In this document: one piece after another, positions 1 to 64,000 of the stretch | Numbering within the stretch: the stretch's first letter is position 1 | Layout: each line of letters starts with the position of its first letter | NCBI GenBank assembly: GCA_903813345.2 | Contig: CAIIXF020000005.1 | Location: 17,983,375-18,047,374 of the forward strand | DNA length: 64,000 bases | Direction: 5' to 3' | Origin: Owenia fusiformis | Taxonomy: Eukaryota > Annelida > Polychaeta > Sabellida > Oweniidae | Position numbers and translations under genes: made by a program | Notes under the pieces: model-generated | What the model was told of the DNA's origin: nothing | The model's database searches: none | What the model saw: only the letters and a program-made list of their open reading frames with translations

Positions 1-1
1 T

Positions 2-1111
2 ATCCCTGAGTACATTTCATACAGCAATCCTGTCATTGTAACGATCCTTGTCTTGAGCATAGTAGGTCTCCTCATATGTGGCGTGGTCCTTGTTATATAC
101 CTTAGACATTCTCACATGAAAATTCTGAGAGCATCATCAATTGAACTCAGCTATTTCATCCTTATGGGGATAGCGTCAACTTACGCCACTGCCTTCAGCT
201 TCTGTACGGACCCTGGGCTCATTGTATGTTACTGGAGACAACTGGGGTTCAGCATCAGCTTCTCACTAATTTATGCGCCTCTTCTAACAAAAGCAACTCG
301 TATTTATCGAATCTTCAGGGCGACAGAGACATTTGAGCAGGCGAGGAGATGTATGAGCATGGGAAGCGTTGTCCTAACTGCAAGCATACTGTGCTTTGTC
401 CAGGTGTGTGATTTATTTGATTCATAATTGAATTCTAGAATATCCTTCACTGTATGTTTTAGCCAGTCATATTGGTTACCACATGTTGATCTATCTAATA
501 GTTTTCAAATTTAGTAGCGATTTTCAATCTGTTATGTCCTATCTTTTATTAGTTTTAATTATTTTTAATTGTAGGTCCTTGTATCAGTAGGAATTGTGGT
601 ACTATCTCCACCAACCATGGAATATCAGATGCCGGTAGCAATGGAGAAGTATGTTGAGCTGAAATGCAGCCTGCCTCTATGGGCATTGATCACAACCTTG
701 AGTTACAATGTCCTACTTGTTATTATGACAATTATACTAAGTTTCTTGACAAGAAAGCTACCAGAAAATTTTAATGAGTCACTTCATATGTTTCTGTCTG
801 TGTGTGCTACATTGTTTTTGTGGATTGCTTTCATCCCGATGTATTTCTCGGCATTTTATGAGGCACAGAAGTCCTTGCTTTTTGCACTGGCATTAATCTT
901 GAATGCAACTGTTTCCCTTGTGTGTCTTTTCTGTCCAAGAATCTATGCGGTATATTTTGTGGAGGAAAAAGTGCAAAGGTCAACCTTCACTGATCCCACA
1001 AGTGGAATTGCCCAAGGGACAACTACTGGAACAGTGGATACTGTAGTATCCACCTCTGCAATCTTGCAGAATCAAAGCAGAACCCCACCAAAGAACACCA
1101 CAGCAGAATAA
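2..1111 (+). CDS. Class C GPCR, metabotropic glutamate receptor-like (3' end, partial)
   Basis: Two exons are visible: 2-403 (open at the window edge) and 575-1111, with a phase-0 GT-AG intron at 404-574. The reading frame begins IPEYISYSN, the stretch before TM1 in mGluR-type receptors, and continues through the seven-helix domain. Recognisable pieces are SSIELSYFILMGI (TM2), TDPGLIVCYWRQLG (loop and TM3), LLTKATRIYRIFRA (intracellular loop 2) and, in exon 2, RKLPENFNESLHMF followed by FLWIAFIPMYFSA (TM6) and a final helix. The short Thr/Ser-rich cytoplasmic tail ends RTPPKNTTAE. The extracellular Venus-flytrap and Cys-rich domains must lie upstream of the window, so ligand type cannot be read here. 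GABA-B or orphan class C receptors are less likely, because the RKLPENFNE and FIPMYF motifs match mGluRs. Confidence 0.9.
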
Positions 1112-2407
1112 TTCCTCTAAGATTAATCTCCATTCATGGGAGTAACTCTAACTCTATGTGTTGGGCAGTACATTTGTCGAATGTTGACAAAGATGTGATT
1201 TATCAAATCTTGATATTTTTCCTGTATATTGGTCTCATATGTTTGGTAGCTTTTTGTGTATTTGCTGGTTTGACTGATATACATATTGTATTTAGCTTTA
1301 TTGCTTGAGTTTATAGTCCTATATATATTAATGTTGTTTAAATCTTGTTTTTATTGCCATGTTACTAATGTTGAGAGTTAACATTAGTTGAAGAGAATTG
1401 ATACTACTCTAACATTTATTCTCAATAAGTTGAAATCCATGTTGAGATTCTTTTTCCTGCATTTCTTAAACACGATTTGTGATTTTCTCATTCAATTTGA
1501 TCTACAACGTATGAGCCTGGCTATAGGAAAACCTTAAAATTGTGCTACAGAGCCAAAAATGTGCCCAAGATTAAGAGGAAAATGTGCTAAATTCAAATTC
1601 GACTTTTTGGTCTATATATGCAAGGAAAAAATGTTAAGACACAAGCCATGGCTCATATGAAAGGTCTCTTTGTGCTTTTTACGATAAACAAAAAATCAGA
1701 ATATTCAAAAAATCTGTGATAAGACCCATTTTCTTGTGGCCTTGCTCATAAATTGTTATGTCATCAATAGGACTGAAATGTTCCATGGCTTTTTGGAATG
1801 GGATCATGATAATGGTAACATGATTGTGGGAATGGAGTAATTTGGCACTGTTTTAGAATGTTGGCTTACTTGAGAGACTCACCTATTTTTATTCTAATAA
1901 ATTCTGTTATCTTGATTGTCAAATGATGTTTTGTTATTTTTTTTATTTCACATGCTCACTAATTATTGGTCAAAGTAGCTAAGCAAATAACACACCATCC
2001 ACAACAATGACTACAATATTCATACAAAATAAACTCCATGTCTTAAATGATGTGAGCCACACAACACCCAGTCTAAAGTTCATAAGTGTGTCAAAAGGTC
2101 CAGCATCCATTCGCAAACCAAGAAGTTAGTATTATTATCTAATACCATATGTATATTCTAGCTGCCCATTGGCTCGATAAAACATGATATGAAATAAATT
2201 AACTATTTCCCTAGAAAGTCCTGAATCCCTGCTAGTAGGGATGACAAAAAAGACTAATGATCAGTTACATCATGTTACCAGGCAATAGTATGTTTTATCT
2301 TCCCTACTACTGCATGTAGCTGAGATTATTGGAGTTTGAATGACAAAATGTCTTCTATTGCCAATAAGAAGCTGTAAGCATTAAATGCTTAAGTTAAAGG
2401 ACATCTT
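1112..2407 (+). other. 3' UTR and intergenic of the GPCR gene
   Basis: No coding signal. A canonical AATAAA at 1896-1901 is a plausible poly(A) signal, giving a 3' UTR of about 0.8 kb. The remainder is AT-rich unique-looking sequence. I looked here for upstream exons of the XDH-like gene and found none. Confidence 0.45.
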
Positions 2408-3790
2408 ATTATCCCATCGAACGAAGTTCGGAGGGATATAGGGAATGCCTCCGTCCGTCTGTACGTACGTCTGTACGTCTGTCCATCCATCCGTCCGTCC
2501 GTCTGTCTGTCTGTCCGTCCGTCCGTCCGGGCAATAACTCAAATACTGTTGGCCCGATTTTGTTCATATTTTGTACACATATACCCTATGGGGGTAGAAG
2601 TTCTGCTCAAAAGCCGATTTTCAAAATGGCTGCTCATTTAAAAATGGTGGCCATTTTAGTGCCGATTTTACTGTAATTTAGGTGCAATATGTAAAACTGT
2701 AATAGCAATATGTTTTAAATGTAAAAAATTATATAGGACATTGATAAAGCTAGAAATGTAGATATTAAAGAAGCACATGGCAGCCATCTTGAAAAATGGC
2801 GGCCTTTACTCGTTATTTTACGATTTTTGCTGTAACTCTAGAAGTAGTGGAGCGATTTTGTTCATATTTGGTATGTGAATACTATGAGCATGGCTCACTG
2901 TCTAATGACACTTTTGGTAGGAGGCGGCCATTTTGAAAAATAGCCACCATTATGAAAAATGGCTGCCATTTTAAATTATTTTACTATAATTCAAAAAGTA
3001 GTTGAGCGATTTTGTTCATATTTGGTTTATGAATACTATAAGCATGGCACACTGTCTAATGACACTTTTGGTAGAAGGTGGCCATTTTGAAAAATCGCCG
3101 CCATTTTAACGTATTTTACTTTAACTCGAAAAGTAGTGGAGCGATTTTGTTCATATTTGGTATGTGAATAATATAAGCATGGCACACTGTCTAATGACAC
3201 TTTTGGTAGAAGGTGGCCATTTTGAAAAATGGCTGCCATTTTAACGTATTTTACTATAACTTGAATAGTGGTGGAGCGATTTTGTTCATATTTGGTAAGT
3301 GAATATTATAAGCATGGTACACTGTCTAATGACACTTTTGGTAGAAGGTGACCATTTTGAAAAATGGCCGCCATTTAAACGTATTTTACTCGGCCTTTAC
3401 TTGTTATTTTACAATTTTTGCTGTAACTTGAAAAGTAGTGGAGCGATTTTGTTCATATTTGGTATGTGAATACTATAAGCATGGCACACTGTCTAATGAC
3501 ACTTTTGGTAGAAGGCAGCCATTTTGAAAAATGGCCACCATTTTAAAGTATTTTACTATAACTCGAAAAGTAGTGGAGCGATTTTGTTCATATTTGGTTG
3601 TGAATGCTAGAAAAAAAGCATATTACTTCTGATGACAACTTGGCTAGTGAGCAACTAGTTTGAAAATGGTGGCCTTTCTTATGTGTGTTATTTTATGATA
3701 TTTGCTATATATTTCGTTTGTAAAAATGCCAGCCATTTCTGTTCGATGGGATTCGCTACACTTTGGCGTTGCCGTTGTTCTGGTTTTGTT
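2408..3790 (+). mobile_element. Nonautonomous TIR element with internal GCCATTTTGAAAAATGG tandem units
   Basis: Short inverted ends, ATCCCATCGAAC at 2410 and GTTCGATGGGAT at 3740, bracket a GTCCGTCC microsatellite (2452-2528) and about six degenerate tandem units of roughly 120-150 bp. Each unit carries GTAGTGGAGCGATTTTGTTC, GGCACACTGTCTAATGACAC and a GGCCATTTTGAAAAATGG palindrome. A tail reading CGCTACACTTTGGCGTTGCC follows the right end. The same family recurs at 5183-5950, 8745-9400, 14380-14730, 17519-18060 and, inverted, at 30773-31195. No transposase is visible. Open frames in it are by-products of the repeat. Confidence 0.75.
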
Positions 3791-5182
3791 ATTCTTTACA
3801 GATTACACATATATATGTTGAGAGTGACTGTCACATTTTTGGGAAATAGTGCAGCCTCGTGAACATGTCAGTAGACAGGATATCCCCTTGGAAAAAATAT
3901 TTTGCACTATTTCCCTAAATGACAGTCACTAATTTTAGCCAAGGAGATTTATTGGTTATGTAATCCTTTGAATCATAAACGTCTTTGATTTATTATGTAA
4001 ATTAATATTATATACTGTATAACATGAAATATTGCCATGGATATAAAGTTGCCGATTGCCGAATGTAAAACAGAAACGGTAACATAAAATTCGGAAATAT
4101 AATTAAGTAATTGAAGATCGATCTTTGTGGGCGATAATATGGTAGTTGTCTAACGTGTGTCAACTTACTGTAATAGGGTAATTTTCTAACGAGTATCAAC
4201 TTACTATACTTAAACAAAAATCATAAATAAAATATGATAAAATCGAAGCTTTATTCCCCAGCATAAAATTGCAATAAAAAGTCATAAGACTTAAAATGTC
4301 AGAAGATCTAATTGTATCCAAGTGCTTTGGAAATCCCAGTATTAAAAGTTTTTAATCCCAATATTAAAAGTTTTTAATCCTGTTATTAATTGTCCTGAGT
4401 CTATTGAATTCGGATAATCACTCAAATTGTCACTCATAATGTCAGGTTTTCTGAGTCAGTAAATTGAAGGTGATTAAAATTCAGTTGTAAATCAAAATTA
4501 TATTAGAGGTGTCAGCTTAGCAATATTTTATTTGGCTTTACATTTAGGGGTGTCAGGTCGGAAAACTTTTATTCGGCAATAACAATTTTGATCCAATTCT
4601 GAAAATAAAGCACCCGGATTTAATACATGCTATACAGTACTATGTCATCCTTTGCATCATTAATCTTTGATTTATTAGAATTTGAGGCGTAAATAACTGT
4701 TTGACATTTTTTACCAATTAGAAATATTAGATATTTGAGAGAAATTATCTCAAAAGTACATTATAATGACAGGGGCTTAGTCATTAGTCATTTAAATGGA
4801 TAGGAACAGAGCGATCTCTTTATTATTATTTGGGAATATCCTGCCTACTGTTCCCTCTGCCTGCAGCCTTGTTAACATGTCAATGGACAGGATATCACTT
4901 GGGAAAAGCATTTTGCACTATTTCCCTAAATGACAGTCACTAATTTTAGCCGAGGAGATTTATTGTTTATGTAATCCTTTGCAAGTGCCCCCCCCCTACA
5001 AAACAAGTATATATTGACATGGAATTGAAGAGGAAGTATGACTTAATACTTAAAATGTTTTCTGAGAATTTTGACATTTGACCATGACATTAGGGTGGTT
5101 TAAAGATCAACTTTGAGAGATGCTATTTTTGTCAAAATTTTGCCATTTTCTAATACAAGAAATGAAAGCAATTGGCTTAATT
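3791..5182. other. Intergenic with a duplicated 130-bp segment
   Basis: No gene seen. A segment of about 130 bp at roughly 3848-3990 (containing CTATTTCCCTAAATGACAGT and ATTTTAGCC.AGGAGATTTATTG) recurs in the same orientation at roughly 4858-4985. This marks an undescribed dispersed or locally duplicated repeat. A short tandem of TATTAAAAGTTTTTAATCC lies near 4338-4380. Confidence 0.5.
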
Positions 5183-5950
5183 ATCCCAACGAACCAAGTT
5201 CGGTAGGGATATAGTGAAGCCCTCCGTCCGTCCGTCCGTCAGTCAGTCAGTCCATCCGTCCGTCCGTCCGGAAGATAACTCAAATACGAGTTGACGGATT
5301 TTCTTCATATTTAGTGGAAAGATGTATATTGGTGAATAGTTGTACGCAAAAAAAAAATTTTCAAGATGGCCGCCGCTTTAAAAATGACGGGACTTTTTCG
5401 CAAAGATCATAAATTTTTCATTCTAAACCAAAGTAATTAATATTATTGTTTAAAATTTTGGTTGTATATTTGCCACATCTATCTATTTCACATATATTCC
5501 GTGTTTTTCATCCTGACCCCCAGGGGCCGTGTATGGGGGGTCAGGAAAACAGTAATTTTCGCTAATTTTTAGATCTTTCTGAAGTATAGCTTTATTATAC
5601 TCAAATGAATTAAGAGTAGATTGCAAATATTGTATCTTTTTTCTGATTCGAGCCTCGTAAAATTCAAAATGGCCGTCTAATGTACGATTTCGCAATAATT
5701 TTTCGATTCCTTCAAAGTATGGCTATATTATACTCAAATTGAAGGAATTTTGGAGTAGATCACAATTATGGTATTATTCTTCAGATTTGTACCTCAGAAA
5801 ATTCAAAATGGCTGCTTTGCAGGAATTCGCAATTCTAAAATCTAAATTTTTCAATTTTAACCAAAGTAATGAGTATAATTGATTGGAATTCGGTAATTGA
5901 TATTTTGTTCGTTGGGATTTGCTACTCCGCGGAGTTGCCATTATCTAGTT
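5183..5950 (+). mobile_element. Second copy of the ATCCCAACGAA / TTCGTTGGGAT repeat family
   Basis: The left end ATCCCAACGAACCAAGTTCG is followed by a GTCCGTCC/GTCAGTCAG microsatellite. The right end TTCGTTGGGATTTGCTAC is followed by CGCGGAGTTGCCATTATC. The interior has AAGATGGCCGCC-type words but fewer tandem units than the 2408-3790 copy. No ORF of note. Confidence 0.7.
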
Positions 5951-7738
5951 TTGATTGTGACTGATAATAAGAGATGTGAATAGAAATACAAATATTCTTA
6001 ATAATAAATTCTCAAGGGCAATTACAAGAAAGTCTTGAGGATAAATCCCCATATGGGCATTTTATAATGACAATGATAAGTTTTGATATTATTTTGATGG
6101 TAAACATAGTGTGTACCCATATTCAGACAGTCTTGTGATAGGGGTTCTTACTGCCAATTTTTCAAAGAAACTGAAAACTAATGCCACTTTTTGAAATTCC
6201 ACATCTCAAGAAAAAAGGTTTATCTACAACTTGCAATTGGTTTTAAAAGTAAATGGAAGAATGAGTTTTTTTGGAAAAAGTCTAAGTGGAGCAATAGTCT
6301 GTTAAATGGACCTGTTCTTTTGTAGAGTTAGATACAGACTTGAATGACCTCACACCTATAAAAAAAAACATTTAAAACAAACAAAAAATGAATTTTTTAC
6401 AGGAACCAAGTTAATTTGATTGCTAAATGGCTTAGTAAGTTCAGTAAATGGAAGTTTGCAAATACCAAGTTACCAAGATAGCAAGTTTATTTTTTTTCAT
6501 AATCCACTCTTGTTATACCTGTCCTTGTGGGAGTTGATCTCAGATTGTGTGGGAGGAAGTACTTGATAAGTCCAAGCTAGAATATTACAGATACTTCACC
6601 TGATAGGTTTTCCAAGATTATAACACTTGGATTTAAAAAATGTGATTCTCTTGTCCTCTTACACATGATCAATGGTTGCTGTTGTTTCTCCACAAAGACA
6701 CCTCATTATAATGTCTAGGCCTGGAACTAATATCGTCAGATTTGACATAACAATTGATCTGAGTGTCTTAGTTGTGTGTTCTTCACAAATCCTCTGAATT
6801 GTTGCTATTGTTTCTGATACAGATATGTCCATATAAAGTGTCTATATCCCGATCTTATACATTCTTCAATGAAGTCTTGGGTTAATGTTAAATATGTATT
6901 TTAATGACATTTAATTATTCTATATTAAGTCAAATACTGTGAATCTTTTTCATATTATGGCAAATTTCGATCAAAGACTGGCATGTTGAAAATCATCCTG
7001 TGACAGTTCAATTTGTTATATGGCTATAAAAGAGAGATGTTAAATTAAGTTGATTCATAGTGATTCAACTATAAACCACTGGAATTCCAGAAAGATAAAA
7101 GTCCTCTGTGATCTTCACATTCTCAAAAACGCAGGCATTCAAACAAATTCATTTGCATCCTGTAATTCAACTTGCTTGTTTCTTGTCATGAATTTGAAAG
7201 TTTGACACATATTGTTTTGAAATTGTTTTCTCTAGCATTTGCACATTGTTTGTTTGTATCCAACACATAATCATAGGAATCCAAATCATTCATATGATCC
7301 TCTCCCATTTTGGCGCATATATCTTTCCAAACATGTTGGGAGGCTGAATTTAGCAAGTGCTACTACATCACGTGGTGTATATGTAAGCCCAAATGCCAAA
7401 GGGAAAGAACCAGAAACTGTATAGAAACCTAGTAAGAAAAGAAAACTCTGTGATCAGTTGTGATAAAATAGTTGAAATGAAATCATACCCTTTACACCCT
7501 AATATCATACAAGATAAAGCATTCAGTTATAAATAATGTGGGTCAGACAAAATCCAATTTCAAAGTCCATAATCCACCAAAGGGTCAACCAAAAATGTTA
7601 GTGTCAATGAAAAAGACATCAAAAAAGCTGAAAATGATGGATATAGCACAAAAAACATGATTTTTGAATTTTCTTCTAACGGCACCCCCTATAGGCCTCA
7701 GACCCCATTCATGAGGTTTATACACAAATATGTTCCAG
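5951..7738 (+). other. Intergenic / presumed 5' flank or intron of the XDH-like gene
   Basis: AT-rich sequence without a recognisable exon. I searched for the expected preceding XDH segments (2Fe-2S cysteine motifs, the QCGFCTPG-type loop, the FAD-domain region before SVGGN) and saw none. The short plus-strand open frame at 7239-7424 matches nothing known to me. Confidence 0.4.
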
Positions 7739-10700
7739 AGTATTGGTGGAAGCATATTGTCTTGCCAGTCAACTTCTGACTTGAGCACCATGCTGATGGC
7801 AGCCCAATGCTCCTTGAATATACAATCAAAAGGTCAGTCTTTATTCCTATTAGAAGGCTAATTTTAACTTACCCGATGGGCAACTAGTGTATAAACTAAA
7901 GGTTTCCAGATATCCTTAATGTAATCTTCCATGGCTTATTAAATTTTGCAAAACCTTAAAAAGTTTTAAGTTCATGCACAATAGTTCATGACAAAAGAAT
8001 TTTACTTTGTTGATCTGTCCCTTGATTATTGTTCTTTATTCAGATATATTTTATTCCTCTTTTTAAAAAAGACTTACTTTTTACAAACCTAACAATTATA
8101 CAGTGATACATACTCCATCTTTCATTTTACACCAAAGACAGCTCAAACAGGCTACATTCGCAATTACAATAAATTATCAAAAATATTCCCTGACTTGTCT
8201 TTATACAATTTATACAGAATAATAGCATGCGTAATGTATTCCAGATAACAAGAGACAAGTAATATTTGATGGAGAATTCTACAAAGATTCTGGCACAACT
8301 CTTGAACCTACAGAGGTTTTAACATCTATAGTTATTCCTCATACCAAACAGGTACCTACATTCCCCTATATAAGTTTGGCAACTGGAAGGCTTCATTTCA
8401 TAGTGTGTATAAAGCCTGGCTATATATTTTAAGATCAAAATAGGTGGCAAGGAGTAAAGTCATACCTTCCAAATTGATCGCCATTTTTTGACATTTCAGA
8501 ATGAGTACTATGCAGCTTATAAAGAAGGAGAGAGAAATGCCAATAACCTAGCAATAGTCAATGCTGCATTCCGTGTGAAACTGCAGGAGAATGATCCAAC
8601 CATTGATGAACTTGTTGCTGTGTTTGGGGGACTGGCTCCCACTGCTAAATGTGTCAATCTTGAAAAGTTCATTGGACAGTGAGTGGTCTATGTGTATTTG
8701 ATTGTTAAAAGGTGGTGGTGGATATGTATTGTTGAAACTGTAAGAGGAACGCATTCGTCCGTCCATCCGGGCAATAACTCAAATACCGTTGGCCCGATTT
8801 TGTTTATATTTTGTACACATATGGGGGTAGAAGTTCTGCTCGAAAGTCGATTTCCAAAATGGCTGCTCATTTAAAAATGGTGGCCATTTTAGTGCCGATT
8901 TTACAGTTATTTAGGTGCAATATGTAATACTGTAATAGCAATATGTTTTAAATGTAAAAAAGTTATACATTATATAGCTAGAAATGTATTAAATCTATTA
9001 AAGAAGCACATGGCAGCCATTCTGAAAAATGGCTGCCTTTACTCGCTATTTTACGATTTTTGCTGTAACTCGAAAAGTAGTGGAGCGATTTTCTTCATAT
9101 TTGGTATGTGAATACTATAAGCATGGCACACTGTCTAATAACACTTTTGGTAGAAGGCAGCCATTTTGAAAAATGGTCACCATTTTAACGTATTTTATTA
9201 TAACTTGAAAAGTAGTGGAGCGATTTTGTTCATATTTGGTATGTGAATAATATAAGCATGGCACATTGTCAAATGACACTTTTGGTAGAAGGTGGCTATT
9301 TTGAAAAATGGCTGCCATTTTTGCTATATACTTTGTAAAAATGCCAGCCATGGCTGTTCGGTGGGATTTGCTACGCTTTGGAGTTGCTGTTGTCTAGTTT
9401 AATATATTTGAAGTACTGTACTTCTACTTAATTTGGCGGTCATTTTAATTTGGCTGATCTGCCAAATAAAACGGCCGCCAAATTAAGTAGCTGCCAAATT
9501 CAATATTTCATATTTGAATCATAAATTTACATATATGGTATATACATTTCAATATTGCAAGTTCGTTAAATTAAGTAGTTTGCTAAATGTTCAAAACACC
9601 ATGATCCACTTAAATAAGTAGCACCAAATTAAGTAGAAGTACAGTGATAGGTCCCTCTGGTAATATTTTTATTATATTGAATTGATGTTATATGATATAA
9701 CATATTCGAAGAAATTTCATTTTTTAAACTCCATTCTAGCACATGGGAAGACAAACTAGTAGGTGATGTGTATGATTTCCTTGCATCAACTCTACTGCCT
9801 GCAGAAAATAGAGATACCGATGATTCAAGGTTTAAAATCAAACTGGCTCAGGGATTTTTCTACAAGTTCTACTTATCAGTGGTATTAGCATTGAAAAAGA
9901 AAGGTGTGAGTATTTTTGTGGTCAGACCTACAAAAAGTGATATTTGAATTGTATCGTGTATACTCATCAAATGTTTTAAATGTTTGCGTTTCCATCCATT
10001 TCAATCTATTCTCAATTCAGGTTTTGCTTTTAAATGCTATCACTTTAAATATTTTGAGTTAATATTGTGTGAATGCAATAATAATACAAAAACTTTCACC
10101 ACTTACATGTAGGGTACAGTGACATAAATTGTGTGACATTAATGTCAAAGAAGTGGTTGACGCTTTCATATGATTTTGGCATTTATGTGGTCCATGCTGC
10201 CCAGAACAGTTCAAATTTCGTAATGTTTCATTTTTTTTACTTTATCATTGTAGGTTGATGGCATTGATATACCTAGCTCCATGGAGCCTTTCAGTACCAC
10301 ACTAGACCCTGGTAGTTTCCAGAGTATTCAGCTTTATGAGAGTGTACCCTCAGGGCAGCCAGTGGATGATCCCCTAGGGCGACCAGTTGTACATAAATCA
10401 GCCATTTTACAGACCACTGGGGAGGCTACGTATCTAGATGATATCCCACCATTTAAAAGTAAGTGCAGTCATATGTGTAATTTCGATTTTTGGCTATCAC
10501 TGGACAGGATACTTATGGAGCAATACAATTTCATGTTTGAAGACGATCCAACCCCCATAGCAGACAATTCCATAAATTAATTTCATGATATGTGCATTAA
10601 CTAGCTAGTGTACATGTATATGTACATTTGAAAGTCCCTTGCAGGTCCCCCTATCTTTGATTTATCAAGGAAAACTGCAAGAAAAGTCTGAAAATATGAT

Positions 10701-13700
10701 ACATAAAATTTATTTCTGGTATGACTATACATACAACTCTTTACATCTCCAACCCCCAAAAAATAATCACTTGTAGGTTTAAACCGAAAAAGCAATATCC
10801 GCCGAGTTGACAGGATTATTTGAGACCCTCATTGTGTCAAAAAAGCAACTCTGACTATTTAGCGGCCCACTAGTAGATATTGTATGATATAATACAATCT
10901 GGAAAGACAAAACTGGAAAAACTTAAAATGAAATATTATTACAGCTCAACAAGAATGAGCAATTATTACAGGTGCTAGTACCTTAATATGTTTCAGATGA
11001 GCTCCACATGGCGATGCTACTGAGCACTAGGGCCCATGCCAAGGTCATGAAGGTGGACACAGCAGATGCACTGAAACTACCAGGTGTAAGGGCCTACATC
11101 GATCATACTGATGTAACAGGAAGTAACCAGTTTGCTGAAGATGAAGTTGTGTTTGCAGAAGAAGATGTAAGTTCATTGTTTAAGGTAGTTCCACACTTTC
11201 AGAATTTGGAAAAATGAAATTTGTGAAATGTCATTTAAAACAAACTTTGATGTTTGAAGTTTAAATTATGTATTTTATGATAACATACATGTATTAAGAA
11301 GTCCGATCAAATTTGACCCCCTCTTATGTAGTCTCTATATATGAAAAACTGTCCAATCCTGGTGCCGAAAGGGAGCTCCGCTCCAGAAGAGAATATGTTT
11401 TACCAGTGAGAGCGTCTGTGAAATACCTAAATTCACCAGCCATAAAGCCTATCTCCATTTGGAAAAATCTTTCAACTGAAATAAAAACATCGCCAACCCT
11501 AGCAATATTCAAGAAAAACTATAATAAGAAATATACATTTCATAAAAAGAATATTTTAACAAAAAATCTTAATTTGAAAAGGTCTTCTGAAACTAAACTT
11601 AATAAAATAAGAAGCGACCTTGCCCTTAAAAGTGACTTTTTTAGACATAATTTCAACAACATCATAGATCCTTCTTGCCCCTGCGGCCACCGAAATCAAG
11701 ATAAGATTCATCTTTTACTCGACTGCCCTCTAACCGCCATACATAGAAATGATTACATACAGAACATCCTAAAGTTAGACAATCTTGATATTATGTGCTA
11801 TTTTGGAAAAACAAGAAAGCAAAAAATAGAATTTATACTTTATGGAGATGAAAATTTAAATAGTGAACTGAATACAAAATGCCTTCAACTATCTTCAAAT
11901 TATATCGATAACATCTTAGAATGACCATCCTCCTCATTTCACATCATCTCTCATTAACACTCATATACATCATCATGGGCAAGACCTGGTGGACGACCGT
12001 CTGTCCGTTGCAATCCTACACACTCCAGTGACTTATTATATGTTTTTAACTTTCTAGAGGGGGGCCAATAATGCTATGTAGCCTCGGCCCCTCACAATCT
12101 ATGTAAATAATTATGTTGAATATTATAGAAATAAATAACAATAACCTAAAAAAAAAAAAATTAAGATAAATTTTGAAAAGATATTTTCCATTTTACTATG
12201 TAATGGTTATGTTTGAACTTAAAACGCCATTTTCTCAAGACCACAAAAAGTCCACATACGAGTATATAGGAAACACTGGTGACTATATACCGACCTAGTC
12301 CCTTGTTTTTCCATGAGCTATATATAACATGTAGGTCCAGTACCAAGGGAAGGTGATTGGAGCTATCATAGCAGAGAACAAAGTGGTAGCACAAAGGGCA
12401 GCTAGGACATTACAAGTGCAATATGAGGACCTAGTCCCTTGTCTTAATATAAACTATATATTGCATGTAGGTCCAGTACCAAGGGAAGGTGATTGGAGCT
12501 ATCATAGCAGAGAACAAAGTGGTAGCACAAAGGGCAGTTAGGACATTACAAGTGCAATATGAGGACCTAGTCCCTTGTCTGACAATACAAGTAAGTATAT
12601 ACAGTATATACAATACCTGATATATCCTGATTTCATTTTGTTTAACAGCATCACTTAAAGGTGCTACAAAGATTAGGAGAGTTGAGAGTCGTGTTGAGAC
12701 TAATTTTTTAGCTCACATGGTGAGCTATTGCAATCACTCACTTGACTGTTCTCTGTCTGTCCATCCATCTCTCTTTCTAAACGCATGTCTTAATTTTTTG
12801 AAATCCTGTAGTTGAAAATGATTTTTTAAGGATGCTATCAAATTAGAACGGTTTGCCAAACCAACAAGGCAAATTATAAATGGAGATGTAGACAGTGTCA
12901 TGGCAAACTGTGATGTCATCCTTGACGATGAGATGGTAGTTGGGGGACAGAAACACTTTTACTTTGAACCTGTCAGCGCACGCTGTATTCCTGGAGATGG
13001 AGGAGACATGGAAGTAATGTGTTCATCACAAAATTTAAGCGGTATCCAGGTGTGATAATATTCATATTCATTTGTAATTTTGTTCAATTTCTGGGAATTT
13101 ATTTCCAGTTATAACCATCAGAAATTCCAGGAACGATGATACATTAAAAAATAAACCCCGATAGTGCAAGAAATGCCATGTACAGGGTGTTTCATATGTA
13201 TGCTCCCCCCATAAACTCATAATTGTACCATTGTTCCTTATGGAAAGTTACATGACATTGCAAAGTTTCAGAATCCAGTGGTGCCCCTGAAAAAAGATAC
13301 AATGTATCAAAGTATGTGGGAACGTGTCATTTCGAGGGGAATTTCTGGTCATTCTGAAGGCAATTTAAAGGAAAAATTAAGTTTCTGTATTGCAAATTTC
13401 TAGCAGTTGTCATCATGGCAGAGTTCAGTGCACATAGGTGGGATAGTTATGCGCAAAGATATATAGATAGGATTCATGCAGTGGCTTATAGGGGGGTTAG
13501 AGACCCTGGTGCGACCTCTATCACTAAAAATGGGTATGAGACAAAGTGAACAGAGCACCAGACTGAGTCTAAAAATGACCAGACGTTACCCCTGAAATGA
13601 TCCCGTGCCCACAAACTTTGATACATTGTATCTTTTTTCAGGGACACCCATGGATTCTGAAACTTTGCAATGTTATGTAACTATGTAACCTATGTAACAT

Positions 13701-16700
13701 AAGGAACAAAATGATATGTAACATGATAGGGTGGCAATACTGCATGTATGAGTTTATGGGGGGGGGGGGTGCATACATATGAAACACTCTGTAGAATACC
13801 ATCAATAACTGTATTTTCTTTTTTTATTGTTAATATTAACAGAGTGCCGTATCGACTGGACTAGGAGTTGCTGCACACAGAGTAGTGGCGAAAGCACAGA
13901 GAATAGGAGGAGGATTTGGGGCCAAGAACGCCCAGCCGAAATATGTGGCTGTCCCTTGTGCTGTAGCAGCTAATAAGTAAATAGTAATTTATGAATTATA
14001 AAGGGTTTGTAAAGATTTACTGTATTATTATGGGTATCTTAAAATAAATGTGTCATGCCCTTCATCTTTTTTAAATATATATTCCGATATGTCAAGTATC
14101 TTGAAAGTGTATTAAAGTGTCTTAAAATGTATCTTCAGATTGAAGTGTCCTGTGAGGTGTGTGCTGGACCGCAGTGAAGATATGCAAGTCATTGGAGGTA
14201 GACACCAACTACTAGTCAAATACAAGGTATAGCAGGGGGCCTATAGAAAGGGATGTTTGGGTGTCTCAACTGCTGATTACAGCATTCATGTATTACGTAC
14301 CTAGCAAAACTTTTGTATGGGAGGGAGTCAATGAAAAAGTAGGTGGCCTATACATAGATGTGTGATGTCATTAATAAAAAGTAGCCATTTAAATAAAAGT
14401 AGAGGGCCTGCTGTGCTAAAATGGTTGGCCTGTATTGGCAGAAAAATGGTGGCTGTTACAGTGTTACATGTTATTTTAGGTTTTTGCTGTAACTTGAAAA
14501 GTAGTGGAGCGATTTTGTTCATATTTGATATGTGAATACTCATAAGCATGATACACTGTCTTATGACAGGTTCGCTAGTAGGCGGCCATTTTTAAAAGGG
14601 TCACCATTTTTATGCACCGAGGTATGCTATTTTAGTTTTTTGGTATTTCTCAATACTGGAGTACTTCCAGTACTGGAGTATTTCTCAGTGCTGGAGCGAT
14701 TTTGTTGAAATTTAATGTGTGACTTTTTGACTTCTCCCCTTATTTGAAATCACTTTGTTGAGTCCGTCCTGTTTTGTGTAGTGTTCCAACATTGAAATCA
14801 TAGAAAATCCAGATATCATTTGTAAAGTATTTAGGATAAAATTTTCCCATTAGGTTGGATGCTCCAAAGATGGTGTGCTGCAAGCCTTGGATGTGACTGT
14901 TTACTACAACTGTGGTGCCAATGCTAACTACACTGGGTCGGTAAGTGGGGTACAGAGAAGCTGTCCATCTCTCATTCATTTATTATGCAATGATGCATGC
15001 TTTTTATTATAATATTCCATTACTTTTTTGTTCCTTTTCTATATTTCAACACCACAATGTTCTTTACTATAGGTTCTTGAAAAGACCCTATTTGAGGTAG
15101 GGAACTGTTACAAGGTGCCTAATGTATGGGTGACTGGACGCTGCTGCCTCACAAACATCACACCTTCTAACACCATGAGAGGACTGGGAGTGCCATCTGT
15201 CATCCTTGTAGCCGAGAAATGGATGATGCAACTTGCTGCAAAACTCAATATATCTGGTGAAGAGGTGATATGTTCTAGAAGATATGAATGTTAGAATTAA
15301 TCTGAAATGGGTATTAAACTTTTGGGATTTTTGGCCTTTCAAATCGCCTCTCTTCCATCTGTTCTTTCATAATTGTGTCTGTTGATAACAATTTCAGAAA
15401 CTGCCATTCATCTAAACTAATGTCCATTTTATGGGGTCCATCCTGCACTGGCAATTTACACCATTGTTTCATTTGCTTTTTGTCCTCAAAATATTGTATT
15501 ATGACAACATATGGGTCTGTATCATTTATAGTGTTTCCAAATTAAATAATACATGTTGCTATTGATCTTGAGAAGTAATAGATATAGTATCAGTGTGAGT
15601 TTCAGCTCACCAGGTTTTGTAGTTTTCTCTGGATGCTCAAACAATGGTTGAATGAGTTATCTCATTATCTATGATATAAATCCATGAAGATGAAGCTCAA
15701 GGTCAAAACTGAGTTTGTTCTACACTCACCGCAATGCAACGTGTTTGGTACTGAAATCAAGTTGAAGATCCAGGCCTTTGTGTTCCACCTGTCATAATAA
15801 GCATATACCTTTAGCTTCGACAACGTAACTTCTACAGAGAAGGTGACCACACTCACTACAACCAGTTGCTAGAGGGGGTCACCCTAGAGAGATGTTGGAA
15901 TGAGTGCATGGACTCAAGTCAGTATGTGCAAAGGAAGAAAAATGTGGAACAGTTCAACAAGTAAGATAATTATTCTATATTTGTTTCTATTTTCATTATA
16001 ATGAGATATAAAATGAATATCCCTTCAATCTCCAAAAGGCATATTATAGAAAGGTACATGATATGCATTACAAGAAGAATATTACGGGTAAGGATGAGGG
16101 ATTTCAAATTGATTTCAACTTGAGTTGCTATATTTGTTATTAATTTAATAACTAATATTAATTTGTGTCTTATCATCACTAAAAATGGATTCTCCAATCT
16201 ATTGCTGCCACTTTGATACAACAATAGATCAACAATCCTAGTGTAGTATTCTAATACATATATTTTACTTAGATGCTCTATTTTCTCTCCATTTCTTTAA
16301 TAAAGCTTAGCACATACAGTATAGTAAAACCTGTGTAAGTGGAACACGCTTGATTCCACTAAACTGTCAAATGTTCCACTCAGGAATGTTTTGCTTTTAA
16401 TTGTAATTCCATGGTCACATTTGCTCCGATTGTCAACACCCGCGCACGGCTGTTCAGTTTTTTGTTCTAAATTGTAGCAAATGTGACTCAGGCATGATAG
16501 AGGTGTTCCACCATATTAACCTATATTACTGTAATAATATACTGGTATTTAATTTTACATAGAGAAAATAACCTAAAAAAGCGTGGAATAGCATTGATGC
16601 CTTTGAAGCAGGGTGTTGGGTTTAACAAACTAGTTGCATACCAGGGGGCAGCACTGGTGCATATCTATACAGATGGCTCTGTAAGACTCACGCATGGTGG

Positions 16701-19700
16701 TGTTGAAATGGGCCAGGGTTTACATACCAAAATGATACAGGTTGGTGTTTTCTCAATGTCTCAGTAGTAGATGAAATAATGTCACTGTTCATTTCTAATA
16801 TGAGTGTTGACACATTGTTCTGGGTTTCACTATTGACGTGTCCACCATTTGCCATTCACAATTAAAAATCTATATAGGATCACCCATTGGTGGGTACTTG
16901 TTGCAAACATGTGTGTCCTTGTCGTAACATGGGGATAAAATGATATTCATATTGACTTAAACTCAGTCAGGTTTATTTAGAGTTTAAGCAATATTTCTCA
17001 CCATTGCATGGCAATAAATCTTTTTAGGTTTTATATTTTATATTCCATGCACAAATCTTGTACTTGGTATCCCAGCAGACCTTGTATGCATCAGAGAGAC
17101 CAGTACAAACCTTGAACCTTAGACAATGCCTTCTGGGAGCAGTATGTGACCTCTTGTATTTTATATTTCAGGTTGCTGCAAGAACCCTTGGTATCCCAGT
17201 AGACCTTGTATACATCAGAGAGACCAGTACAGACCTTGTACCTAACACAATACCTACTGGGGGAAGTATGAACTCTGACCTTTATGGGACAGCAACATTG
17301 GTGTGTATAACCTTTGGTTTAATTAACACCAAATACAACAGAATACATCAAATACAGTTTATATATTGGCTGTTACATTTTAGAAGTTGCAGGGCTAAAA
17401 ATAAAGAGATCTCACATAATTTTTCAATCAAACAGTGATCACATTTTTACATAATTTGAAGTCACAATACCTTTTGGGTGTATGATTGATGCAATTAGAT
17501 AAGTAAAATTACATCCATATAGCCCTCCGTCCATCTGGACTGACAATAATACCATTGGCTCAATATAATTTATATTTTATATACTTATATGGCCCATGCT
17601 AGTACAAGTTCTGCTCGAAAGCTGATTTTGAAATAGCCACCAGTTTCAAGATGGCTGCAGTTTTAGTGATAAGTTTACAATATTTTATGAACAATATATT
17701 CAACTAATATCAATATGTTTTAAATGCAAAAATGTATACAGGATAATGATGAAGTTCGATTTTAGCCTGCCATCTTGAAAATGGTGGCCGTTACATGCTA
17801 TTTTACGATCTTTGCTGAAACTAGAAAAGTAGAGGATCAATTGATATTTTGTTCATATTTGATAAGTGAATACTCATAAGCATGGAAACTGTTTTAGGAC
17901 ACTTTTGCTAGAAGGTAGTCATTTTGAAAAATGGCCACTTTTTGATAAATGGTCATTTTCTATTTTTTATTTTACGAATTTTATATGTTAACGATTTCAT
18001 GTAGAAGCATATAAACTTTCTTATGACAATTTGGCTAGTGAGAGGCCATTTTTATTATTTCAGAATGCCTGTACACTTAAAGAGACTAAGCCATACATAA
18101 CTCCAAACTCCATCATCAGATTACATGTGAAATAATTGATTATTATTTCAGAATGCTTGTATAACATTAAAAGAAAGACTTCAGCCATATATAGATGCAG
18201 CTCCCAACTCCAGTTGGAAGGAATGGGTAAGTGAATTCTGGACTGGGACACACTCTTATGTTTTGCTCTTAATTTTCATTGTTTTCATTATGTGTGTTGA
18301 TGATCGTTAGAGAGCTTTCGATATAAGTTTTCAGCCATACTTAAACCGTAACTTTAACTTTTGAATGACATAAACACCACTGGGGAGGAAGGTTTCTCAA
18401 GTAAAGAAACCTGAACCCATGAACTACATACTTGCCAAATATTTTGTTGTGATTTGAAAGATGAAAGCACATCTTCATTTCCAGTGTTCATCCCCAGTAC
18501 TATACCTGATTTGTACAAGTTAAGGTTTGCGGATATGTATTCCAAATAACTTATATCGAAAGCTCTCTATTATTATGAGTTTTTAACTAAAAAATGATAA
18601 CCAATTTTAGAGGATCTGTTTTGTCTAAAATAAGTTAAAAATAACTTCTTCAAAGAGAGTTGGTGGTTGTTAATAGATTAGATTACTTTGAATGTTGTTC
18701 CTTTCAGATGTTGTAGCTCGACATAAAATTTGAAACTACTAAGATGTTCTGGATTCGTCGAGTGCCAAAATGAACTCATTAAAAGTATGTGTGTTGAAAA
18801 CGTTTCTTGTTGTTTCAGGTGAGAGCTGCCTACATGGATAGAGTGAGTTTGTCAACCACAGGCTTCAATAAGTAAGTTATCGATACTCTGAGTTTCTAAT
18901 GCAATGATTTTTATAAAGCAAGATATTCACATATGTCAATTAAGAAAACATTTTGAAGTACCATTCAGAAATGCATGCTTGTAAAATATAGCACCCATTT
19001 TTAGTATATATAGTACATAGCTAAGACATTGCAAGAGATTTGGAGGTCATTATGAATCTGAGGAGCAAATGGGGTCAGAAAGGAAAGGAACTATTTTAAA
19101 AACTATTGGTTCTCAACATAAAAAGTATATGTTAAAAATGGAGTACAAGTAAATGTGTGTTTACTAGGATCCCCATATCTGGTTTTGACTGGAAGACCCT
19201 GAGTGGGGAAGTATACACATACTATGCCTATGGAGCGGCTTGCACTGAGATAGAACTTGATTGCCTCACTGGGGCCCACCAGGTAAAAAATTCATATGCT
19301 TATAATGCGCTTATTCGATATGTTTTTGGGATGGGGTATTTGATTTTTAGGTATTTTTTCATACACTGTAATTTACTGTCCATTTCATGCCACTTTGGTT
19401 TATAATGTCACCACTTCAAATGGTGACATATTGTTGTGGTTTCCAACTTTTTTTCTGGCAGCGCTTGGTGTTTTGCTTTTGTAACAAATGGCATTTCATT
19501 TTTGCCATAGTGGCATTTTTTTGTTTTAAATGAAACTAAAGTATGTAAAAGCCAACTAGCAGTTGCATTTTCAAAAGAATTGTTTATCTTTAAAGTAAAC
19601 TGAACTAATTTTATGATTGATGTCCCATTTTTAGATTCTGCGTACAGATATTATGTATGATGTTGGCACTAGTTTGAACCCAGCTATAGACGTCGGCCAA

Positions 19701-20380
19701 ATAGAGGGCGCCTTTGTGCAAGGCATTGGCCTGGTGACCTCCGAGAAAGTCAGCTATGATCAAAATGGCCGTCCAATGTCAACTGGTACCTTCACTTACA
19801 AAGTTCCAACTTCAAAAGATATCCCAAAATCATTCAATGTGACATTATTGAAAGACAGTCCCAATAGGCTACAGAGGGCTGTGTACTCATCAAAGGTAAG
19901 CAAGCCATCAGAAGTTTTAATTGTGAATATTGAGTTACATTTTTATTAGGTGGCACATGATTACTTGATGCAGTGGCATAATCACTCCCCTTCCCTCATA
20001 TGGACTTAATCAAAAGTATTGTATCGTGGTATCCATTATTTTCACTAGTTATATGCAGAAATTAATCTGAATAGTTTTGCGGATTGTACAAGTACACATT
20101 AATATAAAAGATTATGTATGACGAATTGGTCGCGAGAAAGAAATATATATAGCACTTGGTTATGGTTGTTCCCAGCAATGGTCATAATGTAATTTCACTT
20201 GTTGATGATATTTTGCAGGCTGTTGGTGAGCCACCACTGTCTCTCTCTGCGAGTGTCTTTCTTGCTATACATCATGCAGTCATGGCAACCAGGAAAGATG
20301 TCACACAGGAGAACCAAATAAGGTTTGATAGTCCAGCCACAAAGGAGAATATCCGACTTGCATGTGGGAACATGTATTGA
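7739..20380 (+). CDS. Xanthine dehydrogenase / aldehyde oxidase family protein (5'-incomplete, 20 exons)
   Basis: Exons, all GT-AG and phase-consistent: 7739-7832, 8245-8351, 8500-8678, 9740-9905, 10254-10458, 10997-11166, 12471-12590, 12831-13049, 13843-13976, 14139-14226, 14854-14940, 15073-15264, 15815-15960, 16563-16740, 17172-17300, 18152-18226, 18819-18871, 19168-19282, 19635-19895, 20219-20380. Together they give 959 codons without a stop. The protein begins in the FAD domain (SIGGSILS, equivalent to SVGGNIIT) and covers the whole molybdopterin domain: [63 protein letters not shown] and the catalytic-Glu motif AVGEPP. Family members oxidise purines or aldehydes in the cytosol or peroxisome. 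Key pocket residues differ from xanthine dehydrogenase (see findings), so I give no symbol. N-terminal 2Fe-2S exons are not seen. AATAAA at 20547-20552 is the likely poly(A) signal. Confidence 0.9.
8745..9400 (+). mobile_element. 5'-shortened copy of the GCCATTTTGAAAAATGG repeat family in an XDH intron
   Basis: It starts at a short GTCCGTCCATCC remnant with GGGCAATAACTCAAATACCG and ends in GTTCGGTGGGATTTGCTACG and GGAGTTGCTGTTGTC, the family's right end. About three internal units are present. Confidence 0.7.
9415..9645. mobile_element. MITE with ACTGTACTTCTACTTAATTTGG inverted ends
   Basis: The left end ACTGTACTTCTACTTAATTT (9415 on) is exactly mirrored at the right end, finishing at 9645. 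A further inverted copy of CCAAATTAAGTAG lies at 9478-9490. The element is 231 bp long with no coding capacity. It sits immediately downstream of the 8745-9400 repeat and about 95 bp before an XDH exon. Confidence 0.75.
11300..12160 (+). mobile_element. 5'-truncated non-LTR retrotransposon (reverse transcriptase C-terminus) in an XDH intron
   Basis: An open frame at about 11313-11924 (203 codons, no in-frame ATG needed) encodes the C-terminal tail of a LINE reverse transcriptase polyprotein. Hallmarks are an [20 protein letters not shown]-type segment and the Cys/His knuckle [19 protein letters not shown] (C-x-C, H, C). After the stop at 11922-11924 come about 225 bp of 3' UTR, AATAAA near 12130 and a 13-nt A tract at 12148-12160. 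The sense orientation matches the host gene. The intact frame to the poly(A) tail suggests a fairly recent insertion. The clade (CR1/L2/RTE-like) cannot be set from this fragment. Confidence 0.85.
12292..12590 (+). repeat. 136-bp tandem duplication containing an XDH exon
   Basis: The words GACCTAGTCCCTTGT at 12292, 12428 and 12564 are exactly 136 bp apart. They bracket two nearly identical copies of an exon (acceptors at 12334 and 12470, each followed by GTCCAGTACCAAGGGAAGG). Copy 2 (12471-12590) ends in a proper donor, GTAAGTAT. Copy 1 (12335 on) loses homology before the donor and runs into TTAATATAAAC. Copy 2 is therefore the functional exon. Confidence 0.9.
13183..13791. mobile_element. 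609-bp TA-flanked TIR element (CAGGGTGTTTCATATG ends)
   Basis: The left end CAGGGTGTTTCATATGTATG follows TA at 13181-13182. The right end CATACATATGAAACACTCTG is followed by TA at 13792-13793. Inverted similarity continues inward: CCATAAACTCAT against ATGAGTTTATGG, and GATACAATGTATCAAAGT against its complement near 13617. The TA duplication suggests a Tc1/mariner-type nonautonomous element. No transposase frame is seen. Confidence 0.8.
14380..14730 (+). mobile_element. Fragment of the GCCATTTTGAAAAATGG family
   Basis: It contains GTAACTTGAAAAGTAGTGGAGCGATTTTG, CATGATACACTGTCTTATGACA and GGCGGCCATTTTTAAAA words of the 2408-3790 family. No recognisable ends. Confidence 0.6.
16317..16531. mobile_element. 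TA-flanked MITE carrying a nested MITE
   Basis: The outer ends are CAGTATAGTAAAACCTGTGT (after TA) and ACCTATATTACTG (before TA at 16532). GTGGAACAC is mirrored as GTGTTCCAC inside them. Nested at about 16419-16497 is a second inverted pair, CATGGTCACATTTGCT against AGCAAATGTGACTCAGGCATG. The nested family recurs at 57338-57520. Confidence 0.65.
17063..17152 (+). pseudogene. Decayed copy of the downstream XDH exon (17172-17300)
   Basis: CTTGGTATCCCAGCAGACCT... parallels the exon 124 bp downstream (CTTGGTATCCCAGTAGACCT...). It continues through CAGAGAGACCAGTACA and a degenerated CTGGGAGCAGTATG. The copied frame has a stop (CTTAG where the exon reads CTAAC) and no acceptor or donor. It is a dead tandem exon copy inside the intron. 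Confidence 0.85.
17519..18060 (+). mobile_element. Diverged copy of the GCCATTTTGAAAAATGG family
   Basis: It starts with ATATAGCCCTCCGTCCATCTG, then CAAGATGGCTGC, CATGGAAACTGTTTTAGGACAC and GTCATTTTGAAAAATGGCCAC words. More diverged than the other copies, and it runs up to the decayed exon copy at 18064. Confidence 0.65.
18064..18118 (+). pseudogene. Decayed copy of the downstream XDH exon (18152-18226)
   Basis: TTATTTCAGAATGCCTGTACACTTAAAGAG, including a copied acceptor AG at 18062-18063, parallels the real exon 88 bp downstream (TTATTTCAGAATGCTTGTAT...). Internal deletions (loss of ATAACATT; ...CCAAACTCCATCATC) and the missing donor make it nonfunctional. Confidence 0.8.
19404..19480 (-). 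repeat. Terminal hairpin fragment of the GTCACCACC element family
   Basis: ATGTCACCACTTCAAATGGTGACAT, followed by ATTGTTGTGGTTTCC, is the reverse complement of the right end seen at 62795-62840. It is a solo terminus inside an XDH intron. Confidence 0.55.
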
Positions 20381-20953
20381 AACTCTCTGAACCATTGTAC
20401 TTCAAACTGGCTGAAGAAATATGACGTAATATATGGAACTAACAAACTTTTATCGATTATGAATATTGTGATTTTATGAAATCATGTGACTTTTATAGAA
20501 ATTTTTAAAAAAAAAACCTGGAATCATATTTTGCCTAAATATTTTAAATAAAACTGTGGACATGCCTCTATAAAGAACATTTTTAGTTTTATAATCCAAC
20601 AAAAAGAAGTCCTATGGGGATAAAGAGAAGCTGTCATTTTTATTATAAAATAGTGATTAAGTCACCACCATGAATGGTATATATTGTTATAGTCTCTCAA
20701 GTTTTTTGTGGACAGCGGTTGATGGATGGTGTTTGGCAGCCGGTGTTTGAAACAAATACTTACAACTTCCAATAAATTAACAAGTACTGTCAAAAGTAAT
20801 CTGTACATCATTCAAGAACAAACCTCAAAAGTGAGATCATCCTTGTCATTCAGGCTATACCTGCTGACAAATGCATTCGGGTCATCAACAACTGTGCTGT
20901 TTTGCCTACAGTGCAATGATGGCCAAACCTGAAGCATGTTATTCAAAGTGCTG
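20381..20953. other. XDH 3' UTR and a GTCACCACC-family terminal fragment
   Basis: AATAAA lies at 20547-20552. At about 20655-20770, AAGTCACCACCATGAATGGT.TATTGTTATAGTCTC and GGTGTTTGGCAGCCGG match the reverse complement of the 62700-62840 element end. No gene is seen; the plus frame at 20726-20932 has no similarity I recognise. Confidence 0.5.
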
Positions 20954-21409
20954 TAAAATTGGGTAGAGGTTCTATGTAAGCAGTCACGACACTTAGAGCA
21001 TTTTCCCATGTAGGACACCCATGGAAATTCTCCTTGTGTCCACTACAAATTTGGGAAACTTTATTTCTACATTTCACATGCAAGCCACATCAATTCATAT
21101 GTAGTTTCCTCTTAATTCCACGAACACTATGACACACCATTTGTCTCTAAGCTCAATGTCCAACATGTGTCAGGTACCTATACACATCGCGACCGATGCA
21201 AGCAGTCACGAAAATTCAACAAATCTCGTCCACATCAGTTATGCCTGTGAAATCTCCTCCACACGTGCGCACGTATACGTAGTACTAACTCCCTTACATG
21301 CGCGAATCTCGCCCACATCCGTTTTGCCTGTGTATTCTCCTCTACACGTGCACGTAGTACTTACTAATTCGCCCTAATTCCCCTGTTTCACATCTTCGCA
21401 CAGATTGGT

Positions 21410-22055
21410 GGGGTAAACGGGGGTACGGGGAAACGGGGGTACATACTCATGCATTTACATATCTCCTATACACTTCATCCTACTATATTACGTACCGTGG
21501 TTGGCGGGGTAAACGGGGTAGATACTCTGACATGTAATTACATATCTCCTATACACTTCATCCTACTATACGTATCGTGGCTGGCGGGGTAAACGGGGTA
21601 CATACTTCACATGTATTTACATATCTCCTATACACTTCATCCTACTATAAGTCATGTAAGTACCGTGGTTGGCGGGGTAAACGGGGTAGATACTCTGACA
21701 TGTATTTACATATCTCCTATGCACTTCATCCTACTATACGTACCGTGGCTGGCGGGGTAAACGGGGTACATACTTCACATGTATTTACATATCTCCTATA
21801 CACTTCATCCTACTATACGTACCGTGGCTGGCGGGGTAAACGGGGTACATACTTCACATGTATTTACATATCTCCTATACACTTCATCCTACTATATTAC
21901 GTACCGTGGTTGGTGGGGTAAACGGGGTAGATACTCTCACATGTATTTACCCATCTACCATACACTTCATCCTACTATACGTACCGTGGCTGGCGGGGTA
22001 ATCGGGGTACATACTTCACATGTATTTACATATCTCCCATACACTTCACACTCAA
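21410..22055 (+). repeat. Left subterminal minisatellite, about 80-bp unit, about 8 copies
   Basis: Units read GTACCGTGG(C/T)TGGCGGGG, TAAACGGGGTA(C/G)ATACT, CACATGTATTTACATATCTCC and TATACACTTCATCCTACTAT. Two subtypes alternate, one with ACATACTTCACATG and one with AGATACTCTGACATG. The G-rich strand is plus here. Long open frames across the array are artefacts of the repeat. Confidence 0.9.
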
Positions 22056-22199
22056 AGCCACTTAAGTGTGAAATAGATTTTGTTAAAAAGTGAAAAAAAT
22101 TCTAAAATGTTTTTTCAAATAGACATATAGTATATATCTGTATACAATTGTACATTCGTTACCCAAGGCATTTAAGTAAACTCCAAGGGAAATTGGCGA

Positions 22200-22858
22200 A
22201 TTTTCAAATTGAAATTAGGGTCCGTCTCAAACATGAATTCCTTAAGTAATGCGGGCTCAGCAGGTCATTATGACAGTTTGATTCAAAGAAACGCAAATTC
22301 TTTGGCACGCTCTGTAACTAAGAAAGATCGAGGTAGTAAAAAAGGTTGTAGGTGTGGTGTCAACCGAATAAGAAGTGGAAAAGAAATCTAATGCTGTGTA
22401 GGTAGAAGATGCCCATGTTCTTCAAAAAATGCTAAATGTCAACAATCGTGTGCTTGCCCTTCAAAAAATTGTAACAATGGTAAACCAAAAAAGGAATTAA
22501 ATGTGAAAAAAACTAGAAGGAGACTAACAAAAGCCAGCAAGAAACATGTAACATCTTTCGAATACTGTATTTGTCGAACAATTTGCAAGAAATTAATACT
22601 GGGCCGACGGATAAATTCCAATTTTATCTTATTGCCGTGATATACAGATTGCTAATAAAGAGAAAGGGTAAAGAAACGGTAGACGTGAATAGGGTTTATG
22701 ATATATACTGTAAGTGCATCGACGCAATTAATAAAAGAAGAATGGCAAATGATTCGATTACGAAAATGAACATAAAACAAGTAAAACGTGTTGTCACAAA
22801 TATAGACAAAAATGAATTTATACTATATTCCAAAGTGTGTAAACGAAATTCTTAAAAT
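22200..22858 (+). pseudogene. Broken CXC-type cysteine-cluster ORF inside the 5.4-kb transposon
   Basis: One frame runs from ATG near 22233 (MNSLSNAGSAGHYDS...) to a stop at 22389-22391. It resumes in the same frame with a dense cysteine cluster: CRCG before the stop, then CCVGRRCPC, CQQSCAC and CNNG. It then becomes strongly basic (KKTRRRLTKASKKH). A second frame (about 22574-22855) continues with a helical, Lys-rich segment ending KVCKRNS, implying a frameshift near 22565. The spacing resembles tesmin/TSO1-type CXC DNA-binding clusters. Related CxC clusters accompany KDZ transposases, so this may be the DNA-binding part of the element's lost transposase. No catalytic domain is visible. Confidence 0.6.
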
Positions 22859-23597
22859 ACAATTGCCTTTAAACGTTTGATATTGTGGTAGACTTTGCCA
22901 TTTTCAATATTATTGCCTCGTGGACGATGGTTTACACTAGACATATGGCGCGCATCGCCCCGTGATGTATAAAGTTAGCAAAGAAGATGTGCAGCTGAGA
23001 TAGGAGGATGAACTTTAACATATTGAATTTTGTTTTCAAAATATAAATTATCCATACTTTGCAAATTTCAAAATACCATCTTAGTTAGTACATGTTCGAA
23101 ATGTGTATTGGGAAAATTTAATATCATGATCACTTGTTATAACACGAGGATCACTTTCTTTTACATTAGGCGTAGATATAAGCATATACGCATTTTTAAT
23201 AATAGCTTAATGCTACTAATAGGCGACTGATCACTATAATTGTTGGGTAACGGTGGTCTCAGTTATTACACTATTTTCATTCAATGATTTAATGACATAC
23301 TTTTATGGTCCCTCGATTACATACATCTGCTCTGTACATAATGACCACTTGACAAGTTGCACTCTCCAGATACACGAATGTGCGAATGATCTACTGATAT
23401 TTGAACTACGATGTCTTCTACAGAAACATTCAACAGTTTAGTCCCATGACAGAGCACATAATTAGTCGAAATTAACATTTGGAAATATTGTGTAACATTA
23501 TGTAAAACGCCACGCTGAAAATAGGTTCAGTCGCTACTCATTAATTTAGATTTTGAGTGGATGATTAACTTACATTATACGTTTGAACTTTACATTA

Positions 23598-24451
23598 GTA
23601 GAGAGATTTCGCACGGCGTGAAAGTACAACTTATAACGTATACTTATACTTATAACCAAACGTACAAGGTGTTTCATTATGTGGGCTTTTCGTCAGGAAA
23701 GATCTTCTCGGACTGTAATAAATAAAGGTCAAAGGGATGCCATTTGTTCTTTCTTGAATTGTAGCATGTTTAGTTGATCCAAATGTGTTTGTCTAGAATA
23801 AAATAGGCTCATATATAGTACGTATGTTATAGACCTATCTTTTATCAAATTGACTTTTTGAGATGCTCGTTATGAAACACCCTGTATGTCATTTGTTGAG
23901 CTACTGAATGGGTCGTTTCCAGGAATTGCTAGAACCTACTAGTTTGATTGGTGTTTCAAATTGATGGTTTAAGTATTTGATTGGATACTGTTCCTACTCA
24001 GCCAATTGTTTTTAAAAAATGCTTGCGGTCAATTGTTCCACACACATGCAGGTAAAGCTTTATACGGAGATCCAACTGTATACGTTGATCATCTCGTATA
24101 TATACCGTTTTGTAAGTTCATTGAACTTATACTGATCATGAAAACTTTGAAATAATCAACTTGTTTATGCCATGACACGCTTTAAAGGATTATGACTCAC
24201 TTTAAAAGATCGTGTTTATAATACACTACAACTACTAGGACACGGAAGTAAGCATTTAAGTATAATGTGCATAATCTACACGTGCATTCACAGTTTCTAG
24301 TTGATGGAGCTTTTCTGTATCGGGAATAGTTATGTTCCATTAAGTACAATTTGAAATTGATTTTAGTAAATATAATAGTTCGACATGACCCTTTAAAGTA
24401 TACGTATACGTATAAGTTGTACTTTCACTTATGTGCGAAATCTCTCTAGTG
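23598..24451. mobile_element. Nested TIR element inside the 5.4-kb transposon
   Basis: The left end TAGAGAGATTTCGCAC.. followed by GTGAAAGTACAACTTATA is mirrored at the right as TATAAGTTGTACTTTCAC.. and GTGCGAAATCTCTCTA. About 850 bp, no coding frame. It contains a further MITE at 23665-23884, so three elements are nested. Confidence 0.75.
23665..23884. mobile_element. 220-bp TA-flanked MITE (CARGGTGTTTCATWA ends)
   Basis: The left end CAAGGTGTTTCATTATG comes after TA. The right end TTATGAAACACCCTG comes before TA. The ends resemble those of the 13183-13791 element (CAGGGTGTTTCATATG), suggesting one Tc1/mariner-like family. Confidence 0.75.
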
Positions 24452-25261
24452 TTTTAAAGTATTTACGAATTAAATAACAGGTAGATAGATATATATTGAC
24501 ACAGATAAATTTTATTGAAAATATCCAAAACTTCTAATTGTGAATCTTAAATCATGTTTGTAAATTAAAATAATGATGAAGGAAAATATGATATTTATTT
24601 GATATATGCAGAGAATTTGAAGTTTCAAAACAGCAATATTTACACATTAACCAATGGGCTAGTTGTAGAGAACAACCTAGTAGTTAACTGCCATCTATAC
24701 GAGTCCTGGCTCCCATTATGAACATAACAATAAATACGTCCTCACCAACAAAATTTAATAAATAATATTCAAGATGTGTCAGTTTTTAACGTCATTCTGG
24801 TAAAAATAAAAAATGGAAATGAACTGCACTTTTAATCAATGAAATGTTAACGCACGGCGCACAACGCAAGGTTACTAGGAATACATTGGTAAAAGGTGCA
24901 TTTTATAAGAATAATATCAACATTCTTCATAACAATTAAATTTATTACCATTCTTAATAAACATAGTTACACATAAGCTTCATTCACTTTAGTAAGTACC
25001 CAATATTCAAGAAATGTTTTTTACTAGTTATTATTACAAATACACAGGCAAGGCTTTATGTAGATGTATCTGTGAAATGACTATATCACAACCAGACAGG
25101 ATTATTTATTAAAAACCAATTACATAAATGTCCATACTTTATATAGTTATTTGGGAGTCGAACCAAAACCCAAAAATGTAAGTTTTTTAGTGTACATCCA
25201 CACAACTAATGCAACATTGTGTAAACAAATCATTTAATATGGATAAGATATACATAAGGAT

Positions 25262-26240
25262 ATGTACCCCGTTAATCCCGCTTCCCAGGTTATGTATAGG
25301 TGCCTGACACAGTGTAGCAATGTACAGTGTTTATGTATACATGTAGGAGCTTGAAACAATGTAGTAACTAATATATTCTATGTAACATGTAAAGGTATGT
25401 ACCCCGCTTACCCCGCTTACCCCATGGTATGTGTAGGAGCTGTCTCACAGTGTAGCAATGTAGAGAATACATGTAAAGGTATGTACCCCGTTTACCCCGC
25501 TTTCCAGCCTATGTATAGGTGCTTGACACAGTGTAGCAATGTGTAGCAATGTAGAGTATACATGTAAAGGTATGCACCCCGCTTACCCCGCTTACCCCAC
25601 CTCCATGGTATGTGTAGAAGCTGCCTCACAGTGTAGCAATGTAGAGAACACATGTAAAGGTATGTACCCCGCTTACCCCGCTTTCCAGCCTATGTATAGG
25701 TGCTGGACACAGTGTAGCAATGTGTAGCAATGTAGAGTATACATGTAAAGGTATGCACCCCGCTTACCCCGCTTACCCCACCTCCATGGTATGTGTAGAA
25801 GCTGCCTCACAGTGTAGCAATGTAGAGAATACATGTAAAGGTATGTACCCCGCTTACCCCGCTTTCCAGCCTATGTATAGGTGCTGGACACAGTGTAGCA
25901 ATGTGTAGCAATGTAGAGTATACATGTAAAGGTATGCACCCCGCTTACCCCGCTTACCCCACCTCCATGGTATGTGTAGAAGCTGCCTCACAGTGTAGCA
26001 ATGTAGAGTATACAGGTAAAGGTATGTACCCCGCTTACCCCGCTTTCCAGCCTATGTATAGGTGCTTGACACAGTGTAGCAATGTGTAGCAATGTAGAGT
26101 ATACATGTAAAGGTATGCACCCCGCTTACCCCGCTTACCCCACCTCCATGGTATGTGTAGAAGCTGCCTCACAGTGTAGCAATGTAGAGTATACAGGTAA
26201 GGATATGTACCCCGTTTACCCCGCTTTCCAGCCTATGTAT
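25262..26240 (+). repeat. Right subterminal minisatellite, 181-bp unit
   Basis: The word AGCAATGTGTAGCAATGTAG recurs at exact 181-bp steps (25539, 25720, 25901, 26082 frame starts), with two partial units before. Each unit has two half-units with GGTATG(T/C)ACCCCGCTTACCCCGC. This core is the reverse complement of the core of the 21410-22055 array. The identical 62-codon open frames per unit are by-products. Confidence 0.9.
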
Positions 26241-26354
26241 AGGTGCTTGACACAGTGTAGCAATGTACAGTATACATGTTGCATGGTTAGAAATGGCTAA
26301 GTGCCGTGACATTTTAGCTCGTGACTGCTTACATAGAACCGCAGCCTAAAATTG

Positions 26355-27193
26355 TGACTAAACAATCTGATGATCATAAAATATAGTAGGTTGGTAAGAC
26401 ATTGGATGATGTACAAATTTGTGATCATAATGTCAGTAATTTTTTAAAACTACAAAGATGTAAGGAATATACAGGGTTTTCGTTTTTTACCACCCTATTC
26501 ATGGCACCTATTGATGGCATATTTGAATTCTGTATGTAATTTTCTATCAAAACAACTTTGATTTGCACCGTTATTTACCTTTATTCAAATTCTAAATATT
26601 TTCTAGTCTGAAATAGGTCAGGCTAAATCCCCATTGACACAATGTTGAAAAATCGTTAAAAGTTCATTCACTCTTATGAGGATCATAATTGCAATGTGAA
26701 ATCACAATCCTTATGTCAATAAGATCATCTAGTTAAATTCCATTGGTGTTTTAATGGTGTTTTTGATCCTAATGGAATTAATTGTTAGATCATGAAATTA
26801 AGTCACTCTTCCCAATACATTACCATATATTCTAGCCCTACCAACACCCATGATACCATCTACATGTATTTTTCCATTTAGATGGAAAATGGTCAATTAA
26901 CAAAATGTATCATTTTGATTCACAATATCAGGTCATTTTATTGTAAAAATATTTGTTGAGTAGATAACAGTATATTTCATAGGAGCTTCCTGATGATCCC
27001 TAATACTTTTGTCTCTAGGTATATCCCTGGAAGGTCCTGAAAAGAGAATAAAATTTGACACAATTTACAACAGCATTATTGGAAGTATCTGTTGGGAAGT
27101 TTTTAAGTTATCATCATTAAGTTGAATCTGTAGTTGGTTAATAGCATGGACAAGTAATGTCATAAGTCTCACCTGTGTAGTCCAAGTCGTGGT
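26355..27193. other. Downstream region / 3' UTR of the His-rich gene
   Basis: On the minus strand an AATAAA lies at 26937-26942. A possible 3'-UTR intron runs between a donor just past the stop (ACACAG|GTGAGAC, near 27173) and an acceptor (CTTTTCAG|GACC, near 27043). No other gene is seen. Confidence 0.4.
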
Positions 27194-27924
27194 TTAATAA
27201 TGATGGGAATCGTGATGTCCATGATGGCCATAGCTGGTGGAGTGGTGGGCAACATGTCCGTATGACTGGTGTCCATGAGCATGGTGGGCATCATGGTGTC
27301 CGTAGCTGTTGGCATGGTGTCCATGAGCGTGGTGTCCGTGAGCGTGATGTCCATGAGCACGGTGTCCGTGAGCATGATGTCCATGAGCGTGGTGTCCGTG
27401 AGCGTGGTGTCCATGAGCATAGGAATCTACTTTGCCATCACGGTTAGCATCAAGAGCATCTGGGACTCCATCACGGTTCTCATCACCATATCCTGGAATT
27501 AAAAATCAGTTTATCCTTCCATTAATTCATTGTCAGTTGAATTGTATTTTAGTAATATTAATATTTTTTCATGAAAAATATAGAAATATCACCTAAATTA
27601 AATTATGAATATTCAAAAGAGGACATTTAAATCTACAAGATGTAAAAATATCAAAATAGTCCAAAGCAGGCGTAACGTCCAGTAGACTGATGAACTGCGT
27701 TCTCCTAACCGAGACTAGTCTTTTATTTGTTTTCAGCATTATCCGAAAGTGAGTTGTTCTAGGAGAGTCTTTTCAGATGATTTGAGTTCTTTGTTTAACC
27801 TACCATATCCATGACCATGGTGGTTGCCATGGTGACCATGATGACCATGGTGACCATGACGGTAGCTTGGAGTTGCCATAGCAACGGCACACAAGGCAAG
27901 GACGACAACAGCAATTCCGTTCAT
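27194..27924 (-). CDS. Secreted histidine-rich protein with two Ca-binding-type loops
   Basis: Coding exons on the minus strand are 27804-27924 and 27194-27492, joined in phase 1, giving 139 residues. A signal peptide (MNGIAVVVLALCAVAMA, 1-17) precedes a Gly-His segment (HGHHGHHGHHGNHHGHG). Residues 44-63 form two abutting DxNxDGxxD loops (D44, N46, D48, D52; D55, N57, D59, D63), like EF-hand, dockerin or thrombospondin-3 loops. Then come seven AHGHH pentapeptides (66-100, one reading AHGHR) and a His/Tyr-rich tail ending HHDSHHY. His is roughly a third of the protein. Secretion plus His and Asp clusters suggest binding of metal ions (Zn, Cu, Ca), as proposed for molluscan histidine-rich plasma or matrix proteins. 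The function is inference. The gene has a noncoding first exon and a TATA box. Confidence 0.85.
27565..27735 (+). repeat. Dispersed repeat shared with an RSBN1 intron
   Basis: AAAAATATAGAAATATCACC, GAGGACATTTAAATCTACAA, TGTAAAAATATCAAAAT and GTCCAAAGCAGGCGTAACGT recur in the same order and strand at 50270-50430. About 150 bp, with no inverted ends noticed; it lies in the intron of the His-rich gene. Confidence 0.75.
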
Positions 27925-28190
27925 GATTCTTGATGTCTAAAACAACATAAAATACTGATAAATCTTAAGTTAAACCATTATGGAGAATGTTTATAGAAAT
28001 TAGGTATACTGTATTTCAAAGTGATTTTGAATGACAATGCAACTACTTTGTTCATGATATAAGCTATCTCAAAAAGAAATATGATTTCAGGATTTAATCA
28101 GAAATGTTAATATTTTACTTACTTTTCCTTATTTTACTTATTTAGTATATTTGATTAAAACATTTGTGTATATGTAGTTATTAAGCTTAC

Positions 28191-28246
28191 CTTGAGTCAG
28201 TTGAGATGATTCAATGATAAACTGAGATGAGTATCAGCCTTATATA
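28191..28246 (-). promoter_or_regulatory. TATA box and noncoding first exon of the His-rich gene
   Basis: On the minus strand TATATAAG occupies 28246-28239. About 25-30 bp downstream, transcription would start near 28214, giving a short 5' UTR exon that ends ACTCAAG at 28191. It is followed by the donor GTAAGC. The matching acceptor (GTTGTTTTAG) is just before ACATCAAGAATC and the ATG at 27924. Confidence 0.7.
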
Positions 28247-28249
28247 CCG

Positions 28250-29587
28250 TTCACTTGGCTCCCTTTGGCACTTTAAAGACCTCACCTTAATCCCCCTTGG
28301 CTCATAATCCTACATCCTAAATAATTGTTTCCATATTACAACACCAACATTATTATTTTTCCTAAAGGCAGCCTAACCTATCATTGTGGCCTTTTCAAAA
28401 AGTGCAGAATGGTAACTGTAATTAATTCAGTGATTTAACTTATGAGTTTTACTCAACAATGGCAGGTTAATATAAAACAGTAATAAACAATTAATTCAAC
28501 GGCCAAAGGCCTACTTCATATTGTTTTATTATGTGTGTCTATAGCCCCATTGTAATTGGGTTAGACATGAGGGGTGTGTTTAACTGTCAAAAACAATGTA
28601 TGATGATCTTGCATTGTAATATGTTGATCTACTACTTTACTTGCATCAAAAATTAAGAAAATGCCTCTTTGTAAAATCATATCAGAACTGCTATATAGTT
28701 GGAATTATGACACATTATTCCTTGACATCGTTTATGTGTTATTTTACATGTTTGTTATTGCCCCAAAAGTAATATATTGATATTGATTATGTTTAAAACT
28801 GAACATGCAATTAATCAATTTATTATCCTACTAGTATCTTGTGACAATTATTTCAAAAATGAAATCTGTCAACATTGTCGGACACTTAAACATTCTAGTT
28901 AACATGTTTAAAGGTTTTTGATTTTGTTACTTACTGGTGATAGTGTAGGATATAGGGGCTATCGGACAAAATAAAACGGGGTGGGGGCAATCGATTATTT
29001 CTCAAGCGTTTGATAAGATCGAAACGCTTTCATCCAAGGTCAGGTCTCCTTGACTTCGACTCACGCGGTCGTCAGTTCCGATCTCGCTGACCTCTGTCCT
29101 TCCGCCAGGACCATGTTCTCACAACGCGAATGTCACACAGCCTGTGGTTCGCTGTGGGAACTCAATGCGTGAGTAGCCTAGCGAAATAAGTTGAGAGCTG
29201 AAGAACTACCTGTGGCAATATTTTTTAAACATATTTTTAATAGGCTTATATAACACAAGTTTTATGCCGATTGTATACTCATTTTTATTTTGGCAGTTTG
29301 TGGAGTATTGTAAAACACTGGTGTCCCATTTGACCCGTCAGATGTTATATATCCAAGGGTATATCCTTGTTTATTTACCCAACCCACTTTACCCAACCCA
29401 CTTCAAAACAAGGTTGTTATTTTATCCTTGTGAGTTCTTGGTGTTTTGGAAATGATCACACTTTTAACATTGCTTTTGTTTTAACCAGGTGATGTTAGTC
29501 TCTGATGTTCTTGACTACAAATTTTAAAAAATGCAAATATTGATTTGTACTTTTTAAATCTTCCTGGTCAATAAATGGAGAAAATGA
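28250..29587. other. Intergenic with a GC-rich patch
   Basis: Mostly AT-rich, but about 28970-29180 is markedly GC-rich (GGTCAGGTCTCCTTGACTTC, CTCACGCGGTCGTCAG, CTTCCGCCAGGACCATG). It has no open frame or tRNA fold that I can support. It could be a CpG-rich regulatory patch or an old SINE. The nearest gene is the His-rich gene, 700 bp to the left. Confidence 0.35.
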
Positions 29588-30075
29588 CACGCCTAACCAT
29601 CGACAAGGTACAGTGACAAAATATACCGTAGTACACTTGAGATGTACGGTGTCACTTTTTAACCGATTTGAAGCAAAGACAATGGTGTAGGTTTTAAAAA
29701 AATAATCTGAGGAATACATTCAGGATTTCATGTTTGATTTTTTGTGTAGGAAACTTTCTTAACTTTCTAATAACGTTAAAAGATTTTCGAACAGTGTTCG
29801 ATTTTTTTCGTAGTCAATCTACCCATATAATTGGTCGGTTGGAAAATGTTGTTTTTTACACATTTCCTTTGATCATTTCGTCCCCTGTCGTCTGAGAGTG
29901 TCGAATATTTTTATCAGACTATGTTTCTTTAAACAACACAAATAAGATCTGTTGAAGTATTAACGTTTTGGCTATAATTTAAAAAATCACAAGTGTAGGT
30001 TGTTAACTCGAATGTACGTTGTCCCATTGAACTTACTCAATTCACACAGTTAAACCTAATGCAGGCAACGTTTTT
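29588..30075 (+). mobile_element. Solo left end of the CACGCCTAACCATCGAC element
   Basis: CACGCCTAACCATCGACAAG, GACAAAATATACCGTAGTAC and the following 400 bp (TTAAAAGATTTTCGAACAGTG, TCGGTTGGAAAATGTTG) match the first 450 bp of the 51194-53353 element. No matching right terminus is found nearby. It is a truncated or internally rearranged copy. Confidence 0.75.
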
Positions 30076-30772
30076 TTCATAACACTAACAGACAGGGAGG
30101 TCAGATGGATTTAAAATTGAAACAGAACAATTACAGAATTACTTCAATTAGATTGAACTCTTGAAATTGAGCACTTTCCAGATATATCATAAACGGGATT
30201 TTAAAAAGTCATATTCAATAAGCTAGTCTAGATCTATCTATCAATGTAACTAGCAAAACGTAAGGCACAGATGCCAAATAGTCAAAGAGGCTGGAAGCAA
30301 ACTCCGTGGCAGTGCTAGTCTTCAACATATTCTATTCCGAGACACTGGATGGGAGTTTGGGCTGGAAGCTAACACCAATTGGGCAAATGAAAAAGCAAAA
30401 TGGTAAATGTTGGACATTATCCTATGATTTGAAGGGGATCTTCTACAATACTTTTAAAATCAAAGTTATACAGTGCGTTATCAAAAAAAACGCAACAGAT
30501 TGTTATCTCGGAAAAGCACAAAACCAGTGATAACAGCATTGATTTCATTCAATGCACTAGAAAGCCATGTGTCTCCTCTTTACAATGATATATCATTCAT
30601 TGATATGCTATTGATATTTGGTTATGGTTGGGCGAGTAATCATTCCATTTGCAAAGTGGGCCAAAATTACCTTGGGACCAAGTTATAAACATCGCAAAAG
30701 TCAGTGTACGGAGGTCGATCGACATAAAACCAATGCTGACTGCATCCTTTTCATTCAATGTACCAAAAAACC
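30076..30772. other. Intergenic, nothing recognised
   Basis: Short open frames on both strands (30306-30530, 30473-30688, minus 30597-30869) have no similarity I recognise. The minus one is partly repeat-derived. Confidence 0.3.
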
Positions 30773-31195
30773 AAACTAGACAACAGCAACGCCAAAGCGT
30801 AGCAAATCCCATGGAACAGGCATGGCTGGCATATTTACAAACAAAGAATATAGCAAAAATGGCAGCCATTTCTCAAAATGACCACCTACCAAAAGTGTCA
30901 TTAGACAGTGTGCCATGCTTATAGTATTCACATACCAAATATGAACACAAAATCGCTCCACTACTTTTCGAGTTATAGTAAAATACGTTAAAATGGCGGC
31001 CATTTTGAAAAATGGCCGCCTTCTACCAAAAGTGTCATTAGACAGTGTGCCATGCTTATAGTATTCACATACCAAATATGAACAAAATCGCTCCACTACT
31101 TTTCGAGTTATAGTAAAATACATTAAAATGGCGGCCATTTTGGAAAATGTTCACCTTCTACCAAAGGTGCCATTAGACAGTGCCATTAGACATTG
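30773..31195 (-). mobile_element. Inverted copy of the GCCATTTTGAAAAATGG family
   Basis: Reading on minus, CCATGGGATTTGCTACGCTT, TGGCGTTGCTGTTGTCTAG and three tandem units with GTAGTGGAGCGATTTTG and GGCACACTGTCTAATGACAC match the right part of the 2408-3790 element. The unit spacing here is about 120 bp. Confidence 0.75.
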
Positions 31196-31757
31196 TTTCA
31201 AAATAAAAAATATCTAGTTGAAATTTAGTCTGAAGAATGGTTCCGGACATAGACATGGTTTAAAAAATATACAATACAAACAATACAATATCCTAGTTTC
31301 TTTCCCTAATGTAGGTATGTACAGATATATTTACAATTCAAACAATAACATATACTTTTATAACATCTGTACATTTTAACATTCTGTTTCATAAAAAAAA
31401 TTGGAAATCATATTTGATAAACTGGCAAGAAAGCATGGGTGTAGCAAGCTATGAGATGGATATAGAAACTGCCTTGCCAAAATTTTACAATATATATAAA
31501 TATAAAAATATAAAAATTAATGGAGTCTAAGAAACCTTCATTTACAGCTGAACTCCAAGACATCATATTGACTGTGGAACATCTGGGGAATTAACATTAA
31601 ATATATAGAGTGTAATGATGTAAATCAAAATTGGTTCTACTCGCATCTCGTCTACTTGGCCAAAACAATGAATGTAAAGTAGAAATCCCCATTTAATATT
31701 TTAAGGAGAAAATGTAAAAATCTCCTTAATTAAGGTTTAAAGTTTGAGGATTTTAGA

Positions 31758-32425
31758 AAAGGTCCATGTGTAGTATGGCAAGTGATTTTACATGGTCATA
31801 TCTTTCACCGTGAGTACTTCCTGGCCATAAATACAGTGGTTTTTATTGAAACAATATGTTTTCTTTCAAGTGAAGTCCCCATGATAGTAAAATATCATTC
31901 TAACTCTCTGACAAATTATGGATTAGGACCCCACCTTTGCACTCTTTCAAAAATGTAAGGCTCTTGTTTTTCTCAATTTAAACATACCAAAAGTTTCTTC
32001 TACACTCCAGTATATTAATGATTCCTGAAAAGGGGATGTGTATTGAAATCTGTTAAAGTTAAAAACTACATATCCCATGTTATTTTCCCATAGAGAAAAC
32101 TCATGCTATCCATTATTTTCAGCATAATTATGGTCATCGAAAATTAATATCTTCAAGACTTATAATACCATTCTACTTTTGAAGAAGTTTTAAAACCCTT
32201 TTTGAATACTCTTTTCATGCAATAAAACCAGAAAAGGAAGATCCTCTTTTGAGTAAATAGGTTCAACATTTCGGAATTGTTCCATTGATATTTTTATCAT
32301 CATGGGTACTTTACTTAAAAGGAACCATATTGTTTTAATAAAAACCAATGTATTTATGCCCAAAAGTACTCATGGTTCAATATATGACTGTCTAAAATCA
32401 CTTGCCATACTGCACATGGACCTTT
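31758..32425. mobile_element. 668-bp TIR element (AAGGTCCATGTG ends)
   Basis: The left AAGGTCCATGTGTAGTATGG and the right CCATACTGCACATGGACCTT are mirror images with one mismatch. The next 12 bases also mirror (CAAGTGATTTTA). Inverted similarity extends inward for at least 100 bp (GAGTACTT.CTGGCCATAAATAC). An interior word, CCCATGTTATTTTCCCATAG, recurs at about 59531, marking a second, more decayed copy. Confidence 0.8.
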
Positions 32426-32620
32426 GTATAAAAAAGCATTATATTATATTATATTATATATAATTATTTATACCATATTGGAGTTTAGATATATATCTGC
32501 ACAGATCACCACTCTCAACCTTGTCATTTTAGTCAAACCCAGACCACATGACATGGTTGATCAAGCAGTATTCACTGGACATGTATATCAAACGAGAAAA
32601 TGAAAAACATGAGCAATGTA

Positions 32621-32733
32621 CACAGGGTGACCAAAAATAACTTTCTCAATTTTGGTGAAATCTTTTTGTATTTTCTTGTGAATATTCCAAAAATTCTAAA
32701 TTAGAAGTTTACATTTTTGGGCCACCCAGTGTG
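32621..32733. mobile_element. 113-bp TA-flanked MITE
   Basis: The left CACAGGGTGACCAAAAATAA comes after TA. The right TTTGGGCCACCCAGTGTG comes before TA. A minimal MITE with no coding capacity, lying 140 bp past the GNS stop codon, probably inside its 3' UTR. Confidence 0.75.
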
Positions 32734-32871
32734 TAATATTTTCACGATTATTTCAACAGCTCACATCTGTAGAGAAAAATGAGATTCATCATTTCAATAA
32801 CATATTTTTGTTTTTGAAAAAACAATGCACCAGTAGGCTCTTTCAATGTTGGTTAATAAACAAATGAAGAG

Positions 32872-35800
32872 TTAATATTCTGTGAGTAATTGTCGAAGTC
32901 TCTTTTGCCAGCTATATTCCTCCAGTTGTTTGTCATCATATTGGTGTTTGTCAAATTGGTGTTTCTCATCATTTTGGTGTTTATCATCATATTGGTGTTT
33001 GATATCATGAGGGTGTTTATCATGCTTAAGCTGATTAAGCCACTCAGCACCATAGTCAGGTTCTAGTGTCCTACAAGAGTCTCCTTGGCATACACTCAAT
33101 TGTATAAGTCTTTGATTTTGCTTTGCAAGCAGTTTAGGGTCAATAGTCTTTGCTAAGTTATTCAGTTGATATGGGTCCTTTTTCAAGTCATACACCTCAA
33201 CAAATGACTGGAATGAAATAAAAATTATGTAAAAATATGTTGTCATAACAATGCATCCTGGAGAGCATTGAAAAATGACTGAAAATGTGTTGATGTGTTA
33301 AAAAACATCTTGAAATGTGAACAGTTTTTGGTTCCATTTTTTGGCGTCCTCTTGACTCCCATGTTGTCAGAAACTCTCAATGTGAATTCATCTAAATGGA
33401 CCCAAGCATTCATATTTGGTTTTACTAGTGGCATAGGTTTGCTCATATGAAAGATACAAATCACCATCTTTAAGTTGAATCAACTGGAACTGATATGATA
33501 CTTTACCTGACTACTGATCTAATTTATTGAAAATAATTAATTAAGTAAAAAATTAATAAGGAAAAAAATTGATTAGGAAAAAATTAATAATACCTCACTG
33601 TCAGAGAATTGGCAGTAAACAAGGTTAGTGTTGAAGGAAAGTGTTCTAACACAAGTGTATGTGTTGTTCTTAGCATCCTCACAGACACAGTCAGGATAGC
33701 AGTTCTGAAACACAATTATGATGATGATTTAATTAAAGCAAAAATTTCGAGACTTAACTAAGATAAAAGTTTAGAAACACTATAGAGCCATAAACTCCAA
33801 ACGTTGCCAATTAAATAAATCTATATAAACATGTACAATGTAAATGTACAGCATCTGTATACATTGATTATGTATAAATATATATATAACTCACATCAAC
33901 ATTATCATCCTTCAAATCAGGACATCTTGAATCTCCTCCATACTCCCCCTGGTGTTCAATCAGGAAATCATTCCTCCATTTTGAAGAGCTGGAATCCAGC
34001 AATGGCACGAATGACTGACCATCCATCTCTGAAGGGACAGTGCCATTTGCTAATGCTATGAATGTAGGTGCCAAGTCAATGTTGCCTATCAGTTGCTGGA
34101 ATATGATCCTAATATCACTACAAGACATAAACTTTACAGGCCTGTAGCTAGGATTTACCAAGGGGGGTTCACTTTTAACAACTTTGGCCCAAAAATGGCC
34201 AAAATCTCTTGAAAAGTGCTCAGAATGGGGTTCGAACCCCCCGGCTATGGGCCTGCTTTATTAAATTGTTGCCTTGTTATCTGTTTCTTTTGTTAAATAG
34301 CCTATTTTCTCAAGTTTCTATCAGTTACAATAATTTTTTTTTATATTATCGTCATTGTGGTAAAATGATTATATTTCATAAAATAACTGAAAGTGACATC
34401 TTTTCTTTATATATTTTAAGTAAATGAACTTTCCTTGGTTCTGCAATATATAAACCTGCAAATTGTAAATGCATATGCCAAAAATATGATAGATAAAGTG
34501 AATGGTTTTCAAGGTCTACAGCATAGGGTTAGTAGCTATTAACATGTGAATAATGTACATGTAATATTCCTCAAACAGTGCTTCTTCTACAGAGGTATTC
34601 CACCTCTTTAGGTATGCTCATCTTGCTTCATCAAGCTTCGGACCTATCCTTAATAGATAGAACGTAGTGATTGAGAGTGGGAACCGACGATCAGGTATGC
34701 TGTTGTGCATAATACTATAGCCTAGTCTAGGTAAGCTCAATCAAACCTTTAGATTTATAATTTATTCAATAGACTTCTAGATCTGACTAACATTTTTTTT
34801 CTGGCCAGGTTTGATCCCAGGTCCTCTTACATAGAGGGGGACCCTGATGTCAAAATCATACATCTGCCGCTTATCATTTGGTAGGGAGAACTGACCTAGA
34901 AGTAGTCAAAGAGTTCATTTATATACTTACAGAATATGTGCTTAATGTTATAGTACGTATATCATCCAATCTTTGGCAGTTTTATAAAGTATGAGTATAA
35001 AATATAGGCTAAATGTTTTGAAAAAGCGTCATGGCATAAAACTCAATGAGTTTTGATGGGTCTTACTTTTACAAGTTCTTGTAATTATGTGGAGATTTAA
35101 GCATCACAATCAATTTAATAAACTTAAACAACTTACTGTATACTAAAACAACTTTATTCATTTCTTCAAAGAATCTTTTAGATCAAGGCTTTCGACTTGT
35201 ATTCCCAAGTCTTTTTCAAGATTAATGTAATTTGTTCAAGATTAATGTAATTTTTTCAAGATTAATGTAATTTTTTCAAAATTAATGTAATTTTGTTTTG
35301 TTTTGTAAATACATTTTTGCTATGTACATGTAATGATTTGGCTGAACCACACGCACAGGTGATATGTATATTTTGCTTTGTCTTCCCAGACTTACCTAGA
35401 TGGAATCCATTGTCAGATGAGAAGAATATATAAGTGTTCTCTAATAGCTTCCTCTCTTTCAGAACATTAATTACGTTCTCTACAATATCATCCACTGACA
35501 GTAGTGTGCGCCATCTATAAACCAAAATATTTTGTTTTGTGAAGTTCTCAATCAAAATAATGAAAACAGTTAATATGGCACCATTACGGTTCTATTTACA
35601 ATGGTATTATGGAATTGCAGCACCATCTCTTACCTGTTGCGATAAGCGCCATCTATATATTCTAGTGAAGTCTTTGACAGAGGGTGCTTGGCCGCACGTA
35701 GCAGCCAGTGTTTGTCCTGCAATAAACATCATTGATATTGATGTATTAGACATACTACCTAGTTTAATATTTTGTTTTATTACATCATTGCTAGAGTGCC

Positions 35801-38800
35801 AGTATCTCGATTGGTTAATATAGCACCATCTGATTAAAAATGCCACAATATAAGTTTATTTTACATCTCAACATTTTGGTTTTATAAAAGATGCATTGCC
35901 TTATGTGTTGCCTGCTCATGGGATCTCATGTCATAAAGAATGCCTAGTAATGATACAATATAACAAATATTTCATTCTATGTTTCAACAATACATGTTGC
36001 AGAATTATAATTTATCAGTCATACAATGGAATAACAAGGCATTTAGATGCAAAATGTCACCACCTGCCATTTATCACAGATGCCCGCTCCCAACGCTGTT
36101 ACAGATGAATTAAGTGAAGTGAATTTATAAAAATAATACCTTTCCATATACATTAAAGCTGCCATTTCTTGGAGCTTTTGTGTCATTGAATTTGCCGCTG
36201 TATTGAGGAGCAGGTGTGAATGGGGCGTGGCAGGCAGGTGTAGAGAGCATCATAAAGAAAGGCTTGGCATCAGCATTTGTCCCATCATTGTTTTGAAGTT
36301 GGAGAAATTCAATTCCTCTCCTATGCTGCGAATTAACAGAAAGTTGTTAAGGTATATTTGTCATAAAGCCACTTATGGTTGTTCTTTTACATCAGTAATT
36401 ACTTATGCCATCAGTATTCTTTGATTTTCTTTTAGACATAACTCAATCTTGATATGTTTGATGATTCCTTGACCTTACCTTGCTCTTAATATTCATAATA
36501 TTAATCTTTAACATGTACAGGTATAAACATCAGAAATGATGTTTATTATATTATTAAGGAAATTGAATTGAATTGAAAATTTAATATGACAATGTTACAA
36601 TATTCTTTTACAATGGCATAAATGTTCACAAATTAGTATCAGTTGTTCTACATTGACATCAGTGTTTATACATAATATGACATCCATATTTACTATGACC
36701 AATGACATCAGTATTCTTTAACTTTGACATCTGAACTTTTACCATGACATCAGTGTTAACTTACAATGACATCAGTAAGGTAGTCAGTTTTGTAATCATC
36801 TTTGTGATTCTCCTTTGTACCATTCACTGATAACTTGTAGTTGTAATATCGTGAGTTGCCAACCTAAAACATCAAATTCTACAATTCAAACTCAATGAAG
36901 ACTTATTGGCATTGCAACTTCATCTTTTCAAACTAGAGTAGAAATATCTTTTTCAGATTTCAGATGGAATGATACCATATTTTATTGGAGGTTTACTCTT
37001 TTTCTTCATATTGTCTTTATTTGAGAATTGTAAACCAACATTCCTATAAATATAGATCTGGAAAAATATTTTTGCAATGCTGTCCACGACTTCAGCAAAG
37101 ATAGTTGCATGGTTATAACAAGCATTCAGATACAACTTTTTTTCTTAGTTCACAAAATTAATGACTTACCAGACCATTCCACCAATCCCAACCTGGGGGT
37201 ACATGGGCTGGTCCCCCGGCTGCTTTCTTACCATACTAAAATGAAAATGGTTTGATGTAATATTCACCCCTCCTTCAAGACAGATCTCACTTCTTCTGAC
37301 TTATAAGATGTTACTCAGACAAAAACATTCAATGCATGAATACACAGTGCGTGTATGGTGTATATAAAAATGTATATGTAATATTGCATGGAATAACAAG
37401 TTCGAAAAATACTCTTTTTACCTTTTTGACCTTGAGAAGGTCATTGAAGGTCAAATCTCACATCTAAAGTCAACTTGAAGCAAGTTCGAAAAATACCTTT
37501 TTGACCTTTCTTACCAATTGAGAAGGTCATACATAGAAGATCAAATCTCAAAGCTAAAGTCAGATTTGAAATTCTAAAAACTTGTAGATGATTTTGAAAA
37601 AATTGAAGCCAGTCAAGAACCACAGTACTTGTTAGTTATTGAAGTTGTAAGAGTTGTAAGAAATGTTTTAAAAGAATTGTGTTACAGACACCATCCACAA
37701 AAAGAGACCATAACAATATGTCACCTTGGAGGTGACAATAAAAAGAGAAGATATGATAAAGACATCAATTCATGTGATTCTAAATATAAAATATAATCTA
37801 CATGATTTGGGTACTGTAAAACGGGTATTGTTAGCGAGGGGTAATTGTTAGCGATTGTTAGCGATTGTTAGCGATCGCTATAGTTTCGCTAAAAATTCAA
37901 TTCGCTAAAATAAACCGGGGTTAAAATAAACCGGGCGCTAAAATTTGCAAATTCCTGGGAAACTACATGAATACTAGTATTTAAGGAGCTTTTCGTTCAG
38001 TGCTCGACTTCCGGTTTGTAATTTGAAAAAGGTAAATATTTTTAAATCGTATGTTTTTTTCAATCTTTCGTGATTTTGTGATTAGCCAGATGAGATTACA
38101 GTAGTTTGGACCAATACCATGTGCGTTAGAAGTCTTACATTTTGATAATTCCTCTGTCATGTCCGTTATTCATTCTTCTGCCATATATGATAAAATTTCT
38201 AATGCATTTCGCTAATTTGATTTTTTAAAGATTAATCTTCTTTTCGCTAAAATTTCCCGCACTAAAACCCCCTAAAATTGAAAAATCGCTAAAATTTCCC
38301 GGTGTCAAAATTACCCGTTTTACAGTATATTCCAGCAAAGAATGTAATGTATTGTTGTTCTTTTAGAAAAACGTTACCTGATTCAGGTATTTTCCAGCAA
38401 AGAATGTAGTGTATTGTTGTTCTTTTAGATATACTGAAAAGGCTTTTTTCTCTGCCCCAGCTTGCCATGCTGGACTACTGCAGTTACCTGGAATATATAA
38501 GGGTAAATATGCACTGGGAGGTTTTGAAAGTTTATCCTTGGGGAAATATATGTATCTCGTTTAGGGATAAAATCTGTATACATGTACAGTGTGAAAATCA
38601 ACTAAATGTTACTATTGACTAATGTCAATTTTCACCATCAGATATTCTAAATTACATGAGAAATGCAAATGTAAGAGTTCGCTTAGAGAGGGAAACACAA
38701 TTATCCCTGCATTGTATTTCCATTCACATGGACATTCATGTTTCAATCAAGGGACAAAATCATGTTTCTAGCTCATGAACATTAATAACATTCTAAATAA

Positions 38801-41800
38801 ATCTTTGAATTTGACTGTTGTCTGTTGATATTCTATGCCACTTCAGTCCTTTGTGCCCATATTACAAACATCTGATCACAAATTGCATTAGATAGAGGTG
38901 GTTCCAGTATTAACATTAGAAAATAAGTCTAAACATGAATGCTTCCTTACCATTTATTGAGTTATTTACAGCATTATGGTTGTGTATGTATCTCCCTGTC
39001 AATATGGAGGATCTGCTAGGGCAACATAGGGGACTGTCAACAAACTAAAACAACCGAACATAGAGCCTTACTGTATGCGTATTGACCACTTGCAATTTCA
39101 AGTTTTAACATTCTTTCAATGTTTAACTTGTTTGTCATTTTTACCAGAGGTGATGAGGAAATATAGAGAATTGAACCAGTTGTAGAATGTACTCCAGTCT
39201 ATGAATTACACTAGGTCACCTTTCTTTCTTGTACATTTTGTATAGTGCAAATTACTTTAGTCCTCAAGGCAAACATAATTTACATGTAGTTTAACTATCA
39301 GATGGTTCAGTTCTTGTTATATCAAATACAGAGGGTGATACAAAAACAATAATCAAAATAAGATCAAAAAAGTAAATGATATCATTTTAAATTTTCTTGT
39401 GAATTATTTCAATGCATGTATGTTTGATTATACCAAGGATCTTTAAAGATCAGGTGAATAATGTGAGAAATGATAACCATGATCATTTTTTTAGATATAT
39501 TACCATCCTACATTCCGTTATTTTCCAGGATTGAGATTTATATAGGCACAAATGTGGTTCATTTGATGGATGACCACCTCTTAGTTCAGTCAAATAGGTG
39601 GATCATAAATGCCACAGGATTGCTCACTGCATAATATGTTTAGCTCGTTTCCCCTCCCATCATACTTTCCTTGAGTTAGTATTTTATCAAATCGCCATAC
39701 CATTGTAGAAAATATAAAAAGGTTCTAGTGTTCTTAATGCCCCACACCTAATGTAGATTAGGAGAAGAAAAAAGGAACTTGATCAATTTATTTCAAAAAT
39801 TATTTGAGATTATTTTGGGTCCAAGCTAATGAGTCACCCTGTACATTATATTCAAACTTACCATATTCTGAAATGTGATGCCTGCATCTCCAATTAATTG
39901 TTTTGTTTTCACAATAGGGATCTAAAAGTAGAAAGAGTGCATCATTACTTAAAGATATAGAGAAAGCATGTATATCTGAACATCTCCTAATCTGAATGCT
40001 GTCCCAATGACAGGTTTTACTGGACAGTGTCATTGTCATGGGTGGAATGAACAATTGGTATGAATACAGATGCAACATACTTTAAGATCTTGACAATAAA
40101 ACATCAGATTATACCAAATATTGGCAAGCCACAAAGCCCACACCCTTAGTTATGAACGTCTCCGTGAATTCTGTTGCTACCAAAATAATTCATGCTCCTC
40201 CTTAAGCATGTGCCCTCTAGTAATTTGAGGTCTATCCACCATGTTATTTTTTCAGAATTAACATGGCAGAGAAGCATCAAAATATAAGAGGTTACAGACT
40301 TTATAAGCCAATTCAGAAGCAATCCAAGATATACAAATGTCATTTGTGTGTAATATGAACATATTTTTCTTCATATAATTGCACAATAGTCTTTAGATTT
40401 CTTATTTTTAGTTACAATTGCTTTGAAGCAGTGTAACAGACTGTAGTACATGCTGTACTGTATTATACAACATGTATGTATTGTAATTATTCACCTTTTA
40501 AACTAGGATTTTCATACAATTTTTTTGAAAATAATAACATGGATGGTCTGTGGTCTCGTATCTAAACTATTAGGTTCATCATGGGCATTCAGGCCCGTAG
40601 CCAGAATTTTCCAAGGGAGGGGGGTCACTTTTCCAAAACATTTTAGGGGGGGTTCACTTTGGTAAAATTGGCCAAAAATCACTCAAAAATATAGTCAGAA
40701 TGGTGAAAAACTGCATGATTTTGAAAGAAAGAAATTTTGAAAAGTTCGCCTGAACCCCCCGAACTCCCTTGGCCACGGGCCTGGCATTCAAAAGAAGGGT
40801 ATTCAACTCTGTGTTATTGCATGAGAACTTCAAAATGAGTAGTGTCATGCTTCCCTTTATTAGTAATATTTCAATTTAGATAAAGTTTATGTTTTTAGCA
40901 TTATCATGGGCTTTCTCTTGAAAGCCCATGTCATTATCTTGAAGAAAAACATGTTTTTATTTCTGGGTTATGTCTTCAAATCATACATGGGCATACATGA
41001 AAAGTACAAAACAGGTTTTTCTTTGGAATGTGTACAGGAAGCATGTCTTCTCCAATTTTGAAAATCCAAGACAATGCTTATACATGTATGTATGAAATAT
41101 GGGAAGTTGCCTACCCTTCTATTGAAAGCCCTTGAAGCCCTACGAGAATCAATACATGTATCTACAGTGGGAGACATAAAGAATTGCTATAGCTATGAAA
41201 ATTACATGCTGTCGCACATGTAATAAATTCTTACCTCGGTGTATTCAGTGCTCTATTTCTCCGTCCTAGTAAGTCTAAATATAGTGGAATTTAAGTCCAT
41301 AAATGAAAAATAAGAACTTAAAAAGTTGAAGTGGATATTCACATGTTAATGCGGACTCTTCAAATGTTGAGGTAATTTTGGAGCCCGATTATGCTGCAAG
41401 GGAGGATAGGCTCCCAGAATGCAACATGACACATGCCAGCTTTCAAAATGCTGCTCCGCCATTTTGAAACCTGTCACGAGTAAATAAGGTTAACTGATGT
41501 TGCATTGTGGGAGTCAATCCTCCTTGGATCACAAACATGGCGATTCATAAAAACATTTGTTCGATTTGGTAGGGATTTATCCATCATTTGCAGGTATGAA
41601 GCTTTGGATTAATTTATTATGCTACTTAAAGTGAATGGGAATTATTTTTCTACCACTTGGGAGAGTTTGAGACACGAAACTTAGAATTTAGCTCATTGTG
41701 ACAACTTTTGATGGTTGAGGTTCCTGTTGAGGTTTAGTTTTGTCCCCCACTTTATAAGTCATATGTGTCATGATATAGGGACAGAAAATATTGGCATTTT

Positions 41801-43085
41801 GTAGAATAGTTGATTTTTCATGTAGGCATTTTCAAAACAAGTTACTTTGTCTTAAAAACGTAACTTTATTGGACTTTAACTTTTTTCCACGAAGAATGGA
41901 TGAATTTTTATGTAGGTATTTTCAAAACACGTTACTTTGCCTTAAAATGTAACTTTATTGGACTTTAACTTTTTTCCACGAACGATTGATGAATTTTCAA
42001 AACAAGTTACAGTGTACTTTGCCTTAAAAACGTAACTTTATTGGACTTAAACTTTTGTCCATGTAGAATAGCTGATAAAAGTTAAGTCCAATAAAGTAAC
42101 GTTTTTAAAGAAAATTAACGTGTTTTGAAAAATACCTACATAAAAGTTCAGTAAATGACAATATTTTCTGTGATATGCTTTACTTTTTCAACTTTTCTTT
42201 CCCCCATAGATTGTCTTCGAATTGTGTGTTGTAAAAGAGACGAAAAAAAGGTAACTTTCAAAATGCCAATATTTTCTGTCCCTACATGTACATGTATATC
42301 TTGACACTGTTGTTATAAGCACAGGATCTTGTAGCACGTTTATGATGACTGATATGGGGCTGCCTGATATGGGAGACTGATAGAGTACATGTATGTCAAC
42401 AAATCTAGCCTAGCCTCACGGAAAGATACTCTCCTAAAAAAACAAGGAAATACACACATGCCTTCATACTTTATTGAGCATCAGAAAATGAACATGGGCG
42501 TGTGTAGGCCCCTAGTATGTATCCAACAGACTGACTAGAAGTCAGTCTGTTATGATGTACTACATTCCTGTGGAAATCGCAGTGAAATTTTTTGCACAAA
42601 ATTATCAATTAGAGGAACCATTTTTTTAATTAAATAAACATTACAAAATTTCAATTAAATAGTAAGGTACAATTAAATGCAATAAAAAGTAACACAGCAT
42701 ATTGTCAAGTGGAAATAAAGCTAGTTGAAGTAACAAATTGCAAATTAATTTTACCCAATCGGCCATTTTGAATAGCACTTCCTATGTAAACAAATATCTA
42801 TAATTACCAAACTTTAACATAGGTGCCTTATAGTCTGAATATAATTCAGACTAAATAGGATATAGTCTATGTAGGCCCCCCTAGAGAGCAATTTTCAAAA
42901 ATGTTTTCTAAAAGCCTACTTACGGTTCCTCCAATTTCAATATCCTGGTCGTCTGTTAGAATGAATATTATGTTCGGTTTACGCTTTAAACAACTATTGG
43001 CATCTGCATTTAATAACTTTGCTTGGCGGTAAAACCCTAATAATGTCATAAAAGCCAAAAATTTAAAGAAAATTTGGTCTACCAT
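32872..43085 (-). CDS. GNS: N-acetylglucosamine-6-sulfatase (complete, 13 exons)
   Basis: Minus-strand exons: 42924-43085, 39862-39921, 38951-39044, 38378-38487, 37170-37235, 36765-36863, 36140-36325, 35634-35716, 35396-35514, 34792-34895, 33895-34095, 33594-33704, 32872-33207. They give 576 residues in continuous phase. The enzyme removes 6-sulfate from GlcNAc ends of heparan and keratan sulfate in the lysosome. Seen are a signal peptide (from [16 protein letters not shown]), the metal-binding TDDQD (45-48), the formylglycine signature [11 protein letters not shown] with Cys81, [23 protein letters not shown], the second metal pair SSDNG, and the GNS-specific [19 protein letters not shown] 43085 is chosen because the only upstream in-frame start is a GTG. 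One donor is weak (AAT|GTTAGT, exon 10), but the joined frame aligns residue for residue with the family. The C-terminus has an odd KHQYDD-type repeat. Confidence 0.95.
34137..34255. mobile_element. MITE, CAGGCCTGTAGC ends, 5-bp duplication CTTTA
   Basis: The ends CAGGCCTGTAGCTAGG and CCGGCTATGGGCCTG are inverted. CTTTA stands on both sides (34132-34136, 34256-34260). First of three copies in the window; 119 bp, in a GNS intron. The internal GGGGTTCGAACCCCCC palindrome is part of the element, not a tRNA B box. Confidence 0.85.
37380..37750 (+). mobile_element. Short copy of the TTGACCTTGAGAAGGTCA / GTCACC-hairpin family
   Basis: Two degenerate units with GACCTTGAGAAGGTCATTGA are followed by the family's right end: GAGACCATAACAATATGTCACC and a GTGACA hairpin arm. 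Same orientation as the 60478-62840 element. GNS intron. Confidence 0.7.
37814..38325. mobile_element. 512-bp TA-flanked element (CTGTAAAACGGGTA ends)
   Basis: The left CTGTAAAACGGGTATTGTTAG comes after TA (37812-37813). The right ATTACCCGTTTTACAG comes before TA (38326-38327). The subterminal regions carry repeated TTAGCGA/TCGCTAAAATT words in inverted orientation. Nonautonomous, in a GNS intron. Confidence 0.85.
38329..38366 (-). pseudogene. Partial tandem copy of a GNS exon (38378-38487)
   Basis: TTCCAGCAAAGAATGTA.TGTATTG with TTGTTCTTTTAGA at 38329-38366 repeats 38392-38429 (inside the exon) 63 bp away, with one mismatch. The copy lies on the intron side of the donor and lacks exon boundaries. 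Confidence 0.85.
39329..39841. mobile_element. TA-flanked element with degenerate CAGRGGGTGA ends
   Basis: The left CAGAGGGTGATAC comes after TA. The right ATGAGTCACCCTG comes before TA. The inward inverted similarity is weak. About 513 bp. Its right end is only about 20 bp from the small GNS exon 2. Confidence 0.5.
40590..40783. mobile_element. MITE, CAGGCCCGTAGCC ends, 5-bp duplication GCATT
   Basis: CAGGCCCGTAGCCAGAATTT at the left is mirrored by GGCCACGGGCCTG at the right. GCATT stands on both sides (40585-40589, 40784-40788). Second copy of the family, 194 bp, in GNS intron 1. Confidence 0.88.
41390..41530. mobile_element. MITE with GGCTCCCAGAATGCAACAT inverted arms
   Basis: AGGCTCCCAGAATGCAACAT near 41408 and ATGTTGCATTGTGGGAGTCA near 41497 are inverted arms, with GGAGGAT and ATCCTCC outside them. 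A related element is at 47740-47975. GNS intron 1. Confidence 0.65.
41778..42282. mobile_element. 505-bp TA-flanked palindromic element (GGGACAGAAAATATTGGCAT ends)
   Basis: GGGACAGAAAATATTGGCAT plus TTTG at the left is perfectly mirrored at the right. TA stands on both sides (41776-41777, 42283-42284). The interior has three direct copies and one inverted copy of GTAACTTTATTGGACTTAA. Nonautonomous, in GNS intron 1, with fully conserved ends suggesting recent activity. Confidence 0.88.
42525..42551. repeat. Perfect hairpin, 11-bp stem
   Basis: AACAGACTGAC and GTCAGTCTGTT are separated by TAGAA. It is an isolated inverted repeat in GNS intron 1 with no visible role. Confidence 0.5.
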
Positions 43086-43381
43086 TTTAAATGTCACATG
43101 ACTATCACATGATATTGAGTGTAAATTTAAGATAAGGATTTAGATTGTTGGATAAATCGCTAATTATCAATATTCATTTTGAATATATTAGGTATTCACG
43201 GTGTATTATTGTTCAATAATTTTAGTGAGATTAATTGTAAACTAAAAGATAATTGATTGAAACGTCACGATATGATGACTGACAGTTAAAATGTTGCAAT
43301 ATAAATCGCCAGCTCGGATGCTTATCCGTAATACTCGCTTAGTGATAACAACATCCGGGTTCTAGAAATTTAAAATTCAAT
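43086..43381. promoter_or_regulatory. Shared promoter region between GNS and the RSBN1-type gene
   Basis: The two start codons are divergent and 296 bp apart, with no repeat between them. No clear TATA box is placed for either gene. Near the plus-strand gene lie AACATCCGGGTTC (an ETS-like core) and CACGATATGATGACTGACAG. The spacing fits a bidirectional housekeeping promoter. Confidence 0.6.
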
Positions 43382-46300
43382 ATGGCAGAAAATGGAAACA
43401 CAAAATTTAGTGAAGAATTCGATAGAAACTCCAACGATAAAACTCATAAAGGCGGAACTAGTGATTGCAGCAAGATAGTTCAAGATACAGAGGAAATCAA
43501 GGACAATAATTCAAAAGCTGAGACAGGGTTTGTCAGTAAAGCTGAGCTGAGTAATTTACCAGGAAGAATGGCACATGTTGAAAGTCACGTTCTAACAATA
43601 CAGAAGACAGAAACAATGGATGTTAGTGGCTCAGATGATAAGATATCAGCGCTGAAAATCCCTGCGTCTCAACGGACTGATCCCTGTATTAGCCCTGACA
43701 ATGTCACACCTGAACGAAAGCGCAGACGCATTCAGCATGATTATCGAAGACTGTCAAGTTCTGGATATTTGGATGATTATACAACCACGGTCAAGGAAAA
43801 GCGATATTCAACAAGCGAATCAGAGCTTAGTCTCTCACCAACACCTCCAAAGGTGAAGCCCTTGAAAATCAAGATACCAAAGCATTCACCAAGGGGTGAA
43901 GAAGAAATTGGTAAGGTTCAACATTTATTTCATCATTGTCATGAAATCTAACTTGGCACGAAGCCAGTTTCAATAATTTATCTATCTTGTGCATGTTTTA
44001 TCTTAGAATATTATTGACTGTTTGCTTTGAAAGTACTTAGAATGTCAATCTGTCCACATATACATGTAATTTCCAATTTGATTAATAAAGTGACTATTGA
44101 ACATGCTTATATTGCTTGATTTCAGTAACACATTCTGTATTATTGGTTTTCAGAAACTGAGCTTGGTGCAGTGAAAGAAGATCATGAGCACAAGCATAAA
44201 GCACACAAGCACAAGCATCATAAACACAAACATAAGAAGTCAAAGATGAATGGTGACTCTGAGTCCCCACCCATAAGCAACAATGACCTCAAACAAAAGC
44301 CATTATCCAATACTGATGATTCTATAAAGGAAGAGAACAATAGCAAAGTGAAGAATGACATGAACTTAGCCAATCCATCGGAGGAGTCGCAACTCATGCC
44401 TAACAAAAAAGAAAAGCATGTCTCACAGTCAGCGAAATCTAATAAGGATGGTGGAAAATTTAGGACTCCAACTTCAGATATAGAAGCTGAAAAAGTTGTT
44501 AAGAAACACAAAGATCGAAGCCAACATATTTCGAAACCTGAAAAACAGGAAAATGAAATCTTGTCATTGTCAAAGGTAAAAGAAGCAAAAGAGGCTATGC
44601 TGAAAAGGACGGGGAGTCAAGAAACAATTCACAAAGGCAAGCAGGATGCAACAAAAACCACATCAAGTTCCATTATTGACTCAAACACAGCTCCTCAGAT
44701 GAAAGTCCCAGTAAATCAAATAAAACAAGAATTTGCTGTTCCTAATCAGAAAACTCTTGTTATACCCCAAACAGTCCAGAATGTCCAGATCAAGCAAGGT
44801 ACAACAACACAACCTGTAGTGATAAATGCATCGGAGAAACCAACTCAGCCTATAGTTAGAGTCATTAGTCCTGGACTCAGCATGAAATCACCAAGGATTG
44901 CACATACTCCAAAATCTACCCATCTTCAAATGCCAGAGAAAAAACAAATACATATCATTACTAAGAAGCAGAATATTTCTCTTTTGCCAACATCAGAGGC
45001 ACAAGACAAGCAGCATCCCAAAACACCTACTAAAACTCTCCCTGTGTCAAAGTTTGAAATTAAATCACCAAACCCATTGGATACGAAGGAGTTTTTTATG
45101 AAGAAGGCAGATCCTAGTGAAACAATGGCATGCCCTCATCCTCTTGGAGTAAAAGGTATCATTGCAAGGAGGCAAAGTGAACCTGCGATTAAGCCCAAAG
45201 ATCTGAATTCTCCAAAGTCTCAAAGTGCCACTAAATCCAAGAAGTCAGCAACCAGACATGCCAGTGATTCTAGCACACCAAAGAAGATCAAGACCCCTAA
45301 GTCCACTCAAAAAGATATCAAATCTAAGGACACTCCTACAAAGGTCCACAAATCAAAAGACACTCCTAAAAAGGAGCAAAAAATTCTCTCAGGGACTGTT
45401 AAAAAACACATTGCACATAAAATTGAAATTGATGCACTCAAGCAACAATTTCACGAAGCTGCAAATCGTAAGATTGAAAGTGGCTCTGAGGTGAAGCAGC
45501 CTGTATCTAATGGTAACTCCTTTATCACTGATACAGACAGAACAATCCGGTCTCTTAAGGGCCCAGCTGGTGATGTCCCTCAGAAGTACAAAGATCTAAT
45601 GCATATAGAAGTTGATCGTAATGGAGGGGCATCAGTCATCCATGTATACCAAGATGAGCTGGCAAGTTTGTCTAAAGCAGAAATGGATGAATTCGTCGAT
45701 GTGTATTTTGAGGAGGTATATAGAGAAGCTCCCTTTGGCTGTTCTAAACATGTCATGGGGATTGTCCATGGTGCCTGCCGCTACATGCCAGACCTGGTGG
45801 ATTACTTTGGGACCCTGTATGAGCAAATGACGATTAAAACAAGCACAATGGGTAAAAATGACATTGACACAACAAGCATGGGGAAGTTCAGGGAACATGT
45901 CAATGCAACATACTGTAATGGGACCTACAGATACGGTCCATTGTTGCAGCTCAGTCTTGTTGGCACGGTTCATGAAGAGGTAAGTGACCATTTACTTTTA
46001 TTTGCTACTAATCCAGTGATTGTTGCAGTGAAGTAACAAGATTCAGAATTTGATATATTTGTACCGAATCAAAAATAAAAATGAAAAATTCAAAATAAAA
46101 TTCCCTATTTTTCAAATTCTCATCTAGGTACACTCCCAGAAATTTTTTCAAGAGAAATTTACAACTGAATTCTTGCCAAATGAATAGGCGCTGTGCATGG
46201 CAAAATATGTTAGGTCTTCTAGTATTTTTTTTGAACTGAGACGCACGCTTCTAAGATATGAGATCTATTAAAAAAGGCGCATCATCACCAACGTGCAAAA

Positions 46301-49300
46301 GTCAATGTTTTTGCTATAAATCAGGCAACAATGGTTTACATGACCTGTAAGAAATAGGTATAAGGGATGTTATTATCACAACACTAATGACATTGCTCAC
46401 TTTTTAAAGTAAGATTCCATGCATTAGGCCAAAGGACTTGGAGTATTGGTTTTGCGTCCTTTTAAAATTGAATATCATCATGCAAGCAAGGTGAAAAAAC
46501 AAACACAAAAATAAAACAAAATTGAAAAATTTACCGTTTTCACTAATTTTCCTTTTAAATCTTAATCGGCGGGCCTGTAGTACAATCTATAGTCGACTGT
46601 CTAGAGGAAATGACCAGTCTTTCAAATATTGTACTACCAGTGGTCTTCCCACCCAATTCCATGGCAAAATAGTCAATTATTCCATTGATTTTCACACAAA
46701 CCAAATGTGACATGGAGGCTGCCATCTTGGTTTAAGTACTGCACTGAACGAAATGTTGAATTTGTGGGAATTTCCCCGGGAATTTTAGATGTTTTAGGGT
46801 AAAAATGTTTGTGTTTTTTTTTTTTTACTTTTGGTCAAACTGTACACGCACGCGGATGCAAAACCAATAATCCAAGTCCTTTGGCCTTATATAAAAAATA
46901 ATCGAAATAAAGTAATATTGGATGGATGGGGAGTTAATGGAGGCGGGAGTTATTTGTCTTTACGACGGAACAAATTCAAAAGAACTCGTGTATTTGAAAA
47001 ACTAAACTCAGTACCCTTCGAAACTGGATATTATATTTCTGGAGAATGAAAAATGGGAAAATTTGGAGTTATAAGAATAAATTCAAGTAGCATGTCTTAT
47101 CATGTCTTATATACACGTTACTCGCCCCCTTCCCTCCCACAGTTGCCAACTCCCGATTTAAATCGAGAGATTCCTGTTTTTTTAACCCATCTCCTGCGCA
47201 ATTTTTTCTCCCGATTTCCCCTGATTTCTACAAAAAACTTCGCATGTTTTAGGTAAAAATCCCCCGATTTTGTCTGTGTCCTCCCATTTTTTCCTCCTAC
47301 CTCCCGATTTTTAACTTGAATCCGAGTACTCATCGATCGTCTCCAGTATCTTACATATAAGTCAATTAACTCCAGCGACATCTAATCATGAAAAACAAAG
47401 TTAATCTAATATAAATGTCCAATCAACAACAAGGAAATTAGCGCACGCGCAACAATTTTAATCAGTAAAAGCGAATCCATCCTTTATTACGATCCTAGCG
47501 CATGCTTATTACGTAGATAATCTCCTGAGTGGAGGTGATAAGAATCTGCTCAAGTATGTCCGTGAAACGGGGTAAGAATAATTTTGTCTATGCACGATTG
47601 CGTAAGCCTACCAAGATTAAGCATGTATATACATTAAGAGAAATCATGTTAAATAAGTTTGAATGATTTTACCATTGAAGTTTGTCAAAAATTGAGATTT
47701 ATCAGTCACATTTACGGTAAGCTTTTTGGTTTTTCCATCCTGGACCAAGGATGATTGGCTCCCAGGATGCAACATCGATACCGATACTCCCTATGTCGTG
47801 ACTACAAAATTCGAATTCAAACTGCATTTTCGTTTGAAAATAAGACCAAAATGAATGATACAAATGTTGAAGTGAATAAAATAGCGGCTGTTTGAATTTT
47901 GCAATCATGACATCAAGAATATCGACAGAGTATCGATGTTACATTCTGGGAGCCAATCCTCCTTGATCCTGGACCTAGACGGCCATGTGCAAAAAGAAGA
48001 TGTATTTTAAGAAATTCTCATGTCTGTTTTTCCTTGCTATCGTCTTTACTAAAAGAAACATGTTTTTAAGAGGTCTCCTGCTTTTAAAGAAAATCTCCTG
48101 TTTTGACAGAAGATCTCCTGTTTTTTATTTTACTTGGTATCTTTACCAAGAGAAACTTCCTGTTTTATAAAGAAGTCTCCTGTTTTCTCCTGTTTTTAAA
48201 GAAAATATCCTGTTTTCTCTTGTTTTTAAGGAAAATATCCTGTTTTCTCCTGTTTTAAAAGAAAATACCCTGTTTTTTCCTGTTTTTAAAGATAATCTGT
48301 TTTCTCATGCATTTAAAATAAATTGTTTTCTCCTGTTTTTAAAGAAAATCTCCTGTTTAGACTGAAAGTCTCTTGTTTTCTCCTGTTTTTTAGATGGTAA
48401 CTTGTTTTCTAAAAGAAACCTCCTGTTTTCTCCTGTTTTTTAAAAGAAGTCTCCTGTTTTCTCCTGTTTTTTCAGTAAAAGTCTCCTGTTTTTCTCCTGT
48501 TTTTTGCAAAATATCTCCTTGATTCTCCTGTTTTTTTTTTAAAACTCCTGTTTTTTTTCTCTGAGAGGTTGGCAGGTATGCCATCCACTCCACCCTCCAT
48601 CCAATATTAATTTATTTTTTGTATAACGCATGGAAACTAACTTTAAAAAGTGAGTAATGTCATTAGTGTTGTGATAATAACGTCCCTTATACCTATTTAT
48701 TACAGGTCGTGTAGACCATTGTTGCCTGATTTATAGCAAAAAGATTGACTTTTGCACGTTGGTGATGATGCACCTTTTTTAATAGATCTCAGAAGTGTAT
48801 CAGTTAAAAAAAAATACTAGAAGACCTAACATATTTTGCCATGCACTGCACCTATTCATTTGGCAATTCAGTTGTAAATTTCTCTTGAAAAAATAAATCT
48901 TCCAAATTTGTTTTCTTGCAGAAATGGCCTACTCCCCTCATCCATTTTGTACGATCACAGGGGTTCATCAAGGCTGAATGCAGCCAGGCACGATGTGCTC
49001 ACTTCCTTGTGGCAAATGCTATTATCAGAACTTAGTCATCGTAAACATAAAATGAGTTTGAAAAAATTATTGTCAAGCTTCACTTTGTTTTAATATTTTC
49101 TATAATGTACTTCTCTTAATGTTTCAGGTTGGGGATTATTTCCCAGATTTCTTGGATATGATGGAACGTGAGCCATTTTTGAAAGCTGTTGCACCCTGGG
49201 GTCCTTGGTCCTCCACACAGATGGCAGATAGGTGAGTTCAGTATTAAATGTAAAAGCAGCATGGAATAATTGGGATAAAAAATCTCAAATCTCAAGCAAT

Positions 49301-52300
49301 ATATAAAAGAATTTCATTCATTTGTGCTAATTTGTGGTTCATCTTAAGATGAAATTCAAAAATAAAATATAAATTGTAACTCCATTCTTCACTATGCTAG
49401 ATTGGAATATGAAAAATGTTTTCTGGAAAATTACATGTATTTTAGAAAATCATGTGTTTTCTGTAAAAATCCTTTCTTGAATGTGTCTGCCTTGATGTAT
49501 GACTCTTGCTCTAAAATATCAAGTTTCACATTTGATTCTGTAACATAAAATATGACATATTCTTCAGATCAATGAGTAACGATGGCCCTATATTATGGTG
49601 TAGGCCTGGAGAACAGATGGTACCCACTGCAGATATGCCTTCCAACACCAAATCTCCATTTAAGAGAAAGAGGTAAGTTACGCTTTATAATAGCAAGAGA
49701 AAGGGTAAGATGTGTCTTCTAACATCAAGTCTCTTCTAGTACCAAGAGTCCCTAAAAGAGAAAACTAATGTTTGTCTTGTAACACCTAAGTCTTTTCAAG
49801 TACCAAGTGTCCCTTTCAGAGAGAGAACTACTGTTTGTCTTGTAACACCAAGTCTTCAAGTACCAAGTGTCCCTTAAGAGAGAAGCTGACTACTGTTTGT
49901 CTTGTAACACCAAGTCTCTTCAAATACCAAGTGTCCCTTGAAGAGAGAGAACTACTGTTTGTCTTGTAACACCAAGTCTCTTCAAATACCAAGTGTCCCT
50001 TGAAGAGAGAGAACTACTGTTTGTCTTGTAACACCAAGTCTCTTCAAGTACCAATTGTCCCTTTAAGAGAGAGAACTACTGTTTGTCTTCGAACACCCAA
50101 GTTTTCCTTTAAGAGAATGAATGAAGATATGTCTTAAACACTAAAAATAAGTATGTAAGATATAAATCTCATCTAACAGTAAGTCTCACTTTAGAGAAAG
50201 CTGCCAATTATGAGCCAAAAAGTCAAGTCTCGGTTTGGAGAACGGTCTACTGAGCTAATAATTCCCTAAAAAATATAGAAATAACACCCAAATTAATTAT
50301 GGATATTCAAAAAAAAGAGGACATTTAAATCTACAATATGTAAAAATATCAAAATTGTCCAAAGCAGGCATAACGTGCAGTAGACTGAAGATTTATTTTC
50401 TCCAAACCGTGACTTGTTTTTTCAATGATTATTTAGATCGTCTCAAAACTCCCAACTTTTCTCAAATATGTGTTTCATATGCATCTCAATGTTGTAGGGG
50501 TATAAATGAACTACGTAATCTGCACTATCTGCCAAGAGCCTCTGAAACGAGGGAAACATTGGTTGAGGATCGTACTAAGTGCCATGCTGACCATGTGGGC
50601 CATGGGTTTGATAGATGTACCACAGCTGCCGTGGGAATGCTGAAAGGAATCTATGGGGGCACTCAGTAAGTCTAATGGAACAAATTATTGAATTCTGTGG
50701 AATTAAGAAGTGTTATATATCTGTCCAAAAAATGTTGGTATATTCTGGGATACTCTCACTATTTCAATTATGTTTTTTTGAGTTCTCCAAAATCTAAAGT
50801 TTGAATTTTAAAAGATCCCTTAATTTTGTTGACTTGATTTAATATCATGATGGCTGGTTCTGGGTAAAGTTATGTTATATTTTCACGACTGTTTCTGTGT
50901 TTCATCTTTAGAAAACTCCTTGAGAACAATGTTCAAGCACAAAAATAAGATACACAAAAATTATTGACAATAACTATTATTGCAGTCCTCCAGAATTGGA
51001 TCGTGTAACGAAAGATGTGATATGCTTCGATGCCAGCAGTTTTATGACAGTCGTTAACCAAATGCAGCTAGATCTTCATGAGCCACCAGTTTCACAGGTG
51101 AGTTGAAATTCCATAATATTCATTCAGATCGATCATACAATTCTTAGAACATTTATGTAACGCACTCTCAAATTGTTTTTCAATTCATCTGTACACGCCT
51201 AACCATCGACAAGGTACAGTCACGTGACCGTGACAAAATATGCCGTAGTACACTTTTGATGTACAATGTCACTATTAACTGATTTTAAGCAAAGACTATG
51301 ATGTAGGTTTGATGCAGGTTTTCAAAAATAAATTTGAGGAATACAAAAAGGATTTCCTGTTTGATTTCGCGTGTATTCGATTTCAAAGACATTTATTTTT
51401 CTAATTACGTTAAAAGATCTTCGAGCAGTGCTCGATTTTTTTCGTTGTACGTCTACCCATACAATTGTTCGGTTGGAAAAATGTTGTTTTTCACACATTT
51501 CCTTTGATATTTTTCTCCCCTGATGTCTCGGAGTGTCGAATATTTTAATGAGAATGTGTTTCTCTAAACTGCACAATTTAAGACGGGTTAAGATTTAATA
51601 AATATTCATGCATTTAATATAATTTAAAAAATCAGAAATGTATTTTGTCAACTCGCAGTGTATGTTGTCCCTGTAATTGAAATTCATGAGTTATGATATT
51701 AAACATTGCAATGATTTAATTTCAAAATGCATTAAGGGTTAGTTTTATGCGTAACAAGTGATGTTCAACGAACATGCTCCTGTATCCCTAGTACAGATAA
51801 ACAGGTAAACGTGATTTTTTCGTTGAATGCTATTTTATTTTATGAAAGTGTTAATATGGTGATTAATATGTGACCATGGCATGATATCTTCCGACCTTTT
51901 TGGCCACTCGGCGTCGGTACGTTACGTTATGTTTAGTTGCACTTTTATGAATTTTAATAATCTCAAGGAGTTCATGGAGAGATCTATACTAGCAAGATGA
52001 CTTTCAAAATTTATGCTATAGGGTGTCCCGAAAGTATGGGCCCCCTAGGCAGACATATACCAATGTCTCCATAGTATGTGTCATATATCATTTTAAAGCT
52101 CATCCAAAGTTATATTAATTTGCCGAGTATCATGGTTCAACTCACAAATGGAAAAAGTTACAGTTAGTGTTTGGCCAAAATTAAAGTCAGTTTTACACCA
52201 AAACAATTGTTGGTGTGTCTCCTTAGCCGCCATGTTAACAGCAGCAATACTTTCCATATATGACCTTAAACAGGCTTCAAATAGGGATATGGCGTTTTGT

Positions 52301-55300
52301 AATCCTCATGAAACCTTTTTAAGGCATAAGAAGAGTTTCCTTGGAGTATCTACCCTAAACGTCATCTTTTTAGAACTCAATAGCCATCCTATCTTCGAGA
52401 ATGGCATCCATATTTTCTGTCACAGGGTCAGGGCTGTTCCCAGGATACTGAAATGAACTATCTTTTTGACAAAACGGTAATTTTTGAAATGCCTGTTACT
52501 TTTTGCTATTTGAACCATCATATTTTGCAAATCAATGTAACTTTGGATAAGCTTAAAAATGATATATGACACATACTATGGAGACATTGGTATATGTCTG
52601 CCTAGGGAGGGGGGCATACTTTGGGACACTGTATATCTGGAAAGTGTAGAAGTTCAAAAGCCAGGTATAGAACACAAAAAAAGAATTAGTAACATTGACA
52701 TTTAATCATATCAATGACAATTTTATGGATTAACGGAAAAAATATTAGGGTAAATATATCTGATATGCCTATTAAATATTATTACTTTATTATCAAATAT
52801 GTTCCTTCTATTACACGTACATTATAGCATTTCATTCACTGTAAAATGAACTATGATTGAGATCTGTAAGGCCAATGTGACAACATACATTCGAGTTGAC
52901 AACATACATTATCTATTTTTCGTAGTAGCATCCAAAGTAAAAAGCGGTTTTGCATTAACTCTGAATGTATATTTGTATACTTATCTTAAGTTGTGTTAGT
53001 CGTAGTTTGGCTGTTATTTGCATAGCAAAACAAAAATTAGAGAGAATTTTGAGAAATTCAGTCAAGATTTAGAGATCCCTGACGTGCTGGGTAGATCTAT
53101 AACAAGATATTGAAGTTGCTGAGGATCATTTAAAGTAGATACGCATATTTGCAACTTAATTACAAATCGAAGGCAACAACTACCTGATGATGAACTGACA
53201 CAATATTGATCAAATCAATGCTAGTTCTTTCCTCGCTTCCTCATTCTAGAAAATGGCGATCTAAAATGGCGGAAATGACATAGTACATCAAAAGTGTACT
53301 ACGGTATATTTTGTCAATGTCACGTGACTGTACCTTGTCGATGGTGAGGTGTGGTAATGATAGATGGGATGAAAGCATGAAAGATAAAGGGCCTTGGTAG
53401 CTATTTCTGATCTTAAAACTTTAAAATTTAGATTAGCTTGGTGCTTGCACCTTCAATAGACATTGCTTACAACCTTCTTCTCATAAAATATTACAGCTTG
53501 AAAAAATTGCTGGCAGAGTAAATGAATGAATTTCTTTTTAAGATTGATGAGAGGTATTTTTTGCACTTGTCATGTATACTGTCAAGAAAGAAGCTTTACT
53601 TAAAAGTTTTATGTTGGTGCCAGTTGCAGGCTGTTCAAAATTTAAAGGACAGAGCACTTTAAGAAACATAAAGCAAATTGAAAATGTACTTTGTCTATTT
53701 TGCATTCAATATTTTGATTTTGTTCCCTGTTTCAGTGTGTGACCTGGGTAGAGGATGCCAAATTGAATCAGTTAAGACGAGAAGGCGTGAAATATGCTCG
53801 TATACAACTCCGTGATAATGACATCTACTTCATACCTCGTAACATCGTTCATCAATTCAAAACTGTATCTGCTGTGACCAGTATAGCTTGGCACATTAGG
53901 CTTAAACAGTACTACCCTGAGTTAAATAGCCAACAACAATCTGATAATATGAATGCTACAAATGCAACTGAAAAGGAGCAAGGTGAAACACAAAGTGTCC
54001 TAGTGAATGGTGTAAGCGAGAAATCTCCCGAGGGACCTCAAAATAAGGAAACAGCGAATGTCTCGAGCAAGATACATTCCAGTGAAAGATCAGAAAAGGT
54101 GACTTTGAAGAAACAAATTTCTGGAGATATGGACACTGAAAGTCCATCAAAGAAGCCAAAACTGGAGAAAACTTCAAGTGAAAAACTCAATGATAAATCT
54201 GCTTCAAAAAAGAAACCAGTGGCAACTGGACCAAATTATATAATATCTCAGGAAGGAAAAGTGGAAACAAAATCTGTCAAGAAACTCAATATGTCAGGTG
54301 AAGACGTTCATATCAGTAGGAGTAAACCTAAGACTGATAGCTCTAAACAAAAGGATCATTCATCTCATAAACACAGAAAGTCAGAAAAACATACTGACAA
54401 GAAACAGGATAAAGTAAGAGTGGAGGAAAGCAAAAAGGAAAGCAATATCGAGGATAAGGACAATAAAAGCAAAGAGAACAAACCAGTGGATATTAATGGA
54501 AAGGCTCAAAACATAGACAATGATATGTTAAAACCACAGAATGAATCCAACAGTGATGTAAAAACTGAGCAACGTGAAAAGTCTCGACATAGACACCGCT
54601 CTGGGAGTTCCAGTCGCAGCGGAGAAAGTTCACGTTCACATCGTCATGACAGCCCAGGTCATAAAAGCTCCAGTTCAAGTAGCAAATCAAAGCACAGGTC
54701 CAGTCATTCTAGTTCCAGTCATAGACATTCAAGATCACATGATCATAAAAGTGAGAGGCATCGAAGCCATAGAAGTCATGATTCTAGTAGTCATAGGAAA
54801 AGTAGTCATCGGAGTGATAGTTCTCGGCATAGACATCATAAACACTCAAGTCACAGATCTGAGAAATCTGAGAAATTAGATAGAAATAAGGCATCTGTTG
54901 ACTTGGTTACAGAAGATCCAAGTTTAGAAATTAAAGACTCTCGTATTATAGAAGCTGATAACAAAGTGGAGAGTAAAGAATCTAGCAACATAAAGATGAA
55001 TGATAAATCCGGTGAGAATGAAAATATTGGTACTGTTTTAAAAGATGAGAAGTCTGTTGAAAATGAAGACAAGGCCACAATATGTATAGACACATCGGGC
55101 ACTAATAGTAACCCCAGCATCATTGTAACAAAAGATAACTCATGTGAAAATAAAGATATTGTAAATTCAGAAGATAATTCTGGAACAATTAAAGAAGATG
55201 TTAATCCGACAAAGTTGGAATCAGATGAAGTTGATAAATCAGATGAAACCAGTGAACTGACAAATAAGGAGGATGAAATAAATAATGTGTCTGATGAACC

Positions 55301-55889
55301 CATTAACAATGACATTAAACCAGTGAATAACATCACCGCTGACGTAAATCTAACTATAGACAATTCTTATATAGTGTCCAAAGAAAATGACACTCAATGT
55401 GATGAGTTGCCAGAAAATACCTCGGACAAACATGTTGGTAGTATCTCAAACGATGTTGATGATTCTAAAAACATTACTAAAAGCGAAGGTAACGATAGTG
55501 TTGAGAGGGGAGTTGATGTTGTTCATGACACAGAAGCCGTTGGAAAGGACTCTATAAGTGAAGACTCTATTCTAACAACAGCCTCAGTAGACTCCAATTC
55601 AGAAATATTGGCCACAAAAAGTAAATCTGAGAGTGAGTTAGATATCACAAAAAAAGATAAATGTGAGAAAACACTAGATGTTAATTGTGTGACTGTGGAA
55701 ATGAAGACAAATGATGATAATGCTCAGGCTGATGAGAGCAAGGTTGATGATAAAGCTGATGTGAGTGATCATGAAGATGTGGATGGTGGAACTGGCCAGA
55801 CTGCAATGGAAGTGGACATATCACATTCACAACCGACTACTGGAGACAACACCAAGCTGCCTACAGTTGAGCTTATGGAAACTAACTGA
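43382..55889 (+). CDS. RSBN1: RSBN1/KDM9-type JmjC-like nuclear protein (complete, 7 exons)
   Basis: Exons: 43382-43910, 44154-45979, 49128-49231, 49568-49672, 50498-50665, 50986-51097, 53736-55889. They give 1,665 residues; vertebrate RSBN1 and RSBN1L are about 800. Residues 1-740 are Lys/Ser-rich and low complexity, with a His-Lys run ([19 protein letters not shown]) at the start of exon 2. The conserved core runs from [20 protein letters not shown] to LAWHIR-type sequence (about 630-1015) and includes [44 protein letters not shown] and [19 protein letters not shown]. The HxD at His884/Asp886 and a distal His987 fit a JmjC Fe(II) triad. The family removes one methyl from H4K20me2. After the core comes an acidic tail with an SR/SH-rich block (about 1230-1330). 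The core spans exons 2-7, which are separated by transposon-filled introns. Confidence 0.92.
47740..47975. mobile_element. MITE with ATTGGCTCCCAGRATGYAAC arms
   Basis: ATTGGCTCCCAGGATGCAAC followed by ATCGAT (left) is mirrored by ATCGAT and GTTACATTCTGGGAGCCAAT (right). Same family as 41390-41530. Nested within the 46142-48897 element. Confidence 0.75.
47990..48560 (+). repeat. Degenerate CTCCTGTTTT minisatellite
   Basis: About 20 repeats of TCTCCTGTTTT with variable A-rich spacers (TAAAGAAAAT). The upstream stretch 47140-47330 has a related CTCCCGATTT pattern. Strong strand asymmetry (C+T on plus). The minus frame at 48390-48593 is a repeat artefact. Confidence 0.75.
49690..50110 (+). repeat. 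64-bp tandem array next to an RSBN1 exon
   Basis: About six units read CTTGTAACACCAAGTCTCTT, CAA(A/G)TACCAAGTGTCCCTT and AAGAGAGAGAACTACTGTTTG. The part AACACCAA.TCT...TTAAGAGA.AGAG resembles the 3' end of the exon finishing at 49672 (AACACCAAATCTCCATTTAAGAGAAAGAG). The array may have been seeded from the exon-donor junction. Confidence 0.8.
50270..50430 (+). repeat. Dispersed repeat shared with 27565-27735
   Basis: GAGGACATTTAAATCTACAA, TGTAAAAATATCAAAAT and GTCCAAAGCAGGCATAACGT match the copy in the His-rich gene intron. It ends about 70 bp before an RSBN1 exon. Confidence 0.75.
51194..53353. mobile_element. 2,160-bp CAC-ended TIR element in the last RSBN1 intron
   Basis: The termini CACGCCTAACCATCGACAAG (left) and, in reverse, CACACCTCACCATCGACAAG (right) begin inverted repeats of about 70 bp including GGTACAGTCACGTGAC and CCGTAGTACACTTTTGATGTA. 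GTA flanks both sides (51191-51193, 53354-53356). CAC ends with a short 2-4 bp duplication recall the CACTA/Mirage/Chapaev group; that assignment is inference. It contains a second element at 52021-52631. A truncated relative is at 29588-30075. Confidence 0.82.
52021..52631. mobile_element. 611-bp TA-flanked element (GGGTGTCCCGAAAGTATG ends)
   Basis: The left GGGTGTCCCGAAAGTATGGG comes after TA. The right CATACTTTGGGACACTG comes before TA. The inverted arms continue through GGCAGACATATACCAATGTC, CTCCATAGTATGTGTCATAT and ATCATTTTTAAGC-type sequence (about 100 bp). Size and end style match 13183-13791. The internal 102-codon frame (52148-52456) has no family I recognise. Confidence 0.82.
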
Positions 55890-58800
55890 ATGCTAAAATT
55901 ATCCAGTTCTATTTAATACTACATGTGTAATCTAAACACCGACAAGACCAAAAAAGAGTTGCAAAGAAAGGTTGGTTATCTTACAGATGTATAATTGAAA
56001 GCTATGCAGGATTTAACAAATGTTTAAATCATTGTAGACCATGAATTTTCTTCATCCATTCAATTTTGATGGACTTCAACATTTTTTTTATGTTCACAAG
56101 TACATGTATTGTATGGGTAAGCATTGTATGTACCCTTGGTGAAAACTTGACTTTAGATTAGAGATAATTCTTTGATCTTACCTGTGTCCAATCAGAGAAT
56201 GTGTTCAGTAAGCCATGACTACACGTTCTGCCTATGAGTAACTAACATTTATTTACATTCAAACTCCCATAAGAGGCCATGAAAGCTACATTTGTGAGGG
56301 ATAAGATCTGAAATCTCATCACATCACTTCAAACTAAACATTATGTATATATGTAATTGTACATTGTCGTTGTAAATATCATATTAGGTTTTCTGTTTTC
56401 CATCGTATCCTTTGATGTGCATATCATGTGAGATAATGAGTTAATATAGTTGTATTAATTAATGGCCGTCGGGCAGATATATCATATTGTCCTCGGGATA
56501 ATCCCAATATCCTGAACCTCATATGGAATAATCTCTATGTATTCAGATGTTTCAAGTTTTAGTTATGAGGCAAAAGATCATTGGGAATCTTTACATTGTA
56601 GTCATTGACAGAGATATCTGTTAAAATAACAAGATAAATTGTTTCCTGGTAATGAAACTAGGAATGTGTTTGTATAAATTATATGTATGTACATGTATAA
56701 TACTTAAGCTCATTTTAGAGCAGAAGACTAGTAAAACTGTACATGTATGAGATTTTATAATGATATATGAAATACTGTAATTAAAATTGGCATTAAGAGA
56801 CAGTTGTTTTATTTTGAATGTAGATATTATACTGATTGCAAGAAAATTTCATTGTACATTAGTGATATGTATTTTATTGGCAGAATCCATTTTTGTATAA
56901 GAAAAACATGATTAATTTAAATTTTGCTATACATTGTATTTATTTATGCTTTATCATGGACATTAAAATGTTTAATATTTGCAGCTGTTCTATAACTTAT
57001 ATTCATCCAATGTAAATCAGATTGCCTTAAATCAGGGGCTCTCTTGAGAAATGTTTGCCAATGTGTCTTAATATTCAAGGCTATATTTATCTAAACCAAT
57101 ATTGGATATAAATGTGCAACTATGAAAGCTTGAATTGACTGAAATGTTGAAATAAGCAAGATCTTGATCTTCATGATTGAACTCAAACTTGTTAGTGGGA
57201 CTGCATCTTTAACTTGGTTTCCTCTAATGATAATTTCTAATGATTGATGTTACGTTTCAACAATCAAGTTCATAATCTTTCACCAAGTTTCTATGTTCCA
57301 ATGCATTTCATTTGAACAACTTCACTGTGGAGACTCATGCCATGGTCACATTTGCTCCGATTTTCAGTACCGGAGCCCAGCCAATGAGTATTTTGTTAAA
57401 AATTGCATTTAGTTTTGAACAAAATACTCAGCCGGAAGCTGAGATTGCATTTAATTTTAAACAAAATACTCAGCCGGGCGCTGGTGTTGAAGATTGGATT
57501 AAATGTGAGCACAGCATAAGAGAAGGTGCAGGGGACAAGGGATGATGTGAATACTCAAATTCTCAGTAAACACAAATGAAGACAGACATGCAATTGATGG
57601 CGGGGGGGGGCAAGACTCACTTAATATCATTGAGCATTTTCATTCAAGTCATTTTTGTATATAATTTGTATAGAACCTTGGTTTATGTCTGAATGTCTCA
57701 TTTGTATTTAACCGGTGAAATTTAAATCAGTGTTTTCTATGACAGTGGACTCAAGTTTGAGAATTTTTACTTCAATAATTAAAGTCTATATTTTTTCAAA
57801 TCAAGAGATGCAATTAGATGGTGTGCTGTATTTTATTATTTAAGTATGTTTGTAAGATGGTGAAAGTGCTTAAAGCAATAAGAAGAAAGAAGTTGATTAT
57901 CATGTATCCAAAAATTATTTTAAAATCTACATGTAGATTGCCAATTTAAACTCCATTCATACCATATTATTCAATTTCATTTTAATTGTCAAAGCTTAAA
58001 TTTTTTCTTCATTTAGACTCAATCTCGAAATAACTTGTGGAGTGTCCTGGTTTTTGAAGCATTTAGTTTTAAATCAATTCAGTACTGCTGTACTGTACTC
58101 TACTTAAGTTTGTGTGACAATCTAGATAGAAATGTTTAATGTTCTCCTTATTGCTCGTGGCCTTTTCTTCTAGAGGTGTTCATTGCATATTTCTGTTAAA
58201 CAAAACGACTGTAAAACTTTATGTGTAATTTTGTAGATTTAATTTTAGTATCCAAGAGACAGATTATATTATATTTATGTATTAAACTAAATTTTCTAGT
58301 TGGTGTACGTATTTATCATGTTTAGAGGTTCATGCATGTAATGTTATGATGAAAGTTGTTCAGTTTGAGTTGGAACTAAATCTTAACTGAAACAGATTGA
58401 ATTAAATAGAGTTGAGCCTATAGAGCACCTAAGATGATTGTGTTTGTGTTTTGTTATGACAGTACAATGCTACAAGGGAACAGCTATGATTAAGCCTGCC
58501 ATGTGTTGAAATCATCTTAAAAGCAAATTCTGAAGTCCGACCACTGTTGATATGAAGGCACTAAGGTTAGACTATAACAATTTGTAACTGACACTGGAAT
58601 TCTGAATGCTTAATCAGTCAGCGGCAAGGTTCGCTTTATGTCCTCCCTCAAATAGGATTCAAAACTGTCCTCCTTATGTATTACTCCCTCATATTCCCGG
58701 GGAAGAAAATTGAGGTTTTTTGGCTTAAAAGTCATGTTAAAATTATCATTAAAAGATGTCACTTCCACAAACACTAAAGCAAAGGCCAAGGATGCCTTCT

Positions 58801-58980
58801 ATCTCAAAATAATCACTTTCTGTCTGGTCTTCTTTGAGAAATGACACAATGGAAGATTAGTCAAAAATCCCTATTTTCCCAAGCACCCGGATTCCTCCGG
58901 ATAACAGGATTTGCATTGAAAAAAACTTCAGGGTTTTAGCAATCTTATCAACAGGGTCTCATTGATGAACCAAGGCGAAC
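55890..58980 (+). other. RSBN1 3' flank / 3' UTR and intergenic
   Basis: No gene seen. AT-rich, with a MITE relative at 57338-57520 and a G10 tract near 57601. I do not place a canonical poly(A) signal with confidence; the UTR may be long. Confidence 0.35.
57338..57520. mobile_element. MITE with CATGGTCACATTTGCTCCGA end
   Basis: The left CATGGTCACATTTGCTCCGA is identical to the nested element at 16419. The right ATTAAATGTGAGCACAG is its degenerate mirror. The interior holds two copies of AAAATACTCAGCCGG(A/G). The short plus open frame is fortuitous. Confidence 0.6.
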
Positions 58981-58984
58981 CAAG

Positions 58985-60106
58985 GTGTTTTTGGCTCACA
59001 CAGTGAGCCTATCTGCCTATGGGATCGACCAGGCATCTGTCTGTCCGTTGGTCTGTCTGTCCGTCCGTCAACATTGGCCGCACAAATTAAAACTGCTATT
59101 CGGATCGATTCATATCCACATTCATTTTATGCATATCCATAATGCCAATTTGACCTATCAATATCATCACCATTTCCCAAGTTCACCCGGTTTCCGAGAA
59201 ATTGCTGAATTGCTCAAAAAGTCAAATCTTCTGTAACTACTAGACACTTTGTTGAAGTAGAACTTTCAAATAACTTGTAGTAGTTGTTGTATATAGAACT
59301 TATGTCCTCTGAAGATTTCAAAGCTCTTGAAATTACAGTTTTTGGTGTTTACTCTATAAATTTGACTAAAAGTAGGATCAGGGAACTTTCTCATGTATAA
59401 AGTCAATCATCATTGGCTGCACAAATTAAAACCGCTGTTCATATTGAGTCATATTCACATTCATTATATGCACAAAGTTAATCCCTTAAAAGGGATAAAT
59501 GATTCCTTTTAGAAAGTGGAAAACAATATTTCCCATGTTATTTTCCCATAGTGAAAAAATCATAGCCTTCAGCTAAGTTTGGTCACCCATAATGGGTATC
59601 TTTAAAACCCCTGAAGGAATCACTTATTCCTTTAAAGTGGTTAACTATGTGTCAAAACGCAGCATATTGATGCAAGAAAAATGAAAAAAGCAGGGATGGA
59701 AGGGGTCGAAAATTAGGAAAACATGTGGGTGGGTTGTTTGCATCTACCCTGTCACAAAGTCGAAATTATTTTATCATGTCTAGAAGTGATTTTCCTGGAG
59801 GTAATGCATTGGCCTAACATATGCAATTGTTTAAATCCTCAGAAAATGGCCAAAATCCAACATATGACTGTCCAAAATCTGTTGCGCTAATTTCTCTCCT
59901 CCTTTTGGTCATCTTAATCACAAAAGACCAACTGAGCTCTGAATAAGTAAAATGGTCAAGGTCAAACGTCCTCAAACTAGGTCACACAACTGTGCTATCT
60001 AAGTTTCTCAAAATTCGAGACTACAAATCAAAATCAATAATTTTGTTTGAAAATCAGGATATACATTCCTCTTAAGGTTCTACACTGTGTGAGCACAAGA
60101 CCGTGG
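58985..60106. mobile_element. Element with TTGGCTCACACAGTGAGCC start, internally rearranged
   Basis: It starts TTTTTGGCTCACACAGTGAG, then CTGTCTGTCCGTTGGTCTGT and GTCCGTCC. A partly mirrored CTACACTGTGTGAGCACAAG lies at about 60085-60105. Inside are a palindromic AAGGGATAAATGATTCCTTT stretch (59490-59635) and a decayed relative of the 31758-32425 element (CCCATGTTATTTTCCCATAG, ATATGACTGTCCAAAATC). No transposase. Confidence 0.55.
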
Positions 60107-60477
60107 GTCCTTTATTACAGATTTACACAAGTGTGACGGCCAACTCCATTCCACGCCATCCTGAAAAGGATAAATTGAAGAAAAGTACATGTTTTTTTTT
60201 AAAATTTTATTTATGAAAATTTAATTTACACAAACTAGCTGTTACATGTATATTTTACAATCATACAATGCATTTTAGCTTTATGCAGTAAAAAATCTGA
60301 CTGATAAACAATTCTGACTGAGCAAGCTAATATAATGGAAATAAAAATACTTAACTAGTGATTAAGATCAATACATTGTATTATTTTCTCAGTTTTATGG
60401 TATATCATCCCAATAAAAATTGAGATAGTCATTTAGATATAGTTTTAATGATTTCAAAATGAAACAAGGCATTAACA
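60107..60477. other. Intergenic, AT-rich
   Basis: No coding or repeat signal beyond A/T tracts. Confidence 0.3.
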
Positions 60478-62840
60478 TGACAAAATGTCACCACCTAGTT
60501 GCTCACTCACTTAAGTCAGATTTGAATTTCTGAGAACTTGTAAAGTCAAATTTGAACTTCTGAAAAGATGTAGATGATTTTTAAAAAAAATTTGGTCAAT
60601 TTGAAGCAAGTGGAAAACAGACCTTTTTGACCTTTTTTGACCTTGAGAAGGTCATTAAAGGTCAAATGTCAAATCTAAAGTCAGATTTGAATTTCTGAGA
60701 ACATGTAGATGATTTTGAAAAAAAAAATTAGTCAATTTGAAGCAAGTTGAAAAAGACCTTTTTGACCTTTTTTGACCAGGAGAAGGTCATTGAAGGTCAA
60801 ATGTCAAATCTAAAGTCATATTTGAATTTCTGAGAACATGTAGATGATTTTGAAAAAAAATTTAGTCAATTTGAAGCAAGATGAAAAATACCTTTTTGAC
60901 CTTTTTTGACATTGAGAAGGTCATTGAAGGTCAAATGTCAAATCTAAAGTCAGATTTGAATTTCTGAGAACATGTAGATGATTTTGAAAAAAAAATTTAG
61001 TCAATTTGAAGCAAGTTGAAAAAAGACCTTTTTGACCTTTTTGACTTTGAGAAGGTCATTGAAGGTCAAATGTCAAATCTTAAGTCAAATCTAAAGTCAG
61101 ATTTGAATTTCTGAGAACACGTAGATGATTTTGAAAAATTTTTTTAGTCAATTTGAAGCAAGTTGAAAACAGACCTTTTTGACCTTTTTTGACCTTGAGA
61201 AGGTCATTAAAGGTCAAATGTCAAATCTTAAGTCAGATTTGAATTTCTGAGAACATGTAGATGATTTTGAAAAAAAAATTAGTCAATTTGAAGCAAGTTG
61301 AAAAAAGACCTTTTTGACCTTTTTTTACCTTGAGAAGGTCATTGAAGGTCAAATGTCAAATCTAAAGTCAAATCTAAAGTCATATTTGAATTTCTGAGAA
61401 CATGTAGATGATTTTGAAAAAAGATTTAGTCAATTTGAAGCAAGATAACAAAAATACCTTTTTGACCTTTTTTGACATTGAGAAGGTCATTGAAGGTCAA
61501 ATGTCAAATCTAAAGTCAGATTTGAATTTCTGAGAACATGTAGATGATTTTGAAAAAAAAATTTAGTCAATTTGAAGCAAGTTGAAAACAGACCTTTTTG
61601 ACCTTTTTTGACCTTGAGAAGGTCATTGAAGGTCAAATGTCAAATCTAAAGTCAGATTTGAATTTCTGAGAACATGTAGATGATTTTGAAAAAAAAATTT
61701 AGTCAATTTGAAGCAAGTTGAAAAAAGACCTTTTTTGACTTTGAGAAGGTCATTGAAGGTCAAATGTCAAATCTAGAGTCAGATTTGAATTTCTGAGAAC
61801 ACGTAGATGATTTTGAAAAAAATGTTTAGTCAATTTGAAGCAAGTTGAAAACAGACCTTTCTGACCTTTTTTGACCTTGAGAAGGTCATTGAAGGTCAAA
61901 TCTAAAGTCAAATCTAAAGTCATATTTGAATTTCTGAGAACATGTAGATGATTTTGAAAAAAAATTTAGTCAATTTGAAGCAAGATAACAAAAATACCTT
62001 TTTGACCTTTTTTGACATTGAGAAGGTCATTGAAGGTCAAATGTCAAATCTAAAGTCAGATTTGAATTTCTGAGAACATGTAGATGATTTTGAAAAAAAA
62101 ATTTAGTCAATTTGAAGCAAGTTGAAAACAGACCCTTTTGACCTTTTTTGACCTTGAGAAGGTCATTGAAGGTCAAATGTCAAATCTAAAGTCAGATTTG
62201 AATTTCTGAGAACATGTAGATGATTTTGAAAAAAAAATTTAGTCAATTTGAAGCAAGTTGAAAAAAGACCTTTTTGACCTTTTTTGACTTTGAGAAGGTC
62301 ATTGAAGGTCAGATGTCAAATCTAAAGTCAGATTTGAATTTCTGAGAACACGTAGATGATTTTGAAAAAAATGTTTAGTCAATTTGAAGCAAGTTGAAAA
62401 CAGACCTTTTTGACCTTTTTTGACCTTGAGAAGGTCATTGAAGGTCAAATGTCAAATCTAAAGTCAGATTTGAAGGTCAAATGTCAAATCTAAAGTCAGA
62501 TTTGAATTTCTGAGAACATGTAGATGATTTTGAAAAAAAATTTAGTCAATGTGAAGCAAGTTGAAAAAAGACCTTTTTGACCTTGAGAAGGTCATTGAAG
62601 GTCAAATGTCAAATCTAAAGTCAGATTTGAACTTCTGAGAACATGTAGATGATTTAGAAAAAAATTGAAGTCAGTCTTAACAGTATTTGTTAAGTTATAG
62701 AGAGTTGTAAGAAATTGTTACAGACGCCGGACGCCAACAGCCGGACGCCAACCGCCGGACGCCAACCACCAACCGCCAGACGCCGTCGCAAAAAAACGGA
62801 GACCATAACAATATGTCACCACTTTTGGTGGTGACATAAT
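60478..62840 (+). mobile_element. Hairpin-ended element with a 2.1-kb AGGTCA-rich tandem core
   Basis: The 5' edge is ACAAAATGTCACCACC (60480). The core at 60520-62660 has about 15 units of roughly 140 bp: AGTCAGATTTGAATTTCTGA, GAACATGTAGATGATTTTGA, AGTCAATTTGAAGCAAG, GACCTTTTTTGACCTTGAGA and AGGTCATTGAAGGTCAAATG. Then come a GCCGGACGCCAACC short repeat (62728-62785) and a right-end hairpin ATGTCACCAC-TTTT-GTGGTGACAT (62813-62837). Relatives are at 37380-37750, 19404-19480 and 20655-20770. The plan (flank, tandem core, short repeat, hairpin) recalls molluscan pearl/HINE elements mobilised by Helentrons. That link is inference. Confidence 0.75.
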
Positions 62841-63536
62841 AAAAATGAATGAAGTACATGTCTTATATTATGTTTCTTACTTATATTAAATCCATATGCC
62901 ATACTTCATAAGAAACAAATGTAAAAATAAATAATCTAAACACATTAAAATACTTCAGTACACACCAAAATTACAGTTAATTTTCAGTTTCAATCAATGT
63001 TATGTTGGATGTTTTATGTGCTTACATCTAACATGTTATATAGTACCTTAGGGAGACATTGCTCTGCCTAAGAATCAAGTTGAGGCTCTATCCTAAATTA
63101 TGGACTGGGTGTTGCTACAGCTATGCAAATGATCCAAAATAATATGTACATAAACTCAAACAAGCTTACAAAATGTTTGATTCAGTTTCTCAGTATTAAT
63201 TCTAAAATAAGTACATGTGTACAGTTGATTACCAGGAATAACATTTCATTAAATTTGTTAAATTTGTTTCTAAGTAGTGACTTGGAATACAGCCTCCAAT
63301 ATTGGTTAACTATGCACAACCATCAAAAGCACAATTATTACATGTACATGTATTCCCACCTTAATAAGGGCTTTAACCATTGAGTTGTTTTTCTATTTGA
63401 AATAATAAGTTAGAGTGCAAGAACTAAATCTAAGTGATGTTAAATAACTAATAAATATCATCTACTATTGAATAATCCTATTATAATTGACCGGATGAGT
63501 GTAAACCTTGCTACCCTATACTTCACCATAAACAGT
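62841..63536. other. Intergenic, AT-rich
   Basis: Nothing supported. The plus frame at 63123-63383 is AT-driven and unlike any family I recognise. Confidence 0.3.
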
Positions 63537-63724
63537 CAGGCCCGTAGCCAGGGGGGTTCGGGTGAACCCCCCCCCCTGGCCAAAATTTCTTTCAAAATCA
63601 TGCAGTTTTTCACCATTCTGACTATTTTTTGAGTGATTTTTTGCCAAATTCACCAAAGTAAACCCCCCCCCTAGAATGTTTTGGAAAAGTGAACCCCCCT
63701 TGGAAAATTCTGGCTACGGGCCTG
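63537..63724. mobile_element. MITE, CAGGCCCGTAGCCAGG ends, 5-bp duplication ACAGT
   Basis: CAGGCCCGTAGCCAGGGGGG (left) mirrors TTCTGGCTACGGGCCTG (right). ACAGT flanks both sides (63532-63536, 63725-63729). Third copy of the family, inverted relative to the 40590 copy, 188 bp. Confidence 0.88.
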
Positions 63725-64000
63725 ACAGTATACCCAATGTGCTCATATAACAGGTATATACATGTATCATTTATATGATCCGTACAGGAGGAGGATGTAA
63801 GGAAAGAGGAAAGAAACTCTCTTTGAGAAAAACCTTTAAATGTGAACATTATTTTGAAGTTTTTAAATATCGAAACCCTAAATATCAATCTTCAACTTCC
63901 AAATTGGAATCACATGCTTATTTTTGTCATATTTTGTATCATTTTAGTATGCGTGGTGTCAATCAATCATGAAACCAACCATTCCCAGATATTCATCCTG
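63725..64000. other. Window end, nothing recognised
   Basis: A short plus open frame (63775-63972) has no similarity I recognise and no supporting splice or start context. Confidence 0.25.

Follow-up and report, generated by a model that had tools for sequence, protein, structure and literature searches.

The stretch described here belongs to a family of DNA transposons that was mobile until recently, and it is one of the damaged copies. It lies in a window of 64,000 nucleotides from the annelid Owenia fusiformis, and its family comprises 16 copies with paired ends in the same genome, 2.6 to 17 kb in length, each flanked by an 8-bp target duplication. An earlier note, made from the letters of the window alone, had proposed a DNA transposon that is flanked by 8-bp duplications and has minisatellites in opposite orientation just inside its ends. 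That proposal is supported by the 16 copies, by further occurrences of the termini, by two insertions for which empty sites exist and by near-identical copies.

In the window, TAAAATTG adjoins the element on both outer sides, and the termini that abut these duplications, GGTAGAGGTTCTATGTAAGCAGTCACGA and GGCTGCGGTTCTATGTAAGCAGTCACGA, have the same base at 25 of their 28 positions, as the earlier note had stated for both features (Table 1). One difference between the two ends is constant in the family: TAGA stands on the left in all 16 paired copies, as against CTGC on the right, the latter block being present in 15 of the 15 copies that retain the right end. The inner terminus recurs subterminally as a direct repeat, GATGCAAGCAGTCACGA, which on direct reading equals TATGTAAGCAGTCACGA at 15 of 17 positions. 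Comparison of the window with Rfam gave no matches.

Table 1. Features of the transposon copy, in window coordinates.
Feature	Position	Strand	Basis
Left target-site duplication, TAAAATTG	20954-20961	.	Sequence read and copy comparison
Transposon copy of 5,385 bp with an interior of group A	20962-26346	+	Borders are the homology ends against 15 other paired copies
Left 28-bp terminus, GGTAGAGGTTCTATGTAAGCAGTCACGA	20962-20989	+	Copy comparison and genome terminus pattern
Subterminal direct repeat of inner terminus, GATGCAAGCAGTCACGA	21195-21211	+	Direct reading of sequence
Left array, unit of about 79-80 bp, core on plus strand	21426-22048	+	
Broken remnant: OTU C-terminal part and CXC cysteine cluster of ancestral gene	22239-22852	+	
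Right array, 181-bp unit that is a dimer of units of about 90 bp, minus-strand core	25385-26266	-	
Right 28-bp terminus, GGCTGCGGTTCTATGTAAGCAGTCACGA (minus-strand reading)	26319-26346	-	Copy comparison and genome terminus pattern
Right target-site duplication, TAAAATTG	26347-26354	.	Sequence read and copy comparison

A genome-wide search with the terminus pattern, allowing up to 3 mismatches, found 43 places, compared with none for the reversed pattern that served as control. Nearly all left-end matches (24 of 25) begin at the border base, and the remaining one is an internal duplication within another copy. The earlier note had named homology running past the borders, or a lack of other copies and of 8-bp duplications elsewhere, as evidence that would speak against a transposon; neither was encountered. 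The target duplications are exact in 13 of the 16 copies and agree at 7 of 8 positions in two; in one copy the duplication is exact but displaced by 3 bp because of an end deletion. Empty sites were obtained for two of the 15 insertions queried: that of e7C3 has 40 paralogous matches at 98-99%, and that of e9C10 has one, at 94% over 148 bases. Moreover, the copies e7C12 and e7C3 are equal at 6588 of 6590 bases. The family thus has what is expected of a TIR DNA transposon, namely fixed inverted termini, multiple copies, a constant target-site duplication and empty sites, and it has in addition the long inverted ends of tandem repeats that characterise foldback-like elements. There is virtually no chance that it is not a transposon, having arisen by segmental duplication or by the spread of satellite-flanked DNA. 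Array copy number does differ among loci, as such a process could explain, but the borders are fixed at differing sites, and the 8-bp duplications in every copy together with the paralogous empty sites refute it.

The arrays of the ends face each other in the window, as they do in all 16 paired copies. Tandem-repeat analysis of the window gave a period of 79 and 7.7 copies for the left array, which holds three exact copies of a core (seven under a looser pattern), and a period of 181 and 4.9 copies for the right array, with a period of 91 likewise reported and six exact core copies. Of the two opposed minisatellites described earlier, with units of about 80 and 181 bp, the facing orientation stands, while the longer unit proved to be a dimer. 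The idea that the two ends have different unit architectures did not hold: left and right units resemble each other outside the core too, so the arrays have diverged and their architectures are not unrelated. In e3C3, one kind of unit makes up both arrays. The core common to left and right units is GCGGGGTAARCGGGGTACATA; the shared 22-mer of the earlier note is thus correct for this core but not for its first G, which is an A in the right units of that type. By the pattern used, the core points inward from the left and the right end alike in each of the 16 paired copies, and it is specific to the family, its 21-base form occurring at 142 places genome-wide and that of the control at none. Core columns are kept at 19-20 of 20, whereas left spacers of the window type agree at only 20-23 of 50 positions with three other unit types, a comparison that is post hoc because the core was chosen for matching. 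These observations fit the suggestion that the shared core is functional, and the arrays are probably clusters of putative transposase-binding sites centred on it.

Array-bearing ends are already known from Galileo and Tetris, as these elements are described. Galileo, a member of the P superfamily in Drosophila, is reported to have foldback-like ends, 0.5-1.2 kb long, in which internal tandem repeats hold binding sites for the THAP domain of its transposase (PMC3688188). Our family resembles it in its foldback-like ends with internal tandem repeats. It differs in its coding remnant, which is OTU-CXC, and Pfam matched no P-type THAP transposase among the selected ORFs scanned. Tetris, a foldback element of Drosophila virilis, is described with long inverted ends containing tandem repeats and with three structurally complete copies that have no transposase ORF and duplications of 8-9 bp, other copies reaching 10 bp; the same paper cites a transposon of the sea urchin whose inverted repeats are long (PMC4079207). 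Unlike Tetris as described there, our family has 8 bp throughout, facing arrays with diverged spacers around one kept core, and the OTU-CXC remnant. The TU foldback elements of sea urchins, to which the earlier note had pointed, have array-built ends and 8-bp duplications, a likeness of description rather than of compared sequence. The family might be a Mutator-type foldback element, as suggested for Tetris, in agreement with its long array-built ends and with the 8-10 bp duplications described for Tetris (PMC4079207). We consider this very improbable, as the duplications of all 16 copies fit 8 bp and not the 9-10 bp range, and the scanned ORFs showed no Mutator domain. In Herves, a hAT element of Anopheles, 100-bp imperfect tandem repeats are reported in the left end, from 146 bp inside the terminus, and each end has a short subterminal motif that the transposase binds (PMC3143072). 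Herves differs from our family in that its repeats are described at one end only and in that it codes for a hAT transposase.

Only the termini and arrays are common to all copies. Twelve of the 16 interiors are of one shared type (group A), three are of another and one is diverged. Group A interiors contain remnants of a gene for an OTU protease and a cysteine cluster (CXC), recognised in 11 copies in one search and in the twelfth, e4C6, by tblastn with the proteins of distant relatives. The OTU part of the family has a similarity of only 29% over 248 aa to one such relative, L036, and its own Pfam OTU score is below the cut-off (E 0.01). The cysteine-cluster ORF remnant that had been noticed between the arrays of the window is indeed present, with stops and a frame change; the better reading of it is as the 3' portion of a gene that codes for a DDE-like/OTU/CXC protein.

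A DDE-like region was not found in the 16 copies, where tblastn with the relatives gave OTU and CXC pieces only; a DDE/D transposase of their own, which marks a TIR transposon, was not found in these copies. Non-autonomous members of a family may be without one. The earlier note had hoped for a full-length copy with a transposase, and none was found among the 16 copies and nine partly read loci with unpaired termini (L028 and L039-L046), at which tblastn gave only chance-level matches (E 0.03-0.07). These nine, of which L039-L041 contain runs of N, were read out of 13; the four left out lie on C434, C269, C1 and C7. The longest copies were rejected as autonomous candidates: the length of the 17-kb copy is mostly due to a 10.2-kb insertion that is nested in it and has TTAA duplications, that of the 12.3-kb copy e12C1 comes from an LTR-type insertion, and that of the 16-kb copy is accounted for by nested repeats and a 409-aa 'DQAHEQNN' ORF. 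The latter was treated as foreign to the family because only one of its 122 genome-wide matches lies within the 16 copies.

Four distant loci, L035-L038, have a DDE-transposase-like region, and an OTU domain was detected downstream of it at three of them. In L036, OTU and CXC ORFs come after a DDE-like ORF of 288 aa. L035 has the same order in decayed form, with a Helicase_C piece, barely above the cut-off, upstream of the DDE-like part. At L038 the DDE-like part precedes an OTU that is above the Pfam cut-off, while at L037 the DDE-like part alone was detected (by tblastn); L037 is the one of the four relatives in which the putative E is absent. Pfam gave no family for the 288-aa region at E 0.1, a PDB sequence search with the DDE-like region gave unrelated weak matches only, and NCBIfam gave one weak irrelevant match for four proteins. 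With the OTU region, the top PDB matches were unrelated (E 0.004), and viral OTU-bearing chains appeared at E 0.02-0.1; viral contigs scanned with the relatives' proteins contained no relative. A scan for pairs of inverted termini flanked by duplications of 7-10 bp recovered the window element as positive control, plus one weaker chance pair. The four loci are candidate transposons only: around them the scan found no TIR-plus-duplication pair at 8, 9 or 10 bp and one weak match at 7 bp, at L038. Shuffled L036 gave 0.4 chance matches per run, and the other three loci, when shuffled, gave none.

Duplications of 8 bp are made by hAT, P, Merlin and Zisupton/KDZ elements. The copies could therefore be non-autonomous members of one of these superfamilies, moved in trans and carrying the OTU-CXC gene as captured cargo, in agreement with the duplication length (that of hAT included), with the evident interchangeability of the interiors and with the array-type ends described for Galileo (P) and Herves (hAT). 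We find this unlikely, since none of their transposase domains, hAT among them, was matched by Pfam among the selected ORFs scanned from the copies. Capture also does not predict that the same OTU-CXC piece adjoins a DDE-like region at other loci. In Pfam at E 0.1, the DDE-like region of 288 aa had no KDZ match. A relative of the helicase-bearing Academ (AcademH) or Kolobok (KolobokH) elements is improbable as well. The helicase piece upstream of the DDE-like part of L035 makes this relative similar to AcademH, a helicase-encoding DDE lineage, but a helicase was seen at just one of the four loci. Kolobok elements make TTAA duplications, which argues against that group. AcademH is set apart by its description, which gives 9-10 bp (PMC10045372) as against 8 bp here, and membership was rejected. 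In several families of Ginger1 the transposase has a C-terminal OTU domain; the duplications of these elements are of 4 bp (CCGG/CCGT), their ends are TGTNR and their integrase is Gypsy-like (PMC2836005). Our family differs by its 8-bp duplications and GG ends, on which Ginger1 membership was rejected, and L036 has no Pfam integrase match.

We consider it fairly probable that the window element is a non-autonomous copy of this TIR family, with cis signals in its ends and a DDE-OTU-CXC ancestor, mobilised in trans. Since copies with unrelated interiors have moved, the 28-bp termini and the facing arrays are probably the cis signals for movement. The autonomous ancestor most likely coded for one multidomain protein joining, in this order, a DDE-like transposase region, an OTU cysteine-protease domain and a CXC cysteine cluster, and the present copies would be its deletion derivatives. 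As group A copies keep only the 3' part of this gene, their recent movement would have needed a protein supplied in trans, the source of which was not found in the assembly. Such a DDE-OTU-CXC-type protein may move the family by cut-and-paste chemistry, with the DDE-like region as a catalytic RNase-H-fold domain, and may bind the core of the arrays. One may speculate further, and only tentatively, that we see a recently active tail of a DNA-transposon superfamily that has no classification so far, whose transposase joins DDE, an OTU ubiquitin protease and CXC DNA-binding, whose facing GGGGTAARC-type arrays are the main recognition, and in which almost any DNA between the arrays travels.

The combination of features seen in this family did not appear in the titles and abstract openings of the literature searched. 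Foldback-like array-bearing ends are present in unrelated transposon groups, and the role of the arrays is still open in the literature (PMC3688188). The present family offers a natural comparison, in which a 20-base core was kept while the left-array spacers changed. Copies with unrelated interiors moved recently, and the paralogous empty sites provide clean sequences from before and after insertion. Protease-carrying transposons are recurrent, as in Ginger1 and some Helitrons, and the role of the protease is unexplained (PMC2836005). If the link between DDE, OTU and CXC is true, the family would represent a further type of transposase with its own ubiquitin-type protease.

The earlier note had read window positions 20954-26354 as a 5.4-kb DNA transposon with an 8-bp target duplication, matching 28-bp termini and inverted subterminal minisatellites, and each of these features stands. 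The duplication is found on both sides of the copy, its termini are equal at 25 of 28 positions, and its left and right arrays are opposite in orientation. About 1 kb to the right of the element, window positions 27315-27418 hold a 15/30-bp tandem repeat with the unit TGGTGTCCATGAGCG; a 635-aa open frame at 44129-46036, without a Pfam match, resembles by eye an RSBN1-like animal gene.

Coordinates of the transposon copy and its arrays in the window
Feature	Position	Length or period	Remark
Transposon copy	20962-26346	5,385 bp	flanked on both sides by TAAAATTG
Left array	21426-22048	period 79	
Right array	25385-26266	period 181, also 91	

The searched genome comprised 498 Mb in 525 contigs, the window being C5:17983375-18047374. 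The left border proposed earlier holds throughout it: of at least 25 matches to the left end, 24 begin at query base 1, which is the border, and the remaining one is an internal duplication within the diverged copy e3C3. The right end gave at least 43 matches, 17 beginning at the border and the other 26 further inward, mostly on array units. Pairing the ends yielded 16 copies, which are 2.6-17 kb long and spread over nine contigs (15 were fetched besides the window copy), and the 8-bp duplication that the earlier note expected at other insertions is present across them: exact in 13, 7/8 in e9C8 and e7C3, and in e6C11, whose right terminus is mostly lost, exact (ACCGTTTC) after a remaining GCC. 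The 15 copies that keep both ends show no strict consensus at their target sites, where the mean G+C is 29% and the second base is A in 11. The terminus pattern, allowing up to three mismatches, occurs at 43 genome places versus none for a reversed control; by our count 30 of these belong to the 16 paired copies, and the other 13 have no partner. The flank outside the duplication on the right of e5C5 (locus L024) contains GGCTTACATAGAACC, a sequence similar to part of the terminus and possibly left over from another end. Two further loci, L040 (C4) and L041 (C10), carry diverged left ends; behind each come runs of N and a satellite-like array that repeats every 152-153 bp or so and is 95-96% alike between the two loci over 3.9 kb.

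Both arrays contain a 21-base core, GCGGGGTAARCGGGGTACATA, with 142 exact occurrences genome-wide versus none for a control. Among the 100 places listed, 99 are in the 16 paired copies and the other, at C4:19329346, is 264 bases into a left end that has no partner. A looser pattern finds inward-reading cores at both ends of all 16 copies, 3-11 on the left and 2-10 on the right. Unit consensi were aligned in a fixed register, and 20 core columns were compared with 50 others, a post hoc test of conservation, as the core had been picked for its match. The window-type left unit agrees with the right type-1 unit at 19/20 core and 23/50 other columns, with the e3C3 left unit at 20/20 and 21/50, and with the e3C3 right unit at 19/20 and 20/50. 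The remaining three pairs show no such core excess (19-20/20 and 40-45/50). The two arrays of e3C3 are thus of one unit kind and form a long inverted repeat made of tandem repeats. Most simply read, both arrays were originally alike and the window-type left spacers turned over, the core being kept because a protein putatively binds it.

What the copies have in common is their termini and arrays, which suggests that these are enough in cis. Twelve copies, including the window copy, have interior A; e12C1, e9C8 and e9C10 have the unrelated interior B, which BLAST finds to be 97% alike across some 4 kb; and e3C3 matches the others at its ends and arrays. Some interiors hold further sequences. In e17C7 (L009-L010), a nested 10.2-kb insertion at element positions ~2870-13050 stands between TTAA, has AGAC-TTATTT-like ends and encodes a P2X7-type C-terminal domain (Pfam P2RX7_C, E 6e-13); by its duplication and by eye it looks Kolobok-like. 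In e12C1 (L015-L016), positions 5546-10379 are a nested LTR-type insertion in which a 1461-aa open frame lies between identical 155-bp direct repeats. At 13307-14533 of e16C5 (L012) lies a 409-aa open frame containing the motif DQAHEQNN; this frame has no Pfam family and 122 genome-wide matches, many broken; it is probably a separate repetitive gene family.

Several observations bear on age. An alignment of e7C12 with e7C3, which is on another contig, has 6,588 identical positions out of 6,590 and a single gap column. Ten other copies with all or part of the group A reference (1.85 kb, from e16C5) differ from it by 0.5-0.9%, and two others from the group B reference (from e12C1) by 0.7-1.1%; e3C3 has diverged by about 28% across the left 470 bases, a figure that depends on the alignment. 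Empty sites were sought with the flanks of 15 insertions, each pair joined by one duplication copy and all combined in one 3,120-base query; scoring covered 40 of the 5,295 first-look candidates and gave 44 matches. Among these candidates, the joined e7C3 site had 40 matches across its whole length at 98-99% identity: e7C3 sits in an abundant repeat, other copies of which are uninterrupted at that point. The e9C10 join was spanned by one match (C6:15780486-15780633, 94% over 148 bases), e9C1 had three matches to its left flank only, and the other 12 sites had none among the 40 scored, which is uninformative about those sites. The match to the e9C10 join and those to the left flank of e9C1 share contigs with sites of the e7C3 type and are no more than about 1 kb away from them (C2:26546467 and C2:26547337 are one example), so the three insertions may all be in the same abundant repeat or in a cluster of repeats.

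Interior A holds what is left of one gene. The C-terminal part of an OTU-type cysteine-protease domain, with the motif HYDSL, is joined to a cysteine cluster (CXC) in a 269-aa ORF of e16C5; upstream, in a different frame, is the OTU active-site motif GDGNCFHHAI. Twenty of the ORF's 22 genome matches are in 11 group A copies, the twelfth, e4C6, retaining an OTU piece; the two distant ones are on C4 (31%) and C8 (40%). At the C8 locus, L036, an open 288-aa stretch precedes an OTU ORF and a CXC ORF; at L035 (C4) a decayed DDE-like part precedes OTU and a cysteine cluster; L038 (C9) has a DDE-like part and then OTU; and at the other C9 locus, L037, tblastn detects the DDE-like part only. The DDE-like region has five genome matches; all of them fall within these four loci, outside the transposon family. 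The label is based on spaced acidic residues: the two loci that align there have LDNC, all four have [KQ]LD[IL]F and three of four have NE. Pfam recognises OTU at L038 (28.2 bits, cut-off 23.3) and Helicase_C at L035 (23.7, cut-off 23.5); Peptidase_C65 (E 0.003) and MSL2-CXC (E 2e-4) at L036 fall below cut-off, and the 288-aa region has no match at E 0.1. The 269-aa ORF has no Pfam match, and the family's own OTU piece reaches E 0.01 at best. The putative link of the gene remnant to L036 rests on tblastn (OTU against e9C1, E 4e-28, 29% over 248 aa; CXC against e16C5, E 5e-5). Many invertebrates have multidomain proteins of a similar kind.

No P, hAT or Mutator domains were found in the selected ORFs scanned. 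Ginger1 has an OTU at its transposase C-terminus, but its 4-bp duplications and TGT ends differ from those of the O. fusiformis family (PMC2836005), as do the 9-10-bp duplications given second-hand for AcademH (PMC10045372) from the 8 bp found here. The end structure works like that of Tetris (PMC4079207) and of Galileo, in which footprinting placed a THAP-domain site of the transposase some 70 bp in from the end; further sites were identified in the Galileo tandem repeats (PMC3688188).

The family inserts with an 8-bp duplication and fixed ends, has moved recently, and has moved with unrelated interiors. The source of its enzyme is either absent from the assembly, too diverged for the searches used, or in gaps or unsearched stretches. 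One may propose that a DDE enzyme makes 8-bp staggered cuts, and that this enzyme or a partner would bind the core sites in both arrays and bring the ends together. The surviving copies, in turn, would be products of internal deletions that removed the enzyme, and would have been mobilised in trans.
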